Below are positions 1 to 64,000 of a stretch of DNA of 64,000 nucleotides, piece by piece. This stretch comes from Phialocephala subalpina (Eukaryota > Ascomycota > Leotiomycetes > Helotiales > Mollisiaceae). A model generated the notes under the pieces. That model had not been told where the DNA came from and made no database searches. It saw only the letters and a list, made by a program, of their open reading frames with translations. Numbering within the stretch: position 1 is the stretch's first letter; every line of letters starts with the position of its first letter. The stretch is taken from the NCBI GenBank assembly GCA_900073065.1, contig FJOG01000068.1:1-64000 (forward strand). The letters are read 5' to 3'. The translations under genes were made by a program, and so were the position numbers.

Positions 1-900
1 ATAAAAAAATAATTATTATAAGAAATTATTATACGCTTTTTCTTTTCTTTTTATATTTATTATAATATTAATTATATCGAGTAAATTAATAATCTTTTAT
101 AATTTTATAATTTTATAATTATATTATATAATTTTAAATTAATAAATCAATTTATAAAAATAAAAAGAATTTTTTATTAATTAATTTTTAATTTTCGATT
201 TTTAAAAGTTTGAATTTCCTAATAATAAATATAAGAGTAGAAAAATATAAATTCGTAATATAAAAGTTTAAAAAACTTTTTAAAATAATAATTATTGGTT
301 TTTATATAAATTACTAATATAAAAAAGTAATAAACGAGCGCCCAATTATATATTATTTTATTTTAACCAATAAATTAAATTAATTCGATAATTATCGTAT
401 AAAATAATTAATTATATATAAAATAAATTTATAAATAAAATATTTAATTATTTTTAAAGAATAAAAAGCTTTTTATATTTTAAGGAATACGTAATTAATA
501 TAAACCCTTGAAATTACCTAATATAAATAAGGATTTTTGAGAAATTTATATAATTTTATTATATTATTTATATAATAATTATTCGCATGGAATTATATAT
601 ATAATAACTTGGTATATATACAAGTAAATAAAAGTAATAAAAGTATATATAATACTTTCTTTATTTTATAAATTTCAAATATAATAATTCAAGAATAGAA
701 TAAATACTAATATAATAAAAATAAAAACCAAAAATTTAAACAAGTATAAATTCAAATTAAGAAGTATAATTATTATATTAAAGCTTTTCAAGTAACGCGA
801 ATAATATTTTACGATAGTACTTAGTATATAAATATAATTTTCTATTGATTTCTATAGACTCTAGATAAATAAAAATGCAAATAAATCAATAAATGGGGTT
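1..900. other. AT-rich, RIP-like isochore
   Basis: The first 900 bases are almost entirely A and T, with long TATA/TAATT runs and very few CpG or CpA-rich words, and no open frame of note. Composition changes sharply near 890-960 to normal gene-range GC. In ascomycetes such blocks are usually transposon copies destroyed by repeat-induced point mutation (C to T, preferring CpA). I cannot recognise the original element. It could instead be a centromeric or subtelomeric AT block. Confidence 0.75.
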
Positions 901-2079
901 TGCGAGCCGTTGAGATGAGGTGTAAATCGAGGAGGAGCGCTCGAGCGTAATATTAAGTAGGCCAAAACGCGTCTATCATTGGCTAACGAGGAGGTTTGTT
1001 TACGTAGCCTGTGCTTCTCTCTCCTTTTTGCGAACGTGGCCTTTTGCCTTTAAAGTTTTCCTCCTTATCACGCCCGTCATTACGTCTATTACTTTTCTTA
1101 TTTAGTTGCACTTCTTTTACTTGGAATTGGACCCCCTCTGGATCTGGACTCCCTCTTATGAACCCGTAGGTACATATTTCACTCTTCATAGTATTGCACT
1201 CTCTGACTTCTGAGTTGATATTTAGGCAAACGAGCGAGCCGATCGAGTAGAGGACGAATACTGGAATTTTAGGTATTGGCAGATAGGTAGGAAGGATCTG
1301 GGAATAGTGGTATATTGGGTGTTGGTAGATAGGCAAAGGAATGGGGTATTCTAGAATAGATCAGTTGATAAATATCGAATGGAATATGCTTCAAAGTCTC
1401 GATTATAGAGTGCACAATTTGTTACGGCATTATAGACTTCTGTTATATAGTAGCTATCTATAATATATCGAGAATAAGTGTATAATTTATAGCCTTAAAT
1501 TCGATAAATTTATCAACTTTTGAAGGATAATTATAGACCCAATGCCTCCGTAGGGATGCTAAAGTTGAATGTTCGCGGGGAGAAGGAACATTTGATGAGG
1601 GGCGATATTTGAGGAAAATCCTACTAGAGGAAAAACGCATTTGAGTGAAAGAGGCATTTTAAGGCACACGAAAGGGGTAGTACGTGACGATGTCTTGGGA
1701 GGAAATGTAAAGCTTTTGATTGTCCATGAAAGAGACCCCTCTCTCTGCCTTCTAAGCATGAGCCAGCTCATCTTACTCTTTTTGTAGCACATCCCCTTGG
1801 AGACCCTACCAAAGAGATACATTCTAGTGGGGGTCATGATGTAAATTGAGAGACATGGTAAACACGCCTGGATCGAAGGCTGTGAACTTGTAGTGATCGA
1901 CCGAGTAGGGACAAGGAGGAGCGGACGAAGCCGCACACCTGTTTCCAACATTGTTAGCTTTCTTAAGAGTCTTTTTTACAACAATTTGATGCTCTTCTCA
2001 AGGATGGAGGAGCAGGTTCGACGATATCAAAGGGCCACTTACCAATCCACTGAATAATCGAACACCGTGTGCCCCTCGA
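901..2079. other. No supportable gene
   Basis: Transitional sequence between the AT-rich block and the first coding-like region. Short open frames exist on the minus strand (983-1336 and 1559-1951) but show no recognisable domain, no splice structure and biased composition. I see no supported gene here. Confidence 0.5.
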
Positions 2080-2268
2080 TCACAAGATAGAGTCCCCATG
2101 CTCCCGACGCAGATGCTCTGCCATCATGTGTCTTCTCTGTGTTCGGAAACCGCATCCAGGTACGAGGCAACCGAAGCCCCAGAGGTTTTTGTGGTGGACT
2201 TCCTTAAGATGTCGGCTGCGGGCAGAGTTAGTGCTGAGAACTGCTTCGCATTCTGTGCAGTATGACAT
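2080..2268 (-). CDS. Small C2H2 zinc-finger protein
   Basis: A 62-residue frame starting at an ATG (2268) encodes two zinc-finger-like units. The first has C-x2-C then H-x4-H in the segment ending RHLKEVH. The second has C-x4-C then H-x4-H ending in EHLRREH. These fit C2H2 fingers that bind nucleic acid or protein in the nucleus. The protein is much shorter than typical fungal C2H2 factors, so this may be one exon or a remnant of a longer gene; other frames over 2124-2640 are open but featureless. The finger spacing is direct evidence; the gene boundaries are inferred. Confidence 0.5.
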   Translation of the reverse strand: MSYCTECEAVLSTNSARSRHLKEVHHKNLWGFGCLVPGCGFRTQRRHMMAEHLRREHGDSIL

Positions 2269-3695
2269 GGTGAGGATATCGTGAGCTTCGTGTGGTTTTC
2301 GGTTGTGGTGTAGAGTGCTCGTGTTGAGTGCTCGATTCGTTCAAGAGAGGTTGGTGTTCGAGTTGAGTTGCGACTTTTGACTTGAATGCAACGAGTTGAC
2401 ACTTAATGTTGGTCTTCGATGTCTTTCTTCTTTCTCGAGAAGAGATTGGCGTTGTCCCAGAGGGTTGAGAGAGGATGTTTTCAGAATGGAGATGGAGTTT
2501 TCTATGGCATTGAGCTTTAAGGGGGCATAGCGAGCTTGGGGAAGGCAAGCAAGTGGTGCGACCAGTAAATACACGTGATAATAACAAGAACTCGACCAAC
2601 CAACTTTTAGCAGAGACTACATAGTAGATGGGCATTGGCTAATATCAGTTGAGCGATCGATTAGAAGCAGAAACAAAGTTCAGTTGAATTTCAGTGGCAT
2701 GTCTACATAGCCATTTCTATGACCGACTTTTAGAAAGCGCTAACACGTCTCGTCACTTCAACTTTAAAGTTTAAAACCGATATTTAAAGATTTATTCTAT
2801 GATCCTCACTTTCGAACCTTCAAGTGACGTTTTGGAGATTTCATCACACACACATTTTCTTTAAAGTTTAACTGATATTGATGAGGGTGTGCTGCACAGA
2901 GACTCGGAGAGCATTGCTTGCAGCGCAAAGCATCGAATGGAGACAGCAAAATGCGGTGTTGGAACATGAGTTTCGGTTGAATACAGCACTGCCAATTCCT
3001 ATTAAGCGGTTCAGTAAGTGGAATCGAAGAGCTCATGAACCCATGAATTCTGCTGCGGGGTTCCTGGTGACCACGGATGGCAGGTGAGCCTGGAAAAGAC
3101 TCGGTGGCGATAGAATTACTGGCTCTCGGCTCATCATAACCACGCCCGACTCAAGTGTTTGTGTGGACGTTGAAACCACAAAAGGAGGCAAGGGGCTGGG
3201 AACTTGCGAAGGCTTGAAGATTGGATGACTCGGCGTGCCCCTTCGAATATTCCGAGGGACTGGACACCAATTAGGGCGAGGTAGCGTGCTCACGGTAGTT
3301 CAAGGTATCCAACGATCTCTGGAAGCGTTGGACACCGCATGCAAAGATTAATGGTTGCCCGAATCAGACGGGCGCATGTCCAGAACCAGCCCCTCGGCAC
3401 GAGATCAGCTGTCAGCGCGTTGATTGGGAATAGAAACAGGGGGATAATGGTGCGATGGAGTGATAGGATGGCAATGACTGGGTGGGAGTCTCTAAATTTC
3501 ATACGCATGAAACAAGAACAACTGGAAGCACATGCAACTGTTTGTAGGGCGCAGGACGTGACGAAGATTTGGAAATTCTTTCTCAAATTCGAAGACCAAA
3601 GCCGCGCCGCAATGTTGGAACTAATCAAGACAACTTGTTCTTGCATTAAAGCATCATCTCAGATTCGTAATTTCTTGTCGAACCTATGCTTGCAT

Positions 3696-4852
3696 CTAAG
3701 GTATCACACAAGTCCCTGCTGCGCGCCTCTTCCCAGATCCACACTTCACAAAATTAGCAAACCATGAATAGGCTTCAACATCCAGAAAGACTTACAGAAC
3801 GAGTACATATCTCACAGTTATTATTATCGTTTTGAAGATTAATGCAGAGACCAGTCCCGCAGTTCGTCAATCCCGATTGACAAGAATTCGAAGGAAGCGC
3901 ACAGGAACCACTGGTACATTTAGATGCCCCAGCACACTGAAAGCACGATTATCAACAGATTCTCACGCCGATGGATCAGGCAAGGCCTACAAAGTGGTCA
4001 CAGCTTCAGCAGTTATTGTCGTCGGTTCAAAGGTTGCTGCAAGTACCGGCGCAATTCGAGAGTCCTGCTTGACAAGAAATTGCGCAGAGGCCAACATCGC
4101 AGTGCGTTCCCGCTGGACACTGAGATCTATCAACGACAGCTCTGGTTCCAAATGTACGGAATTGGTTGAGAAGATATGACTTACAGACGTACCACAACTC
4201 CCACAATTATTCTGGTCCATGGTCAGACTCACGCACTTCCCTGAGCAGCCTGGAGACCGCTCTGACACGAAAGCTTGCAGGACCTGGCAAGGCATTGGAA
4301 ACCTGAAGAACATTGAATAGAGTCAATACACACTCTGCCATGCAATCTTTCGTAGGGTCACCTCCACAGTTCCCGCATTTATTCTGATCAGTGGTAAGAT
4401 TGGCACATTTCCCCGCGCAATTCTGAAGCCCACTCTGACAAGAAAGCACACAGGAGCTGCTGAGACACTTGAAACCTGGAAGGCACTGTCTAGAATCAGC
4501 ACCACGTCTTTCGTACCCAAAGATTAAGAGAAGAGCCTGCCAAGTTCCCACACCCTCCGCAATTGTTATCGTCGCTGTCTCGGGACGCACATTTACCTGC
4601 ACACACCACTTGGGGCGAAGGGCATGATGTGACGAGGAATATAAGGGTCCAGATACAGTTGAAGTTTGCGTTATGGTGCCGGTGGTTGTCGATGCGGTGA
4701 AGTTCTGCGCGTTGCAGAAGGCCAACCCTGCTGCTTTAAGAGAGGTCATAGCGGGGAGGCAGGTGTTGACATTGATGATAAAGTCAATGGACGAGGTTCG
4801 AAAGACGCATTTTATCTTACCTGGAATAGACAGTGCTCCCAAAACTGGCCAT
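3696..4852 (-). pseudogene. Decaying secreted Cys-rich module protein, one module per exon
   Basis: Reading minus from about 4850 to a stop at 3696-3698, at least five modules follow the pattern C..SCQSGL.NC.GKC.NL..D.NNCG.CG. Several are separated by small introns: acceptors end in ctttcag, gatctcag and ttcttcag, with donors such as gtaagtc after SCGTS. The last exon ends CGSGKRRAAGTCVIP and stop. The module resembles Cys-rich repeats of extracellular proteins, so a cell-wall or secreted role is inferred. Damage: one module has two in-frame TGA codons (4027-4029 and 4006-4008), and another needs a one-base frame shift at SGLQ/CSGKC near 4240. The start and any signal peptide are uncertain; an ATG at 4852 followed by a gtaag donor is one candidate. 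Family name not established. Confidence 0.55.
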
Positions 4853-6663
4853 GGAAACGGGAATGAGAATTGTTGTGATTTAGATATGCATCGTTACGAG
4901 CTTGTACCGAGATTTCGGGATGGCGGGATATGAAAAGGGGAAGATCGAGCATAGCAGAAATGGCAGAGAATTGCATTCAGATTCTTTCTTTGTAGACAAT
5001 TGGATTGTCAGTAATGGAAGGTTGAACGCTTACAAATAGACGGGGCTCAGTACTAGGAGAAATCGCTCCTATTGTCTCTGTTTGTAACAAGTCTTCTCTC
5101 ATGCACAACCCATGAATCTCGTATCATGAACTTGCCCCCGGTTTCACAACCAATTAGAGGGCGAACATTCGGAATGGAACAAAAGCGGAAAGGAAGAGGA
5201 CAAAGTCGGTAAGGCTATGAACCAAAGAAGAAAAAGTGAAGTCTCGGTGTTAATTACGTGAACTGAGAATGATCCTAAATGAAACGACTGAAGGTAAGAA
5301 GAGAAGACTCGTAAGTGTTATGCTTTCATGAAGGGGTAAGAGAATGGAATTCTGCACTTAGCCGCAATCTTGAGAATACACGTGCTCACCGTTCCCAAGT
5401 TCAAGGCCCCGAGCCTCACTTCTCGAGTAGTCGCGCGAATTTTGCACGAGATGTTTCCATTCGTGATCGAAACTAGAACAATACGTCCAGACTAGAATTT
5501 TTAGCTGTGGGAGACGGGTTGAGTTGCTCTCTTTGGCTCTATTCTAGTTGGATGGTGCACTTGCTGACCCTGACAGCAGTCACTCGTTAGTTTAACCAAT
5601 GGCCGGAATGCCCTATATTAGAAAGCCTTGATTGGGGTTTCCATGTCTTGGTTCATGTTAGTGGCTCTCTCACGCTAGCTATGCATTGCTAGCCCTCTCC
5701 CACGCTAGCTATGCATGGCTAGCCTCTACTACGCTAGCCATGCATGGCTAGGGGCAAGCCCGACTCTGACTGCGGGAACCGTCATGTAATTTTGTGGTGG
5801 GGTACAATTCCAGCTTCGCAGGCGAATCCGAGTATCTTTGCAATTCAAAACTCCCATTGAATGCCACTTTTCAGTCACTTCGGAAGCACTTTGATTCTAT
5901 CTGAAAGACGTTTTCAGTACTTATTGCTCCTAAAAACCATTATATTAATTCGTACATTCGGCTACAGCTGCAATTATGCGTAACTTTCACTTCCACATCA
6001 CCTACTTCTCGAGCTAACCTTATAACAGTTTCTACAAGCGATACAATCAACCTCGTCTTCGGCCTAGCAAGTGTACTCGTAGCAGTCCTCGCAGTTCTAG
6101 TGACGATCATGATACGAAGATCTGCAAGTATATGCAATCAATCTGCCATGCAATGAACACGAAGCTGACAAACAATATAGCAACGAGAGATATTGAAATG
6201 CAGCCGTACACTCGGCAGACGAACGAGCACGAGTTGACACTGAAAGCGATGGAGTTTGTGCTAGAGCTTTTCAAGAGACATATATAATGCGAGATGCTGG
6301 GGAGTGGATGATCGCGGCGAGAAGGGACATTTTGGGGATTTTGGAGTTTGAGGAAAATATGTTTTGGGGATAGGGCATTTGGGAGAAACGGTATTTAAGG
6401 GACACAAAATCGGAAGGGAATAGCCTTTAAGAGGAAGGAGCAATCGAGGGATACTTCCCAACTTCCACGAACAAAACCAAAGTACGACACAATGAAGGAC
6501 ATTAGAAGCATTCGCAAATATCACCCCAATCACCAACAATCAAAATGAACACGAAAACAAAGCTCTCATTGCAAAAAGGTATCATATCAATCCCAACCAA
6601 ACCTCCCACCCATCCATCCACCATGGTGCAACGCAAGAAATCAATAACTCGCTCGCTCACTAA
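4853..6663. other. Intergenic, no gene seen apart from palindromes
   Basis: No conserved protein or splice pattern is visible on either strand. The only structured element is the triple palindrome near 5671-5752. Open frames at 5940-6137 and 6261-6539 look fortuitous. Confidence 0.5.
5671..5752. repeat. Three tandem palindromes around ATGCAT
   Basis: Three successive copies of a ~20 bp palindrome, GCTAGC(C/T)ATGCAT(T/G)GCTAGC, sit at about 5673-5693, 5703-5723 and 5733-5751, spaced about 30 bp and separated by CTCTCCC- or CTCTACTA-like linkers. The third contains a perfect 18 bp palindrome (CTAGCCATGCATGGCTAG, 5734-5751). Each can form a hairpin or bind a dimeric protein. No gene starts immediately beside them. 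Confidence 0.8.
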
Positions 6664-9640
6664 CTAAACATACCTCACCTCCCCAAATAACCCCGCTCTC
6701 ACCTGCACCAGTGCCGCCAACTCCAGCAAAAACTCTTGCAGGACAATAACATTCGTCAGAATATGGTTGACGCTAACCAATTTCTGCTCCTCCCCTTCTA
6801 CTTGTTTCTCTTTCTCCTCAGTACCAGAAACACTACCATCATCCTGAACACTACCCTCTTTACTCCCTTCATCCGCCACTGCTTTTAAATTCGGGAACGG
6901 AATAGGAGGCACCGCTCCCTTAGCAGGAGGCAAACCAACTTTCCTCGCAAGAATACTCTGGTCAATAGCCGCAAACGCAGCAGCTTGACTAGCCGGCACG
7001 CCATTCCTCGGATCTCCAGCTCTCAATGGACTAGGTGAGAAAGCTCTCGAATGAGAATGTCCTCTTGAAGCACTATCCATGTTCATAGGAAACTGTGGGG
7101 GTGGGACGGCGCCGCGAGATGTGGTCGGCGTAGCAAAGCCATAGCCTCCGCTGAGACCGCTGCTGCTTTTTCTTGGCTGCGGCGTCCTCGTGGGGAGTTG
7201 GAGCGGGAGGGGGTGGCGAGTTCCGGGAATATGCGTTGGGCTAGGGAGTCTAGTGCTGAGGGCCTGGGTGGTGAGGAGGAGCGGGAGGAGTCTTCGAAGC
7301 TCGATCGGGGAGGAGCAGCGGGACGGACTGGTACTGGAGTTGCTGTCGCAGATGAGGCAGCTTGGAAGGCTTCGCGACGTTGTTGAAGCAGGTCATCGAA
7401 GCGTGGTATGTCAGTTCGGTAAGTGGTGACTTGTTCGACGAGCGTTTTCAGTTGTGCAAGAAATGCTGGAATCTGAGACTTTGACCAATTCAGCGTCCGC
7501 CGCGCCTTCTTCAAGTTCCGAAGCTGGGCCCTTTCCTGCTCCTCAATAGAGTCGCCAAGCCCGAGTGAAATCGGCTCTTCAGTCTCATCGTCGTCGTCTT
7601 CGAAGACATACTTTGATGGGTCTGGAAGCAACCAGCCATCAATTCGCATAAAACCACAAGTTGCCAGATCAACAACGGCTCCTGTTAGGGACAAATTCGT
7701 CTCAATCGAGTTGATGAAGAACGTTGCCATAACACTCAGCAGAGTTTTCAGCATTGGATCTTCAGGACGTAGAGTGTGTGGTCTGATGTCTCGAGGGGCT
7801 CCAGGGATTGTGGCTGTAGCACCTGGGAATTTGGTGGTACCACCAGCAGACTTTGGTGCCACGAGAGTGATTGAGCATGGATGACTCTCCAATATAGCCA
7901 TGCAATCTTTGACGTGATTTTCATAGACCTCATCGAAGTTGTCATCGCCGCCAATACCTCCAGCTAGAGAGAGGATGAAGTCCATTTCCATCTCATGTGC
8001 ACCCACAGGTCGCACTGGCCCGTCTGATAGCACTTGGCTGGTCCAAAGGAGAGTCGTTACTGCATATCGATGATGCCGCCTTAGGATGACAGAAACCAAC
8101 TGCAGCGTGACGGATATTGTCTGCTCGTTTGGAGACCGTAAGCCACCTTGGATCAGATCAACCAAGTTGAATAGCGCGGGAGTCGAACTTGTGTCGACTT
8201 GCGTAGCCATCATCATTGTCGCTAGGTCCATCGACTTCCTTTTCCTCGCAGCGCTAACAGATGCTCGCGAGCCCGTTGGAGCAGGGGTCGTGTCTGGCAA
8301 AGCGAGCAAATAGTGGAGGATGAGATGAATCATGTCTGGGTGATCCAATGCCTCCAAGATCCGACGAAGGTAGGTGAGGACTGCTACCGACGAACCTCCA
8401 TCAACATCGGACGATTCCAGCAAAGATGGGTAACTGAGATTGTTAGTACGTGAAGAAATTGTAGTTCACAAGTGAAGCTTACAGTAATTGCTGCAGAAAG
8501 ATGACCTGAAAATGTTCCAATAGTGTCGACTTGACCTCACCCGACTTGCAGTGATTGAGAACATCCTGCCAAAACACAAGATGTGACAGAAATGTTTCCA
8601 TATGCATCTGAAAGTCTGGAGAAGACGAGCTGACAATTTCCGAGGTAGCATGAGGTAGTTGATAGTCGGACAAAGCAAGAATGGGCGGCAAGTCATCGAG
8701 AGGATGATCGATGACCAGCTTCCGACTCAACTGACTATACAGAGCTCCAAGTCCAGTTGCCATCAATGTTGCAAGATCACTCTCCACGATCCATTGTTCC
8801 AACGCAACCGAGCTCGATGCTGCCTCGATGATGTAGAGTAATCCGGTCCTTGCAAAGTCTCCTATTCTGCCTTCATGGTGTATGTAGTCTATCAGCAGAT
8901 AGAACAACGGGAAATCTTCCTTCTGAGTCTTTCCTGTGAACTTCTCATGCGAGCCCTGGCCTTCGATCTGCGTTTCCTCTCGGCCCTGCGTAGCAAACCA
9001 GGCGGGCAGAATCTCAGGGTCCAGTCGGATCTTTGTAGTGATGTTGAATGACAACTCCACCACTTCTACCTCTGTCTCCGAACCTAGCCTTATGCTGTTC
9101 GCACCTGTAATTCGGACCAACAGATTCATCAGGCTCCTCGAGAAGGTCTCGTTCTCCACAAAATCTTCCTCCTCGCTGTCGATGAGCGTTGCAAATAGTG
9201 CCACTCCTTCCCGAATAATCCCTTCATTGTATGATGTCGTGGCGATCTTGCCTATGGGGACGTATATCTGCTTCGACGATGCAAATGTGATGCATGGATG
9301 TGGTAACGGCCGTCTCGACTCATCGCTGAGTATGGCTGTGAGGTCTTGTAAACTATCCCTGATGTTCTCTGCTGCTTCGTAGTCTCTTGCCAGATTCGAC
9401 GCTCCACGCCATGTTTGCTATCTCCTGTGTCAGTGATGCTTTCCTCGCAGATGGAAATGGAGTGTAGCTACCAGAAGTTGGCTGTATTCCCGTTTGAACC
9501 GTGCCAGACGCTTCTCCGGATCTTTGGCAGTAGCTTTGTTGCCAGCCGGGGTAAGGGAAGTGCCCGCTATCAAGCGTGACCACTGTGATTATCGTCAGCA
9601 GATACAGACATCCAGGTCTGATGATACGCACAAAGTCCAT
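6664..9640 (-). CDS. FHIP-family protein (FTS-Hook-FHIP complex)
   Basis: FHIP/RAI16-like proteins (FHIP of the FTS-Hook-FHIP complex) link early endosomes to dynein through Hook. The start codon is at 9638-9640 (MDF); a gtgcgt...cacag intron then gives WSRLIAG. A second intron (gtagct... to an AG just before CAAACATGG) restores RREYSQLL-like to TWRGASNL reading. The next exon, from about 9419, carries the RAI16 core (GVALFATLIDSEEEDFVEN). The intron at about 8431-8480 has a tactaac branch and rejoins QQLL to YPSLLESS. The C-terminal motif HILTNVIVLQEFLLELA is conserved and ends at the stop beside 6664. The frame changes once, in an A5 run at 7167-7171: one more A would join RRSQEK to SSSGLSGGYGF. 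Without it the protein would end early at 7083. Expected length is about 900 residues. Confidence 0.85.
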
Positions 9641-10335
9641 GGCTGGATGGGCATCATGACTCTCTTGGTCGCATTAATATAATGAAGCTTCAAACGCGGA
9701 TAAATGCTCCGATATTTACAGGGATGTAAGGCTATTGTTGACTGAGGCTTGAAATTTGAGTTGTGGCGCCTGTGGCTGAAGCCACGGCCCGCGCCACATG
9801 CGGTGAAAGGAAGCTGAATTCCTGGTCAGCTTCATCTTCCCCGCTCGTGATATCAGGATCAACATTATTTTCCATCCTTGTGCCCATTCCTGTGTGAGTA
9901 TTTAAGCCAGAAGGTCCATTCCGATGTCTCGTAGGACCAGAATTCAAGCCCATTACGCGCTCTTTCAGGTGAGTCGCCAAATCCAGCCAATTCGTTCGAG
10001 GACGGAGGCCTTTCCATAGGTTTTGTGAGGAATTCACGCTGGATTGTGGCGGTCCGTGGAGTTCCTTTGTTGGGCTGAATGATGGTATCACAGCAAATAG
10101 TTGTCCCAGTCCTCTCCTATTTGCTTATGTTGACATGCCATCGCCGTAAGACCGCATTGCTTCTCATGATATGATCGTCGCCCTCTTGTCTATAAAGTCC
10201 CACTGTAATCCTCCTGTCTGTTCGTCTCAATTTGCCTCAGCACATCTCATACTTCTTCTTGTTCAGTCAAGATTCTGCCGTATCTGAACCTGTTCCGTCG
10301 CAGCCTCAAAGTATCTCATCAAGTCGATCCTCAGC
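9641..10335. other. Divergent intergenic region
   Basis: Lies between the FHIP gene (minus) and the plus-strand hypothetical gene, so it should contain both promoters. A 119-codon minus frame at 9732-10091 has no recognisable domain and sits directly upstream of FHIP; it may be a 5' leader or chance. CT-rich stretches near 10200-10330 look like a fungal 5' UTR for the plus-strand gene. Confidence 0.4.
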
Positions 10336-10764
10336 ATGTTGCCTCCCACCAAACTCGACGTGCCAGCTGGAACCAAGGCTATCTACATGACGGCTCTGTC
10401 TCTCTTCAATGACACTTCTGTGGCATCTGTATCCTGGACCATGGATGCTGCCACCTTTGGCGCTGACTTCGTCGGACCAAGTGCCAGTTACGTGCTTGGA
10501 GACAAGGTCTTTGGACAGTCGATCATCACTATTGACGGCGACCTACCCAAGGCTCTTTCGGTCAGCATGGACTTTAACGACACTCTTGCCCATCAACACT
10601 CAATGTCTAGTCCAGTCACGAAGAAAGTTGGGCCTGGAGGCATCGCCACACAGGTCCAAATATCAGGATACGCTTACGGGGACCGCAAACACGAGAAGCC
10701 AACGACCGTCACCATCGTATTCCAAGGAACTTCCCGTGGGTTGGGTTCGGCGTCGTCGTCTTAG
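10336..10764 (+). CDS. Hypothetical protein, 142 aa
   Basis: Uninterrupted frame beginning MLPPTKLDVPAGTKAIYMTA and ending in a Ser-rich tail (SASSS). A pyrimidine-rich leader precedes the ATG. The protein is rich in Thr, Ser, Val and Gly with alternating beta-strand-like segments and has no signal peptide or membrane segment, which would suit a small beta-sandwich protein. I do not recognise the family and assign no function. Confidence 0.5.
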   Translation: MLPPTKLDVPAGTKAIYMTALSLFNDTSVASVSWTMDAATFGADFVGPSASYVLGDKVFGQSIITIDGDLPKALSVSMDFNDTLAHQHSMSSPVTKKVGPGGIATQVQISGYAYGDRKHEKPTTVTIVFQGTSRGLGSASSS

Positions 10765-12337
10765 CTGAGGGGAGCATCAGGTATGACTTTACCTTGCTCA
10801 GTCTCACATCAACTCGCGAGTATTGACACTCTCAGACGTCGCTGCGCCTTCATTTTGATTAAATGCATGGGAGATCTGTTTTCTGACGAGGGAATGACAC
10901 GACAGAATGATACAAATGTTTTTCTTCTCTGGTTTCTATTTTTGCACTCGCTTTCGGATAGCACGCTATGATTCTTCGATATTGCGCACATGGCGTATGA
11001 GCCTTATGGATAGTCGATGAGAGATTGCCTGATTGGAAAACACGATTGATTAATTGATTGCGTGCGAAACACATGGATTGGAAATTGAAATGGCAGCATC
11101 AATTAATATATTACCATGCCTCTAGAAGTCGGTCAGAAAGTCGTATCGTGATCACTCTTTGAAAGCACGTTCAGGGATCAGCCGCACTGGAGGTCACGTA
11201 CTCGCGTAAGAAATATAATAAGCTTCCCGTGCGCTACTGTAACTCGACAACCTAAATCTCACCTCCTCGCTCTTCGCAACATCGACCTTCTTCTTTCATC
11301 CCAGAGTACGCACTTATGAGATCTTTGTCAGTCCGGTCAAAGCCAGCACACAGACTGCTTATCGTGACCCCGGAGTAGTCACTGGAGCGAATTCGAGGTG
11401 CTACCACACTTGCGTACGGGCGATTGGCTGCGAGTCCTGGACAACAAACCAGGGCAAGGTGGTGCAAGGTCCATGGTGGGCCAGACGCAATCGAGGCTGC
11501 ATCCGCCGCGCTCAAGCCCTGCTGCACGCAACCACAAGCACATCTTCCCCATCAACATCCACATCTCAACCCACATCTACTTCCACCTTCCTGAATCAGC
11601 CTTTTCCTCCACAATCTGACCTGTGCCTCTTGCCCACATCCGCTCTTTATTCCGGACACTTACCCTGACTTGCCGACTCATACTCTATCGAGTGCCGGCC
11701 ACCGGCTCCTTCATACATAAGCTTGGTTGCCCCTCGCTAGCATCACAAGGTGTAGCTTCCTAGATCAACCCCTCGTCCGATCATCCCTCCTTCTTAGACC
11801 CTTGTGATAAGTATCCAGATAAGGTCGAGATAAGGGTCACGGCATGACAGGGGCACTTGAGCGCATATTGGACTGCATCTTGGGCCTCAGACATGGTCCG
11901 TCTATATTGCTCTGCATGCTACCTTCCAAAAAACGAGCCCAGTACCGACCAAAATGGTAGTTAGCGACTGCCAAACGCAGCCCGAGTCAGCGCCATGAAG
12001 CTATATGTTTAGAAAAGGCGCAAAAAATGCTTCGTGAGGGTGTCTCAAGCGCAAAACGAATGTCACGATCCTCCACGCAGCCAAGAAGTCATTCCTGCTA
12101 GCTAGCAGTATTGGTGGAGGAACCCGTTCGATAACCCCAAGCCTGCCTATTGAAGCTCTAGTGGGCGCTGCATGCAAGACAGTTGCGGAGGAAGTCTTAT
12201 CGAAAATAAGATTTCCAGCAAGGAACATGGCACGGGCTTGGCCTCTGTTCTCATCACAACAAGCTCATGGTCCAAGAATGCCCAGTGAGCTAGGATGAGG
12301 GGCAGGTGCTTGGATCGCGCGCCATATCTCGAGTGGA
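10765..12337. other. Intergenic, no gene seen
   Basis: About 1.6 kb without a supportable gene. Overlapping short frames occur on both strands (for example 11252-11527 minus and 11398-11619 plus), but none has a domain, splice sites or codon pattern like the neighbours. The distal part is upstream of the sedolisin and probably carries its control region. Confidence 0.5.
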
Positions 12338-12344
12338 TATAAAA
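12338..12344 (+). promoter_or_regulatory. TATA-like box of the sedolisin gene
   Basis: TATAAAA within GGATATAAAATCC, about 65 bp before the ATG at 12409, followed by a CT-rich stretch that probably holds the transcription start. Position fits a TATA element of a regulated secreted-enzyme gene. Confidence 0.5.
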
Positions 12345-12408
12345 TCCAGCTCTCGTCTCCTCTTCATGTTGGATTCTGTACGGCAGCACGCTCCATCTCT
12401 TCTCCATC

Positions 12409-14529
12409 ATGAAGTTCTTCTCCACTCTTGCCATCCTTGGGCTCGCAGCCTCATCCTTTGCCGCCCCCGCTCCCCCAAATCATGTCGTGCATGAGAAGCG
12501 AGAACATCAGCTTGAAAAGTGGTCCAAACGAAATGTCAAGCTCAACCGCGATGCTCTCATTCCAATGTCCATTGGCTTGACCCAGCGAAATCTGGATCAA
12601 GGCTATGAATTCTTGATGGATGTCTCTCACCCAGAGAGCAAGAACTATGGCAAGCACTGGTCGATGGAAAAGGTGCTAAGATCCCCAACCATTTTAAGAT
12701 ATTTTCTGACAATTATAGATCAAAGAGACTTTCAAGCCCTCAGATGCCGCTATTGAAGCAGTCAAGTCCTGGCTGATCGAAAGTGGTATCGAGAAAGAGC
12801 GCCACCAGATGTCCAACAGCTTGGCGTGGATTAGATTCAACGTGACTGTTGAGGAAGCCGAGTCTTTGCTCAAGACCGACTACCACATCTACACAAACAC
12901 CGAAAACGGCAAGCAGCATCTCGCTTGTGAAGACTACTCTGTCCCAGCTCACATTCAGGAGCACATTGACTTCATCACTCCAACCATTCACTTTGATGCT
13001 ACTGTCAAGAAGGAGAAGAAGCGCAGAAGTCTGGATACTCGAGAGCTGAAGGTCAAGCCTGTGCCTGGTGCGGTGTCACCTGACGCCGTTCCTCAGCCAC
13101 AGGTCACTTTCAACCTTGCAAACTGCTACGAGTACATCACTCCGGATTGTCTCAGAGCTTTATATAACTTCACCAACGGCACCCTCGCACAGTAAGTACC
13201 AGTCCGAGATTTCTCCCAAGCCCTTACTAACTCACGTGCTTAGATCGTCGTATGGTATCGTCGAGTATACTCCTCAAGCATACCTCCAAACCGATTTGAA
13301 CCTCTTCTACTCCAACTTGCAACGCCAGATTGCTTCTGGTACCGGCCCAACTGTCGACCTGATCGACGGCGCCACAGTTCAGACGACCACCCAAAGCTTC
13401 GACGATAACGGAGAGTCCGACCTTGACCTGCAATATGCTATTGCTTTGGGTATGTCTTCCTTTTTTCCTTCCTAAGCCGTTGCTAATTAATCCCAGTCTA
13501 CCCCCAGAAGGTCACACTTTACCAAACTGGTGATGCTGTCGAAGGTGCTTCATTCAACAATCTCCTCGATGCGCTTGATGCTTCTTACTGCACTTCCGGC
13601 GGCGGAGACGACGCAACCTAGTAAGTCACAATTCCCTGTACTCCTCAGCCACACTAACACCCCCCAGCGATGCCATCTACCCCGACACCGCCTCAGGAGG
13701 TTACAAAGGCGCCGCAAACTGTGGAACTATCACCCCCGCCTCCGTAATTTCCACTTCCTACGGCTACAACGAAGCCGACCTCCCAGCCGCCTACGAAGTC
13801 CGCCAATGCAACGAATACATGAAGCTCGGTCTCGCCGGCGTTTCCGTCCTTTACTCCAGTGGCGACTACGGTGTTGCCGGAAACAGCGGCCAATGCTGCA
13901 CCGCAGCTAAATGCGCTGGAGGAACTTACAACTCTGGATCATCTGGAACTTTCAATCCGAGTTTCCCCGGGACGTGTCCGTATGTTACATCCGTTGGAGC
14001 TACTCAAGTTAAGCCGAATGGACTTGTGACCGCCACGAATCCGGAGGAGGCGTGTGAGACTGTCATCTACTCTGGTGGTGGATTTAGCAACGTTTTCGCG
14101 ATTCCCAGCTACCAAGCCAGCGCTGTGGCTACTTACTTCACATCCCACAAGCCGACGTACACCGCTACTCAATACAACAACTCTCAGACCGTCAGAGGCT
14201 ACCCCGACGTCTCAGCCAATGGAGCAAACTACGTTGTTGCGGTCGATGGAGCGCTGTCTCTTGTCTACGGAACTTCTGCCTCTTCTCCAGTCTTCGGCGC
14301 AATCGTCACTTTGATCAATGAGCAGAGAGTCGCAGCTGGGAAGAGCGCGGTGGGGTTCTTGAATCCGACGCTTTATGCTAATCCGGGTGCGTTTACGGAT
14401 ATCATTACTGGTGGCAACCAGGGTTGTGGGACGAGTGGCTTCACAGCCGTTGCTGGTTGGGATCCAGTGACGGGTCTGGGGACGCCGAATTATCCTGCGT
14501 TGTTGTCTGTGTTCCTGGCTCTAGCATAG
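12409..14529 (+). CDS. Sedolisin-type tripeptidyl peptidase (S53), secreted
   Basis: A five-exon gene: 12409-12672, 12719-13191, 13244-13449, 13497-13620 and 13668-14529, giving 642 residues. MKFFSTLAILGLAASSFAAP is a clear signal peptide. A pro-kumamolisin propeptide follows (about 30-240), then the catalytic domain. Visible sedolisin motifs are ESDLDLQYA (catalytic Glu and Asp), SSGDYGVAG (oxyanion Asp), GTSASSPVFGA (catalytic Ser) and the C-terminal calcium site DIITGG...GWDPVTGLGTPNY. Such enzymes release tripeptides from protein N-termini in acidic medium and feed nitrogen scavenging. All introns have GT-AG ends and restore the frame exactly, so the gene looks intact. A stretch of Arg/Lys around KKEKKRR marks the likely processing site. 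Confidence 0.95.
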
Positions 14530-14771
14530 TTATTGGAGAGGGGATGGGAAGATGGGAGTTTGTGCTGCGAGTTCTGTCGAAGTTCATGTAGCGGGTGTTG
14601 GTCGTGGACTGGGAGACTTCTTTTGTATGCTTTTGAATTCTATGAATAATGATCTTAAATGTCGGTCCGTCTTCAAGATCGATTGAGAAGAACTTGATTA
14701 GTTGTGCACTTGAGCTTTGATCATTGTGGGTTCAGCTGACAACAAATTTCACAACCAGATTGTCGACCTCG

Positions 14772-15528
14772 NNNNNNNNNNNNNNNNNNNNNNNNNNNNN
14801 NNNNNNNNNNNNNNNNNNNNNNNNNNNNNNNNNNNNNNNNNNNNNNNNNNNNNNNNNNNNNNNNNNNNNNNNNNNNNNNNNNNNNNNNNNNNNNNNNNNN
14901 NNNNNNNNNNNNNNNNNNNNNNNNNNNNNNNNNNNNNNNNNNNNNNNNNNNNNNNNNNNNNNNNNNNNNNNNNNNNNNNNNNNNNNNNNNNNNNNNNNNN
15001 NNNNNNNNNNNNNNNNNNNNNNNNNNNNNNNNNNNNNNNNNNNNNNNNNNNNNNNNNNNNNNNNNNNNNNNNNNNNNNNNNNNNNNNNNNNNNNNNNNNN
15101 NNNNNNNNNNNNNNNNNNNNNNNNNNNNNNNNNNNNNNNNNNNNNNNNNNNNNNNNNNNNNNNNNNNNNNNNNNNNNNNNNNNNNNNNNNNNNNNNNNNN
15201 NNNNNNNNNNNNNNNNNNNNNNNNNNNNNNNNNNNNNNNNNNNNNNNNNNNNNNNNNNNNNNNNNNNNNNNNNNNNNNNNNNNNNNNNNNNNNNNNNNNN
15301 NNNNNNNNNNNNNNNNNNNNNNNNNNNNNNNNNNNNNNNNNNNNNNNNNNNNNNNNNNNNNNNNNNNNNNNNNNNNNNNNNNNNNNNNNNNNNNNNNNNN
15401 NNNNNNNNNNNNNNNNNNNNNNNNNNNNNNNNNNNNNNNNNNNNNNNNNNNNNNNNNNNNNNNNNNNNNNNNNNNNNNNNNNNNNNNNNNNNNNNNNNNN
15501 NNNNNNNNNNNNNNNNNNNNNNNNNNNN
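14772..15528. other. Assembly gap (N run)
   Basis: 757 unknown bases. They hide the 3' end of the minus-strand secreted protein gene that starts at 16601. Apparent long frames across the gap are artefacts of the Ns. Confidence 0.99.
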
Positions 15529-16601
15529 GTACCATTCCCTCCCCCAGTCTCTGTTCCATTCGTACCATTACCCAGCGCAAGCAACGTCGCATTAGCAGGC
15601 TCAAACGCCACCGCATAAAGCCCACACTCAGCTTTGGGGTCTTGTTTACAATCAGGTGCTAGACAGACGGATTGGAGTTCTTTAGTTTCTTTTCCTGGAG
15701 AAGGGATGTTGAGGACTGTGGCAGGTGGGGAGCAGCGCGAGTTGAATTGTTGGAGAGTTAGATAGACTATGTTGGCTGTTAGTAGATACTTGTGTTCGGA
15801 TATGTGTTGGGGTGGGGTGGGAGAAATGGCTGAGGAAAGGAGGGACTGGGAGGTACTTACAGTCGTTTGCATCCGAAGGGGAGAAGCCGAGGGAGAGGGC
15901 GGAGTCGATGCATTGTTTGATGAAGAAATCCATTGCGAAGGAGGAGAGATCCATGAATCTTGAGCGGAGATCAGCACGAGGGACTTGAGGAGGGGAGGCA
16001 AAGGAGAGGGGGGGACTGACTTGTGTACTTCATACATGCTGGTCCTGCCCTGGTAGGAGGGGAAGTCGGGACTTCCTTGGAGGGAGCAATTGAGGAGCGC
16101 ACCGAAATATTCGTAGATGTGAGTAACAGTGTTGCTATTCACCCTCCATCAGTATCTCAATCCTCATCATCATCGTCATCGTCAATTGGGACACCGGGAC
16201 GGGAAGACATACTATTGAAGCGAACTCGTATTCCCATTGCTACTCATGTTATGCTGAAGCGGCACCGCACCACCATCATCCAAGAAGGCAACTCCGACGC
16301 CAACATCACCACCTTTGTTCGCACTCGGAGGTGCAGGCGTAAAGTATGGGAGTAAAGCGACTTCAGTTCCGTTGTAGATTGCAGGTGTAGCGAAACCGTG
16401 AACTGAGATGCCGGTGTTTGGTGTAGTGTAGTTTCCGAGGACGACAGTGTTAATTAAGAGAGTCGTGAGAAGTTTCTGATTGGCGGCTGTGTTGGCTCCG
16501 AGGATGGAAGAGGAGTAGTAGTCGCAGATGGTAGTGTTTGTTGGTCGTTGGGCGAGAGAAAAGGAAGCGACCCCGAGGAAGGCGAGTTGGGAGAACTTCA
16601 T
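15529..16601 (-). CDS. Secreted protein of unknown function, 3' end in gap
   Basis: Starts at 16601 with MKFSQLAFLGVASFSLAQ, a signal peptide ending in a typical A-Q cleavage context. The sequence then has N-glycosylation sites and a VHGFATPAIYNGTE segment. Exons can be joined through introns beginning gtatgtc (about 16210), gtcagtc (about 16020) and gtaagta (about 15870). They give ...SLQYNTVTHIYEYFGALLNC, then YEVHKFMDLSSFAMDF, then DFYLTLQQFNSRCSPP. The visible end is Gly/Asn/Thr-rich (NGTNGTETGGG), typical of a linker before a GPI signal, but the terminus is lost in the gap. Extracellular or wall-attached location is inferred; I know of no function for this family. Confidence 0.75.
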
Positions 16602-17530
16602 GATGTGCGAATTCGGTGGAGACTGATGAAGCAATAGGATTGAACTGCAGAAAAGAGAATTGTGAAAACCGTGAAAGAATGCTCTGCGGCTCTCAGGTAT
16701 TGATACACTTCTCGCATGCTAGGCGAGCCTGGTTTATATGTCAGGGAAGAAAATGAGAAGATTTTGTTCCTAGTAATCATGTATTTGCTATTGGCTCAAT
16801 GTATAACCAAGAATTATTTAGGATTGACCTCGGTTCCTCATTTTGCATCCAAATAGCATCGCGGACAGTCAGCCACATTTTGTAGCTTCATGCACTTCTC
16901 GGATGGCGTACCTCGGATGCTGCCGACTGGCAAACTTTATACCAGTAGCCAGAGACTGTTAACATAGGCAACGATCCAGCCACTCTTTTTCAGCTATACA
17001 ACGACTTCGGGACGTGTTTGAGGAACTGCAAGGGTAGTGAGACTGAAAGGGACCGTCCCGGCATGCAGGTCTCGTGTTATGTAAGCACCGCTGACACCAA
17101 AGGCTGGCTGCAGCCATCGGAAGTGAGCATGACCAGTGCTAAGCGGAGACAAGATGAAGAAAGGCCAAGTGAGGCTGAGACTGGTCAGATTGATGCAGAT
17201 CAGAACCTAGACAGTGGTCTTCCAATCGAAGTGCGTGACGTCCTGTTTTCTCCCATCCATCGCACTGGCATGTTTGTCCCAGAAATATCGTAGAGCAACG
17301 AGGATCATTGTGATCCAAGACTGAGTGAGGATTTTTATAAGCCAAAAATGCCCATGTCTATGCCTATGCCGTCTTTGACTATGTCGAAGTGGGAATCAAA
17401 AGTTTGATAGCGGATTGACGGGTAGGGCAAGCAGGTTGCCGGATAATCTTCGGTCTTAAGAAAGCGCCGTTGGTGCCTTCCACATCCTCGAACTTTCTCT
17501 CGAGGTCCTCATCGATCTCTTCGAGCAAAG
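16602..17530. other. Divergent intergenic region, no gene seen
   Basis: Lies between the secreted protein gene (minus) and the F-box pseudogene (plus). Open frames at 17018-17293 (plus) and 17139-17345 (minus) overlap each other and have no recognisable content. Confidence 0.45.
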
Positions 17531-19353
17531 ATGTCGCCTCCGACCAGTACTCTTGAAAGAATTCTAGACGAATTACTGCACCATATTCGCGATTATCTTA
17601 ACGACAAAAGCTTTCCGTCCTTCGCGCTTGCAAGCAAACGATGCCTTGCGGCCGCCAATGTGCGTCTCTTTCGCAACATAGAGATTAGAATATTGGGCCG
17701 AGCCAGGCTTCAATTCGACCTAGAACATTGGGAATCCAGACTCAGACGAGCTTCCAGCTTCAAGTATGTTCGCAAATTGGACATAAGGGGCTATATGCCT
17801 CGTGAACGAGATGATACCAGCGGTATCGTCAACATACCATTTGTGCCCGACTTTTTCTTTCCCGACGATGAGCCTCCTTCGGTGGTACAGGAAGAAGACC
17901 GCACGTGGGAACCCATGGCAACATTTATCCGGCAACTGCCTGCATTGACTGATTTGGTGTTCAGATGCTCAAATCAGTTTCCGCCTCGTCTGCTCCATTT
18001 TCTTCACCGAGATCGACCAGCCTGCCGACTCCATCTCGGTAGATTTCGACTTCGCAGTTTGAATAACCCAGAATTGGATGCTTATGAACTATCGCTTATA
18101 AAATCGCCCTGTCTGCATAACATCGACATCAGGTGCCTGAGGTTGAACACGGAGCTGCGAGAGGACTAAAATAAAGACGTTGTCCTGCGAATAGTGTCCG
18201 ACTTAGCTCCGAATAAAAGTGTGAGGACACTCCATGCTGACCGGTAGATTGAGACGCCGCAGAGTCTATTTGCAGCACTATAGCCTAGACCACCATGGCA
18301 TGGCTTTTCACTTCTAACGAAAGCGGCGGTGAACCGTTGTGGATCTTTGATCAAACTCGAGCTCCGTCACGACGATATCGACGAAATTTTCAAATGGCAC
18401 GACCGTACTAACTTGTCTACCCTAGAATATCTAGAGATAGAGGCAAATACTAGGTGGACAATGGCAGCAATTCGATGGATGAAAACTTACAATTTCGACT
18501 CTCTCAAGACGCTCATCCTAAGGTCCTGGAACTTCGAACAAGACGAAACTTCTCACCAGGCTTGCAACTCCTTCCTGCGAAGCTTGCGACCGTTGAAAAC
18601 TCTCGAACTCGAAATCAATGCAGATCTTACCCTCGGTACTGTCGAGGCGATTGTTGGCAAGCATGGTCCATCACTGCAAAAGCTTTCCCTCGCATATTCT
18701 GAAGGGGGCAATACATTCGTAATTCCACTGACCCACATCGAGAAAATTCACACAAATTGTCCTTTGGTCGAAGAGTTGAAAGTCGCTATACCACGGTCGA
18801 AGGAGATGAGCAAGAGGTGGCAATTTACAGAGCCCTCGGATCCTTGCCACGGCTCCAGAAGCTAATACTCCACCTCTATTGCTCTAACCTCTCTGCCAGA
18901 CCACCGGTCGAAAATGTCGCGATAAAAAATGATTCAAGCTTCAACGAATCCGAACAAGAAATGTTTTCCATAGGAGGGACACCAGTAAGGCGAGGCCCCC
19001 GCAATGGCCACATTCGGGATGATTGGATGAACTGTGCCATCGACGAGACTCTAGCTCGTTCTATCTTCGAGGTGATTTCATCAGCAAGGGGGCAGTCGGG
19101 ATATCCGTTGGAACACTTGGAGCTGGTTTGGACGGGTACCTCCAGGTTGGGCATCGATGACCTGCGACTTCTGGAGCTCGACTGGGTCCGAAAGGTTATC
19201 GCGCGCGATTGGTTCGTTGATCGCAACCCCCGAGACGATATGCGGAACGAATTTCTTGTGACTGCAAGGGATGCTGAGTACGCGGCTGACGTCCTAAGAA
19301 TGTCGCCTCGTCATCTTGACCCTAGTCTTGATGCCGTTTTCCGAAGTGTTTGA
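17531..19353 (+). pseudogene. F-box / LRR-like protein pseudogene
   Basis: MSPPTSTLERILDELLHHIR begins an F-box (ILDELLHHIRDYL...FALASKRCL), the part that binds Skp1 in SCF ubiquitin ligases. Leucine-rich irregular repeats follow, as in a large ascomycete family. The same frame is broken by TAA at 18167-18169, TAG at 18245-18247 and TAG at 18281-18283, yet protein-like sequence continues on both sides (DVVLRIVSDLAP; NRCGSLIKLELRHDDIDE). Near 18802 a one-base loss shifts to the frame reading GDEQEVAIYRALGSLPRLQK, which runs to 19353. All three stops are one C-to-T change away from Gln codons (CAA, CAG, CAG). The gene is therefore dead or the model needs unusual splicing. Its natural target is unknown. 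Confidence 0.8.
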
Positions 19354-20037
19354 CCTCGGAGAGAAAACGATACTGGGGATTGGAAAGAAGATTGGTACAG
19401 CTTCCCACTTTCGGTCTCTTGAATGGGGTATTCCCTCGCTCAAGTATCGAGGTCCATGTGCTCAAGAAAGCCCCATAATGTTGCAGAAAATCAAGTCTCG
19501 CAAAGAAGGTCTGCAAAGAAAACTTGCCAAGGACAGAACGAAGCATAGAAGTAATAAATAGCAGGACTGTAAGGATATGTTGGAGAAGATGAGAAGAGCG
19601 ATGCGCCGTCGAAAGAATTGACAACATGGTAAACATAGCAAGTAGATGATAAAATGAGGTGGCATATATGTAGCTCGTGTATAGGAGCTCCGATTAATAT
19701 ATGCAAACCCAACTTCCTGTGCGTGACATGAGACACGCTGCCGTATCTCTTCGAGGTCGAGCTCAGAACTTTGAAGGGTCGAGAGAATGTCGGTCCGGGT
19801 TACCACACTCCTCGCCAGCTAGTGCAATTTGGGGACAAACTCCCCTTCCTCTATTTGCTCCCTACAAAGCTCGCTTCGCAAGCTTCTACCATCTCTAGTG
19901 GAAATGTTGAGCTCAATCGAGGATGATTGACGGCCCGCCCGTGAACCATTCAATCAATGTTGAGCTGTGTCCACGGCTGCTCATTCTGTCATGAGTATGT
20001 TTGTCAGTCAAGTCGCATCGTCATGCTCAAGGATGAG
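19354..20037. other. Intergenic, no gene seen
   Basis: Short overlapping frames on both strands; no domain or splice signal that I can support. Confidence 0.4.
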
Positions 20038-21421
20038 TTACGGATGAGTTACGTCTCCCAGGGGTAAACTGCGATAGTTCGGGTCTGCTTTTGCGCCAAC
20101 GAGCCTTATTCTCAATTCGCGAGGAACCCTTTTAACGCTATCACGTTGTGCTCGGTCTTGGTTGGGAACATCGAATCGTACCTTCCGGCTGACTGTTTTC
20201 TTGTTATCATCTGGTGATGGCCAACTTATCCCGGAAGTGTAATAACTTATTAGCTTCTGGGCCTCCCGCTGCTTCGGGCCGGATCCTGTAGAGTTGTTTC
20301 CTGGTATCCGTATCGTTCTCGTCTTGGTGTCACCTCTCTTCCGCTGTTTCGGAATATCTCCCGGTCTCCGACTTTTGATACTCGCAAGATTATGACTGGG
20401 ATTGTTCGGCCCATGCCCACGCGCCTGCTTTGTGTTCCATGCATCCTTCCCTTGCCTTCCCGACTTGGTTGCTCTTGAATTCGAGGCGCAAGAAGGCCCT
20501 TTTCGGGATATAGTACGAATTTGAATCTTCTGATTATCTGCCAATTTGTCCATAACCGTCTTCTTGATTGCGTAGAGCTTGGCGGTCAAGTCATGCGGCT
20601 TGCCGTCTTCAGCAAAAATATGCTTGCCTGGAGGCCCCACCAGGACATGAACTGCGCCCAGGAGTATTCGTGGCTTCGTGACGAGATAGCACCCCGCTGG
20701 CATAGCAGCAAGAATGGAATCGCAATGTAGTTGTGGATTTCGGCGTACATGGTGTTCAAGGTCTCCGTGTCGGTTCCAGATATTATGAATTCCTCAGCCT
20801 TATGCTTCGTAAGAAGCCTCCAGGCCTTTATCATTCTTCCATTGTAGCCAGATGTATTTCCAATATTCTCATTGAAACGTAGCATCTTGTACATGTCTGG
20901 CGTTTCCACTTTCGAATCCTCTTTCAAAGCCAGAGGCTCGAAAACAAATTTTGGGACATCTTCCGTCTTCGTTGTAGGTTGCTGTGCTCTGTTGGGCATC
21001 ATGCGCAGATGATCGACCTTCCGCAGGTTCAATTGAAGATTCCACGAGTTTCGTACCACAAGTATTCGTTGATTTTCGAGGGTCGATTCGCTGAAGTACG
21101 AGCCCAGATCCACCATGCTCTGCAAGCGCAGAGCCCAAGTCCATCGTCCCAAGATTTCTTCGAGGCTCATATTGCCATACTTCAATTGTGTAGCTATTCG
21201 GCTTCGGAAATTTGAAAAGACTTGAACTCTGCAACCGTCGACGATTTGTAGATGAATTTGTTATTTGCGTTCAGGGCCATGCAAAGGGTCGTTGCACGGC
21301 ATTGTTGCTTGAGGGAAGACGGTCGTCCGATGACCGCAGTGCTTCGCAAAATCGTGCCATGGAGAGGCAGCTTCATGGCCCAGTCCGTTGTGTCGAGAAT
21401 CGGCCCATTGATGGGGGTCAT
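20038..21421 (-). pseudogene. Degraded hypothetical protein gene
   Basis: Minus-strand protein-like sequence moves between frames: TDWAMKLPLHGTILRST...FKSFQISEAE (21421-21194), MKYGNMSLEEILGRWTWALR... (to about 20690), then CYLVTKPRILLGAVHVLVGPPGKHIF with a basic tail ending at 20038. The change near 20690-20700 (PFLLLCQRG to CYLVTKPR) requires a one-base shift. I do not recognise a domain. The alternating good-looking frames suggest one gene broken by indels or with unrecognised introns. Confidence 0.4.
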
Positions 21422-21719
21422 TGGAGAGAGTGAGTTGATGAGCTTGAACCTAACAGCTGTTTCCCCAAAGGCGCTAGTCTAGTATAGGCTTAGCGCAGTC
21501 TAGAAAGTCTTATCAGTTTCTCGACCTTTTACCAGTTTCGTTTTGATGATATTATTTTGGCCCTTAAAGGGTTGCGGTGTACAACCAAACCTCGCAGTGG
21601 TGTCCAAGAACGATTGGGACATTCAGACAATCGCGGCCCGCCTCGCCCTCCCAAAGATTTACCGAGCCTGTCTATTAACACACGAAGTTGCGAGTTTAAA
21701 TAGGAATTTCTCAACAGGT

Positions 21720-21780
21720 ACAGTAAAGTTCGAAATCGGCTTCAGTTCCGAATACTCAATGATTTGATTTTCGACCCGCA
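21720..21780 (+). repeat. 61-bp dispersed repeat, copy 1
   Basis: Begins ACAGTAAAGTTCGAAATC and shares about 53 of 61 positions (hand count) with 25251-25311 on the opposite strand. Several differences are C/T or G/A, including CpG to TpG or CpA. The first part translates similarly in both copies (VKFEI-FSS). Origin unknown. Confidence 0.7.
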
Positions 21781-22296
21781 TAATGCCTTCTGCTTCTTGC
21801 GTCAATTATCTTCGCTCTTCCCTGACAGCCGTATTCGAGGATCTCCCTCGAAGAAACCCTTGAATAATTACATGTTGCAGAGCTCCAACATAACATAGTG
21901 AGTGCATAATAGCAATCAGGAGCTCTGCGGCGCCTGGTTCTCCTCTAACGCGCGACAACGGTGCATCGACTTCCTGTTAGCAGACGGCTGTTCACCAGCA
22001 GGAGCAAACACACAAGCAGATTTTGATTTCGGAGCTCAATTTCTAAGACTAACAAGGTTAACAGGCACCAATTTACCTTCAAAGCAATTTGTACTCTTTC
22101 CGATCAAGCTTGCCCTCCAAGCGTGCTCAGGTCAACTTCATAACATTGCAGCTCCAAACCCTTCCGCTTACTTCGTTCTTATGCCTACCAACAACCCACG
22201 TCCTATTACAGAGCTTGCTTAAAAAGAGCTTCTTGGCGAAGAGCTTCGTGAGTACTTGCGATCTTGTCTATAACCTCAGCGGTGGGGCTTGTCGCA

Positions 22297-24249
22297 TCAT
22301 GCATGATTGGAAGCTTTCCTCTGAGTGTCAGATTGGCATCTCAAGAAGAATATACTCGATCTCACCTCTAGCAAATACTTGAGTTCCATCCTATCTTCTT
22401 CTTTGGCCTGAAGACATCCTTTTATCAACTGATTTAGTTCTCCGCTAAGCTTTTCCGGGTCTCGGGCTCTTGGGGGAGTCTGTCTAGCGATTGCACCAAG
22501 CGCCTCTTTTGGCGACATTGTGAGGAACGGAGGCTCCCCTTCTATTAATTCTAATAGAAGTATGCCGAGAGACCAGATGTCGGATTTATGGCTGCCGTCG
22601 TGCTTTCGTGCAATCTCTGGAGCTATCCAATACTTCGTCGCTACCATGGTAGTTCTTTTGACCATCCCGCTGCGACATCGAGAAAAATATGAGTAGTCGG
22701 CTATGCAGTATAGGATACGCTTAGTATTTGTCAAATGATTAAGAACTTTGCATCGCGGAAAACGTACTGAGAACAACCGCACCGTTCCTATTGACACTTA
22801 CATGTTCTGAGTGCAGATCATGATGTCTCACGCCGTGCTCATGGAGAAATTTCATCCCTGACGCAACCTAGAAATTGCCAATGAATCAGACCAAAGTTGC
22901 ACGAGTAATGGAGGCATCGAACCTGCAACCAAAAGTAGCATATTTCCCTTTCGTCGAGTACATTGAAAATCGCAATTTGGTCCAATGTTAATTCTTCGAA
23001 AAAGTTTCTCTCCCACATGCAAAACAATTCAGGGTGGCCAGTGTAGCCTGAAAATACGTCTTGGATATTCATAATGTTTGGATGTTTCATATCTTTGAAA
23101 AGTAGGAAACTTGCCAAAAATGATTCCAATTTCTTCTCGAGCCTTATGGTTGTGATGTTGAAAGCCGTGCCACCAATGAGTTTCCGGTCGCTTTTTCTTT
23201 CAATTTCCACCATCGATCCAAGCGTAGTGCAGCCAATAGTACGTATATTATAGCTGTTCGGCGATGTAAAATTAAAATGATAGGCATAGTCGGATACCTG
23301 TCTGGTCTTGAAGATCGCTTGAAGTCGCATTTCTGTGCCATGGTCATTACTTTGCCTGTGGGCACGAGGGCGTTGTCTTGGCGTTCTAGGGAAGATTGCA
23401 CTGTTCGGTGCTAGAGTCGTGGGAAGAACGGGACTTCCATAGATGGGACTTGGAGACAAGATACTTCTGGTTTCCAGTGGTGTGGTTACCGGAGGAAGAG
23501 AACTTTCATAGACGGGCTTCGTTAAGGCCGGATTTTTGCTGCCATCGCTGCCCAATTCTGCTTGGAAGGTGGAGGTATCTGTCAATCCATGCGACTTGTC
23601 GGCTCTATCCGAGATAAATTCTTGTGGGCTGTTGCTTGCTTTGGCAATAGGACGCTCGACGAGCTCCTCCAGCATCCCCCTAATCTGCAATCCATTGTCA
23701 CTAGCATGGTCAACATCGTTCTGGGGTCCAAAGACCGATGGCGGTAGACCTACACATTGATCATAGATATCACGACCAGGAGAGCTGCTGAATATGACTC
23801 GATTTGCTCTTTAAGCGCAACGATTTCCTTCAGCCTCAAGTTCATCCGTATTGAGCCCCTTCGAAGAGAAAAGCATGAGGCTGAGGAGGAATTTAGAACA
23901 GCAAGTTTGCTAAGATCCTCCTGTGTTTTGCCTGCACGATTAATGACCGACCAGAGGATTCCTTCACATGTTTCCAGCAGATCTTTACGGCTTATCATTC
24001 GAGGCTCCTGGAGCAGACTTGCCACATTTGCCAACGTTTGCTGAAAGCTGAAGCTGCATTAGCTCTACTAGACCAGAGCATCGGAAGAGATCAATACTTA
24101 TTTTGTGATTGGAGCAGTTCCTGGATATATTGGGGCGCTTTCTTCCGTTCTGCGAATATTGCGGTCAATTTTGTGGTGCAGGCTGAGGTCACTCGCACCA
24201 GGCTCAAAACGGCTGATATAGCCCCAACGATGGCCAAGGCCTCAGCCAT
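22297..24249 (-). pseudogene. HeLo-like N-terminus fused to protein kinase, frame-broken
   Basis: The ATG at 24249 starts MAEALAIVGAISAVLSLVRV, a hydrophobic helix typical of fungal HeLo-like / STAND N-terminal domains. Helical sequence follows to about residue 150, then a Ser/Pro-rich linker and a kinase domain. Introns fit at about 24040-24100 (gtattg...cttcag), about 22870-22920 (gttcga...ttctag) and about 22690-22770 (gtacgt...gcatag). The catalytic loop reads HHDLHSEHV, so Asp is kept but the usual Lys and Asn are not, and DFG is ADYS. Motifs APE (APEIARKHDG) and DIWSLG are present, resembling Ste20/PAK kinases. A one-base shift is needed near 23760 (VVIS to YDQCVGLPP). Fusions of HeLo-type domains with kinases suggest cell-death or non-self signalling. 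It is either a recent pseudogene or a sequencing error. Confidence 0.6.
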
Positions 24250-24345
24250 GACGCTACTCAAAAGAATAAAGCCAAGAGCTGACTTTGCCCTACGATGTAT
24301 AAGCAATCCGACCTTATCCCAAGTTCCTTAGACGTAGCATTACCT

Positions 24346-24368
24346 GAGAGAGAGAGAGAGATAGAGAG
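24346..24368. repeat. GA microsatellite
   Basis: Run of GA dinucleotides interrupted once by ATA (gagagag...atagagag). Confidence 0.9.
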
Positions 24369-25250
24369 CTGAATCCTCGATGTCCGTCCGGGTATCACCG
24401 AAGCCACACGATAATCACCCAATCATGTCCGGGGCAGCTGAGGCATGCTACAATCACCGACAACGGAGAGTGAAAACTGATGGGCTGAAGTGTTACGACT
24501 TGAAATCCTCGTTCGGCCACTAGGGTCGACCAGAAAAATGTAGAGTACTTCAAGCTCATTAAAGTTTTAAAGAGCGCTCTCCTCTCTTTCTTACTTGAAA
24601 AGATACGAGAGTCACTTCGATAAGTATCAATTGATTATCAAGTGACGAAGAATGGGGAAGTGCACCACTTGAAGGAAACGTAGTGCTGCGAAAGAAAAAT
24701 AGCCCATCAGTTCGATTCCGGTATCAAAGGTAGAATAGCAGGCTCGTTCCAAAGTAGGATTACATATGTGCAAGAAAAACGACCTCCTCTCAACTTGCTT
24801 TTCTTTTCATTATGCTCATCTCATCCATGCATCTACATCTTCCCAAGAACAAAAATAATCAACCACTTCTCAAATATACGCAAGCCACGTATCCATCCCA
24901 AGGCGCTATCTACAACGCATTGCTTCCCTCCCAAACGCCAGCCATGCTTGAATCACACCCCCATTTTCCACCCCTCAATCAGGTCTTTCCAAATGTATTG
25001 TATTCCGACCCAGAGGAGTAGAACTATTATCTGGGTAAAATACAATCGTGGAGGATGCAAATTCAGAGCCAGATTGCTAGAGTATTCTCAAGGATTGATT
25101 ATGTCAGACATGATGCATCAATCTGGTGGATGGCCAGCGACATTAAGGAAGGTCCTCAGGCCGAAGTCCTCGCTTCATGCGCAGCAGGGAAGTCAGCTAA
25201 TGCAGGGGTCTGAAATTAGGCTAGCCGTAAATGGTTAGTGCTGCATAAAA
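24369..25250. other. Intergenic, no gene seen
   Basis: AT-leaning, with scattered short frames on the plus strand (24768-25238) that show no domain. No RNA gene recognised. Confidence 0.4.
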
Positions 25251-25311
25251 TGTGGGTCAAAAATAAAATCATTGAGAGATGGGAACTGAAGCTGATTTCG
25301 AACTTTACTGT
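25251..25311 (-). repeat. 61-bp dispersed repeat, copy 2
   Basis: Inverted relative to the copy at 21720-21780. Lies about 120 bp beyond the stop of the Zn2Cys6 gene, immediately beside a small palindrome (AGAGGCATAGCCTCT, about 25312-25326). Confidence 0.7.
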
Positions 25312-25430
25312 AGAGGCATAGCCTCTGTTTAACTTTGCTTTACCAAAGACTATCGCTGAAACAAAACATTCATCAAACGCTAAGAACCGCAGCAAACACA
25401 AATCTCTGATCCGGCACCGACTTTTGCTGT

Positions 25431-26887
25431 TCAAAAGTTGGGCAGAATGTCCTCAACTAATTTCAGAAGCCCAAATTCTTCCCACTTCCCCTCGCTCTGC
25501 CTCAACTCCAGGTCCGCTCTCCTAATCTTCTCCTCTCCAACTTCCACCAAACTCTCAGCATACCTAGCAGGAAAAAGCGGAACAACAGTCAACACCAAAG
25601 CATAGAACAACGCTCCCAACAACACCTGTTCATCACACGTATTCGCCTTCCTCAAGTCCATCCAGAATAACCAAGACCTTAACCAAGCCAGTTGATGATA
25701 TGTATCATCATCAGATTCTGCTGCTAGCGCAGCGTCGACCGAATTAGCTAACTTCTCGAGGGCCTCGAATTCTGCTTCTCGCCATTTTTGAAGACCAAAA
25801 ATACAGCTGGCAGAGAAGATGGAGTCCAGGACGAGTTTTACCCGAGTGCGGATTTGCAATTTGTTGGCGGGGAGGGGTGGTGTGGCGAGGTTTGAGCGGA
25901 GTGAGAAGCTGCGGAGTTGGAAGGAGGAACCACAAAAGTCTGGGTAGACAGTTCGAAGTTTGGAAAGAATGATTTGTGTAAGAGCCTGGGAGATTCAAAG
26001 GTCAGTGAGGTCGTCCTCGGAAAAGAATGTTACCTACCTTTGAGTAACCGTCAACAAAGACAGCCCATTGTTCCCTAATCCACTCATCAGCAAGGCGACT
26101 CGGATAGAAAGCTGGGGAGATCAACCAATCCTGCGCTGTCCCAGCAAGGAAGATCGAGGCTGTGACTACCGCATCCGAATTGTTGGGTCCGAAAGTCAGG
26201 ATATCTTTCTGCAGCTGTCTCAAAGCAGAGCCAATGTGCTGGATGCAGACTTCCTGCGAGATCTGGCTTTTCGTGGCTTGGAAGTGCATATAGGCTGCAA
26301 AGCTCACTATGGCATGTTTCACACACTCGTGCTCTGCGGCTAAGAGATTGTACCTGTCATCTGATGAGTTTTCATGCCAGTGAACATCGTCGGCTCAAGA
26401 TTACTTAGGAGTATAGTGCTGAGCAATTGTCAAGAGGCAACTGCGGGGCATTGGTCGCCTTCTCGAGATTTCTTGTGCCTGTTGGATAACCGAGATTGTG
26501 GAGGATGGAATGTCCCGGTGATGTGGGGGACAGTAGTACATCTGGAAGTCCCGAGGCGAGATCTTGGTGAGCCATGCCTGCTCCGATGCTTGGAAGGAGG
26601 CCGGTGGCTGTTTGTCTACATCATTTGGGCACGTCTGGGGAAGGACCTGGGTGTAGCTACATTCTCGTCCTAATCGAAGACAGTTTCCACTATACTGGTA
26701 TCAGTCGTGATTCATGGTCGAGGTTGGATATTAATCGGGGTGCCTCATGCAGGCGTCGACAATGGAGAAGATGGGTGTCTGTTACCCGAGCTCACCAATA
26801 GGGAAGCCGTTCATCACAGCGAACATGTCGTTCCTTGCAGGTCAAACATCCTTTCTTAGATCTAGCGTGCGTGCGACGACGTATCAT
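25431..26887 (-). pseudogene. Zn2Cys6 transcription factor, frame-broken
   Basis: The ATG at 26885-26887 starts MIRRRTHARSKKGCLTCKER. The binuclear zinc cluster is complete once an intron is removed: CLTCKERHVRC...LPYC | GNCLRLGREC, with donor gtgagctc and acceptor gtatag near 26690-26815. The C-terminal part (KHAIVSFAAYMHFQ...SDAVVTASIFLAGTAQDWLI, ending ILPNF) matches the regulatory domain of Upc2-like fungal factors. Between them the open frame changes at least twice (linker GLPDVLLSPTSPGHSILHNL to LLSNLEPTMFTG, and again near 26355 before RYNLLAAEHECVKHA). These may be indels, although one could be a missed intron. The factor would bind CGG-type sites in the nucleus; the target genes are unknown. 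Confidence 0.7.
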
Positions 26888-27887
26888 AGAGCTCGATGTG
26901 TTGGAGTCTGTTGTTGTGGTAGCCATTGTATATAGGTCCAGTCGTTTCTATGTTCTGTATCGACCCATTTGAATCTCTGTCAAGATTTGGCACTTGAATC
27001 ATTCCAGCAAGGGCATTATATGTAATCTGAAGTTTTGAGGTATTTGAAATCGTGTTGAGCATTTCTCGTAGGGCTGAAGTTTGACTTGGAGAAGCCGGTG
27101 AAGCTATACCTGAATTGGCACACAAGACCAAGGGGTTCGGCTCAACCGTCTCTTTGTCATTGCAGCTAAAGGTCAAATTAACCAGACCCAAGAAGCTCGC
27201 TGGTTAATTCGTGTTTCCGTTGCATGATCACGCCGTCATTTGGAAGACCGTTTAGATTTCGCTGTCTCGAATTGGTCCTCCGGGAGAGCTTCGGGTTGGT
27301 GGGGAAGGCGCCGGAGGAGCAGCGTACTCGGCTGACAACCAACCAAGAAACCTTATGAATTCCAAAGAGAAGAGATGCTTCGTGCATGCCGAGATATCGA
27401 CGTTCGAGATGTGGCCGGGGGAGATTGTCATCCACATAAATGTTCCCTGCTGATTGGAGAGCTGAAATAAGATGCTTACACGACGACTGCATCCTTGGCG
27501 AGCGAATGGGGAGGCCAGCATCCCAGCTTGCCAAGGCTTTGGAGGCGGTATACCGTGTGCCACAGCTTTGATGAAGGAGATACCGGCGTGGGCTGTAAGT
27601 TGATGATGGTAATCCAAAAATCGAGTGTTTGTCAATCAAGTGAAAACAACTGATTCATTCTTGATTTGTGTAATTTTCGAAGCCATAAGCAAGCACACAC
27701 TCCTCAAAATTGAGGCGAAGAGACTTAAATGTGAGCATCCTCAAGTTCGACTGTTCGATAATATTTCAGGGAAATTTCACAAACATATAGTCCTTGGTAT
27801 TTTCAGGACATTGGAGTCATCCTAGATAATCAAATCCGGTGGAAAATTGGCGGTTCTTGAACTTCCTGTCGTATCTGCTCCAATGGC
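26888..27887. other. No recognisable gene
   Basis: Two overlapping minus frames (27178-27639 and 27252-27635) and one reaching 26862 are open but carry no motif I recognise. They may be remnants of another damaged gene in this corridor. Confidence 0.35.
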
Positions 27888-29060
27888 TCATATATGACTT
27901 GCTTCATCTTGCCGCAACTTGTCAATAATCTCCATAATCTCCTCTGCAACAAAGCGGGGATCATCCCTATGTATAAGATGTCCAGTGCCTTTCTTGGAAA
28001 TAGGTCCCTTGCTGAGACCTGGCCTCGTGAGTCTCGCAAGACCTTTATTGTATTCGTGCCATTGCGGACCAAAATATAATTCTGACATGATCTTCGGAAA
28101 CTTCACCGCCTGTACCATCATCAGCTCGGAATTCCGCACTGGGTGAAGGATATGCATACTTTCCATATATCTTTAACAAATTTTGCACGATCGTGCTCGA
28201 TGACCGTAACATACGGCGTCCGAGATGAAGGGCCTACGATCTTCGGCTCATCGGAATGTGGGAGAAGAGATGGAAGGTTGCCTCTCCAAAGCCCCTCCTT
28301 ATTCGGGGACGTCGAACCATAGACAGCACCAATGATTCTTCTCGCATCATAGCAAATTTTGGCAGTGACACCATCAGGTAACGATCCCACATCGAAATCA
28401 GGTGCTTGCGGATCTGGGAAAAGAGAGATTGTGTCCGAGTTGGCAAGGGTCGAGTCGACAATAACCAAAGCAGATACTGTCTTCGGATACGCGCCAGCAT
28501 AGAGTCGACAGATCGCGGCGCCAATGGAGCTTGCCACGAATAATATCTTCAAGCAATCGATGCCATCCTCATGGGTTCCAAGTTTCCGTTGTCCAATTTG
28601 CGATACCAGATCCCGAATGTCGTGAGCAGCGTCCAGGCAGTCTCGCCCATGACCCTTAGGTCTACCGGGCATGTCTGCGTTCTTCCCAACCGACTTTCCT
28701 TGTCCCACTCGATCATAAACAAGCATAGGAGGTAGATTCCCAGCACCTTCGAGCTCCAGTAATGCATCGATTGTCAGGTGCCATATCGACCCAGGGTTGT
28801 CGATGCCGGTGGCGAAGACGACTATAGATAAATCAGTATGTGGTTTGAAGTATGATTTGGGAGTCGGGGAGCTGAGGAGCCGAGAGGAGCCGAGTCCGCA
28901 ATACTCGCGAAGAGCTCGACTCTCCATATCTCTTCAAATAAAGGGCACATTCTCACGTACTGAGAGTATCTCGAGGAAGACCTCGTCTTGGAGGTGTGTA
29001 CAATGTACAACTCAGATGAATTGAATTGTCTCTTGCGAGAGGAACGAAGAACGTCTCCAT
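27888..29060 (-). CDS. Alpha/beta hydrolase with introner-like intron
   Basis: The ATG at 29060 gives METFFVPLARDNSIHLSCTL...PRDTL, then the intron 28960-28822, then IVFATGIDNPGSIWHLTID. The nucleophile elbow is VASSIGAA (Ser; the usual first Gly is Ala). Downstream, PQWHEYNKGLARLT and GTGHLIHRDDPRFVAEEI carry the C-terminal His of the triad. Length (about 330 aa) fits small fungal hydrolases; substrate unknown. A one-base shift near 28163 (HDRAKFVKD to YMESMHILHP) separates the body from the last 90 residues. Without correction the protein ends at 28121, losing the His. That break may be real decay or a sequencing error. The intron is the notable part: it matches one in the kinase gene at 43 kb. 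Confidence 0.75.
28822..28960 (-). mobile_element. Introner-like element (intron copy B)
   Basis: A 139-nt intron of the hydrolase. Donor GTACGTGAG, branch-like ACTGATTT and acceptor TCTATAG are all present, and removal joins PRDTL to IVFATG in frame. It aligns end to end with 43727-43855 at about 84% identity (about 109 of 129 aligned positions by hand), apart from a 10-bp tandem duplication (TCGGCTCCTC) that explains its extra length. Both copies can form the hairpin CGAGT-7nt-ACTCG inside an outer GAG(C/T)C/GGCTC stem. Confidence 0.8.
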
Positions 29061-29957
29061 GTTGAATCTGACGTAAGCTATACTCCAGGCTCTCGTGGCT
29101 GGAAAGCAGACCTCTCGCGGCTGAACAATGCTACAAATCCAAAATTTAACGTGCTCAAATAATTATCCGAGCAGAAAAATAGAGCTAATAAAGTAAACTT
29201 TCAAAAGTGCAAGAGATATCGAGTAAGTCCAAGAAAGAAGGTAGCTTGAGCGACATGTTATACCCGCGGCTGACGATGGTAGAGACCCCACCGCCGCGCC
29301 CTGAAAGGGAAGTTCTCCGAGGAAATTGAATCTTAGGCGTAAACAATAGCCTATTCAACTCTTGGGATGGCCGCGATATGAGATCCTGGGGTGCTGCATA
29401 CTACCATGGGATGCAACCTTGAGCCACCATGTCGGGAGGCGTCGCGGTTCTCCTCGTAGCGTATTTAGGTTGCGAGTTCGCCTGCTCTCACTGAAGGGAC
29501 CATCATTGAAACAGCTCAATCCCGTAAATCTGTCGAGCAGGAATGTTGTGGTGATGGGTAGGAGGAAGGTCGTTGCATCGTGAAAATATTTTCGGAAGTG
29601 TTCAAGCACTTCGGCGAGCTTCTTGGACGACGACATGTCTTAGATAAGCCGTAAAGAGACACAAAGCTGCCAAATCCTGCAAGTACACTTCCATCGAGAT
29701 TCATTGTTAGATTTAGATCATTCACATACTTTGAGGCCTGGAAACCACGTGAGATCCTTCTTGACTTGGCCATCAATGGTCACGTGAACTCTTGAGCGAG
29801 GGGTGACCAAGAGTCCAGCTGTCAAAGTTCTCAACTTAAGTGAATACATGTATGATCATGGAGTTCTTAAAATCTGTTGGTACTTTTGCAACTGTCTCGG
29901 CAGTACTGAATCCCGTAGGAAGAGCCTCGTTGTAGAAATGATCAAGTCCCTCAAACT
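29061..29957. other. Intergenic or remnant sequence
   Basis: Minus frames 29355-29636 and 29516-29776 look weakly coding (for example VNDLNLTMNLDGSVLAGFGS and LAEVLEHFRKYFHDATTF) but have no recognisable domain. They may be the decayed 3' part of the adjacent DUF3176-like gene or another fragment. Confidence 0.35.
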
Positions 29958-31138
29958 TCACACCGCTAAAGCCATTCTCCAAAGGTGAATGCCTCTCCTC
30001 CCTTCCTTGATTGATGAGAAGGCAATCGAGCCGTTGAAGTGATCACTGGTTGTGATATTCAGTGACTTTCCAACTGTTCGATGAAAGGAGAGATAGACAC
30101 CATTCGGAAGAGTTCTGACGAGAAGATTTGGCTCGTTTGTGGTGTTGGCTATGTGATCGGAGATATCCACTGTCTGAGAGCACACACTAAGAGAGTGAAA
30201 GATTTCCCAAGTACAGTTTCTTGTCGCGCATTGTGGCTCGAGTAATGCGAGCGGGGAAGAAGAATCGGCATAGAGGCCGGCATTCACCGCGTCTCGCATT
30301 GATGCTGTGATATCATCTGCTCTAAGTTAACGACGCTTATTCCGAGTCTAATGGGTATTATGGCATACCATTTCTGGCACTAATCTGTAGAGGATTCTCC
30401 GATATCGAATCTGCCAGGTAACTGTCTGCTCTTGCTGCGACCGCCGTGTCAACACAAATTGGAAGAGTGGGATAGCTGACTACCTGTTGTGTAACTGGCG
30501 AGGCTGCAGTGGCAATTACGGTGATGAGGGCGCAAGCTCCAGCAAGTTTACTTGATTGGATCAGCACGTACTCTGATGGGACGAGAATGTCTCTCACAAG
30601 ATTGGTAATTTGAAAAAGAAAGTGAAGGATCCCCATGCCCCTCGACTTGCTTCATCAAAGGCGCCAAATTGGACCAGTTTCTTTGCCTTGCCACAGAACC
30701 ACATCCATTTCAGCTGACCTATACACTCGCTGACTGGCTTCATCAGTGCGAGTTCAGTCAACGTCGTCAAGACCGACACCACAGTGTTAAGAGAAAGCTC
30801 GTAAGCCCATTCTGGGACCTTCTTCTGGTTCGATATCTGAAGCACGACGCTAGAGCAGCGATGCAAAGGATGCTGGATGCCCAGGTCGCGACTTCGAAAC
30901 CCCAGTCTTGAATGAACGTCCTGCCGGAGGTTACTCCGTTTCGAGAGAACTCTGCCGATCCGCTCAAGCTTCTCCTTCCTGCCAGGTATTCTTCATTCCC
31001 AATCCCGGTAGTGTTCTTCTCTGATTCGAATCCCTGGAGATCACCATCCACATTGGCGAGAAGGCTCCCACTCGACGGATTCGACATTCGATCAATGTGG
31101 TCCGAATCGGGATTGCGCGGCATTTTTGACGATCGCAT
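29958..31138 (-). pseudogene. DUF3176-family membrane protein, broken
   Basis: The ATG near 31138 precedes a soluble leader, then a membrane segment (WGFEVATWASSILCIAALAS). The DUF3176 hallmark follows: VPEWAYELSLNTVVSVLTTL and ECIGQLKWMWF...FDEASRGAWGS. Introns fit at about 30548-30600 (gtgagag...atcaag, joining LPIF to KLAGACALITV) and at about 30308-30355 (gtatgcc...ttagag, joining SARN to ADDITASMRD). The sequence then continues ASPVTQQVVSYP and CATRNCTWEIF. A one-base shift is required near 30855, between the first membrane segment and NQKKVPEWAYE. The expected C-terminal third is not clear and the frame closes at 29958. The family consists of fungal plasma-membrane-type proteins of unknown function. 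Confidence 0.65.
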
Positions 31139-32725
31139 GGTCCTCTCATGCCAAAAGACGACTAAATTTGAGATAGAAGTCTTCGCGGAAAACGAGGCTG
31201 TAAGCAATGCAAAGGGAAAGTATGATCAAAAAATTAGGCTAGGAGGAGGAACCTGTATAAAAGTATCAGTACGATCCCCTGCGAGGCTCAAATTCCACGC
31301 CTTCCTGATTGATGTTATGCAGCGATGGGCCGAAGTAATGGTCCTTCCTCAATCGATTTTGTTGAATGCAACTCAGTGCTGACACCATACCGAATCTCTC
31401 TGTGCGGGCTTGAGGGACCCTAGCCCTCACAAGGGCGAGGCTGTGCATCTCCACCGGATCTTATTGTTGATGTTTCTCCACATGCAGAGCACACTGAAAC
31501 CAAATTAGCCGCCAACATGTAGACAACTTGCCGTGTGGCTGGGGCTGAATCTCAACGTCCTCCGAGTCGTGCGTGTGAGCCCGCAAGATAATCTGAAGTG
31601 TTACAATGCCGAAAAGCGGACGAAAATCCTAGGGGTTAGGAGGCTCTTGCCAAGCAACAAAGCTTCGTGGTCAGCTATCAAGGACCGAGATAAGTCGTGT
31701 AATACCAACACCATACGCTACCGTTCGAGATTTGGGGGCCACGATTCCATGAAATCTGGGAGCAATTCATCGATCTTTCGGCCAGTAATTGCAAATGTCC
31801 GACGTCACGAGGATTGCTACTCACTATAGAAGTGCTTTGATTAGGCCGTGCATGGCGAAGAATGGTGTGTAATTCGTCCCCATCGTGACTAGAACTATTA
31901 GGAACCGCAATTATACTTATGAGACTGAGAGGAGACGCATAGTCAATGTTATGGTTTGGATTGTGAGAGTATCAAAGAAGAAAAGAAGGAAAATCGTTGT
32001 TGATCTGAAGCGGGAAGGAGATTAAGCTGCGTCGTTCTGGGAAGGTACAACGAGCTAGAGCGGGAAACACTTGTCCTCGTTCCAAAACTACCCTCCCCTA
32101 CTTGAAAACCAACGCTGAATATAATGTCCCTCAGACTTAAAAAAACCCTTTAACTGAGATACGTTACTTCAAAATCAGACAAGCAAAACCACCTCACCAA
32201 CGACAACAAAACACAAGGGAACCACGGATCGAAATTGTTGCGTTACGAATCTCGCATTCTATCTCCATGCCCACTTCACTCCACTCATTCTTCATCCAGC
32301 ACCAGAATGCATGCATCAATCATCTCCGATGCAAAGATTTCACACCTTCCATGACCCCATACCCATTACTATTTACAATACAAACACAAACACCTAATAA
32401 CCCCCCATGCTATGACCAATCGATTCCTCACCCGAGAAAAAAGTAATCTCAATGAGTTCCATAAACGCCGTTTTCTTATGCAGTGCTTCCGTGTGTTCTG
32501 TGTCCCGCCCCGAGACACCCAGAACTAAACGTCTGTATCGTATCATCATGCTGCTTAACTTGCTGTTGAGCAGCTGTGTAATTATATGAAGAGAGGTAAG
32601 AAGGAGAAGAGTGGCGGTGAAAGTCGGCGTGGAATAATGATACAGTGGGGTTGTGAGCCCATAGTGGCTCGGCACGCCGCTTCATCGCCTGGACTGGTGA
32701 GATGGTGGCAGGCTTGATGAATTCT
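31139..32725. other. Intergenic, no gene seen
   Basis: No conserved frame or RNA gene recognised. The part near 32000-32725 is the 3' flank of CDC27. Confidence 0.45.
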
Positions 32726-35301
32726 TCAAGCTGTCATGCTGTTCTCGTAGTCTTCATCATCTTCTTCAATACTCTCGATTGCTTCCTTGATTTGCTGGCT
32801 TGCCTGGACAACATGTTAGCAGAATTAACAAAGAGAACAATGGGAGTGTATACCTTAGGGTCCAAATTCAACGCGATCGTGAAGTGGTGTACAGCAAGGC
32901 CGCGTTCTCTCAGACTCTTGTACAATCTCCCAAGCAAGAAATGTACCATAGCTTCGTCAGGAGCCATGTCTTTCAGAACATTCAGCTCACTCAGAGCTGC
33001 ATGAAGGTCTCCTAATGCCATTAATGTCCGTGCCTTCTTGAATCTGGTCAATGTTGATCGAGGTGCCAAATCGGTAGCCTTGGTGAAGTAGGCAAGCGCT
33101 TGTCGGGGATCCTTCTGTTTCTCGAGCACCGTTCCAATGCAGCAGATCAGAACAGCATTCGTAGGATTGATGCGCGAAGCAGCGTCGAAATGGAAGAATG
33201 CCTTATCATAGCTCCCAAGTTTCTCGTAGACCCGACCAACACCATACCATGCATTGTAATGCCGTTTGTCAGCAGTGATGCCATCTCGATAGGATTTGAG
33301 GGCTTTCTCGTACTCCTCGTTTGCGACATGCTCGTGACCTTGCAGTGTAAACGCGTAGGCGAAAGACGGGTCGAGTTGGGTTGCACGTCTGAAGGACTTG
33401 AGTGCTTGTTCGTGATCTCGGGCTAGTGACCAGGAGTTCCCAAGAGCACACCAAGCTTGCGGGGACTTCCATGACGAATCAATAAGCTCGTGAGCAAGGA
33501 ATGCGAGATCTGTTTCTCGCTTCAAGTGCCATAGGATTGTGGAGTAGATCTCCATATCTTCGTATCGGGTGGGTGCAACCTGTCTGATGCGCCTGTAATA
33601 TTTCTCAGCCTCTACATAAGCTGCTTGCTCATAATAAGCACGGCCGATTTGAGCCATCACCCAAGGAGTCTCCAATTGTTGCCGAGGAAGTTGGTTGTAC
33701 AGCTGTAACGCATCCGCACATTCGAATTTAGACAAGGCGAAATACCCACTGCCAAAAGTTTTGAAGAGATCGAGTAAGAATTTCAAGGCAGCCTCCTGCT
33801 TCACCGAGTCCGGCTCCAATGTCTTTAGAGGAGGTATACTTGTAACGGTGCCAACCCACGACCGCGAACTGGTCTCTCTTTGATCTACATCCATGGGCTC
33901 TTGCTCGACCGGCTTTCTATTTCCACTGACTTGACGACCGACGGTTGAGGTGGTGGAATTTGGTCTCATGATCTTCGATATGGGCTGTCTCGTCTTCTTC
34001 AACTCTCGCCCACCTGGGGGGCCGACACTCGAGGTAGCACTTGATAATTTCGTACTTGTTGGCCGGATTTGATTGAACAGCCTAACACTTCTCCTTTGTG
34101 GCGCGCCCGGATCTTCCGAGCTCTGTCGCGGTACAACCTGCCCTGAAATCGTTCTTTTCCGCTCTTGTGTTGCATGTGAAGAAACACTATTCGATCGAAG
34201 GGCGTGAGCAGCTGCTGATTCTTCGACATGCTCCTCGTATGGAACTGCTCGGGGCATAGGCAGCTTCTGCGATCGTTTTGTAGATATCCCACGGCTCATC
34301 TTCGGTGCATCCACTGAGAAATCCATCCCAAGTCCTTGTAATGTTCGAGTCTTCCGCGCAGGAGCAGGCGGAGCCTCTGTTGAGTACGCTGACACGATAC
34401 CAGGATCCCTTCGGTTCTGAGTCGCATCGATGATTGCGCTTGGCCCTGTTGGTGTTTCCATAGCTTCTGGTCCAATGCCCCCGCCTCCTGCAGCCGGAAT
34501 ATTTGTCAAACTCGGATTGCTCTCGTTCAATTTCTGTGACATCCCCAATGTTCCAAAAAGTCCTCCCGCAAAGCCTCGAGTTGGGACATGATTAAAGGGG
34601 TCTGGGGTCTCGCTGACGACGGACGTGGGCCGAGTGCTAGGTCGATTTCGTTCCTGCTCAGGCATCGTTGAAAGTGTAGATCCCCTGGACGACTGTGAAT
34701 CGAAATCTTCTGGGTAGATAGCCTTTATCGCTGCCTCCATCTCCGGATTCATCTTGAAGATGTTGTTGACTCGCATGTGAACACCCATATCACAGAGACT
34801 CGTGAATGCGTCCCACATGAAGGGATTTAGCTTCAGCGACTCCTCGAAGCAGCGGATTGCCTTAATTCTATCCTCATACCCGTGATAGAGCTTCCCCAGT
34901 AAACATGTGGCGGCGGCTGCATCTGGTAATAGTTGTCGTGATGTTGCTGTATGCCTTCCAAAGTTGTTCTTTGCGCCCCATAGCGCTCTGCTCTTCTCCA
35001 TAGCTGATATTCCTTCCTTGTATCTGTGCAAAGCCAAGCAAGCCTGTGCAAACACGTAGGCACATCCGAGTTGGCCTCCTCTCGACCCCGCCGGCTTCGA
35101 GTATTCGAATGCTGAACCGTAGTCGCCCAAGCGAAGGTGGCATTGTGACAGGAGGTGTGCGGATTCGGTAGATCGACTGTCGATTGCCGCGAGACGTTCA
35201 GCGTAGAAGAGGGCATTCTTGAGGAGGTTGTTGTCGAGGTGATAGTAGACAAGCTGCCGCAGCTGGTTCACCACGCAGGTGTTCGACGGTTTGCTTGCCA
35301 T
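32726..35301 (-). CDS. CDC27: Anaphase-promoting complex subunit 3 (CDC27 / bimA)
   Basis: 841 residues from the ATG at 35301, in two exons (35301-32854 and 32803-32726). The short 3' intron (gtatac...gtccag) replaces a wrong read-through tail with ASQQIKEAIESIEEDDEDYE and stop. N-terminal TPRs (about 1-210) include the APC3 signature LYHGYEDRIKAIRCFEESLKLNPF. A Ser/Pro-rich low-complexity middle follows (about 220-500), then tandem TPRs at about 530-830 (ALGNSWSLARDHEQALKSFRRATQLDPSF; YNAWYGVGRVYEKLGSYDKAFFHF). In other fungi CDC27/bimA is a scaffold of the APC/C ubiquitin ligase and receives the IR tails of activators. The frame is intact. It starts the conserved housekeeping block. Confidence 0.95.
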
Positions 35302-36147
35302 CTTTGTGCCGTGAAGAGAGGAAGATCCTTGGGTCGATTGTAGTTGATGTTATGACGGTCTAGCCATGTAGCCAGAGACCTGACTGATCAGCGGTTATTT
35401 CGATGTCGAGGCCGGTCTTTGTCCGAGCACTCTCTTCTCTCGTTCCTTCTTTGCTGCGCGGTATCTGCGATGGAGAACAATGACGATCTGCGAGCAGTCG
35501 TTACGAGTCGTGAGAGATCATTAGAATTATTGTTGAAAGTGACGTCGAAGGAAATAGTGAATCGATGGCCAGGCGTGATCGAGTACCCGCGAAAACAACA
35601 AGAGCGTCGCCTGAAATAACGAGAGGAAGAAGAGAATCCGCCACACAATCCACACGCCGAAAACAATGGCTGAACTCCGCAAAGGCTGCCGCTGTCAGAG
35701 GAAAAAGGTTGTATGATATTGAAGAGGTTGGCTATAGTAGCTGCGTCAACAACGTTCCTGGTTCATAGCTCTCGCGATGTTATGGTTTGCAAGCGGCGGT
35801 AAAATCTATTGGCTGGGAACGTTGAAGTCTGGCGTAGCAACAGCCAAAGCGCTTATGTCAGCGAGGAGGGGCCAAAGCGACGACACCTTTTCAGCCAGGT
35901 TCAGCCTCGTCTATTATTTTTTACGATTGGAACAACGAGTCTTGTCATTTCACGGGTTCTGAATTCACGATTGGGTGGGATATCTTCTGCCATTCCGACA
36001 TTCGAGCTCGCACCGACGCGACTCGGACTTGAACCAAACCCCAACAGCGAAGCCGAAGCCTTCTTTGATCACTCGCACGCACACGACCGACGTCAATCAA
36101 TTCGAATACCTTCCTCTGCTGACTCTGTACATACACACGAAGACAAG
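35302..36147. other. Divergent promoter region of CDC27 and the TMEM208-like gene
   Basis: 845 bp between head-to-head start codons. Contains several short frames in both directions but no domain. A leader rich in ACA/CGA words precedes the ATG at 36148. Confidence 0.5.
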
Positions 36148-36639
36148 ATGGCACAAAAGGCAAAGAAAGACCGCGCGAAGTCAAATATAGCCTCTCTCAA
36201 CAATCTCCACATCGGAACTCTCGCTATAAACGTCATATTCCTCCTCTTCAACCTTCTCTTCAAGCGCCGATCCCTTGTCGCCTACCTCATCTTTTCCATT
36301 CCTTGCGGAGCAGCAGAATATATCCTCGAGACCACTGGAAGACCGAAGTATGATACCAATACCAAGGCTTTGAAGAATGCTGGCGAGGATTTGTCTGCTG
36401 CCGGGTTGACGGAGTATATGTTTGACATCATTTGGGTCACTTGGTTGAGCTTGATTTGTGTCATTTTCTTTGGCAATTGGGGATGGATTATGTATAGTGT
36501 TGTGCCGATTTATGGCGCGTATAAGGGATATGGATTGTTGGGAATGGCTAGAGGGATGATGGGAGGTGCACAGACGGGGCAGATGCCTGATGAACAGGTG
36601 GCGATGGCTGGAAACAGGAAGCAAAGGAGAGCTGCATGA
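36148..36639 (+). CDS. TMEM208 / Snd2-like ER membrane protein
   Basis: 163 residues with no intron. The start is chosen at MAQKAKKDRAKSNIASLNNL because upstream sequence in the same frame is leader-like. Features: a basic N-terminus, a hydrophobic pair (LHIGTLAINVIFLLFNLLF and SLVAYLIFSIPCGAAEYILE), then DIIWVTWLSLICVIFFGNWG-MYSVVPIYGAY, and a basic C-terminal tail ending in KQRRAA. This is the layout of TMEM208 (DUF788), the Snd2/Env10 component of the SRP-independent ER targeting route in yeast. It is intact and length fits the family. Confidence 0.9.
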   Translation: MAQKAKKDRAKSNIASLNNLHIGTLAINVIFLLFNLLFKRRSLVAYLIFSIPCGAAEYILETTGRPKYDTNTKALKNAGEDLSAAGLTEYMFDIIWVTWLSLICVIFFGNWGWIMYSVVPIYGAYKGYGLLGMARGMMGGAQTGQMPDEQVAMAGNRKQRRAA

Positions 36640-36739
36640 GATGGATGTGGATAGCTCTAGCAAATCTCTAGAAAGGCATCATTGCTGCCAGCAAATACGA
36701 GCCATTTGCTAAGTTCCCCAATCTATTACATTCGGTCTA

Positions 36740-37620
36740 TCATTTCGGTTCGTTTTCCTTGTTCTTGCCCGTCCAGAACTCCAAGTCCTCTTTAGTAGCA
36801 TCCTTCACGAGAACATGCACATGCTCCAGCGCCCTCACGCTCTGCAACGAAACCCAGTTCTTGAACCAAGTCACCCTCTTCGCATCCCCCAGTCTCTTTG
36901 CAAACGTCCCTTTCACAAACTCCTCAATGATCTTTCTACTCTCCTCGGTGACATCTCCTATCGTTCCATCCGTCTCAATAGGTGTCTTGCTCCAGACCAC
37001 AATATGGGTGATATCGGGAGTCAGACCGTACGGCCAATCGTTGAGCAAGATCTTGTAGTCTGGTGTCTCTTTGAAAGGCACAGTGGAGATGTAAGTGAAA
37101 GGCGGAGAGCCCCAGGGTAGACGATGTTGAATGAGGTAGTTGGTCATACTTCCATATTGCTTCTTGATGTCAGCGGACCATGCCATGTACCGGCGAAGGT
37201 CTGATGGCTTCCGCTTGAGAGTCTCGAGCTTGTTCGTAGCTAATGAGAATTAGCTCACAATGTCACGAACAACACAATGGAAATATAATAATAAAATATA
37301 ACTTAGTCACGTGTATCTCAACAACGCCCCTGACTTCAGGGGCAAAGATTGGATGAACACTCGGCTGGAATTTGAAGTCCGATCTCGGAAGGATATTCAA
37401 AATGATACAGAGCTCTGTAACTTTGGACATCTGAAGAGCAGAGGAGAAAACTGGAAAGGAAAGTCTCCCTACCTATGATCACCTTCAGCTCTTCCCAGTC
37501 GTGCAAATGGAACTCCTCATCTGTTTGAGACAGCACCCATCTGTCAACATCGGTGAGAGGAAAGGGAGCTTCCTCCTCCGCAACCTTCCCTTTGTCAAGA
37601 GTAACAGTGTTGTCCCCCAT
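36740..37620 (-). CDS. GIG1-like protein (DUF3605)
   Basis: Two exons, 37620-37473 and 37239-36740, with a long intron (gtaggg...cattag, 233 nt) that joins KVIIA to TNKLETLKRKPSDLRRYM; total 215 residues. The motif YISTVPFKETPDYKILLNDW-P-G and HIVVWSK...FVKGTF mark the DUF3605 family, named from the N-acetylglucosamine-induced protein GIG1 of Candida. Function is uncertain; roles in GlcNAc-linked metabolism have been proposed. Frame intact. Tail-to-tail with the TMEM208-like gene, about 100 bp apart. Confidence 0.85.
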
Positions 37621-37990
37621 CTTATCGCTCTTGACGGTCTACAACTTCGTTGTCCAACGTTGTGATGTGTTCATAGTCAAGATCTAATCTAATCGATCGT
37701 GATCCATGTACGCCGGGAAACTGGTTCCCAAAAAGGTTGAGATGAGCGGAACCGAGACCGCTGCCGAAGCTTAGCTTTTTCCGGCAAAACGAACCACAAC
37801 TTCTTGACATCTCCAGGTTTGACAAAAGTCCAGACGTTGCTCGACAACTTTCCTCCTGCTTGTCTGGCATCTTGTCTCGGACATCTATCTTCATCTGACC
37901 CAAGATTTCTAGTCGCAGACTCAGGACAGCGACATTCTACCTCAACATCGATTTGGAAATTCCCCCAACAATATCCCACCAGAATTTACA

Positions 37991-39153
37991 ATGGCCAGCC
38001 CATTCCTGTCGAAGGAGTATATCAATGGCGTATATATTCCATCTGGACTTCTGGTTGTCGGTACCTTGATTGTCAAGCAGGAATGGCTTCCTTATGCTAT
38101 ACTTCTTGCGCTTGCTCTGGGCGGATTCAAGATCTTCAATAGTAGTATGTATTCGCCCGCCCACTTTGTGGCAGATTCAATACGTCTTTGAGAAGTCAAT
38201 TAACACCATTTTTAGGTGCCAAACCGGTCCTCAAGCCTGATGCTTTCCAAGATTTCAAGCTCACAGAGAAGACAATCATTTCCCACAATGTCGCAATGTA
38301 AGTTGAACATCAACCCCAACCTCACACTATGCTAACCTCCATAGCTACCGATTCAAACTCCCCACCCCAAACTCAATCCTCGGTCTGCCAATCGGCCAGC
38401 ACATCTCCATCGCAGCTACTCTGCCCCAACCAGATGGCGCATCAAAGGAAATCGTTCGCTCCTACACGCCCGTCTCCGGTGACCACCAACCCGGTTCCTT
38501 CGACCTCCTCATCAAGTCCTATCCCACCGGTAACATCTCGAAACACATGGCATCGCTCGTCGTTGGACAAACAATCAAGGTCAGAGGACCGAAGGGCGCC
38601 ATGGTCTATACCCCCAACATGGTTCGCGCTTTTGGTATGATTGCAGGAGGAACTGGAATTACACCCATGTTGCAGATCATCCGTGCTGTAATTCGAGGCC
38701 GTCGTGCTGGTGACAAGACGGAGATTGATCTCATTTTCGCCAATGTCAATCAGGAGGATATTTTGTTGAAGGAGGATTTAGACACATTGGCAAAGGAGGA
38801 TGCAGGATTTAGGGTTCACTATGTTCTTAACAACCCACCTGAGAAGTGGACTGGTGGTGTTGGGTTTGTTACACCAGAGATGATTACGGTATGTCCCTTT
38901 TGCATGTTCTCGGTGTCTGGCTTCATGCTCGATATTGAGTCCCATTGTCCCTGCATCAAACTCCACTTGCGACTCCCGATCAATGCTAACTATGTACCTC
39001 CAGAACTGGCTTCCTAAGCCCGCTTCCGACGTCAAGCTCCTTCTCTGTGGTCCTCCTCCCATGATCTCAGCTATGAAGAAGGCCTCTGAGGGTCTTGGCT
39101 TCACCAAGGCAAGACCAGTTAGCAAGTTGGAAGATCAAGTCTTCGCTTTCTAG
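37991..39153 (+). CDS. NADH-cytochrome b5 reductase
   Basis: 309 residues in exons 37991-38144, 38216-38297, 38345-38888 and 39004-39153; every junction restores the frame. An N-terminal membrane anchor (LLVVGTLIV...[13 protein letters not shown]) is followed by the FAD domain with [20 protein letters not shown] and GNISKHM. The NADH domain then shows [14 protein letters not shown] and CGPPPMI near the C-terminus, ending in VFAF. It transfers electrons from NADH to cytochrome b5 at the ER or mitochondrial outer membrane for sterol and fatty-acid desaturation. Equivalent to fungal CBR1/MCR1-type enzymes; the short anchor favours the CBR1 type. Confidence 0.92.
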
Positions 39154-40646
39154 ACGATAGAACGACGCCACGAAGCGTTGGTGGGTGGCAGGTAATGCAA
39201 AAGTAAAATAATACATAACGTCTGGCAATGATCTTCATTAGCGGCGTTCTGGTTATTGCAGCATGCTGGGACAATGAGACTTGAAGCGTCCTGAAGACTT
39301 TGCTTAGAGATGAACAGCAGAAAATATGATGTTAATTTGCTGAAAGTTCGTCCTATTCTCCTCATGATTTTCACGCACTTGAAACCTTCAAGCAATTAGG
39401 GCGGAGATTGAAGATTATGTCGCATTAATATAGGTACCGGTAGCAAGGTTGTATCACCTGTTTCAATCCTGCGAGTGCATGCCCAAACAATTCAAATCAT
39501 CTTAGGAATTCTTGTATTTCAATTTTCCCTCCCTACGTTACTTATTCTGCTGTTTCGCACAAGTCTTTGGCACCAATGTGCGTCTCGCTGCGCCTAGTTC
39601 TCAGCTCAGACGACGGTTCTTGCGTTCCTCCTACCTACCACCGAGCGCGGGAGATTGACGGTCCTGAGCATTCCTTCCTGTTATGTCCATCAGTATCTTG
39701 GATTACGCTCACCACCTTTTTTAGCACCAGAGCTCCTTCTCTCACAACCCAGCCATCCCTCTATCCATTGGCCCCCGCCCAACACCTTCCTCACTACCCA
39801 GCGTTCCTTCTCAACAGGCACCGCACCTCTTGCTCACGACACAAGCCTCTCACCACACTGGGTTGCCACCTTATATTCTCGTCCTCCCCCTTAGAAAAGA
39901 AAGCCCTCCAAAAAAAAGAAGGGGAGGCAGAAATCTTTCTTTTCTAAGGGGGAGGACGAGAATATAAGGTGGCAACCCAGTGTGGTGAGAGGCTTGTGTC
40001 GTGAGCAAGAGGTGAGCCGACGCTCCTACATTCTCATGCTATGTATGCTGGGAAAGATGTCACGTCGTCGTCGCCGTCCACCGGTTCCTGCAGCCTCCAA
40101 CCTCAAGCCTACACCGAAACCAGTCACCCAGCGACGTCCAGCACATCTCGCCAGTCCACCACTACCTGGTACGTTCAATGCAGGTCGCCCTTCAACATCA
40201 TCTCGACGCACGGCCACGAAGTCCGTCGTCCAGTTACTGCCTCTGCCATCTGTCACGCGTGGACTCAATCTCGTTCAATGGGCGACCATCTTGTCAGCGA
40301 GCACTGATTGTGTGAACAGCATTCACGAAGAAGTCATCGACTCGAAGCTTCCAACCTGCGAATGTCGGTAAATTTGACACGTTTTGCAACCTGTCCTGGT
40401 TCACTGGCTGACTTGAGACATTCTCTGATCCTTCGCCTGACCCGGCCCCCTCTGTGTAGAGTTAGCAGACCCCTTCATCATCCTCGAAAAAATCACCACC
40501 GGCCTCTCGAGGTGCGCAAGCTCGTTCACATGACGGACTGTACAACTGTGATTCGAGTCGTACTGTACACTTTCGTCCGCATTCACGATTCGTCGTTTCT
40601 TCGAAGCTTTCGCAAGTTTTTGTTTATTCTGCTCGTTGTTCCAGGT
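39154..40646. other. Intergenic with long perfect hairpin
   Basis: No gene with a recognisable domain. Overlapping frames at 39567-39947, 39982-40371 and 40308-40913 span or flank the inverted repeat and probably arise from it or from antisense of the HeLo gene. Confidence 0.45.
39824..40014. repeat. 80-bp perfect inverted repeat, 31-bp loop
   Basis: Arms 39824-39903 and 39935-40014 are exact reverse complements over all 80 bases, starting CACCTCTTGCTCACGACACA. The 31-bp spacer (39904-39934) is A-rich and itself holds CCTCC...GGAGG. Identity ends abruptly on both sides. Either a recent inverted duplication / foldback element or an assembly foldback artefact. Confidence 0.95.
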
Positions 40647-42603
40647 CTATACTTTGATTTCCTGCAAGTTCTTGGTGATGAGCTCATAGAACTTTGCCTG
40701 CAGCTTCGCTCCAACAAAAACATCCATCTCATCAGCCTCTTCCGATATTCCAAACGCTGTCACGCCCTGCAGACAAGACTGGATGACGCCGTACAGGTTG
40801 TCCCCCATGTTACTCTGCACGTAGTCCAAATACCGCCCACTCAGCAGTTTCCCTCTCATCATTGCAGTTTCGCTGGGTCTTATTTCTTCCACTTCCTTGA
40901 AGCCAAGGATTGATTCAATCGTATCCCAGTACGATATCTCCAGGAGAATGATGCCAAGGCTGTAGATGTCATGCCGCTTCTTGTAGCTCTTTCCTTGCGC
41001 AGTATCTCGTGAAAGTCCTTGAACTTGAGGATGCCGGTACAAATCATGCAATACGTCTCCAGTCGGTCGTTCCGTCATGTCATTCCGTTGAGCTGGCCTG
41101 GAATAATCGAAACCGGAAAGATACGGCTTCGACAGGTCGCGATTTCCTTCTACTGCATCGAAGAACAAGAGGTTTTCACTTCGAAGGCCTTTGTGCAACC
41201 AATTGACTGCATGTAGCTTCTCCACGCATTCGACTATGGCTCTTGCTAGTGCAAATCGAGTCGTCAGACTTGGGACTCTCTTCTTCCTATCTTGGAGAAG
41301 CTGGGATAGCGAAACTGGTTTTGTGCTAGGTGCCACACCGGTTGGATTTTCGAAGACGAGGCCGAATCGAAAAGACGCGTCTTCCTTATTTGTATTATGG
41401 CGGATGTATCCCAAGCATGGCACCGCCGTGAATTGCTGTGTTCTTGTGTTCTCCCTAAGCAGAGCAACAAGTGCGTCAAGGCGACTGATGATTTTGTGGC
41501 CTTGCCCCACTCCTGGTGCACCTTTCACCTCTCCAGGCTTCCACTCAATCCAAACATGGCGATCTCTGCCCAACCTTGAGATGTACCATGCATCTGTTCT
41601 GTGATCATCATCTATGCTGGAATGATGGGTGAGCAACTTGATGCTAGTCACGGGTATCTCGCAGGATGTAATGTCTTCGACTGACTTTCCCAGCTCAAGT
41701 CTCTGCGCGAACTCATCCGTCAAGGTGTCCATTTCCATCGCCGAGCCTAAAGCTTTGAATTGCGCAAGACCCGTGAGATGTCTGGACTGATCGGAATCGC
41801 TGTACAAGCCCTGCACCCGATCATAACCGCCCCTCATCACCATCTGGTGTCCTTCATTTGAATCCTTGGTCAAGTGGACAGCCAACCCCGCTTCCGCGAT
41901 TTCCTGCAGATGATTTAGCTTGTCGTTTAGCTGTATGATCATGAAGTCCGTTCTCATCTGGCGCGTCAATAACATCTCCATTTGCTGTGTGTTGAGGAGT
42001 TCAACTAAATAATTGTTCAATCCTGAGAGCTTGCCTAGGAGTTCCTCGAGCGACTTTTTATCGGACATCGCCCAACGCAGCTTCGCTGGGAATTTACTCG
42101 TTTGCGCGATGAACTTGGTGCATTTCTCCAATAGGTCTCCAGAATGTGGGAATCGGTTGCAGAATTCCTCCTCGCTCTCGGAGACGTCTCTGATTTGCCT
42201 GTCTCGACTTTGGGTTTCCAGCTCCTCCGCAATCAGTGGGTTGACCAGTGGCTGTAATCGACCATCAAGTCGTCCGAATTGCATCAAGAGCCGCCTTTGC
42301 TGATCCAGTACATCTATGATGATGTTTTTGCTGTATCGGTCGATTGCGAGAGTTTCATCTCGTTCTGTCAACTTGGTTACTGTGGCCCAGTCGAGAAGTC
42401 GGCATTGTTCTGTTTTCACTCGGACCCGGAGATATTGGTATTCTTTAGCTAGGCCGCGTGCTTCTGAGAGCAATTGATACGCTGGTGGGGGTGTTAGAAA
42501 TTGCGTTTTGACAAGGAGGGGAATGTGTTGTACCTGTTACGCATCCTGAGAATATCTGAAAAGTTAACGAGACTAGTCCTAGACTTATACCAACTGGATC
42601 CAT
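40647..42603 (-). CDS. HeLo-domain pseudokinase
   Basis: 634 residues in two exons (42603-42534 and 42481-40647; intron gtacaa...caccag). The N-terminus MDPVGISLGLVSLTFQIFSG, followed by YQLL-EARGLAKEYQYLRVR and LLDWA, is a clear HeLo domain (as in HET-S). In HET-S this domain inserts in membranes and kills the cell when activated. Helical sequence follows to about 230, then a kinase fold from about 290 to 630. Key catalytic residues are missing: HRD is HKG (about 453-455, WLHKGLRSENLLFF) and DFG is GFD (about 480-482, YLSGFDYSRP). HDIYSLGIILLE is the conserved alpha-F segment. The fold is retained but catalysis is unlikely. No amyloid repeat is evident. It lies head-to-head with the kinase fusion gene. 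Frame intact. Confidence 0.88.
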
Positions 42604-43467
42604 CGTTCTGTATATGCAAGCTCGTTGTTTGACAAATTGTTGCCAGGTATATTTGAAGGTTTAAGAAAGAGGCAATCGCGATGCATCAATATTTAGGCAT
42701 TGTCTTGAAATTAAGCGAAATGCGCCAGCTGCGAACTATAGATCGAGATGGATGATGAAGTTTGGAGGAATTGTGAGTCGTGACGAGGCTGTGCTTAGGT
42801 ATGTTGACTTCTGCTCCTCGGTGAGGCAATAGTGGGATACAACTTCGAATTAGCGCTGAATCAGGCTGCAGAAGCCTCAAGCCCCGTTCAGGTTTCTGCA
42901 CACCATCGAGGCTAAGCTGACCAATCTCCAGGCTTTGATGTCCCAGCTTGACGCCTTTTCGGCGAAGCGGTCATACGACGAGGCTGTCGACGCTGCTATT
43001 GATCAGTTGTGGTATCCCAATCATACTGAACGCCACCATGCCCTGTGATGCAACTCAATCGAAGTTCTCAGTCAGCGAAATGTGGGGATCTTCACGACAG
43101 ACGTGAGTCGATCCCGCCTAAATCATGACGTTGGGGGCCAAATGCTTCATCTAAGGATTTCCTTTGGCTCATTCCAACGAGTTAAGCTAACGTTACATCA
43201 ACACTTGCAAGATCACCGTAAGCTGCGCCTCTCAAACGCCTTGAAAGTCCTTGAGAGTTGATGTCACAGAAGAGGGACAATGTCCGAACTATATATGGTG
43301 ATTGGTATGACCACCCTAAAACATAAGGCTTCAGCCAGGTTAGTCTATTGGTACTTTGCAACCCCTCACCCCACAACATCAATCATATAATAATGACTGA
43401 TGCGTAACCAGGGTCGATAAAACTTCCCATCCTAGGTTCAACTTTTTGATGAAAACCAGTCGCAACA
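42604..43467. promoter_or_regulatory. Shared divergent promoter region
   Basis: 864 bp between the start codons of the HeLo pseudokinase (minus) and the kinase / AIG2-like / ankyrin gene (plus). Contains the control regions of both. I see no clear TATA box or repeated operator. Confidence 0.5.
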
Positions 43468-46400
43468 ATGCCGAGTCAATACCATAAACCAACTGTAGAG
43501 GATGAGGATGAAGAAGGATCCATGCCCTTCCCCTCTGAAGCACAATTCAACCGAGCACTTGATCAGTTTCTCCCACAACTTGACGCGATACTGGGCTTTA
43601 AACAAATCATTCGCGACAATGTTTTCACTCGAATCACGGAAATACTACAGACCTATGGAAAGGGAGAATGGAGCTTGCGGCCACGAACGTTCGCCATCTT
43701 GAGAATGCTAGGCTGCACTGAACTCAGTACGTGAAATTCTTCCCTTTCTTTGCAAAGATATTCAGAGCCAAACTCTTCGCGAGTACTGCGCACTCGGCTC
43801 CTCAGCCCCTCGACTCCCAAGTCATACTTCAAATCTCATACTGATTTCTCTATAGTGGACACTTTCGTGCGCGAGAATCGGCTTGACATCTTCCTACCTT
43901 ACAACGAAAGCAATCTACCCGATGCTATTAAAGGCGAAGAATATCGGACGAAATTCCTCACATTGCAAGAAACTGTGCTGCCTCCATATCATGTCGAAGA
44001 CCTCGAGAGCGGAGGTGATCACGTGCATTTCAGTGCACTCGCTGATGACTACTTCCCCTCCCGGAGAACACTCGATCAAGGAGAATTCAGCACAGTCGAT
44101 CATGTCTACAGCAGTCTCAGTCTCCGTCAGTATGCGCGAAAGAGAATTCGCCGGGGACGGTCCTCGAAGGAAGACATGAGGCTTCTTGCTCAATTCGAGA
44201 ATGAACTGCAGGCAGTGAAGAAAATGTCGCATCGACATATCGTCAAACTCAAAGGTTCCTACACAGATCCATTTTGGGTCGGGCTCATTATGACGCCTGT
44301 TGCTGATGGAGATCTTGAGGAGTATCTGAGTCTCCCTGATACTACCAACATTCGCAAACAATGCCTTCGAACATTCTTCGGATGTCTTACAATGGCAATG
44401 GGCTATTTGCATCAACACAACATGTGTCATGGCGATGTCAAGCCTCGAAATGTTCTGGTCAAGGATGGACAATGTTTGCTAACGGACTTTGGAACCACGA
44501 GATTCTGGGAGGATGACGGAAGGAGCACGACAAACTCGATAGCTGCATGCACCGTCAGATACTGTGCACCAGAAGTCTATGACAAGAAGGTAAACGATTT
44601 CATCTTCCCCAGCAAGCGAACTAAGCTAACATGCTTGAACAGGGTAGGGGGCGTGCCACTGATATATGGTCATTGGGTTGCGTGTTCCTGGAAATGGCAA
44701 CCGTCCTCTGCGGTTCTTCTCTAGAGAAAATGAGAGACTTCTACGCCACCGAAGGAACTCAAGGACCATACGCTTGGAATAATCTGGATGCGACCTCCGC
44801 TTGGATACACAAACTTCAGAGCAGCACCGCCGCGGGAGACGACACGGAACCACTTGAGTGGATTTCTGGGATGCTCGAGTATTCTCCGAGTGAACGACTT
44901 GTGATCAGCCAGGTCAAAGGAGTTATCATCGATGCTCATGGCGAGCATGCGTTCATGTGTAGAGATTGCATGGACGAGACGCATGAGCCAGACATACAGA
45001 CAAGTCCAGTTGATACGCCAACAATCAGCTTCCCGAAGATAGTGCAGAGCCTGTTGAAAGGAGATGTCTCATCGTCAGAGAAAGATGGGATGGTCACTGC
45101 TAGTATGCTGAATATTCCAGAAAGGTCAGCCAAGAAGTGCATACCGAAGAAGTAAGTTCCTAAAATCACCCCCTTGAGTTCATGTTAAAAATATTAGGAT
45201 CCATTTCAAACGCTCAGCGACTCCTTCTCCTGTCCGTGAGCATTCATCTCACGAAGAGCTGCCGAGTACGAGAACCGTGGATGATGCGCTATCAGTCCCA
45301 TCAACGATTACCCCGCCGTCGTCACCGAAAGTGTCCAAGGCGAAAATTGCTACCAATTCACCGACGACAACTCCTCAATCGCCATCATCATCTCGAGTCA
45401 GATTTGGCTTGTTACCAGAAGAGCTACGACCTTCGGCGCCAGTTGATCCACTGGAAGAAGACGATGACACTTCGTTCCCGCTTCCCGAGCCTTTAAATCA
45501 TCCACCCTTATGCAGTAAAGATTGTTTCCCACTACCAAAATCTACACTATCGCCCTCCTATATCCTCGCAGGATGCAACCACTTCTCACTCAATGAGATC
45601 AACTTTGCGAAACGCTACTCCACGACCAATCTCTTCGTCTACGGTGGATTGATGTTCCCTCATATCCTGCATTCCATTGCAGATAAATCCATCAAGGGTG
45701 TATATTCGCCAGTCCACCAACGTCGTCTTTACCCAACCTCGATGGACTGGGCAAGAGCTGACGACTCGATCAAAAGTGCATGTGGGAATATGACTCCTGC
45801 TAGGTTGAAAGGCTTCGATCGATGGAGAGTCTCAAAGCTGGATTGGGCAGTCATCCAAGATAATCGCCTGACAGGGAAGATCCTCCGAGCTCGGGAAGCC
45901 AAGAACTACTATCCAATCGAGCCTCCACCATCCGGTGAGGTTTTTGGATTCCTGATCCTCGGCATCACGGAAGAAGCATTACGGTATATTGACATGCTGC
46001 TTGCGACCACCGAAAAGAAGAAGAAGAAAGATCCATCGAAGTCGGGCAGCGATGACGACGAACATTCTGGATCCGAGGGCGGGTCAAAAGCGATCAATCC
46101 TGCAGACAGGCCTCTACAGAGACAAGTTGTTAAAGTAGATGTTGAACTTATGAACGGCGAAATGGCCTCTGTCGATGCTACGACATATGTCTATGCGCAC
46201 GGGATGAAAGACCTCAGAGGTCTCTGGAGTCCAGAACGTTTCCTACAATCTCGGAAAGCAAAACAGTTGCTGAGAAACGAGACAATGCTGAGGACCGAGG
46301 AGCAGATATTAGCCTCGACAATGCAGATCTCATATGCTTTGACAGGTGACTACCTGTGCAGCACGATCACGACTGGGAATTACGATGAGCTCCAACGACT

Positions 46401-47283
46401 TCTAGGGGATCGTTTCGACCCGAACGGCGCATGCAAAGTATACGGATACCCACTCCAGGCCGCATCTTGTCTGGGAAACAAGGACATGGTGCGCCTCCTA
46501 CTCGACTATGGCGCCGACGTCAATTCTGTTGGAGGTCGATACCAAACACCATTGATCGCAGCTACTATGGCAAGTCGGAAGAGCATCACTGAACAACTAC
46601 TCAAAGCCAAAGCCGATGTTCTAGCCGATGGCGGTGTCTACGTTAACGCTCTCTACCAAGCAGTGGGACATTCTGATTGGGCTATCGCCGAGATGTTGCT
46701 TGAGCGTGGCGCTTGGCTGACAGACAATTATCGCGAAATCGTGGATCTAGCGCGAGAAAAAGGCGATGAAGAAATGCTGGACTTGCTCGAAAAGTATGAT
46801 TGGAGAAGGCAATGTCGACGAGCTATCACTTACGCCAAACAACAAAGACGAGAGATTGAGCAAGGGGGAAATGAAGGAGGGGGACAGATGGTCAGGTCAT
46901 CAAAGATCTTGATGGCAGTCGGAAAGAAGTATATGGTGTTGCAGACTGAGGCGGGGAGTTGGAGAGGTCATAAATTGGTGGCGATTGTGAAGGCTGCGCT
47001 GGAAGCTGGAGCAAATCCAAGTATCGTGGATATGATCCGGAATGCTATGGAGCCTGTTGCTGCATTGGTCCATATGCTGAAGGATCAAGACAGGCAGGAG
47101 AGAGATCCTGAATATCGGAAAGAGATTGAGGATAGGCGGGGTTTGGACTCGGATGAGAGCGATATCGAGCAGTCGAGAAAAGAGCCGGAAAGGAGGAGTT
47201 CACCAAGCCAGTCGTCTCGGTCTCGAGTGTCATTTCAAGACGATCCTTCGAGATCCAGGGCAAACCGGGGATCTGAAAGATGA
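43468..47283 (+). CDS. Protein kinase / AIG2-like / ankyrin fusion protein
   Basis: Exons 43468-43726, 43856-44589, 44643-45151 and 45198-47283 give 1195 residues, and all junctions keep the frame. An N-terminal helical region (1-150) precedes a kinase domain (about 150-480) with the Lys in YARKRI, catalytic loop CHGDVKPRNVL, DFG (LTDFGTT), CAPE and DIWSLG. It is predicted active. A Ser/Pro-rich linker (about 500-600) follows. An AIG2 / gamma-glutamylcyclotransferase-like domain starts at NLFVYGGLMFPHIL (about 645) and continues through GEVFGFLILGITEEAL. This domain carries a Lys/Ser/Asp-rich insert (EKKKKKDPSKSGSDDD) where the family acidic residue is expected. Ankyrin-type repeats (about 890-1040; DMVRLLLDYGADVNSV) and a charged RS-rich tail close the protein. 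The first intron is introner-like copy A. Likely a cytosolic signalling scaffold; substrate unknown. Confidence 0.85.
43727..43855 (+). mobile_element. Introner-like element (intron copy A)
   Basis: A 129-nt intron, GTACGTGAA...ACTGATTTCTCTATAG; removal joins CTEL to MDTFVREN in frame. About 84% identical end to end with the hydrolase intron at 28822-28960, while the host genes and flanking exons are unrelated. Internal stem CGAGT (43780-43784) pairs with ACTCG (43792-43796), inside GAGCC (43765-43769) and GGCTC (43796-43800), sharing one base at the junction. Confidence 0.8.
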
Positions 47284-48142
47284 TGAAGGAGTTCTATATC
47301 TAATGATTCAGTTAATTTGGGACATTCTGCCTACCAAGATTGTTGAAAATTTGTGGTACATTCAAAACCCACCGCAGAAGGTGAGTACATCTTAGGAGAT
47401 GTGCACTTTAATTAAAGCTAACTCCTCTTAGGGTTATTGCCCGACATCATGGTGAGCATCCTGGAAACGAGAAAACTCCAATCAAGCTTGAAAAATACCA
47501 CACGGGAACCATCCTCTCGCTGGCGGAAAGCAAATCGGGATACGCGCGCTTGAAAACATCTAATTCACCATGTTTAAAGCACCTCTCGCTTCTATCTCCC
47601 TGTTCATCTTTTGTATCTCGTCCCATTCTGCCTCTTTCATGACTTCTAAAAACTTTAGATGATCGTCACGTGTATCTCGTTTTCACGAGCACCTCGACCC
47701 TGACCAATCAAAGTACGGCTTCCCGATCAGGAAATTTTTCTTCCTCGATTGGTTACACGGCGACCATGCTATGTGCTTACACATACAAAACAGAGGCATG
47801 CAGAATGTTCTTCGGAGATTCATTGACAAATATCTTCATTGGTAATACTTGATATCTTTCGCATACCTTTACTGCGAGAAGAATACTTCAAATATTTGTT
47901 ACTTCTCGATCGTAAGTCCGAAGTTTCAAGTGTTGTGTAATGCATCAATGTTTGTAATCCATTGATGCTTTTATTGTTCTCCTTCGAGATATAAATGTTG
48001 AAGAAATTCCGGCTTGGAAGTCCTCTTTTGAATCCTCTTTACCCCGCATTGCTACCTCATATCACTTGAACTTCTCCCATACACGCAACTTTCCAACTGA
48101 ACAGCGAGCTACATCTCTTTATAACTTGCTTAAAAATTCATC
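47284..48142. other. Intergenic, no gene seen
   Basis: Downstream flank of the kinase gene and promoter of the reductase. No recognisable frame; AT-leaning with a pyrimidine-rich leader before 48143. Confidence 0.45.
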
Positions 48143-49491
48143 ATGTCTCCCAAATTCCAAACAGTCTATTCCTCGGGGATTCATCACGGCCTTCCCACCT
48201 TTCCGGGCCACGATGGCAAAAAGTACACAGCCATCGTAACAGGTGCGAATGGTATCTCCGGATCTGAGATCGTCAACGCTCTCGTTGCGGCCCCTGAAAG
48301 ATGGGAAACCATCTACGCAATGTCTCGTCGACCACCTCCAGCAGTAAATGAGCGTGTCAAACCAATCGCTGCCGACTTCAAGGACAGCACACCTGAGGAG
48401 CTGGCCTCGTTGCTCAAGAAAGAAGGCGTGAAAGTAGACTATGTATTCTTCACGTCCTACATCCAACCTCCCACAAAAGAAGGCCAGGGATTATGGGCCA
48501 ATGGTGATGAGCTCGAGGCTGTTAACGGTAAGCATCTTCCGATCCAAAGCCCCGAGATGGACCGAGACACTGATCACGAACAGTCACACTTCTGTCGAAC
48601 TTCTTGAAAGCACTTACACTTTCGAACATTATTCCCAAGCGTTTCCTACTTCAAACAGGTGGAAAACACTATGCTCTTCATCTTGGCCCCACCTCCATCC
48701 CGATGACCGAGGATACTCCTGCTGAAAGAATTAACCACAAAAATTTCTACTTCCCCCAAGAAGATCTCCTCTCCGCCTGGTCCCTCAAGCACTCCACATC
48801 CTGGGTAATGACTCGACCCGCCTTCATAATCGGCGCCAACCCCACCGCACCAATCAATCTCTCCTACGGCCTCGCCCTCTACGCTTCCATCCAAAAAGAA
48901 CTCGGCCAAGAACTCGAATTCCCATCCGACATCCGAGCTTGGGATATCAATAAAGATCTCACTACTGCTTCCCTCGTTGGCTATTTCTCCGAATGGGCGG
49001 TGTTGACAGAGGAAGCGAAGAATGAAGCATTTAATATCGTGGATGATTCGCCGTTTTCGTATGGGAAGTTTTGGCCTGTGTTGGCGGGGTGGTATGGTGT
49101 TGGGTATGGGACGCCGGAGGAGGATGAGGGGAGTTTCAATGTTGTTACTATGGGCAGAAATCCTCCACCACGAGGTTTCGGCGGACCTGGTGTTGTCAAG
49201 ATAAAATTCAGTTTTGAAGAGTGGGCGAAAGAAGACGAGGTGAAGAAGGCTTGGGAGAGAATTCAGGAAAGGGAGGGGCTGAATAAGGCATTGGATCCGT
49301 GGAGGGAGAGGAGTGAGTTGGTTAATGTTTTTGGGACGGTGGATGCGGATCTTTTAGGAAATTGGTCAAGAACACAGATGATGGATAAGGCAAAAGTGGA
49401 GCTCATCGTGAAGGTGTTGATAATCAAGGACTCGATGCTCCCAAGAGGAACTAATGTAGGCAATAATCCAACGTATCTGCGGTCCATTTAG
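48143..49491 (+). CDS. PRISE-type NAD(P)H reductase with chimeric C-terminus
   Basis: A short-chain reductase of the progesterone 5-beta-reductase / iridoid synthase-like (PRISE) family. The start MSPKFQTVYSSGIHHGLPTF leads into the Rossmann motif AIVTGANGISGSEIV. An intron at 48528-48583 joins EAVN to VTLLSNFLKAL. The PRISE catalytic motifs are visible: Lys in LQTGGKHYALHLGP and Tyr in NFYFPQEDLL. The body is normal to NWSRTQMMDKAKV (about 49395). There the expected family ending is replaced by about 30 unrelated residues read from the antisense strand of a transposase fragment. Substrate unknown; fungal members often act in secondary metabolism. Activity may survive because the active site is complete. 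Confidence 0.85.
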
Positions 49492-49704
49492 CATGCGTGG
49501 TCTGCCGGTTCTGGTGGGTCTTGCGCGTTCTGGAGCCTCATAATGGAGCACCTTGAGGATTGACGAATATCCAAGCTTATAATAGACTTCAAGCTTTGGA
49601 ATTGGAATGCCAGCGAAGTTCACAAGCTGGCGTATCGCCTCCTTATGTTTTGTAAGGATTTCGAAGCCTGGTTGGTGCTCTGGGTTCGGCGGAGTAGTGG
49701 TCAT
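49385..49704 (-). mobile_element. Tc1/mariner-like transposase N-terminal fragment
   Basis: The minus frame from the ATG at 49704 encodes a helix-turn-helix region (EILTKHKEAIRQLVNFAGIP, then ERARPTRTGRPRMLNGPQIR and SSWEHRVLDYQHLHDEL). This is like the N-terminus of fungal Tc1/mariner-type transposases. It stops at the junction with the reductase coding sequence near 49385-49395. The DDE catalytic domain is absent. Terminal repeats were not identified. Confidence 0.65.
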
Positions 49705-49905
49705 AATTGATTAATTCATGGTGGGGTAAAAATTTGAAGTTATCGCAATCTGCTCGCTAAAGTAGCCTATAAAACACAGACTTTTGGCACCAGGCTCGTT
49801 AGTTCATTAGGCTCGTAAGGCCTGAGTCCCTATTTCTCGCCCCAAGCGTGTTCCTCCGAAAAACATCAGCGGCCTCATTTACAGCATGCTCTGAGGCAAG
49901 CCAGA

Positions 49906-51250
49906 ATGTCGCCGCCACTTGCCCAAGTTCGTTTCAAATCGCTTTTCATTCTCGAACATTCTGCTTCCCGATGTGCAATAGACAATTCTTTTGGGCCGTT
50001 CAGCAACTGTCGCCTCGATTTCACACTGCTGTTCGAGCAATGTATCCTGTCCGGAGTTCCGTCAGCAATCTTGCTGCTAGCATGCACGATTCGGATACTT
50101 CACCCGCATAATCAAGATCAGAAGATAGTCAAGAGTCATGTAGGGCTTTTCAAGCTGATGAGTTCATAATCTTCTTTACGAAAAGCCGGCAACTCACATG
50201 AAATCAGGTCCTTGCCGTCACATATGCCTTGCTTCAATTGGTACATCTCACCTTCTGGATCAGAGTCCCTTCATTTCAGACCATCGGGACAGTTCTGGCA
50301 GCTACAGTCAATCTCGCCGCTGGAATCGCAATCGTGCCGTTGTCCTACCTTGAGCATTCTCGATCGGTCAGACCCCCTGCGGTGCTTGAGGTATATCTCA
50401 TTTCCTCATCACTTCTCGACTTGCCCTAAGTGAGAACAGTATTCTTGATCGATCCTAAGTCGCCTCTAGCCGCGATAATTCTTGTGAATATATGCTGCAA
50501 GGTGGCTCTGCTGGCCCTTGAGGTTCGAGGAAAGACATCATATCTGAGAGTTCAATATCAGACATTCTCCCCTGAATCGCTTGGTGGTATCATTAATTCC
50601 AGCTTTCTCTGGTGGCTCAAGGGGATCTTCTCTGCTCAATACCTGGACTTCTTTGATTGATATCAACTCGACCCCACACTTGCGACTGAAAATGCGGGAA
50701 AGGAAATGCAGAATGCATGGGACCAGAGAAGTATGTCCAGTGCTCCTTAGCAAGACGTCGCTGACTATTAAAAGCCGTTAATGCAAGACGTCTCCCACCC
50801 ATTCGGACCATGTGTCGAGCTCTTGGAGGACCTTTCGCTCATGTACTGTTCCCACGGCTATGTCTCATCGCCTTCACATTCGCCCAGTCATTTCTCATTA
50901 CTAGCGTTCTTGAACTTCTGGGAGAAACCGGAAGATGAAAACAGTCGTATGAAAGGGTACTTACTGATAGTTGCTACATCGTTGATATATCTGGGTATTG
51001 CGGTACGTCAAATACTTCCATCGGCAAACATCTTCCTGATCTGATTGATCCAGTTGTCTTCGCTACACAGCAACCAAGCCTTGAATAGGTTTATTGCGAT
51101 ATTTCGAGGTGCAACTGTGTATCTCATATACAATAAGACGCTCATTCAGAGAGACGGCACATACGATGAGTCTTCGGCCGTCACTCTCATGGGCGCTGAT
51201 GTTGATCGAATTGCATTCTGCTTGGATGATCTGCCAACGTATATTTTGCA
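49906..51250 (+). pseudogene. ABC-C (MRP-type) transporter, 5' pseudogene fragment
   Basis: Several frames in order match the N-terminal half of a fungal multidrug-resistance-type ABC transporter. They are the TMD0 region (LLEHSASR..., LTFWIRVPSFQTIGTVLAA, LSYLEHSRSVRPPAVLEVYL), FSPESLGGIINSSFLWWL, and the TMD1 start (NFWEKPEDENSRMKGYLLIV; ALNRFIAIFRGATVYLIYNK; DESSAVTLMGADVDRI). The frame shifts repeatedly. No Walker A, signature or Walker B sequence follows, so both nucleotide-binding domains are missing. It cannot make a working pump. Confidence 0.75.
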
Positions 51251-51323
51251 TACTCAAGATGGTTGGCCTCGCAAAAAGCCTTAACGCTCAGTATAGATAG
51301 AATGGGGTCCACTTTAAGACGCA

Positions 51324-52241
51324 GTGTTCGACATCTCTCAGAGCAGCCAGAACCGTCTCGACATTCCAGCGCCTTTCAGCTTTCCAATGTCGACGCCATG
51401 GAGGAAAAAAGCTTCTACCACGTCCAAAAGCCTTGCTTTTCGACTTTGTGGGTACCAAGCCTCGACTGGCACAGTAGCATCACCGAAGGCTTTCAACACA
51501 CAAATTCAACAGCACCCCTCTCAGCAGCTGAAGCATCCAAAATGGCGATGGTATGGCGAGCTCCTGATTTCGAAGAGAAGCGAAAGACGATTGGAACTGG
51601 ACTTCAGCCAGAAAACAATGATACGACTCGTCGTCGAACTCTTGATCGATTACTTGCAGATCGAGCATATTCTGATGCTTGGAGCGAAGAAGCGAGGCAT
51701 GGGATGGCGATGAAGTGGCATTCTCAGCAAGTTTGGCCTGATATGAAGCCAGCTATGGAGAGATTGAGGGGATGTTCGATCTGCGCACTTTGACATGAAC
51801 GATTGAACTGACTTGTTTTTAACATGGTACATGTAAACAGTCTAGTGAGACTTCAAATTGACCTTATCAAAATCATCATGGCTCAATCTCGATGCTTTGA
51901 TGTCTTCTGAAATGCTGGGAACTTTGGAACCGGCCCGAAGATGAACCTCAAAGGACTGGGACTTCTCAGGCTCAGCTTGAGGAGTGTGTGACGGTGGCTG
52001 CTCATCGCTATGAGCTACTTGGTGCTCGGAACTTGTAAGTGTCATAAGTCCTATGCTGGATTCGGAGATTGACTGACGGACATACAGAGGTATGCAGACA
52101 GCGTATATCGGAAGAGAAACAGAAGATCCAGGGGGGAACTTCGAGGAGATTGAACAGGAAGCGGACGACTTCGTGGGCGGGAGAGGAATGGGAATGGACG
52201 TGAGTCTAGGTCAGCTCGCAGACATATTACTGAGATTGTAA
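51324..52241 (+). pseudogene. Haloacid dehalogenase-like (HAD type II) pseudogene
   Basis: Pieces in order match fungal 2-haloacid-dehalogenase-like proteins. These are an N-terminal SLDWHSSITEGF segment, RRTLDRLLADRAYSDAWSEEAR then HSQQVWPDMKPAMERLRG, RLQIDLIK, SSWLNLDALMSSEMLGTLEP, EECVTVAAHRYELLGARN and GMQTAYIGRETEDPG, ending SLGQLADILLRL. A good intron (gtaagtg...gactgac...catacag, about 52035-52087) lies between ARN and LGMQTAY. At least three frame changes separate the other pieces, so it is probably dead. The 5' catalytic DxxG region is not recognisable. Confidence 0.65.
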
Positions 52242-53771
52242 AGTTCATGATGTTGATGAAAGAAAAGGACAATTGAGAATCCGAGATGGAAAATTCGGGT
52301 GAATGCAGCCGGGTTATGTGCTGGGGGCGGTTGGGTGGACTCTGTGCTACGCAGTGTGCTGCACTTTCTGTCAGCACTTCGTTTCTCTTCCTCTCCACAG
52401 CTGCTCGTGCCACCTCTACTATATGGCGACAGGATTGAGAACGCGTCCCTGCTCTCCTCACCAAAGAATTTGTTCATCTTGTTCTTTCACAACCCGACGT
52501 CAATTTCTGTTCTTCAAGGCGCCTTTCAGTTTAACAGATGCGAAAGAGGGGTCAAATCCCGATGCTCATGCTGCGACTGCGACATAGCGAATCAGCACCC
52601 TCGTCAGTGTAATCAATATCTCTCCACAAAATATCGAGAACAGCAGCGCGACATCTGCTCTTATGTGGATGGGAAGATAAGCGGAGCAAGTCTCCTTCAC
52701 GGACGGGATCCTCTAAACAGCATAGCCGGAGCTGCACCAGACGTCAAGGGCTTGATGTTACACAACCTCGAGCGCCACCAGGACCACGGTTCACGGGGTG
52801 GACATACCATTTCCGGATAGCTCTTCTATGTGCTTAATTTGACGACCCCGGATTTCAGAAGTCGCTCTTGGGTGGACGAACCGGTACAGCTGTTTTTGCA
52901 GCCACGATTGGCCTGCTGTTGTTCTTCGACTCGGTGGCTGCTTGATAGTCTTCTCTCGACGAACACGCGCCATGTGTCATGGAATTTCTCCATTACTCGA
53001 TCCAGATGCAACAGTCTGAAGCCACTATCGGTTGGCGATATCAAGCCGGTTTTTGAGGGGTAAAGTCGGTCGCGAGTTTGCTATGAGGCATTTGAGGCAT
53101 TTTTCTGGAGTGCAAGAGCAAGCGAGAGGGAGCACGTTTGCCGCCGCAAAACCTTCCACACAACACCTCTCAATATCACAATCTCCATACCAGAGAGGCG
53201 CAGCCACTTGGCCCATCCGTCAAAAATTCCCAGATATCTGGCACTATTGCATAAGCAATCACCGAGGAATTGACGGATGCGTCATCCCTCCAATCAAGAT
53301 GATAGAATCGGGACCCTTTGTTGATCTATGCCTGGAAAAAAATACTTTGGCCAATCCAAAAGATGTGTCAAGCCGATGCATCCTGCTGATTATAGGCTGG
53401 CAGACATTGGTTTGGTGAGGCATTTTCCAACTGCTCGTGCTATTTGCTCTCAGAATGAGGCCTGTCAAGCTGTCAACCTGCAGACTGGGAGCTTCAGAAA
53501 GGATGGCCATCGTATATGGAGCTTAGTCGAGCTTCGAGAACCAAGTTGTTGGGTTGATCGCCAGCTTACCCGCTCAATAAAAGCATCAAGGGAACCCCCG
53601 AGGACGAACTCCTTTGAAATTTTTGAAGGAAGCTCGCCCTCTGCGTTTTGTGTACTCTCGCAAGTCTCTTCTTGCAGCTTTGTTTACAGGGGGTGTTCTG
53701 CTAAGCTCAGCGGCAGCTCTTTCCATTGCGTCGCCTGAGAGCCTCTCTGAATTCCATCCCCAATCCCAATC
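52242..53771. other. Intergenic, no gene seen
   Basis: 1.5 kb with overlapping frames on both strands (52299-52820, 53032-53418 and others) but no domain, splice pattern or RNA gene that I can support. The last part is the ATPase promoter and leader. Confidence 0.45.
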
Positions 53772-56700
53772 ATGGTCGAATTTGCAGGTGACGAGCACAA
53801 AGCTCCTCGAATCCAATGGACGCAAGTTGACCCAGAAGCGGGTGCATCAAGGCCTCGACCTGAACTCCGTCGCTCAAACTCGAATATCTCCATCAACAGT
53901 GCACACAGCAGAAGAGGTTCCATAGACCCAGCGTCCGCTCTCCCTATCCAGTATCGCACAGTTTCGTACCAGATCGCCGAGTCGAAAGAGAAGAATGCAG
54001 CAGAAATACAGAAGGCAAAAGATACTGCAGCCAAAGGTTCGAACTAGTCTCGCCAAGAGCCCGAATAGCCAACTGACATACACTTGACAGAGCTTGCAAA
54101 TCTCGACTGGCATACCATCACACCTCACGAAGTCTATACTCGTCTCTCTAGCTCTCCTTCCCAAGGTCTTTCAACAGAACAAGCCAAACGACGCCTGACA
54201 GAATATGGCAAGAACACTCCTTCTCCGCCACCAACACATTATTTCCAGCAGATTCTCGGATACTTCTTCAAGGGATTCGGATCTGTTCTGCTGGTCGGTT
54301 CAATCCTCGTTTTCGTATCATGGAAACCTCTCGGACAACCACCTGCGCAGGCCAACTTAGCTCTTGCTATCGTTCTTCTTGCTGTCTTTTTCATCCAAGC
54401 TGCTTTCAACGCATGGCAAGATTGGTCTTCCTCCAGGGTCATGGCATCAATCACTACTATGCTTCCAGATAGCTGTTTTATCCTTCGAGATGGTGGTAGA
54501 GCTACAGTTATTGCAAGCGACATCGTTCCTGGCGACCTTCTTTTTATCAAGGCTGGCAACAAACTTCCAGCAGATGTGCGGTTCGTTGAGATATCGTCTG
54601 ATGCGAAGTTCGATAGGTCCATCTTGACTGGTATGTCTTTCTCACTCTGTGACAATCTTTTAACCCTCACTAAACATTATATAGGCGAATCTGCTCCTCT
54701 TCCTGGCGCGGTCGACAGTACTGACGACAACTATCTCGAAACCAGATGTATCGGTCTTCAGGGTACTCACTGCATATCTGGAAGTGGCACAGGTGTTGTC
54801 GTCTCTACTGGCGATCAAACTGTTTTTGGCAAGATTGCGAAGATGACCAATGCCCCAAAGACTGGCTTGACACCCTTGGAACGAGAAGTCCTCAACTTCG
54901 TGATTATAATTTGTACCATCATGTTCACAATGATCATCGTTGTCATAATCGTCTGGTATTGTCTATCCTCCTTCGTTGAGGTGCAACACTAATGTGGGCA
55001 GGGCTGCGTACTTGCGTAAAGAACATCCGGACTGGATCAATGTCCCAACGCTCATCGTTGATTGCGTCTCGGTTGCTATTGCATTCATTCCTGAGGGCTT
55101 GCCGATTGCATTGACTGCTTCACTGACTATCACTGCCAACCTGATGCGGAAGAACAAAATTCTCTGCAAGTCCCTCAAGACTGTCGAGACTCTTGGTTCT
55201 GTTAGTGTTATCTGCTCTGACAAGACCGGCACGCTCACCAAGGTAAGTCCCCCTCTTCCGAGCCTGCTGTTACTCAAGGCTGATGATGGCAGAACAAAAT
55301 GTATGTCACCGAATGCAGCGTGGGAACCCATATCATGGACCCTGTACAAGCTCGAGACGAGATGATGCAGTATGGCCGGCCGCAAGGCGATGGCAAGACC
55401 TCCAACGCAGTTTGCCAATTGAGAGCTATTGCCGGACTCTGCAATTCCGGAGAATTTGATGCTGCAACATTCGACCTTCCTCTTCACGAGCGCAAGATCA
55501 ACGGCGATGCTACCGACCAGGCTATTTTGCGATTCTCCGAATCTCTTGGATCCGTCTCGGAAGTCCGCAGCCTCTGGAAGAAGACTTTTGAGCTGGCTTT
55601 TAACAGCAAGAACAAGTACATGATCAGAACTTTCGAGATGGTCAATGAAGAAAGCCTAGATGTAGCTTTGCCGACCACTGAGGCGGCCTCGTTCAGACCA
55701 GAAGACACGTAAGTCCGCTTCCCCCATAACTCTGCAGTATTCTGACCTTGGCTAGACTTCTCATGATCAAGGGTGCTCCTGATGTGCTCATCGGCCGATG
55801 TACTAAATACACCGACATGCTTGGAGAGACGAAAACCCTTGACAACACCACCAGGGCCAAATTTGAAGAGATCAAGAACACTTGGTCTGCAGGTGGTCGA
55901 CGTGTGCTTCTCTTGGCCCGCAAGGCTATCTGTAAGGAGCAGATTAGATCCGCCACCTCGTCAGGAGCCTTCGAAGAAGAGGTCATGCACCATGCCAGAG
56001 ATGGTCTCACACTTGTTGGTATTGTAGGTATCGTTGATCCTCCTCGTGACGAGATTCCGTCTGTGGTGTCGATTTTGCGAGGCGCCGGTATTCGTATATT
56101 CATGGTAGGTCCTTCCTTCCCCGTCTCTTAGTTGCCGTAGGCTGAACTTCCTAGGTCACTGGCGACTTTGCTCTGACCGCCCAAGCTATCGCTACCGAGT
56201 GTGGCATCATCACCAACCCTCCTCATCTCGTCAAGAATGTCTCGGCTTTGTCTCGAGACTATGCAGAATCCATCTCGGAGTCCGATCCAGAGAAGAGAGT
56301 CGTCAGCCAGGACACTACCACCAAGACCTCTATCGTGCTCAGTGGTCCAGAACTAATCACCCTCAACGAAAACCAATGGGAGCAACTCTGCAAGTACGAC
56401 GAAATCGTCTTCGCCCGTACCACCCCAGAACAGAAGCTTCGTATCGTTCGCGAGTTCCAAGGCCGCGATGAGATCGTGGGGATGACTGGCGATGGAGTCA
56501 ATGATGCTCCTTCCCTCAAAGCTGCTGATATTGGTATCGCTCTTGGTTCGGGCTCGGATATTGCTATCGAGGCTGCGGATATGGTGCTCCTGGAGTCCTT
56601 CAGCGCGATTGTCGAGGCTGTACAGTATGGAAGAGTGGTTTTCGATAACTTGAAGAAGACCATTGCATATTTGCTTCCTGCTGGATCTTTCTCGGAGTTC

Positions 56701-57530
56701 TGGCCTGTCATGTAAGCTTTCTCTTCTCTTCGAACTACTGGAGTATGCTAACCATTTGATTAGGACGAATGTGATCTTCGGCCTCCCTCAAGTCCTCTCA
56801 TCCTTCCTAATGATCATTATCTGTTGTTTTACCGACTGCGCAGCAGCCACTGTCCTGGCTTACGAAGCTCCAGAAGCCGATGTTCTCCTCCGCAAACCCC
56901 GCAAGCCCAAGGTCGACCGTCTCGTAGACTGGAAGCTGATCCTTCAATCATATGGCTTCATCGGTGTCATCGAGACCTTGACTTCGTTCGCCATGTCGTA
57001 CTGGTATCTTCAGCGCAGCGGTATCCCCTTCAGTGCCCTCTGGTTCAAATATGGAGCCTTGCCAGACAACATCGACCAAGATTACTACAACGCCAGACTG
57101 GCTGAAGCATCCAGCATCTACTTCGTCAACCTAGTCGTTATGTAAGCCTTTGTCCCACCATCCTACCCTCCACCCTCTACCCGTCCACGTGTAACAAACA
57201 CTCACTAACCTTTCTCTCTTCTCTTTCAGGCAATGGTTCAACCTAATGGCCGTGCGCACCCGCCGTCTCTCCATTTTCCAACATCCACCATTATTTAACA
57301 AACAAACACAAAACTGGTACCTCTTCCCAGCAATAGTGTTTGCGTTAGTGATGGCTATTTTCTGGTTGTATATACCGCAGTTGCAGAGTACGTTGCAGAC
57401 GTCTCAGGTTCCGGCTGAGCATTTCTTTTTACCAGCTGCGTTTGGGTTGGGGATTCTTTTTGCGGATGAGGCAAGGAAGTGGGGGGTTAGGAGGTGGCCT
57501 GGAGGGTTGTTGGATAGGTGTGCTTGGTAG
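53772..57530 (+). CDS. P-type cation ATPase (Na/K- or Ca-ATPase-like, type II)
   Basis: Nine exons (53772-54036, 54091-54630, 54685-54955, 55002-55242, 55293-55708, 55756-56104, 56155-56711, 56764-57141, 57230-57530), 1105 residues. A hydrophilic Ser/Arg-rich N-terminus (RRSNSNISI) precedes a cation-ATPase N domain. Motifs: TGES (split by an intron), IPEGLPIAL in M4, SDKTGTLTK (phosphorylated Asp), KGAPDVL nucleotide site, and MTGDGVNDAPSLKAADIGIA hinge. C-terminal membrane helices end in EARKWGVRR. The overall layout matches the fungal Na+/K+-ATPase-alpha-like group rather than ENA or PMR1, so Na+/K+ transport across the plasma or an internal membrane is inferred. All introns are 46-88 nt and in frame; the gene is intact. 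Confidence 0.92.
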
Positions 57531-58352
57531 TCTGGTGGATGATCTTGGCGGCTGATGTAGTGACTGAGGAGGACGTAGGCTTGATTTTTGGATGCTAGGA
57601 GGTGTGGGAGGTGTGTGTCTTGCAAAGTGAAGGTCGCTCATACCCAAGCATAGTTATTAACAAAGACTCCGTTATTTTACAAAGCATAAGTACTCACAAT
57701 GACTCCGTTATCTTGATTGTAGTTGCCTCTCTCAGACATGATTCATACCCCATTGGTTATGACGCCGTCCGCTTTGGTGACCCGTTTCCACCAAGATACG
57801 GGTCACTCCTTCATTTTCTAGCTAATTACTCTTGTTATGATCGAGAAAGGCAGGCTGGGAATTTCCCAAAGGGATTGGGTCATTGGATTTCTGTACGGCT
57901 TGAGCCTGTTGTAGTTCTGGACCAGTAAATGAGAGTTCTGTCTCGTGAGAACAAGAAAGGAACAGATAGCCTAGAATTGTCAACACCTTTGTACCTCTCG
58001 ACCATTCAGTGCATGCCTGTGTGACTGCTCCTTCATCTTTTTGGTTTCAATGGGCTTTCCATCTGTCCCTGCACAAAAATCAGCAACCTCACCGTCGCTC
58101 CTTCAATTTTGGGTTAGACTGTGTCGAAACCGCCGACTTGGTCACAACCATCCCAAACGACAACCAAACTTCTACAAAATTAGGCGCAGTATGGTCATGT
58201 TAATGAAATAGCTCTGTGATCCACATCAACACAATATTTGTAATCACAGGATACTTTGTTTGAAGAAGAATACCTTCATTTCTTCAAGTGACTCAACCCT
58301 TTGATGAATATGTGCTGATTCATACATCGAGCATTGCGTAGCCACATATTTC
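57531..58352. other. Intergenic with short direct repeat
   Basis: Two near-copies of CAAAGACTCCGTTATTTT / ACAATGACTCCGTTATCT lie near 57660-57715. No gene seen. Confidence 0.45.
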
Positions 58353-58926
58353 TCACATTTCGCTCAGCAACTCTGCGATGACTGCCTTCAAAAGCTTCTC
58401 CTCCATGTCATCGGCGAAGTCCAATGGTCTTGAAGCCTCTCGTGCGTTCTTTCGAACCTTGACAATGTCGTCCAATTGCTCCACGATATCTCCCACATCC
58501 ATCCCAATCGTCTCAGCCTGCCATTTGATGACCTCCCCAAGCCAGACTCCACGAAGGCAAGCCTCATCTTCACTGGCAATAGCAGCTGGTACATCGTTCC
58601 ATTGTGCCATTGCCGCAATCATATCCTCCTCGCCTTTCTCCAATCACCAAAATGCTCGTCGTTCATTTCGCGCTATACAAATCATCAGATCATGTCGTAT
58701 AAAAGTGCTTGGGAAGGCTTACCACACCCATGCAGAGTGAAATCACAGATGCCTCCAATGTCAACCTGTTTGAAGTTGCCATAAAGTCCATGCGATGAGT
58801 TGGCTGGGGTGGGCTGAAATCGGGCATTGCGTCTGGGATTTGCATGTATCCTAAGCCATGACTGGGTTGCTGGACAACTCCAAGGGAAGATTCGTAACCG
58901 GAGAGGGATTCAGAACGGTCTGACAT
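58353..58926 (-). CDS. Hypothetical protein, about 160 aa
   Basis: The ATG at 58926 (MSDRSESLSGYESSLGVVQQ) reaches SVISLCMGV at a gtaagc donor. An acceptor (gattggag) then continues KGEEDMIAAMAQWNDVPAAI ... LLKAVIAELLSEM and the stop at 58353. The second half is acidic and strongly helical (GDIVEQLDDIVKVRKNAREA), perhaps a protein-binding bundle. No known family recognised. The intron acceptor is the weakest part of the model. Confidence 0.5.
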
Positions 58927-61067
58927 CTTGTCTTGGTGGTGACACAAGACAGGCGGGGATGTTCGAGGTTATTGTCACAACTGTTGTCCAAGACAATCAG
59001 AAACCCTCCAAACCGCCTTATTGGTCTCAACGCCCTCCTCGAGCAACTTTTGACCGTTCCTATCCCGGCTTAGACCGAAAAAATCTGCCCACACCTAGAT
59101 TTTCGAAATCTTGTTGTTTTGAAAACCTTCATCTTCCCTCCACCCTCAACTTTCAACCTTTAACCTTCAGCTACTTCTAATGGGTCCGCTCTATGCGCCA
59201 CTCTAATCCTCACTGAGGATCTCGAGGTCTTCCTCGAGCCCCTTTGAGGTTCAAGTCCTCGTAAGTACCCCGCTCCTCTCGCATTCTTCGCGTTGGTGGT
59301 CGAGATCGAGTGCTAATTCGCATTCGGCTTCCCAGAACTATGGCCTCGAGCAACAACAGTAACAACTCCAACACCATAACAGTGGGCGGTGCTGGATTGG
59401 CAAGGCAATCGATCCACTGTGGAACATTCCATCAGAGCGACGTACTCCTGCTCTATTAGAATGGTCCCGGTCGGTTCGTCGCCGCCAGAACTGCCTTCTC
59501 AACAACGTGCGTGCTCACCCTCCCTCTTCATCGTCCCCTTTCCCGCACATCCATACCTCTGCTTCGCATTCATACCCTTCGTCACACCGTTACCGCTTCA
59601 TCACATCCTCACCCTCCCATCCCAGCCTCTCTCTCCTAGGCTCTTCATCGAGGTATGGTAGAGATTGAGCTGATTTGAGTCCTAGAGCACACTCCTCCTC
59701 CATGGAGGGTGGTGCTAGGATTGGCATACATCGTGTCGCCGGAAATGAGCCAATTACACATGACCGGTGTCCTGCCACCTGGCACCACTCGCGCTCTGCC
59801 AACCTCAAGGAGGTAGAGTGGGGGGGAGTCCTCCTTGCCTCATCGTGTGTTTATTTCATACACTGTTTGTGATCGCGGCTGACGTCCAAGTGTAGTGAAG
59901 GCGAGCCCTCAACCTCATAAGCCCGTAGAAGAACAGGTACCTCAGGAAGGAGGCTCTTGATTTTCACAAGACTGAGGGAGGAAAGGTTGCGTACCAGGTG
60001 GTCTTGAGAGGTGGAGTCTGCACCTGCCGAGGACACTCCCCGAGCTCCATCTCGAAAGAGCTTTTTCCGAAAAGCCTTCAACCTTCAACCTTCAACTTCA
60101 ACCTCAACCTCAACTTCGGCTTCAACCTCCAGCCTTCGCCAACAATGACTGTCACGCTTGTGCTCGTTTTCTCTGGAACCAGAAGGTCTTGAAGGAGGAG
60201 GCCGCTCATTGTCAACTCCACCAAGATGGCTTTGCGAAACCGAAGTCATATTCACAGCAAAGGAGCGAGAACGAAGGATGAGACACAGCAACTCATTGCT
60301 GTCCTTCGTTGGTCTCCGCTTTGAGCATACCCTTTCTCAAACTTGTGTCGAAAGCCTCACGTCAAGAAGGTTATGGATGAGGATAACAGAGACGATGGAG
60401 GATTGGTGAGAGGTCGAATTTTAAGCGAGAAGGGTCGAGGTAAGCTCCACAGCCTAGACAACCACATCAGGAAGACTTTCACTAACTTGAGGGCAGCAAC
60501 AATTAGAACCGATGACCTAAAGCAAGCGGCACAATCGAATAGCCTTGAGCACTGCTGGACAAGACAATTGCGTTGACTGTAGATATTAATATATCCGACC
60601 TCAACTTTTCGACGAATATTTCGGACGCCCTTTAGCCGGTCGTATGGTAAGTCCACTGCATCGCTCCCAAATCCCAACACCCCTCTGTAGTTGGTGCTGG
60701 ACTCTTGTGGGCTTCAGCGCGTGCGTGGAGGACATCAAATTTAGGCTCAACAACCCCCATCCACGCTGGCTCCTGGCCACCATGTGCTTGTGATGGAAGA
60801 AGCAGCCTGACATCCAATACCACGACTCGGAGTTCATCATGTTTCTGGGTCACGAGAGTGGTGTTTTAAATCCACACCATTTGCAGGACAACGCTGACTT
60901 GAAGTAGCTAGCAGATTATCGGCGTCAATCAGCGCGCTTCTCCTGTTGCCATGATCCGCATCGACACCAAGCACGACTTTGAGGAGGCCTAATAGCCTCT
61001 TGAAATGCACACAACCTTGTGCGTACCTGGATCTCATAGCGTTGTCTTCTGGTTCAAACTGACCACT
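58927..61067. other. Repeat-rich, no supportable gene
   Basis: Many short frames on both strands without domains. A CTTCAACCT-type low-complexity tract occurs near 60070-60135, with a shorter relative near 59145-59170. Confidence 0.45.
60070..60135. repeat. CTTCAACCT minisatellite
   Basis: Imperfect tandem copies of CTTCAAC(C/T)T, about ten in a row, on the plus strand. Confidence 0.85.
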
Positions 61068-62300
61068 ACCCTTAACGCTGTGCTCTTCTGGATCTCAGCA
61101 TGAGGGCGGAGGAGATCAACCTCAGTCTATAGGCTCTCACTTACGCGGGCTGGTGGCCCCGTGTATTGGTGATGGTACATAGACTGAGTACATCCCACAA
61201 GAGATCCTCGGAATCAATGTGATGGAAATTTGCGTCACAAGATTCGTGATCTGGCCCTTTGCCTTACACGCTGTGCTCTCATGGGCTTCAGTAGCGGGCA
61301 GAGGATATTAACCTCAGTTGGATGGTACTTGAACGCAGGTAGTGCCTGCCTATGTTCTTGTAACCATATTTTCACTGAGTACATTCCTCACCAGTACTCA
61401 CGCGAGGCTAAAATGCTGAAAGGAACAAGCATAAGCATTGTGTCGACTAAACCTTTGCCTTACACGCTGTGCTTTCGTGGGTTCTAGTAGCGGGCAGAGG
61501 AGATCGATCTCGTTTGGACATCATTTGGAGCGCAGGTAGTGCCTGCATGTGTTCCGGTGATATTTGAAAATGAGCACATTCCACCCACTTACTTGTAACC
61601 ACCATGAAGCAAAACATGCTGGACGATGATTGGTTGCCAGAATAGTGATCGACTAACCCTCCTCCCTCGACTCTGTGCTCTCATAAGTTCCAGAATGTCG
61701 GTGGCGGAAATCAACCTCGATTATTTCGCCCAACAGCTCGCTTGCAATGACCTTGCGGTAATTTGGATTGAGTACACACCGATCACTCGCAATCGCCGAG
61801 ACTGAGAAGCGAAGGATGTTTCTGAAAGATTGCTGTCGAGCCCCTTTACTTTTGACGCTGCGCTCTTGTGGAGTGCAGTATGATTGTAGAGGAAATCGAC
61901 CTCGGCTTTTTCCATCATCTGCGCTAGAAAATGTGTCTGTGATTTTTAAGCCGAGTATATGCGGACTATTCGCGTCGTGATCCTTATGAAGCCAATGACG
62001 CTTTTGACGGACTGCTGATCTGACCCTTTGCTTTCGACGCTGTGCTCTCGTGGGTTCCAGCATGATCGTAAAGGAGATAAACCTCAGTTCTGTTGCTCAC
62101 GAACGCGCGCAAGTGCTAAGCGTTTGTGGTTTGATACGACTTGAGTACATACCGATAACGACTTTTGAAGGGAAAAAGATGCCGCTAGAAGGCTGATATC
62201 CCGATCCTTTACTTTTGACGCTCTACTCTTATGGGTTTCGGCATGATCGTGGAGGAGATTGACCTCAGTTTTGCCATCACCAGCGCATGCTAGTGCCGAG
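61068..62300 (-). repeat. About seven diverged ~190-bp tandem units
   Basis: A core reading ACGCTGTGCTCT...GGGTTCCAG...GAGATNNACCTCAGT on the plus strand recurs at about 61075, 61268, 61464, 61668, 61855, 62037 and 62218; spacings are 181-204 bp. On the minus strand the core keeps a protein-like reading, EVxLLYDHAGTHxSxASKVKG. The stretch between cores is more variable, as in repeated exons separated by introns. Probably a decayed gene with tandem exons; family unknown. Confidence 0.7.
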
Positions 62301-62830
62301 TGTTTGTGATGATAATAAGGCTGAGAACATGCCGTTTGGGAAGCTGCTCTCATTGTTTCTGATAACATCGTTGTAACACAATTGAAATACGAATGCTGAC
62401 TTGCTTGGACTGAAGTGGATAAAAGAAAATCGAAGATGCCATTGCGTCCAGACTCGAAAGCACTTGCTTGCCAACCCCCTCGAAGTGACCATAATGGTTG
62501 ATACTACATAAGGAAGGAACATGTCGAGGGTAGCCTTTGGCGGAAGACGGGATACTGTCACGCCATTTCGTCTCTGAGGGAATAATGCTGTGGTAGGAAC
62601 AAGGTTGACTGTGTAGAGACAAAGGAGATGTGATGTGTCGTCCGATGTTCTGACACCTCAGTGACATCCACCCACCCCAAGGAACAAAACGCCGATGATC
62701 GGAGGCCAAAGTCGAAGAAACAATTGTAAACTTTGAGCCTGCTTAGATCAGGAAGGAAAAATGAGCTTCCAGGATAACTGGCAAGCACCTTAGGCATGAT
62801 CATTAGCCGCTGAAGCAGCAGCATGAAGTC

Positions 62831-62861
62831 TGCAGCACCTTGCGCCAAGAGTTGATTTTCG
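62831..62861. repeat. Short direct repeat, copy 1
   Basis: CTGCAGCACCTTGCGCCAAG followed by AGTTGATTTT; nearly identical to 63381-63411. The two copies enclose the phospholipase D fragment. Confidence 0.7.
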
Positions 62862-62868
62862 GGCATTT

Positions 62869-62990
62869 ACGACGGCGATTTCGGAGTCGTGGTAGCCGAG
62901 CTGGGAGCGGTCATTGAGGTTTGCGGAGCCGCAGATTACGACGCGGTCGTCTGCTATCAGGACTTTGGAGTGGATGTAGAGTTCTGGGTT
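62869..62990 (-). pseudogene. Phospholipase D catalytic-motif fragment
   Basis: The minus strand reads [20 protein letters not shown] then [20 protein letters not shown]. This is the second HKD motif (H-x-K-x4-D...GSxNxNxRS) of eukaryotic phospholipase D. It is preceded by a possible acceptor (aacaacccag) and followed by a possible donor (gtaaat). No other part of a ~900-residue PLD, including the first HKD motif, is recognisable on either side. It is therefore probably an orphan exon or gene fragment. Confidence 0.65.
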
Positions 62991-63380
62991 GTTAGTTTAG
63001 TGTGGGAGATGAGGAGGGGAGGTCTCTGCCCGCTGGTTCCAGCTCTGGTTCTGCCTCTGGTCCATCCTCTCCTTCTGCTGACAAGGCTCTGCGCAGCGCT
63101 CAGCGTGGACGCGTCATTGTTGGCGAGCATGGCGCAAAGGACTCGAAGCGCAGCTCCCTTGAGACTCCCATCAAGGCCGAGGATGCCCAAACTATTTTCC
63201 CTCCATCCAGCTCTGGCGTAGGTCCAGCTTCTTCATCGGAATTCTCTGAATCAGCTGATCATACCCCTCCTCGAAACAGCAGACTCCCCGTTGGTTCTTC
63301 CGTACGGGTAGACGAGGCATCTCCTTCGGTAGATGTCGGATCTGGTGTGGCTGTGGAAGTCAGATAGACCAAGAAGACCC

Positions 63381-63411
63381 TTGCAGCACCTTGTGCCAAG
63401 AGTTGATTTCA
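63381..63411. repeat. Short direct repeat, copy 2
   Basis: TTGCAGCACCTTGTGCCAAG then AGTTGATTTC; differs from the copy at 62831 at only a few positions. Confidence 0.7.
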
Positions 63412-64000
63412 GGCTTATCCTCCTGGGAAAGTGCCTCCTTGTTTACCTAGCCTTTGGCGGTTCAGCCCTAGGTTTGCTAAGTACAGTATACCCGACAATG
63501 CCCCAAAAGTTGGTTGCTGCATCATACGCCGAGTTGAAATTCGTCACGACCGAAATGGACGATACATCAGCCGGCATCTGGTCAATTGGTACCATGAGTC
63601 TTCCCATGATCCTAGTCTTTATCGATGTGTTTTGTTTGGCTTGACTGACGAGGCTCAGGAGATCACATGTGGGAGAAGCTTTTTCTAAGGATCCAGTACG
63701 AATGCCATCGCGACGGTAATATTCTAATACCATGGGACGAGATCGCGCATAGACTCAACCCAGGTTCGAGTAGCCAAACATTAGGTATCTGCCCTCTTTC
63801 TTCATAGGTAGAACAGGGTCGAAACAAATCGACAAGGGGAGAGACGAGATGAGGACGTCGAGATGGCTGATGCCACTGAGGAGCCAGACTCAGACGAGGC
63901 AGCAGTCGATTCAGAGAGGGTCTAGTGGCGTGCAATTTGTTGATGATTTTGTAGTAGTATCTTGTAGAAGTCCCTTGTTCAGATATAATTGAATTGGCAT
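63412..64000. other. Weak coding-like sequence, unassigned
   Basis: A minus frame (63733-63443) reads RLMVPIDQMPADVSSISVVT and NFNSAYDAATNFWGIVG, which looks like real protein, but I do not recognise the family. The end of the window has no further feature. Confidence 0.35.

Follow-up and report, generated by a model that had tools for sequence, protein, structure and literature searches.

Introner-like elements with family-specific site preferences in a leotiomycete genome

Introduction

The birth of spliceosomal introns has been a puzzle for a long time. In few cases has it been caught near the act, and fungal introner-like elements provide some of these. The rival ideas on how it happens (reverse splicing, random ligation at breaks, or a transposase) differ in the insertion-site statistics that they predict. 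Introner-like elements in Dothideomycetes were reportedly described by van der Burgt in 2012.

These Dothideomycete elements are also described in PMC3443670 (in the sections available), and the introns analysed here resemble what the accessible literature says of them: introns alike over their full length that sit in unrelated genes, with more than one family in a genome, copies of recent date and a predicted secondary structure. They differ in host, which is a leotiomycete here, in number, since we count tens per family as lower bounds whereas hundreds of copies are given for Dothideomycetes in the consulted part of Collemare 2015 (PMC4457414), and in target, since the sites found here are CA|TNG, N|TG and T|GG (the bar marks the junction) as against the AG/GY sites that an excerpt of PMC8469720 attributes to van der Burgt.

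According to the parts of PMC8469720 and PMC12403724 at hand, the sister [D1,2] stwintrons of Hypoxylaceae and Xylariaceae and the symmetrical introns related to them are, like our copies, seamless and without clear target duplication, and [D1,2] stwintrons have an inverted-repeat structure in common with our copies, clearest in our family C. However, [D1,2] stwintrons are nested twin introns whereas the present copies are single introns, and stwintron integration sites are reported there as random, with no nucleotide bias at exon borders, in contrast to the strong family-specific bias observed here. Algal and protist introners (Gozashti 2022, PMC9860276, in excerpt) are likewise intron-creating repeats enriched in genes, with several families per genome; many of them have duplicated target sites and terminal inverted repeats, or rely on the target for one splice site, whereas our copies carry both splice sites and lack a clear duplication. 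The same excerpt describes ascomycete introner families as devoid of target-site duplications and terminal inverted repeats. A full-text literature search for "introner" with "Leotiomycetes", the scope of which excluded supplementary tables, returned only work on two Dothideomycetes, and the present copies extend introner-like elements to a helotialean lineage.

Results

Two similar introns in unrelated genes

The window, that is, the whole stretch of 64,000 nucleotides that was analysed, contains two introns of the same family, here called family A, with the following features.

28121..28821, minus strand: downstream exon of the gene read as alpha/beta hydrolase; the open frame ends at 28121 (ORF and frame test)
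28822..28960, minus strand: family A introner-like element of the 139-nt subfamily, splitting codon A|TC (phase 1) in the ORF read as alpha/beta hydrolase (sequence, alignment, frame test)
28822..28827, minus strand: 3' splice site CTATAG, then exonic T (sequence)
28832..28836, minus strand: branch-site-like CTGAT (sequence; conserved among copies)
28955..28960, minus strand: 5' splice site GTACGT (sequence; conserved among copies)
28961..29162, minus strand: stretch upstream of the intron, open for 67 codons, its extent being that of the open frame and not of a start codon (frame test, L031)
43468..43726, plus strand: upstream exon of the kinase gene (ORF; joined-protein alignment)
43727..43855, plus strand: family A introner-like element of the 129-nt type, splitting Met codon A|TG (phase 1) in the protein kinase gene (sequence, protein alignments)
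43727..43732, plus strand: 5' splice site GTACGT (sequence)
43766..43799, plus strand: predicted hairpin core, AGCC 43766-43769 with GGCT 43796-43799 (consensus fold of 28 copies; no two-sided changes)
43841..43845, plus strand: branch-site-like CTGAT (sequence)
43850..43855, plus strand: 3' splice site CTATAG (sequence)
43856..44724, plus strand: downstream exon of the kinase gene (Pfam PF00069); the open frame ends at 44724 (ORF; domain scan)

The two introns align from splice site to splice site (GTACGTG to CTATAG), with 108 of 129 ungapped columns identical (83.7%, or 78% when the 10 gap columns are counted), in agreement with the figure of about 84% given by the first-pass annotation. The 10-bp tandem duplication that it held responsible for the length difference is real, the minus-strand intron having a second copy of TCGGCTCCTC. 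As judged by reading, the host genes are indeed unrelated (a protein kinase and an ORF read as alpha/beta hydrolase), and the similarity is confined to the introns: the flanks are without clear likeness except for CTCA before and T.G after, which agrees with the insertion-site preference of family A described below. In the minus-strand gene (locus L031), 67 + 233 codons are open in phase 1. For the joined kinase protein, 118 of the 120 listed homologues align across the junction, 112 of them gap-free within 8 residues; another intron of this gene likely lies near 44724.

Family A and two further families

Merged searches of the 68-Mb assembly found family A at no fewer than 65 places. A core pattern of the family, 31 nt long, had 51 matches genome-wide versus 0 for the reversed pattern. 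Together these results exclude a chance likeness of the window introns and bear out the earlier expectation of many copies. As best candidates were scored per search, all family counts are lower bounds. Among 40 similarity matches to the 129-nt intron (query included), 35 cover it from first to last base (1-129). The ends are GT...AG, a branch-like motif is present, and the donor GTRNGT is intact in 28/28 aligned copies (GTACGT in both window copies); since no internal intron splits the donor, an identity with [D1,2] stwintrons was rejected. The best within-family identity of copies reaches 98-100%, pointing to a recent spread. No exact match to the core pattern was found in IMG/VR or GTDB contigs, both of them collections ill suited to a search for fungal sequences. 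The host is not a Dothideomycete, the group that the first-pass annotation had mentioned for such elements, but a root-endophytic leotiomycete near Acephala/Mollisiaceae, its CDC27 being 94% identical to that of Acephala macrosclerotiorum (Leotiomycetes).

Families B and C came to light incidentally. Family B has 82 pattern matches genome-wide (1 for the reversed control) and family C has 56 (0 for the reversed control). A kinship between A and B was considered, and was found too weak to call (a 22-nt match scoring 29 against a shuffle maximum of 28).

Reading frames and domains of the interrupted genes

Family A copies lie in genes and on the coding strand. The joined open reading frame was longer in sense than in antisense in 47 of the 51 copies examined (medians 239 versus 92 codons), the antisense frame being the longer one in the other 4, and 20/51 copies have an antisense frame of ⩾100 codons. 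In 31/51 copies the longest frame upstream is in register with the longest one downstream, against 1/3 expected (p ~5e-5), and in 24/36 when both arms have ⩾50 codons (again 1/3 expected, p ~5e-5). Ten joined proteins, hand-picked among the longer joined frames, all matched diverse Pfam families with the junction inside the match. Leaving out the copy restores a conserved His in a tyrosyl-tRNA synthetase (yeast TyrRS reads TGRPHCGYFVP across the junction) and in an HExxH protease (myroilysin reads VIHEFGH), and GlcP reads PESPRWL across the junction of its interrupted homologue. Homologous proteins also run unbroken through the junctions of the kinase and the STL1-like gene, at the protein level, which does not reveal gene structure. 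Frames and domains were restored in most of the family A copies tested, and from these sequence data it appears probable that splicing removes the copies in vivo and that they were newly gained.

For family B the short-flank frame test was uninformative (23/23 open in sense, 19/23 in antisense). At the B junction of L012, 33/108 homologue alignments were gap-free, a low share that is probably due to an unremoved intron just upstream still contained in the query.

When the fetched loci and the window were all compared with one another at the DNA level, with family A masked and E up to 1e-6, no similarity between different loci was seen except families B and C. The flanks of family A loci are therefore without DNA similarity to each other, contrary to a shared origin by gene duplication, which the first-pass annotation had named as the outcome that would count against it.

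Each family prefers its own insertion site

The flanks show that each family favours its own short site, and insertion looks seamless but non-random. CA|TNG occurs in 20/61 family A copies (0.5% local background; 0/37 ordinary introns), |TG in 21/23 family B copies (3/37 ordinary introns), which also use T|TG, and T|GG in 11/20 family C copies (1/37 ordinary introns), the 37 ordinary introns being predicted by pattern. Within family A, copies with a GTRCGT donor have A at −1 in 37/38 cases and an A|T junction in 26/38, and those with GTATGT or GTAAGT donors also use T|GG sites. The consensus of A resembles the palindrome CCA|TGG, yet its halves do not co-vary, and a palindromic target was rejected. 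At several junctions the closest homologues carry the same Met or Trp, residues with a single codon, so the site bases probably predate the insertion.

The family A flanks were tabulated for 61 of 65 places, omitting L003, whose acceptor has decayed, L059, whose 3' end is unclear, and the pair of copies in L070, which lack assigned boundaries. Copy ends in the first 49 loci are mostly BLAST match ends (donors of L023, L024 and L030 were placed by eye); for the 14 copies outside these loci, 13 of them tabulated, donors were placed by eye and acceptors by pattern, giving AG by construction. The same construction applies to the acceptors of family B (23 copies, 20 fetched and 3 from other loci, out of 82 matches) and family C (20 of 22 copies read, from 56 matches; L095 and L102 omitted as having no recognisable end, L104 and L105 retained with a shortened end), and the fetched B and C copies were those that matched the pattern best, as opposed to a random sample.

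Exact duplications of ⩾3 bases were found in 3/61 family A copies (about 1 expected from permuted flanks, a permutation made for A alone), 1/23 of B and 0/20 of C; there is no clear excess at family A copies. The three A cases are L012, L028 and L071. That of L012 adds nothing to the protein, and the 6-bp duplication at L028 (CACCAT), convincing at first, was discarded because the encoded GPGTITMGL reads like what we take to be an ordinary methyltransferase motif.

Origin of the copies and alternative explanations

Taken together, at least 65 similar end-to-end introns in unrelated genes, along with families B and C, uphold the proposed identity as introner-like elements. We conclude with a probability of roughly 0.86 that the window introns are copies of one family multiplying as complete spliceosomal introns, that families B and C coexist with it, and that insertion is seamless and family-specific.

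In this reading a new copy inserts seamlessly into an exon, on the coding strand and within a codon that was already present, and the spliceosome would then remove it. As for the mobilising mechanism, a transcript-linked, reverse-splicing-like insertion fits best. The moving form would be the excised intron RNA, joined into one bond of the target by a reaction that resembles reverse splicing and is coupled to transcription, and the sequence or structure of the intron itself would affect the choice of site. To this account of the moving form we give about an even chance. Different sites for each family are no prediction of reverse splicing alone, and selection could be the cause of the absent antisense and intergenic copies.

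The alternative that survives best is that the copies are non-autonomous DNA elements (MITE-like introners) with splice sites at their ends, moved by a transposase specific for short sites and leaving no duplication. Site preferences that differ by family, as found here, are typical of transposases, and a subterminal inverted repeat of 14 pairs is present in family C; moreover, most introner families outside ascomycetes bear DNA-transposon signatures according to the portion of Gozashti et al. 2022 available (PMC9860276). The scarcity of duplications, the lack of an evident terminal repeat in A and B as judged by eye, and the excess of longer sense frames in family A nevertheless make this explanation unlikely. 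The site preference could also be a splicing filter, in which copies survive where the exon ends suit the family's donor, without any target choice. The flanks do track donor type within family A, and the CA that precedes GUACGU might base-pair, in a bulged register, with U1; however, the strongest B and C signals and much of that of A lie at +1 to +3 of the downstream exon, where the 37 predicted ordinary introns show no preference, and we consider such a filter rather improbable. An ordinary dispersed repeat inside pre-existing introns, or a common intron carried along in gene duplications, might be imagined since the interrupted genes include members of large families (sugar/MFS transporters), but the donor-to-acceptor extent of 35/40 matches and the dissimilar masked loci leave it very little credit, as the first-pass annotation had held for the dispersed repeat. 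Rolling-circle insertion of the Helitron type, which would join the element between A and T and duplicate nothing, is suggested by the A|T junctions of GTRCGT-donor copies and the lack of a clear target duplication. It hardly merits belief given GT...AG ends, where Helitrons have TC...CTRR, the mainly T|GG sites of family C and the T|TG sites of B.

Returning to insertion of intron RNA, it is possible, as a tentative reading, that three families, with little or no relation to one another, each insert seamlessly into their own short sequence in pre-existing codons, and that members of different families enter the same Trp codon in different transporter genes. If so, intron birth would be sequence-directed, with the intron RNA helping to pick the site, and would be neither random break capture nor a proto-splice-site effect. 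Since a single genome here offers three families, each with a sharp site preference, and recent copies that are nearly identical, ideas on intron birth become testable in it. This preference, absent from the earlier claims, is more interesting than the folding argument.

Predicted folding of the copies

The first-pass annotation had also suggested that folding is retained. The copies are predicted to fold more stably than ordinary introns, weakly so for A: median folding z values are −1.17 for A (n=61), −2.12 for B (n=23) and −3.75 for C (n=20), versus −0.19 for predicted ordinary introns (n=20). A conserved fold is not demonstrated by covariation, since two-sided base-pair changes are almost absent from the consensus folds (A 0/8 pairs in 28 copies, B 0/13 in 19, C 1/25 in 15). 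What does stand from the earlier suggestion, though as a weak point, is that the C/T change keeps pairing, with CG in 26 and UG in 2 of the 28 family A copies (columns 42/71).

The look-alike introns and their families

From the end-to-end alignment, it is clear that the look-alike introns noticed in the first-pass annotation hold: the intron in the ORF read as an alpha/beta hydrolase and that in the protein kinase gene are identical at 108 of 129 ungapped bases over their full length. Their length difference, ascribed there to a 10-bp duplication, indeed comes from an extra copy of the 10-base unit TCGGCTCCTC, which is present twice in 28822-28960.

Family A introns in the window
28822-28960, minus strand: starts GTACGTG, branch-like CTGAT inside, ends CTATAG
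43727-43855, plus strand: starts GTACGTG, branch-like CTGAT inside, ends CTATAG

The same annotation had expected many copies genome-wide. In the 68.1-Mb assembly (119 contigs, window included), the merged results of four DNA searches and a core-pattern search placed this introner-like element (ILE) family, family A, at no fewer than 65 distinct places, 35 on the plus and 30 on the minus strand. The core pattern gave 51 matches and its reversed control none, and 35 of the 40 scored matches in one DNA search, query included, cover the first to the last intron base. When family A was masked and the fetched loci and the window were compared with one another, two further repeats surfaced, B and C, likewise with GT...AG ends. 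Pattern searches found 82 matches for B, 41 on either strand, and 56 for C, split 29 to 27 between the strands; the controls gave 1 and 0 matches, respectively. Since both emerged from only about 230 kb of sampled DNA, additional ILE families may exist in this genome.

Families B and C, with copies at fetched loci (L numbers)
Family B: GTATGTATAA...CTTCTTGTAG, commonest lengths 112 or 120 nt
L016 1895-2014, plus strand: family B copy
L042 2062-2173, plus strand: family B copy
L012 about 2319-2438, minus strand: family B copy
L074-L093: further family B copies
Family C: GTRAGTGTCAATTTC...GACAAACAG, mostly 163-165 nt
L009 about 2262-2430, minus strand: family C copy
L041 about 2043-2213, minus strand: family C copy
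L094-L113: further family C copies

Median pair identity is 81% in A, and 90% in B and 86% in C when taken from the best matches only. The best pairs within each of the three families are 98-100% identical, gaps ignored, which indicates that ILE activity is, by sequence, recent. Family B lengths are mostly 104, 112 or 120 nt, with 8-nt steps within the hairpin region, and family C carries a subterminal inverted repeat of 14 pairs and is predicted to fold strongly. Two family A copies stand in tandem about 40 bp apart at L070 (C82:63200-63950), one possibly inserted beside or into the other, and a copy at L003, with its acceptor decayed to CTATAT, may be an element that is dying or one whose 3' splice site has shifted.

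Intron character and host lineage

Reading frames were compared across the joined exons of the 51 family A copies with 1 kb or more of flank upstream. The median length of the longest frame was 239 codons for sense and 92 for antisense; sense exceeded antisense in 47/51 and reached at least 100 codons in 45/51 (antisense, 20/51). The best upstream and downstream frames agreed in 31 of 51 copies, and in 24 of the 36 where both arms reached at least 50 codons (chance one third; p about 5e-5 in each case). All ten joined proteins chosen by hand matched Pfam families with the junction inside the match, including transporters, a methyltransferase, a glycosyltransferase, a glycoside hydrolase, an alpha/beta hydrolase and a HET protein, among others. 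Known proteins run on over such junctions, namely yeast tyrosyl-tRNA synthetase (TGRPHCGYFVP), myroilysin (VIHEFGH; VVLHEFGH in the fungal protein) and the transporter GlcP (PESPRWL). Of the 120 homologues listed for the window kinase, 118 extend over the junction and 112 have no gap around it; the split codon corresponds to Ile (52), Met (31), Leu (22), Val (12) or Arg (1). By these sequence criteria the elements are fungal ILEs, with splicing predicted.

The host lineage is Leotiomycetes, Helotiales, Mollisiaceae. Since the CDC27-like gene in the window is 94% identical to that of Acephala macrosclerotiorum and 89% to that of a Mollisiaceae isolate, a Dothideomycete host is not supported.

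Each family favours its own insertion site

In the following, a bar marks the insertion point between exon bases, with -1 the last upstream and +1 the first downstream base. In the exons flanking 61 family A copies, C stands at -2 in 41, A at -1 in 45, T at +1 in 36 and G at +3 in 39; CA|TNG occurs in 20/61, versus 0.5% of nearby exon sequence and 0/37 predicted ordinary introns. Among the 38 copies with a GTRCGT donor, 37 have A at -1; T|GG is also used among the remaining 23 (7/61 overall). Family B has TG immediately downstream in 21 of 23 copies read (ordinary introns, 3/37), while family C has T|GG in 11/20 (ordinary introns, 1/37) and G at +1 in 18/20. Set against the local background, these sites give binomial p values of 5e-31 for A, 9e-24 for B and 2e-14 for C, which are only a guide, since the sites were picked post hoc and the B and C copies are best pattern matches.

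Phases 2, 1 and 0 number 21, 18 and 5 in the 44 family A copies whose sense frame reaches at least 100 codons and exceeds antisense, and 13, 7 and 17 in predicted ordinary introns; phase 1 accounts for 14 of 17 family B copies with a single open frame (short flanks). Exact target duplications of at least 3 bases were found in 3/61 A (about 1 expected from permuted flanks), 1/23 B and 0/20 C copies.

The insertion sites probably predate the introns, as judged from homologous proteins. An STL1-like transporter gene (L012) carries one A and one B copy. Its A junction is gap-free in 118/120 homologues, meaning that insertion added nothing. At its B junction, the nearest of the listed homologues that extend over it (P0241-P0246) have STIPMYQSE, which makes it probable that the B copy entered a Met codon, A|TG, already in place; in the full set of 108 homologues spanning this junction, the residue is Val (58), Met (16), Thr (16), Ala (14) or others. 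The T|GG site at L006 encodes the Trp in PESPRWL, a residue that GlcP shares. Trp and Met have a single codon each. Copies at L064 (A), L109 and L110 (both C) all interrupt, as T|GG, the codon for the leading W in a WRW motif, in three separate MFS-transporter-like genes. Family site preference would account for this apparent recurrence of insertion at a single codon.

Possible mechanism and comparison with other fungi

Insertion through RNA, in which intron RNA would enter transcribed DNA by a reverse-splicing-like reaction, would fit the seamless entry at a single bond, the presence of both splice sites within the element, its place on the coding strand and the folding of the intron. We put this route at about even odds (0.5). 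PMC8469720 names a model of this type as the one preferred by Torriani and van der Burgt. Reverse splicing alone, however, leaves the family-specific sites unexplained: either the intron RNA would help recognise the target, or a nuclease or transposase with sequence specificity would be at work, or splicing would filter which copies survive. This third reading is weakened, since for B and C the main signals fall in the exon beyond the acceptor, at positions without such a signal in ordinary introns.

For 288 stwintrons (nested twin introns), PMC12403724 describes seemingly random sites and exon borders without nucleotide bias, and PMC8469720 states similarly for Hypoxylon, whereas families A, B and C each favour their own short site. 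PMC8469720 credits van der Burgt 2012 with reporting a preference for AG/GY, and PMC9860276 describes ascomycete introner families as outliers without target-site duplications or terminal inverted repeats. Family-specific sites are, as far as the literature read extends, new among fungal ILEs, and are the most useful lead from this analysis. A literature search combining 'introner' and 'Leotiomycetes' found no report for the host lineage, to which ILEs are as far as found new; its sole match, PMC3510045, concerns two Dothideomycetes by the opening of its abstract, and among the first 15 of 570 papers from a broader search none contained the word 'introner'. A helotialean genome may stand in the supplementary tables of Gozashti 2022.

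Other features of the window

A 63-nt repeat lies at 21719-21781 and, inverted and 87% alike, at 25250-25312; the repeat occurs at no fewer than 17 places in the genome. A large palindrome at 39824-40014 has fully complementary 80-nt arms and a 31-nt spacer. The ORFs listed at 14717-16142 contain an N stretch, giving X in the translations, and are therefore meaningless. Tandem repeats of about 30 nt occupy 5665-5753, and diverged direct repeats, spaced in part by about 181-185 nt, occupy 60694-62272.
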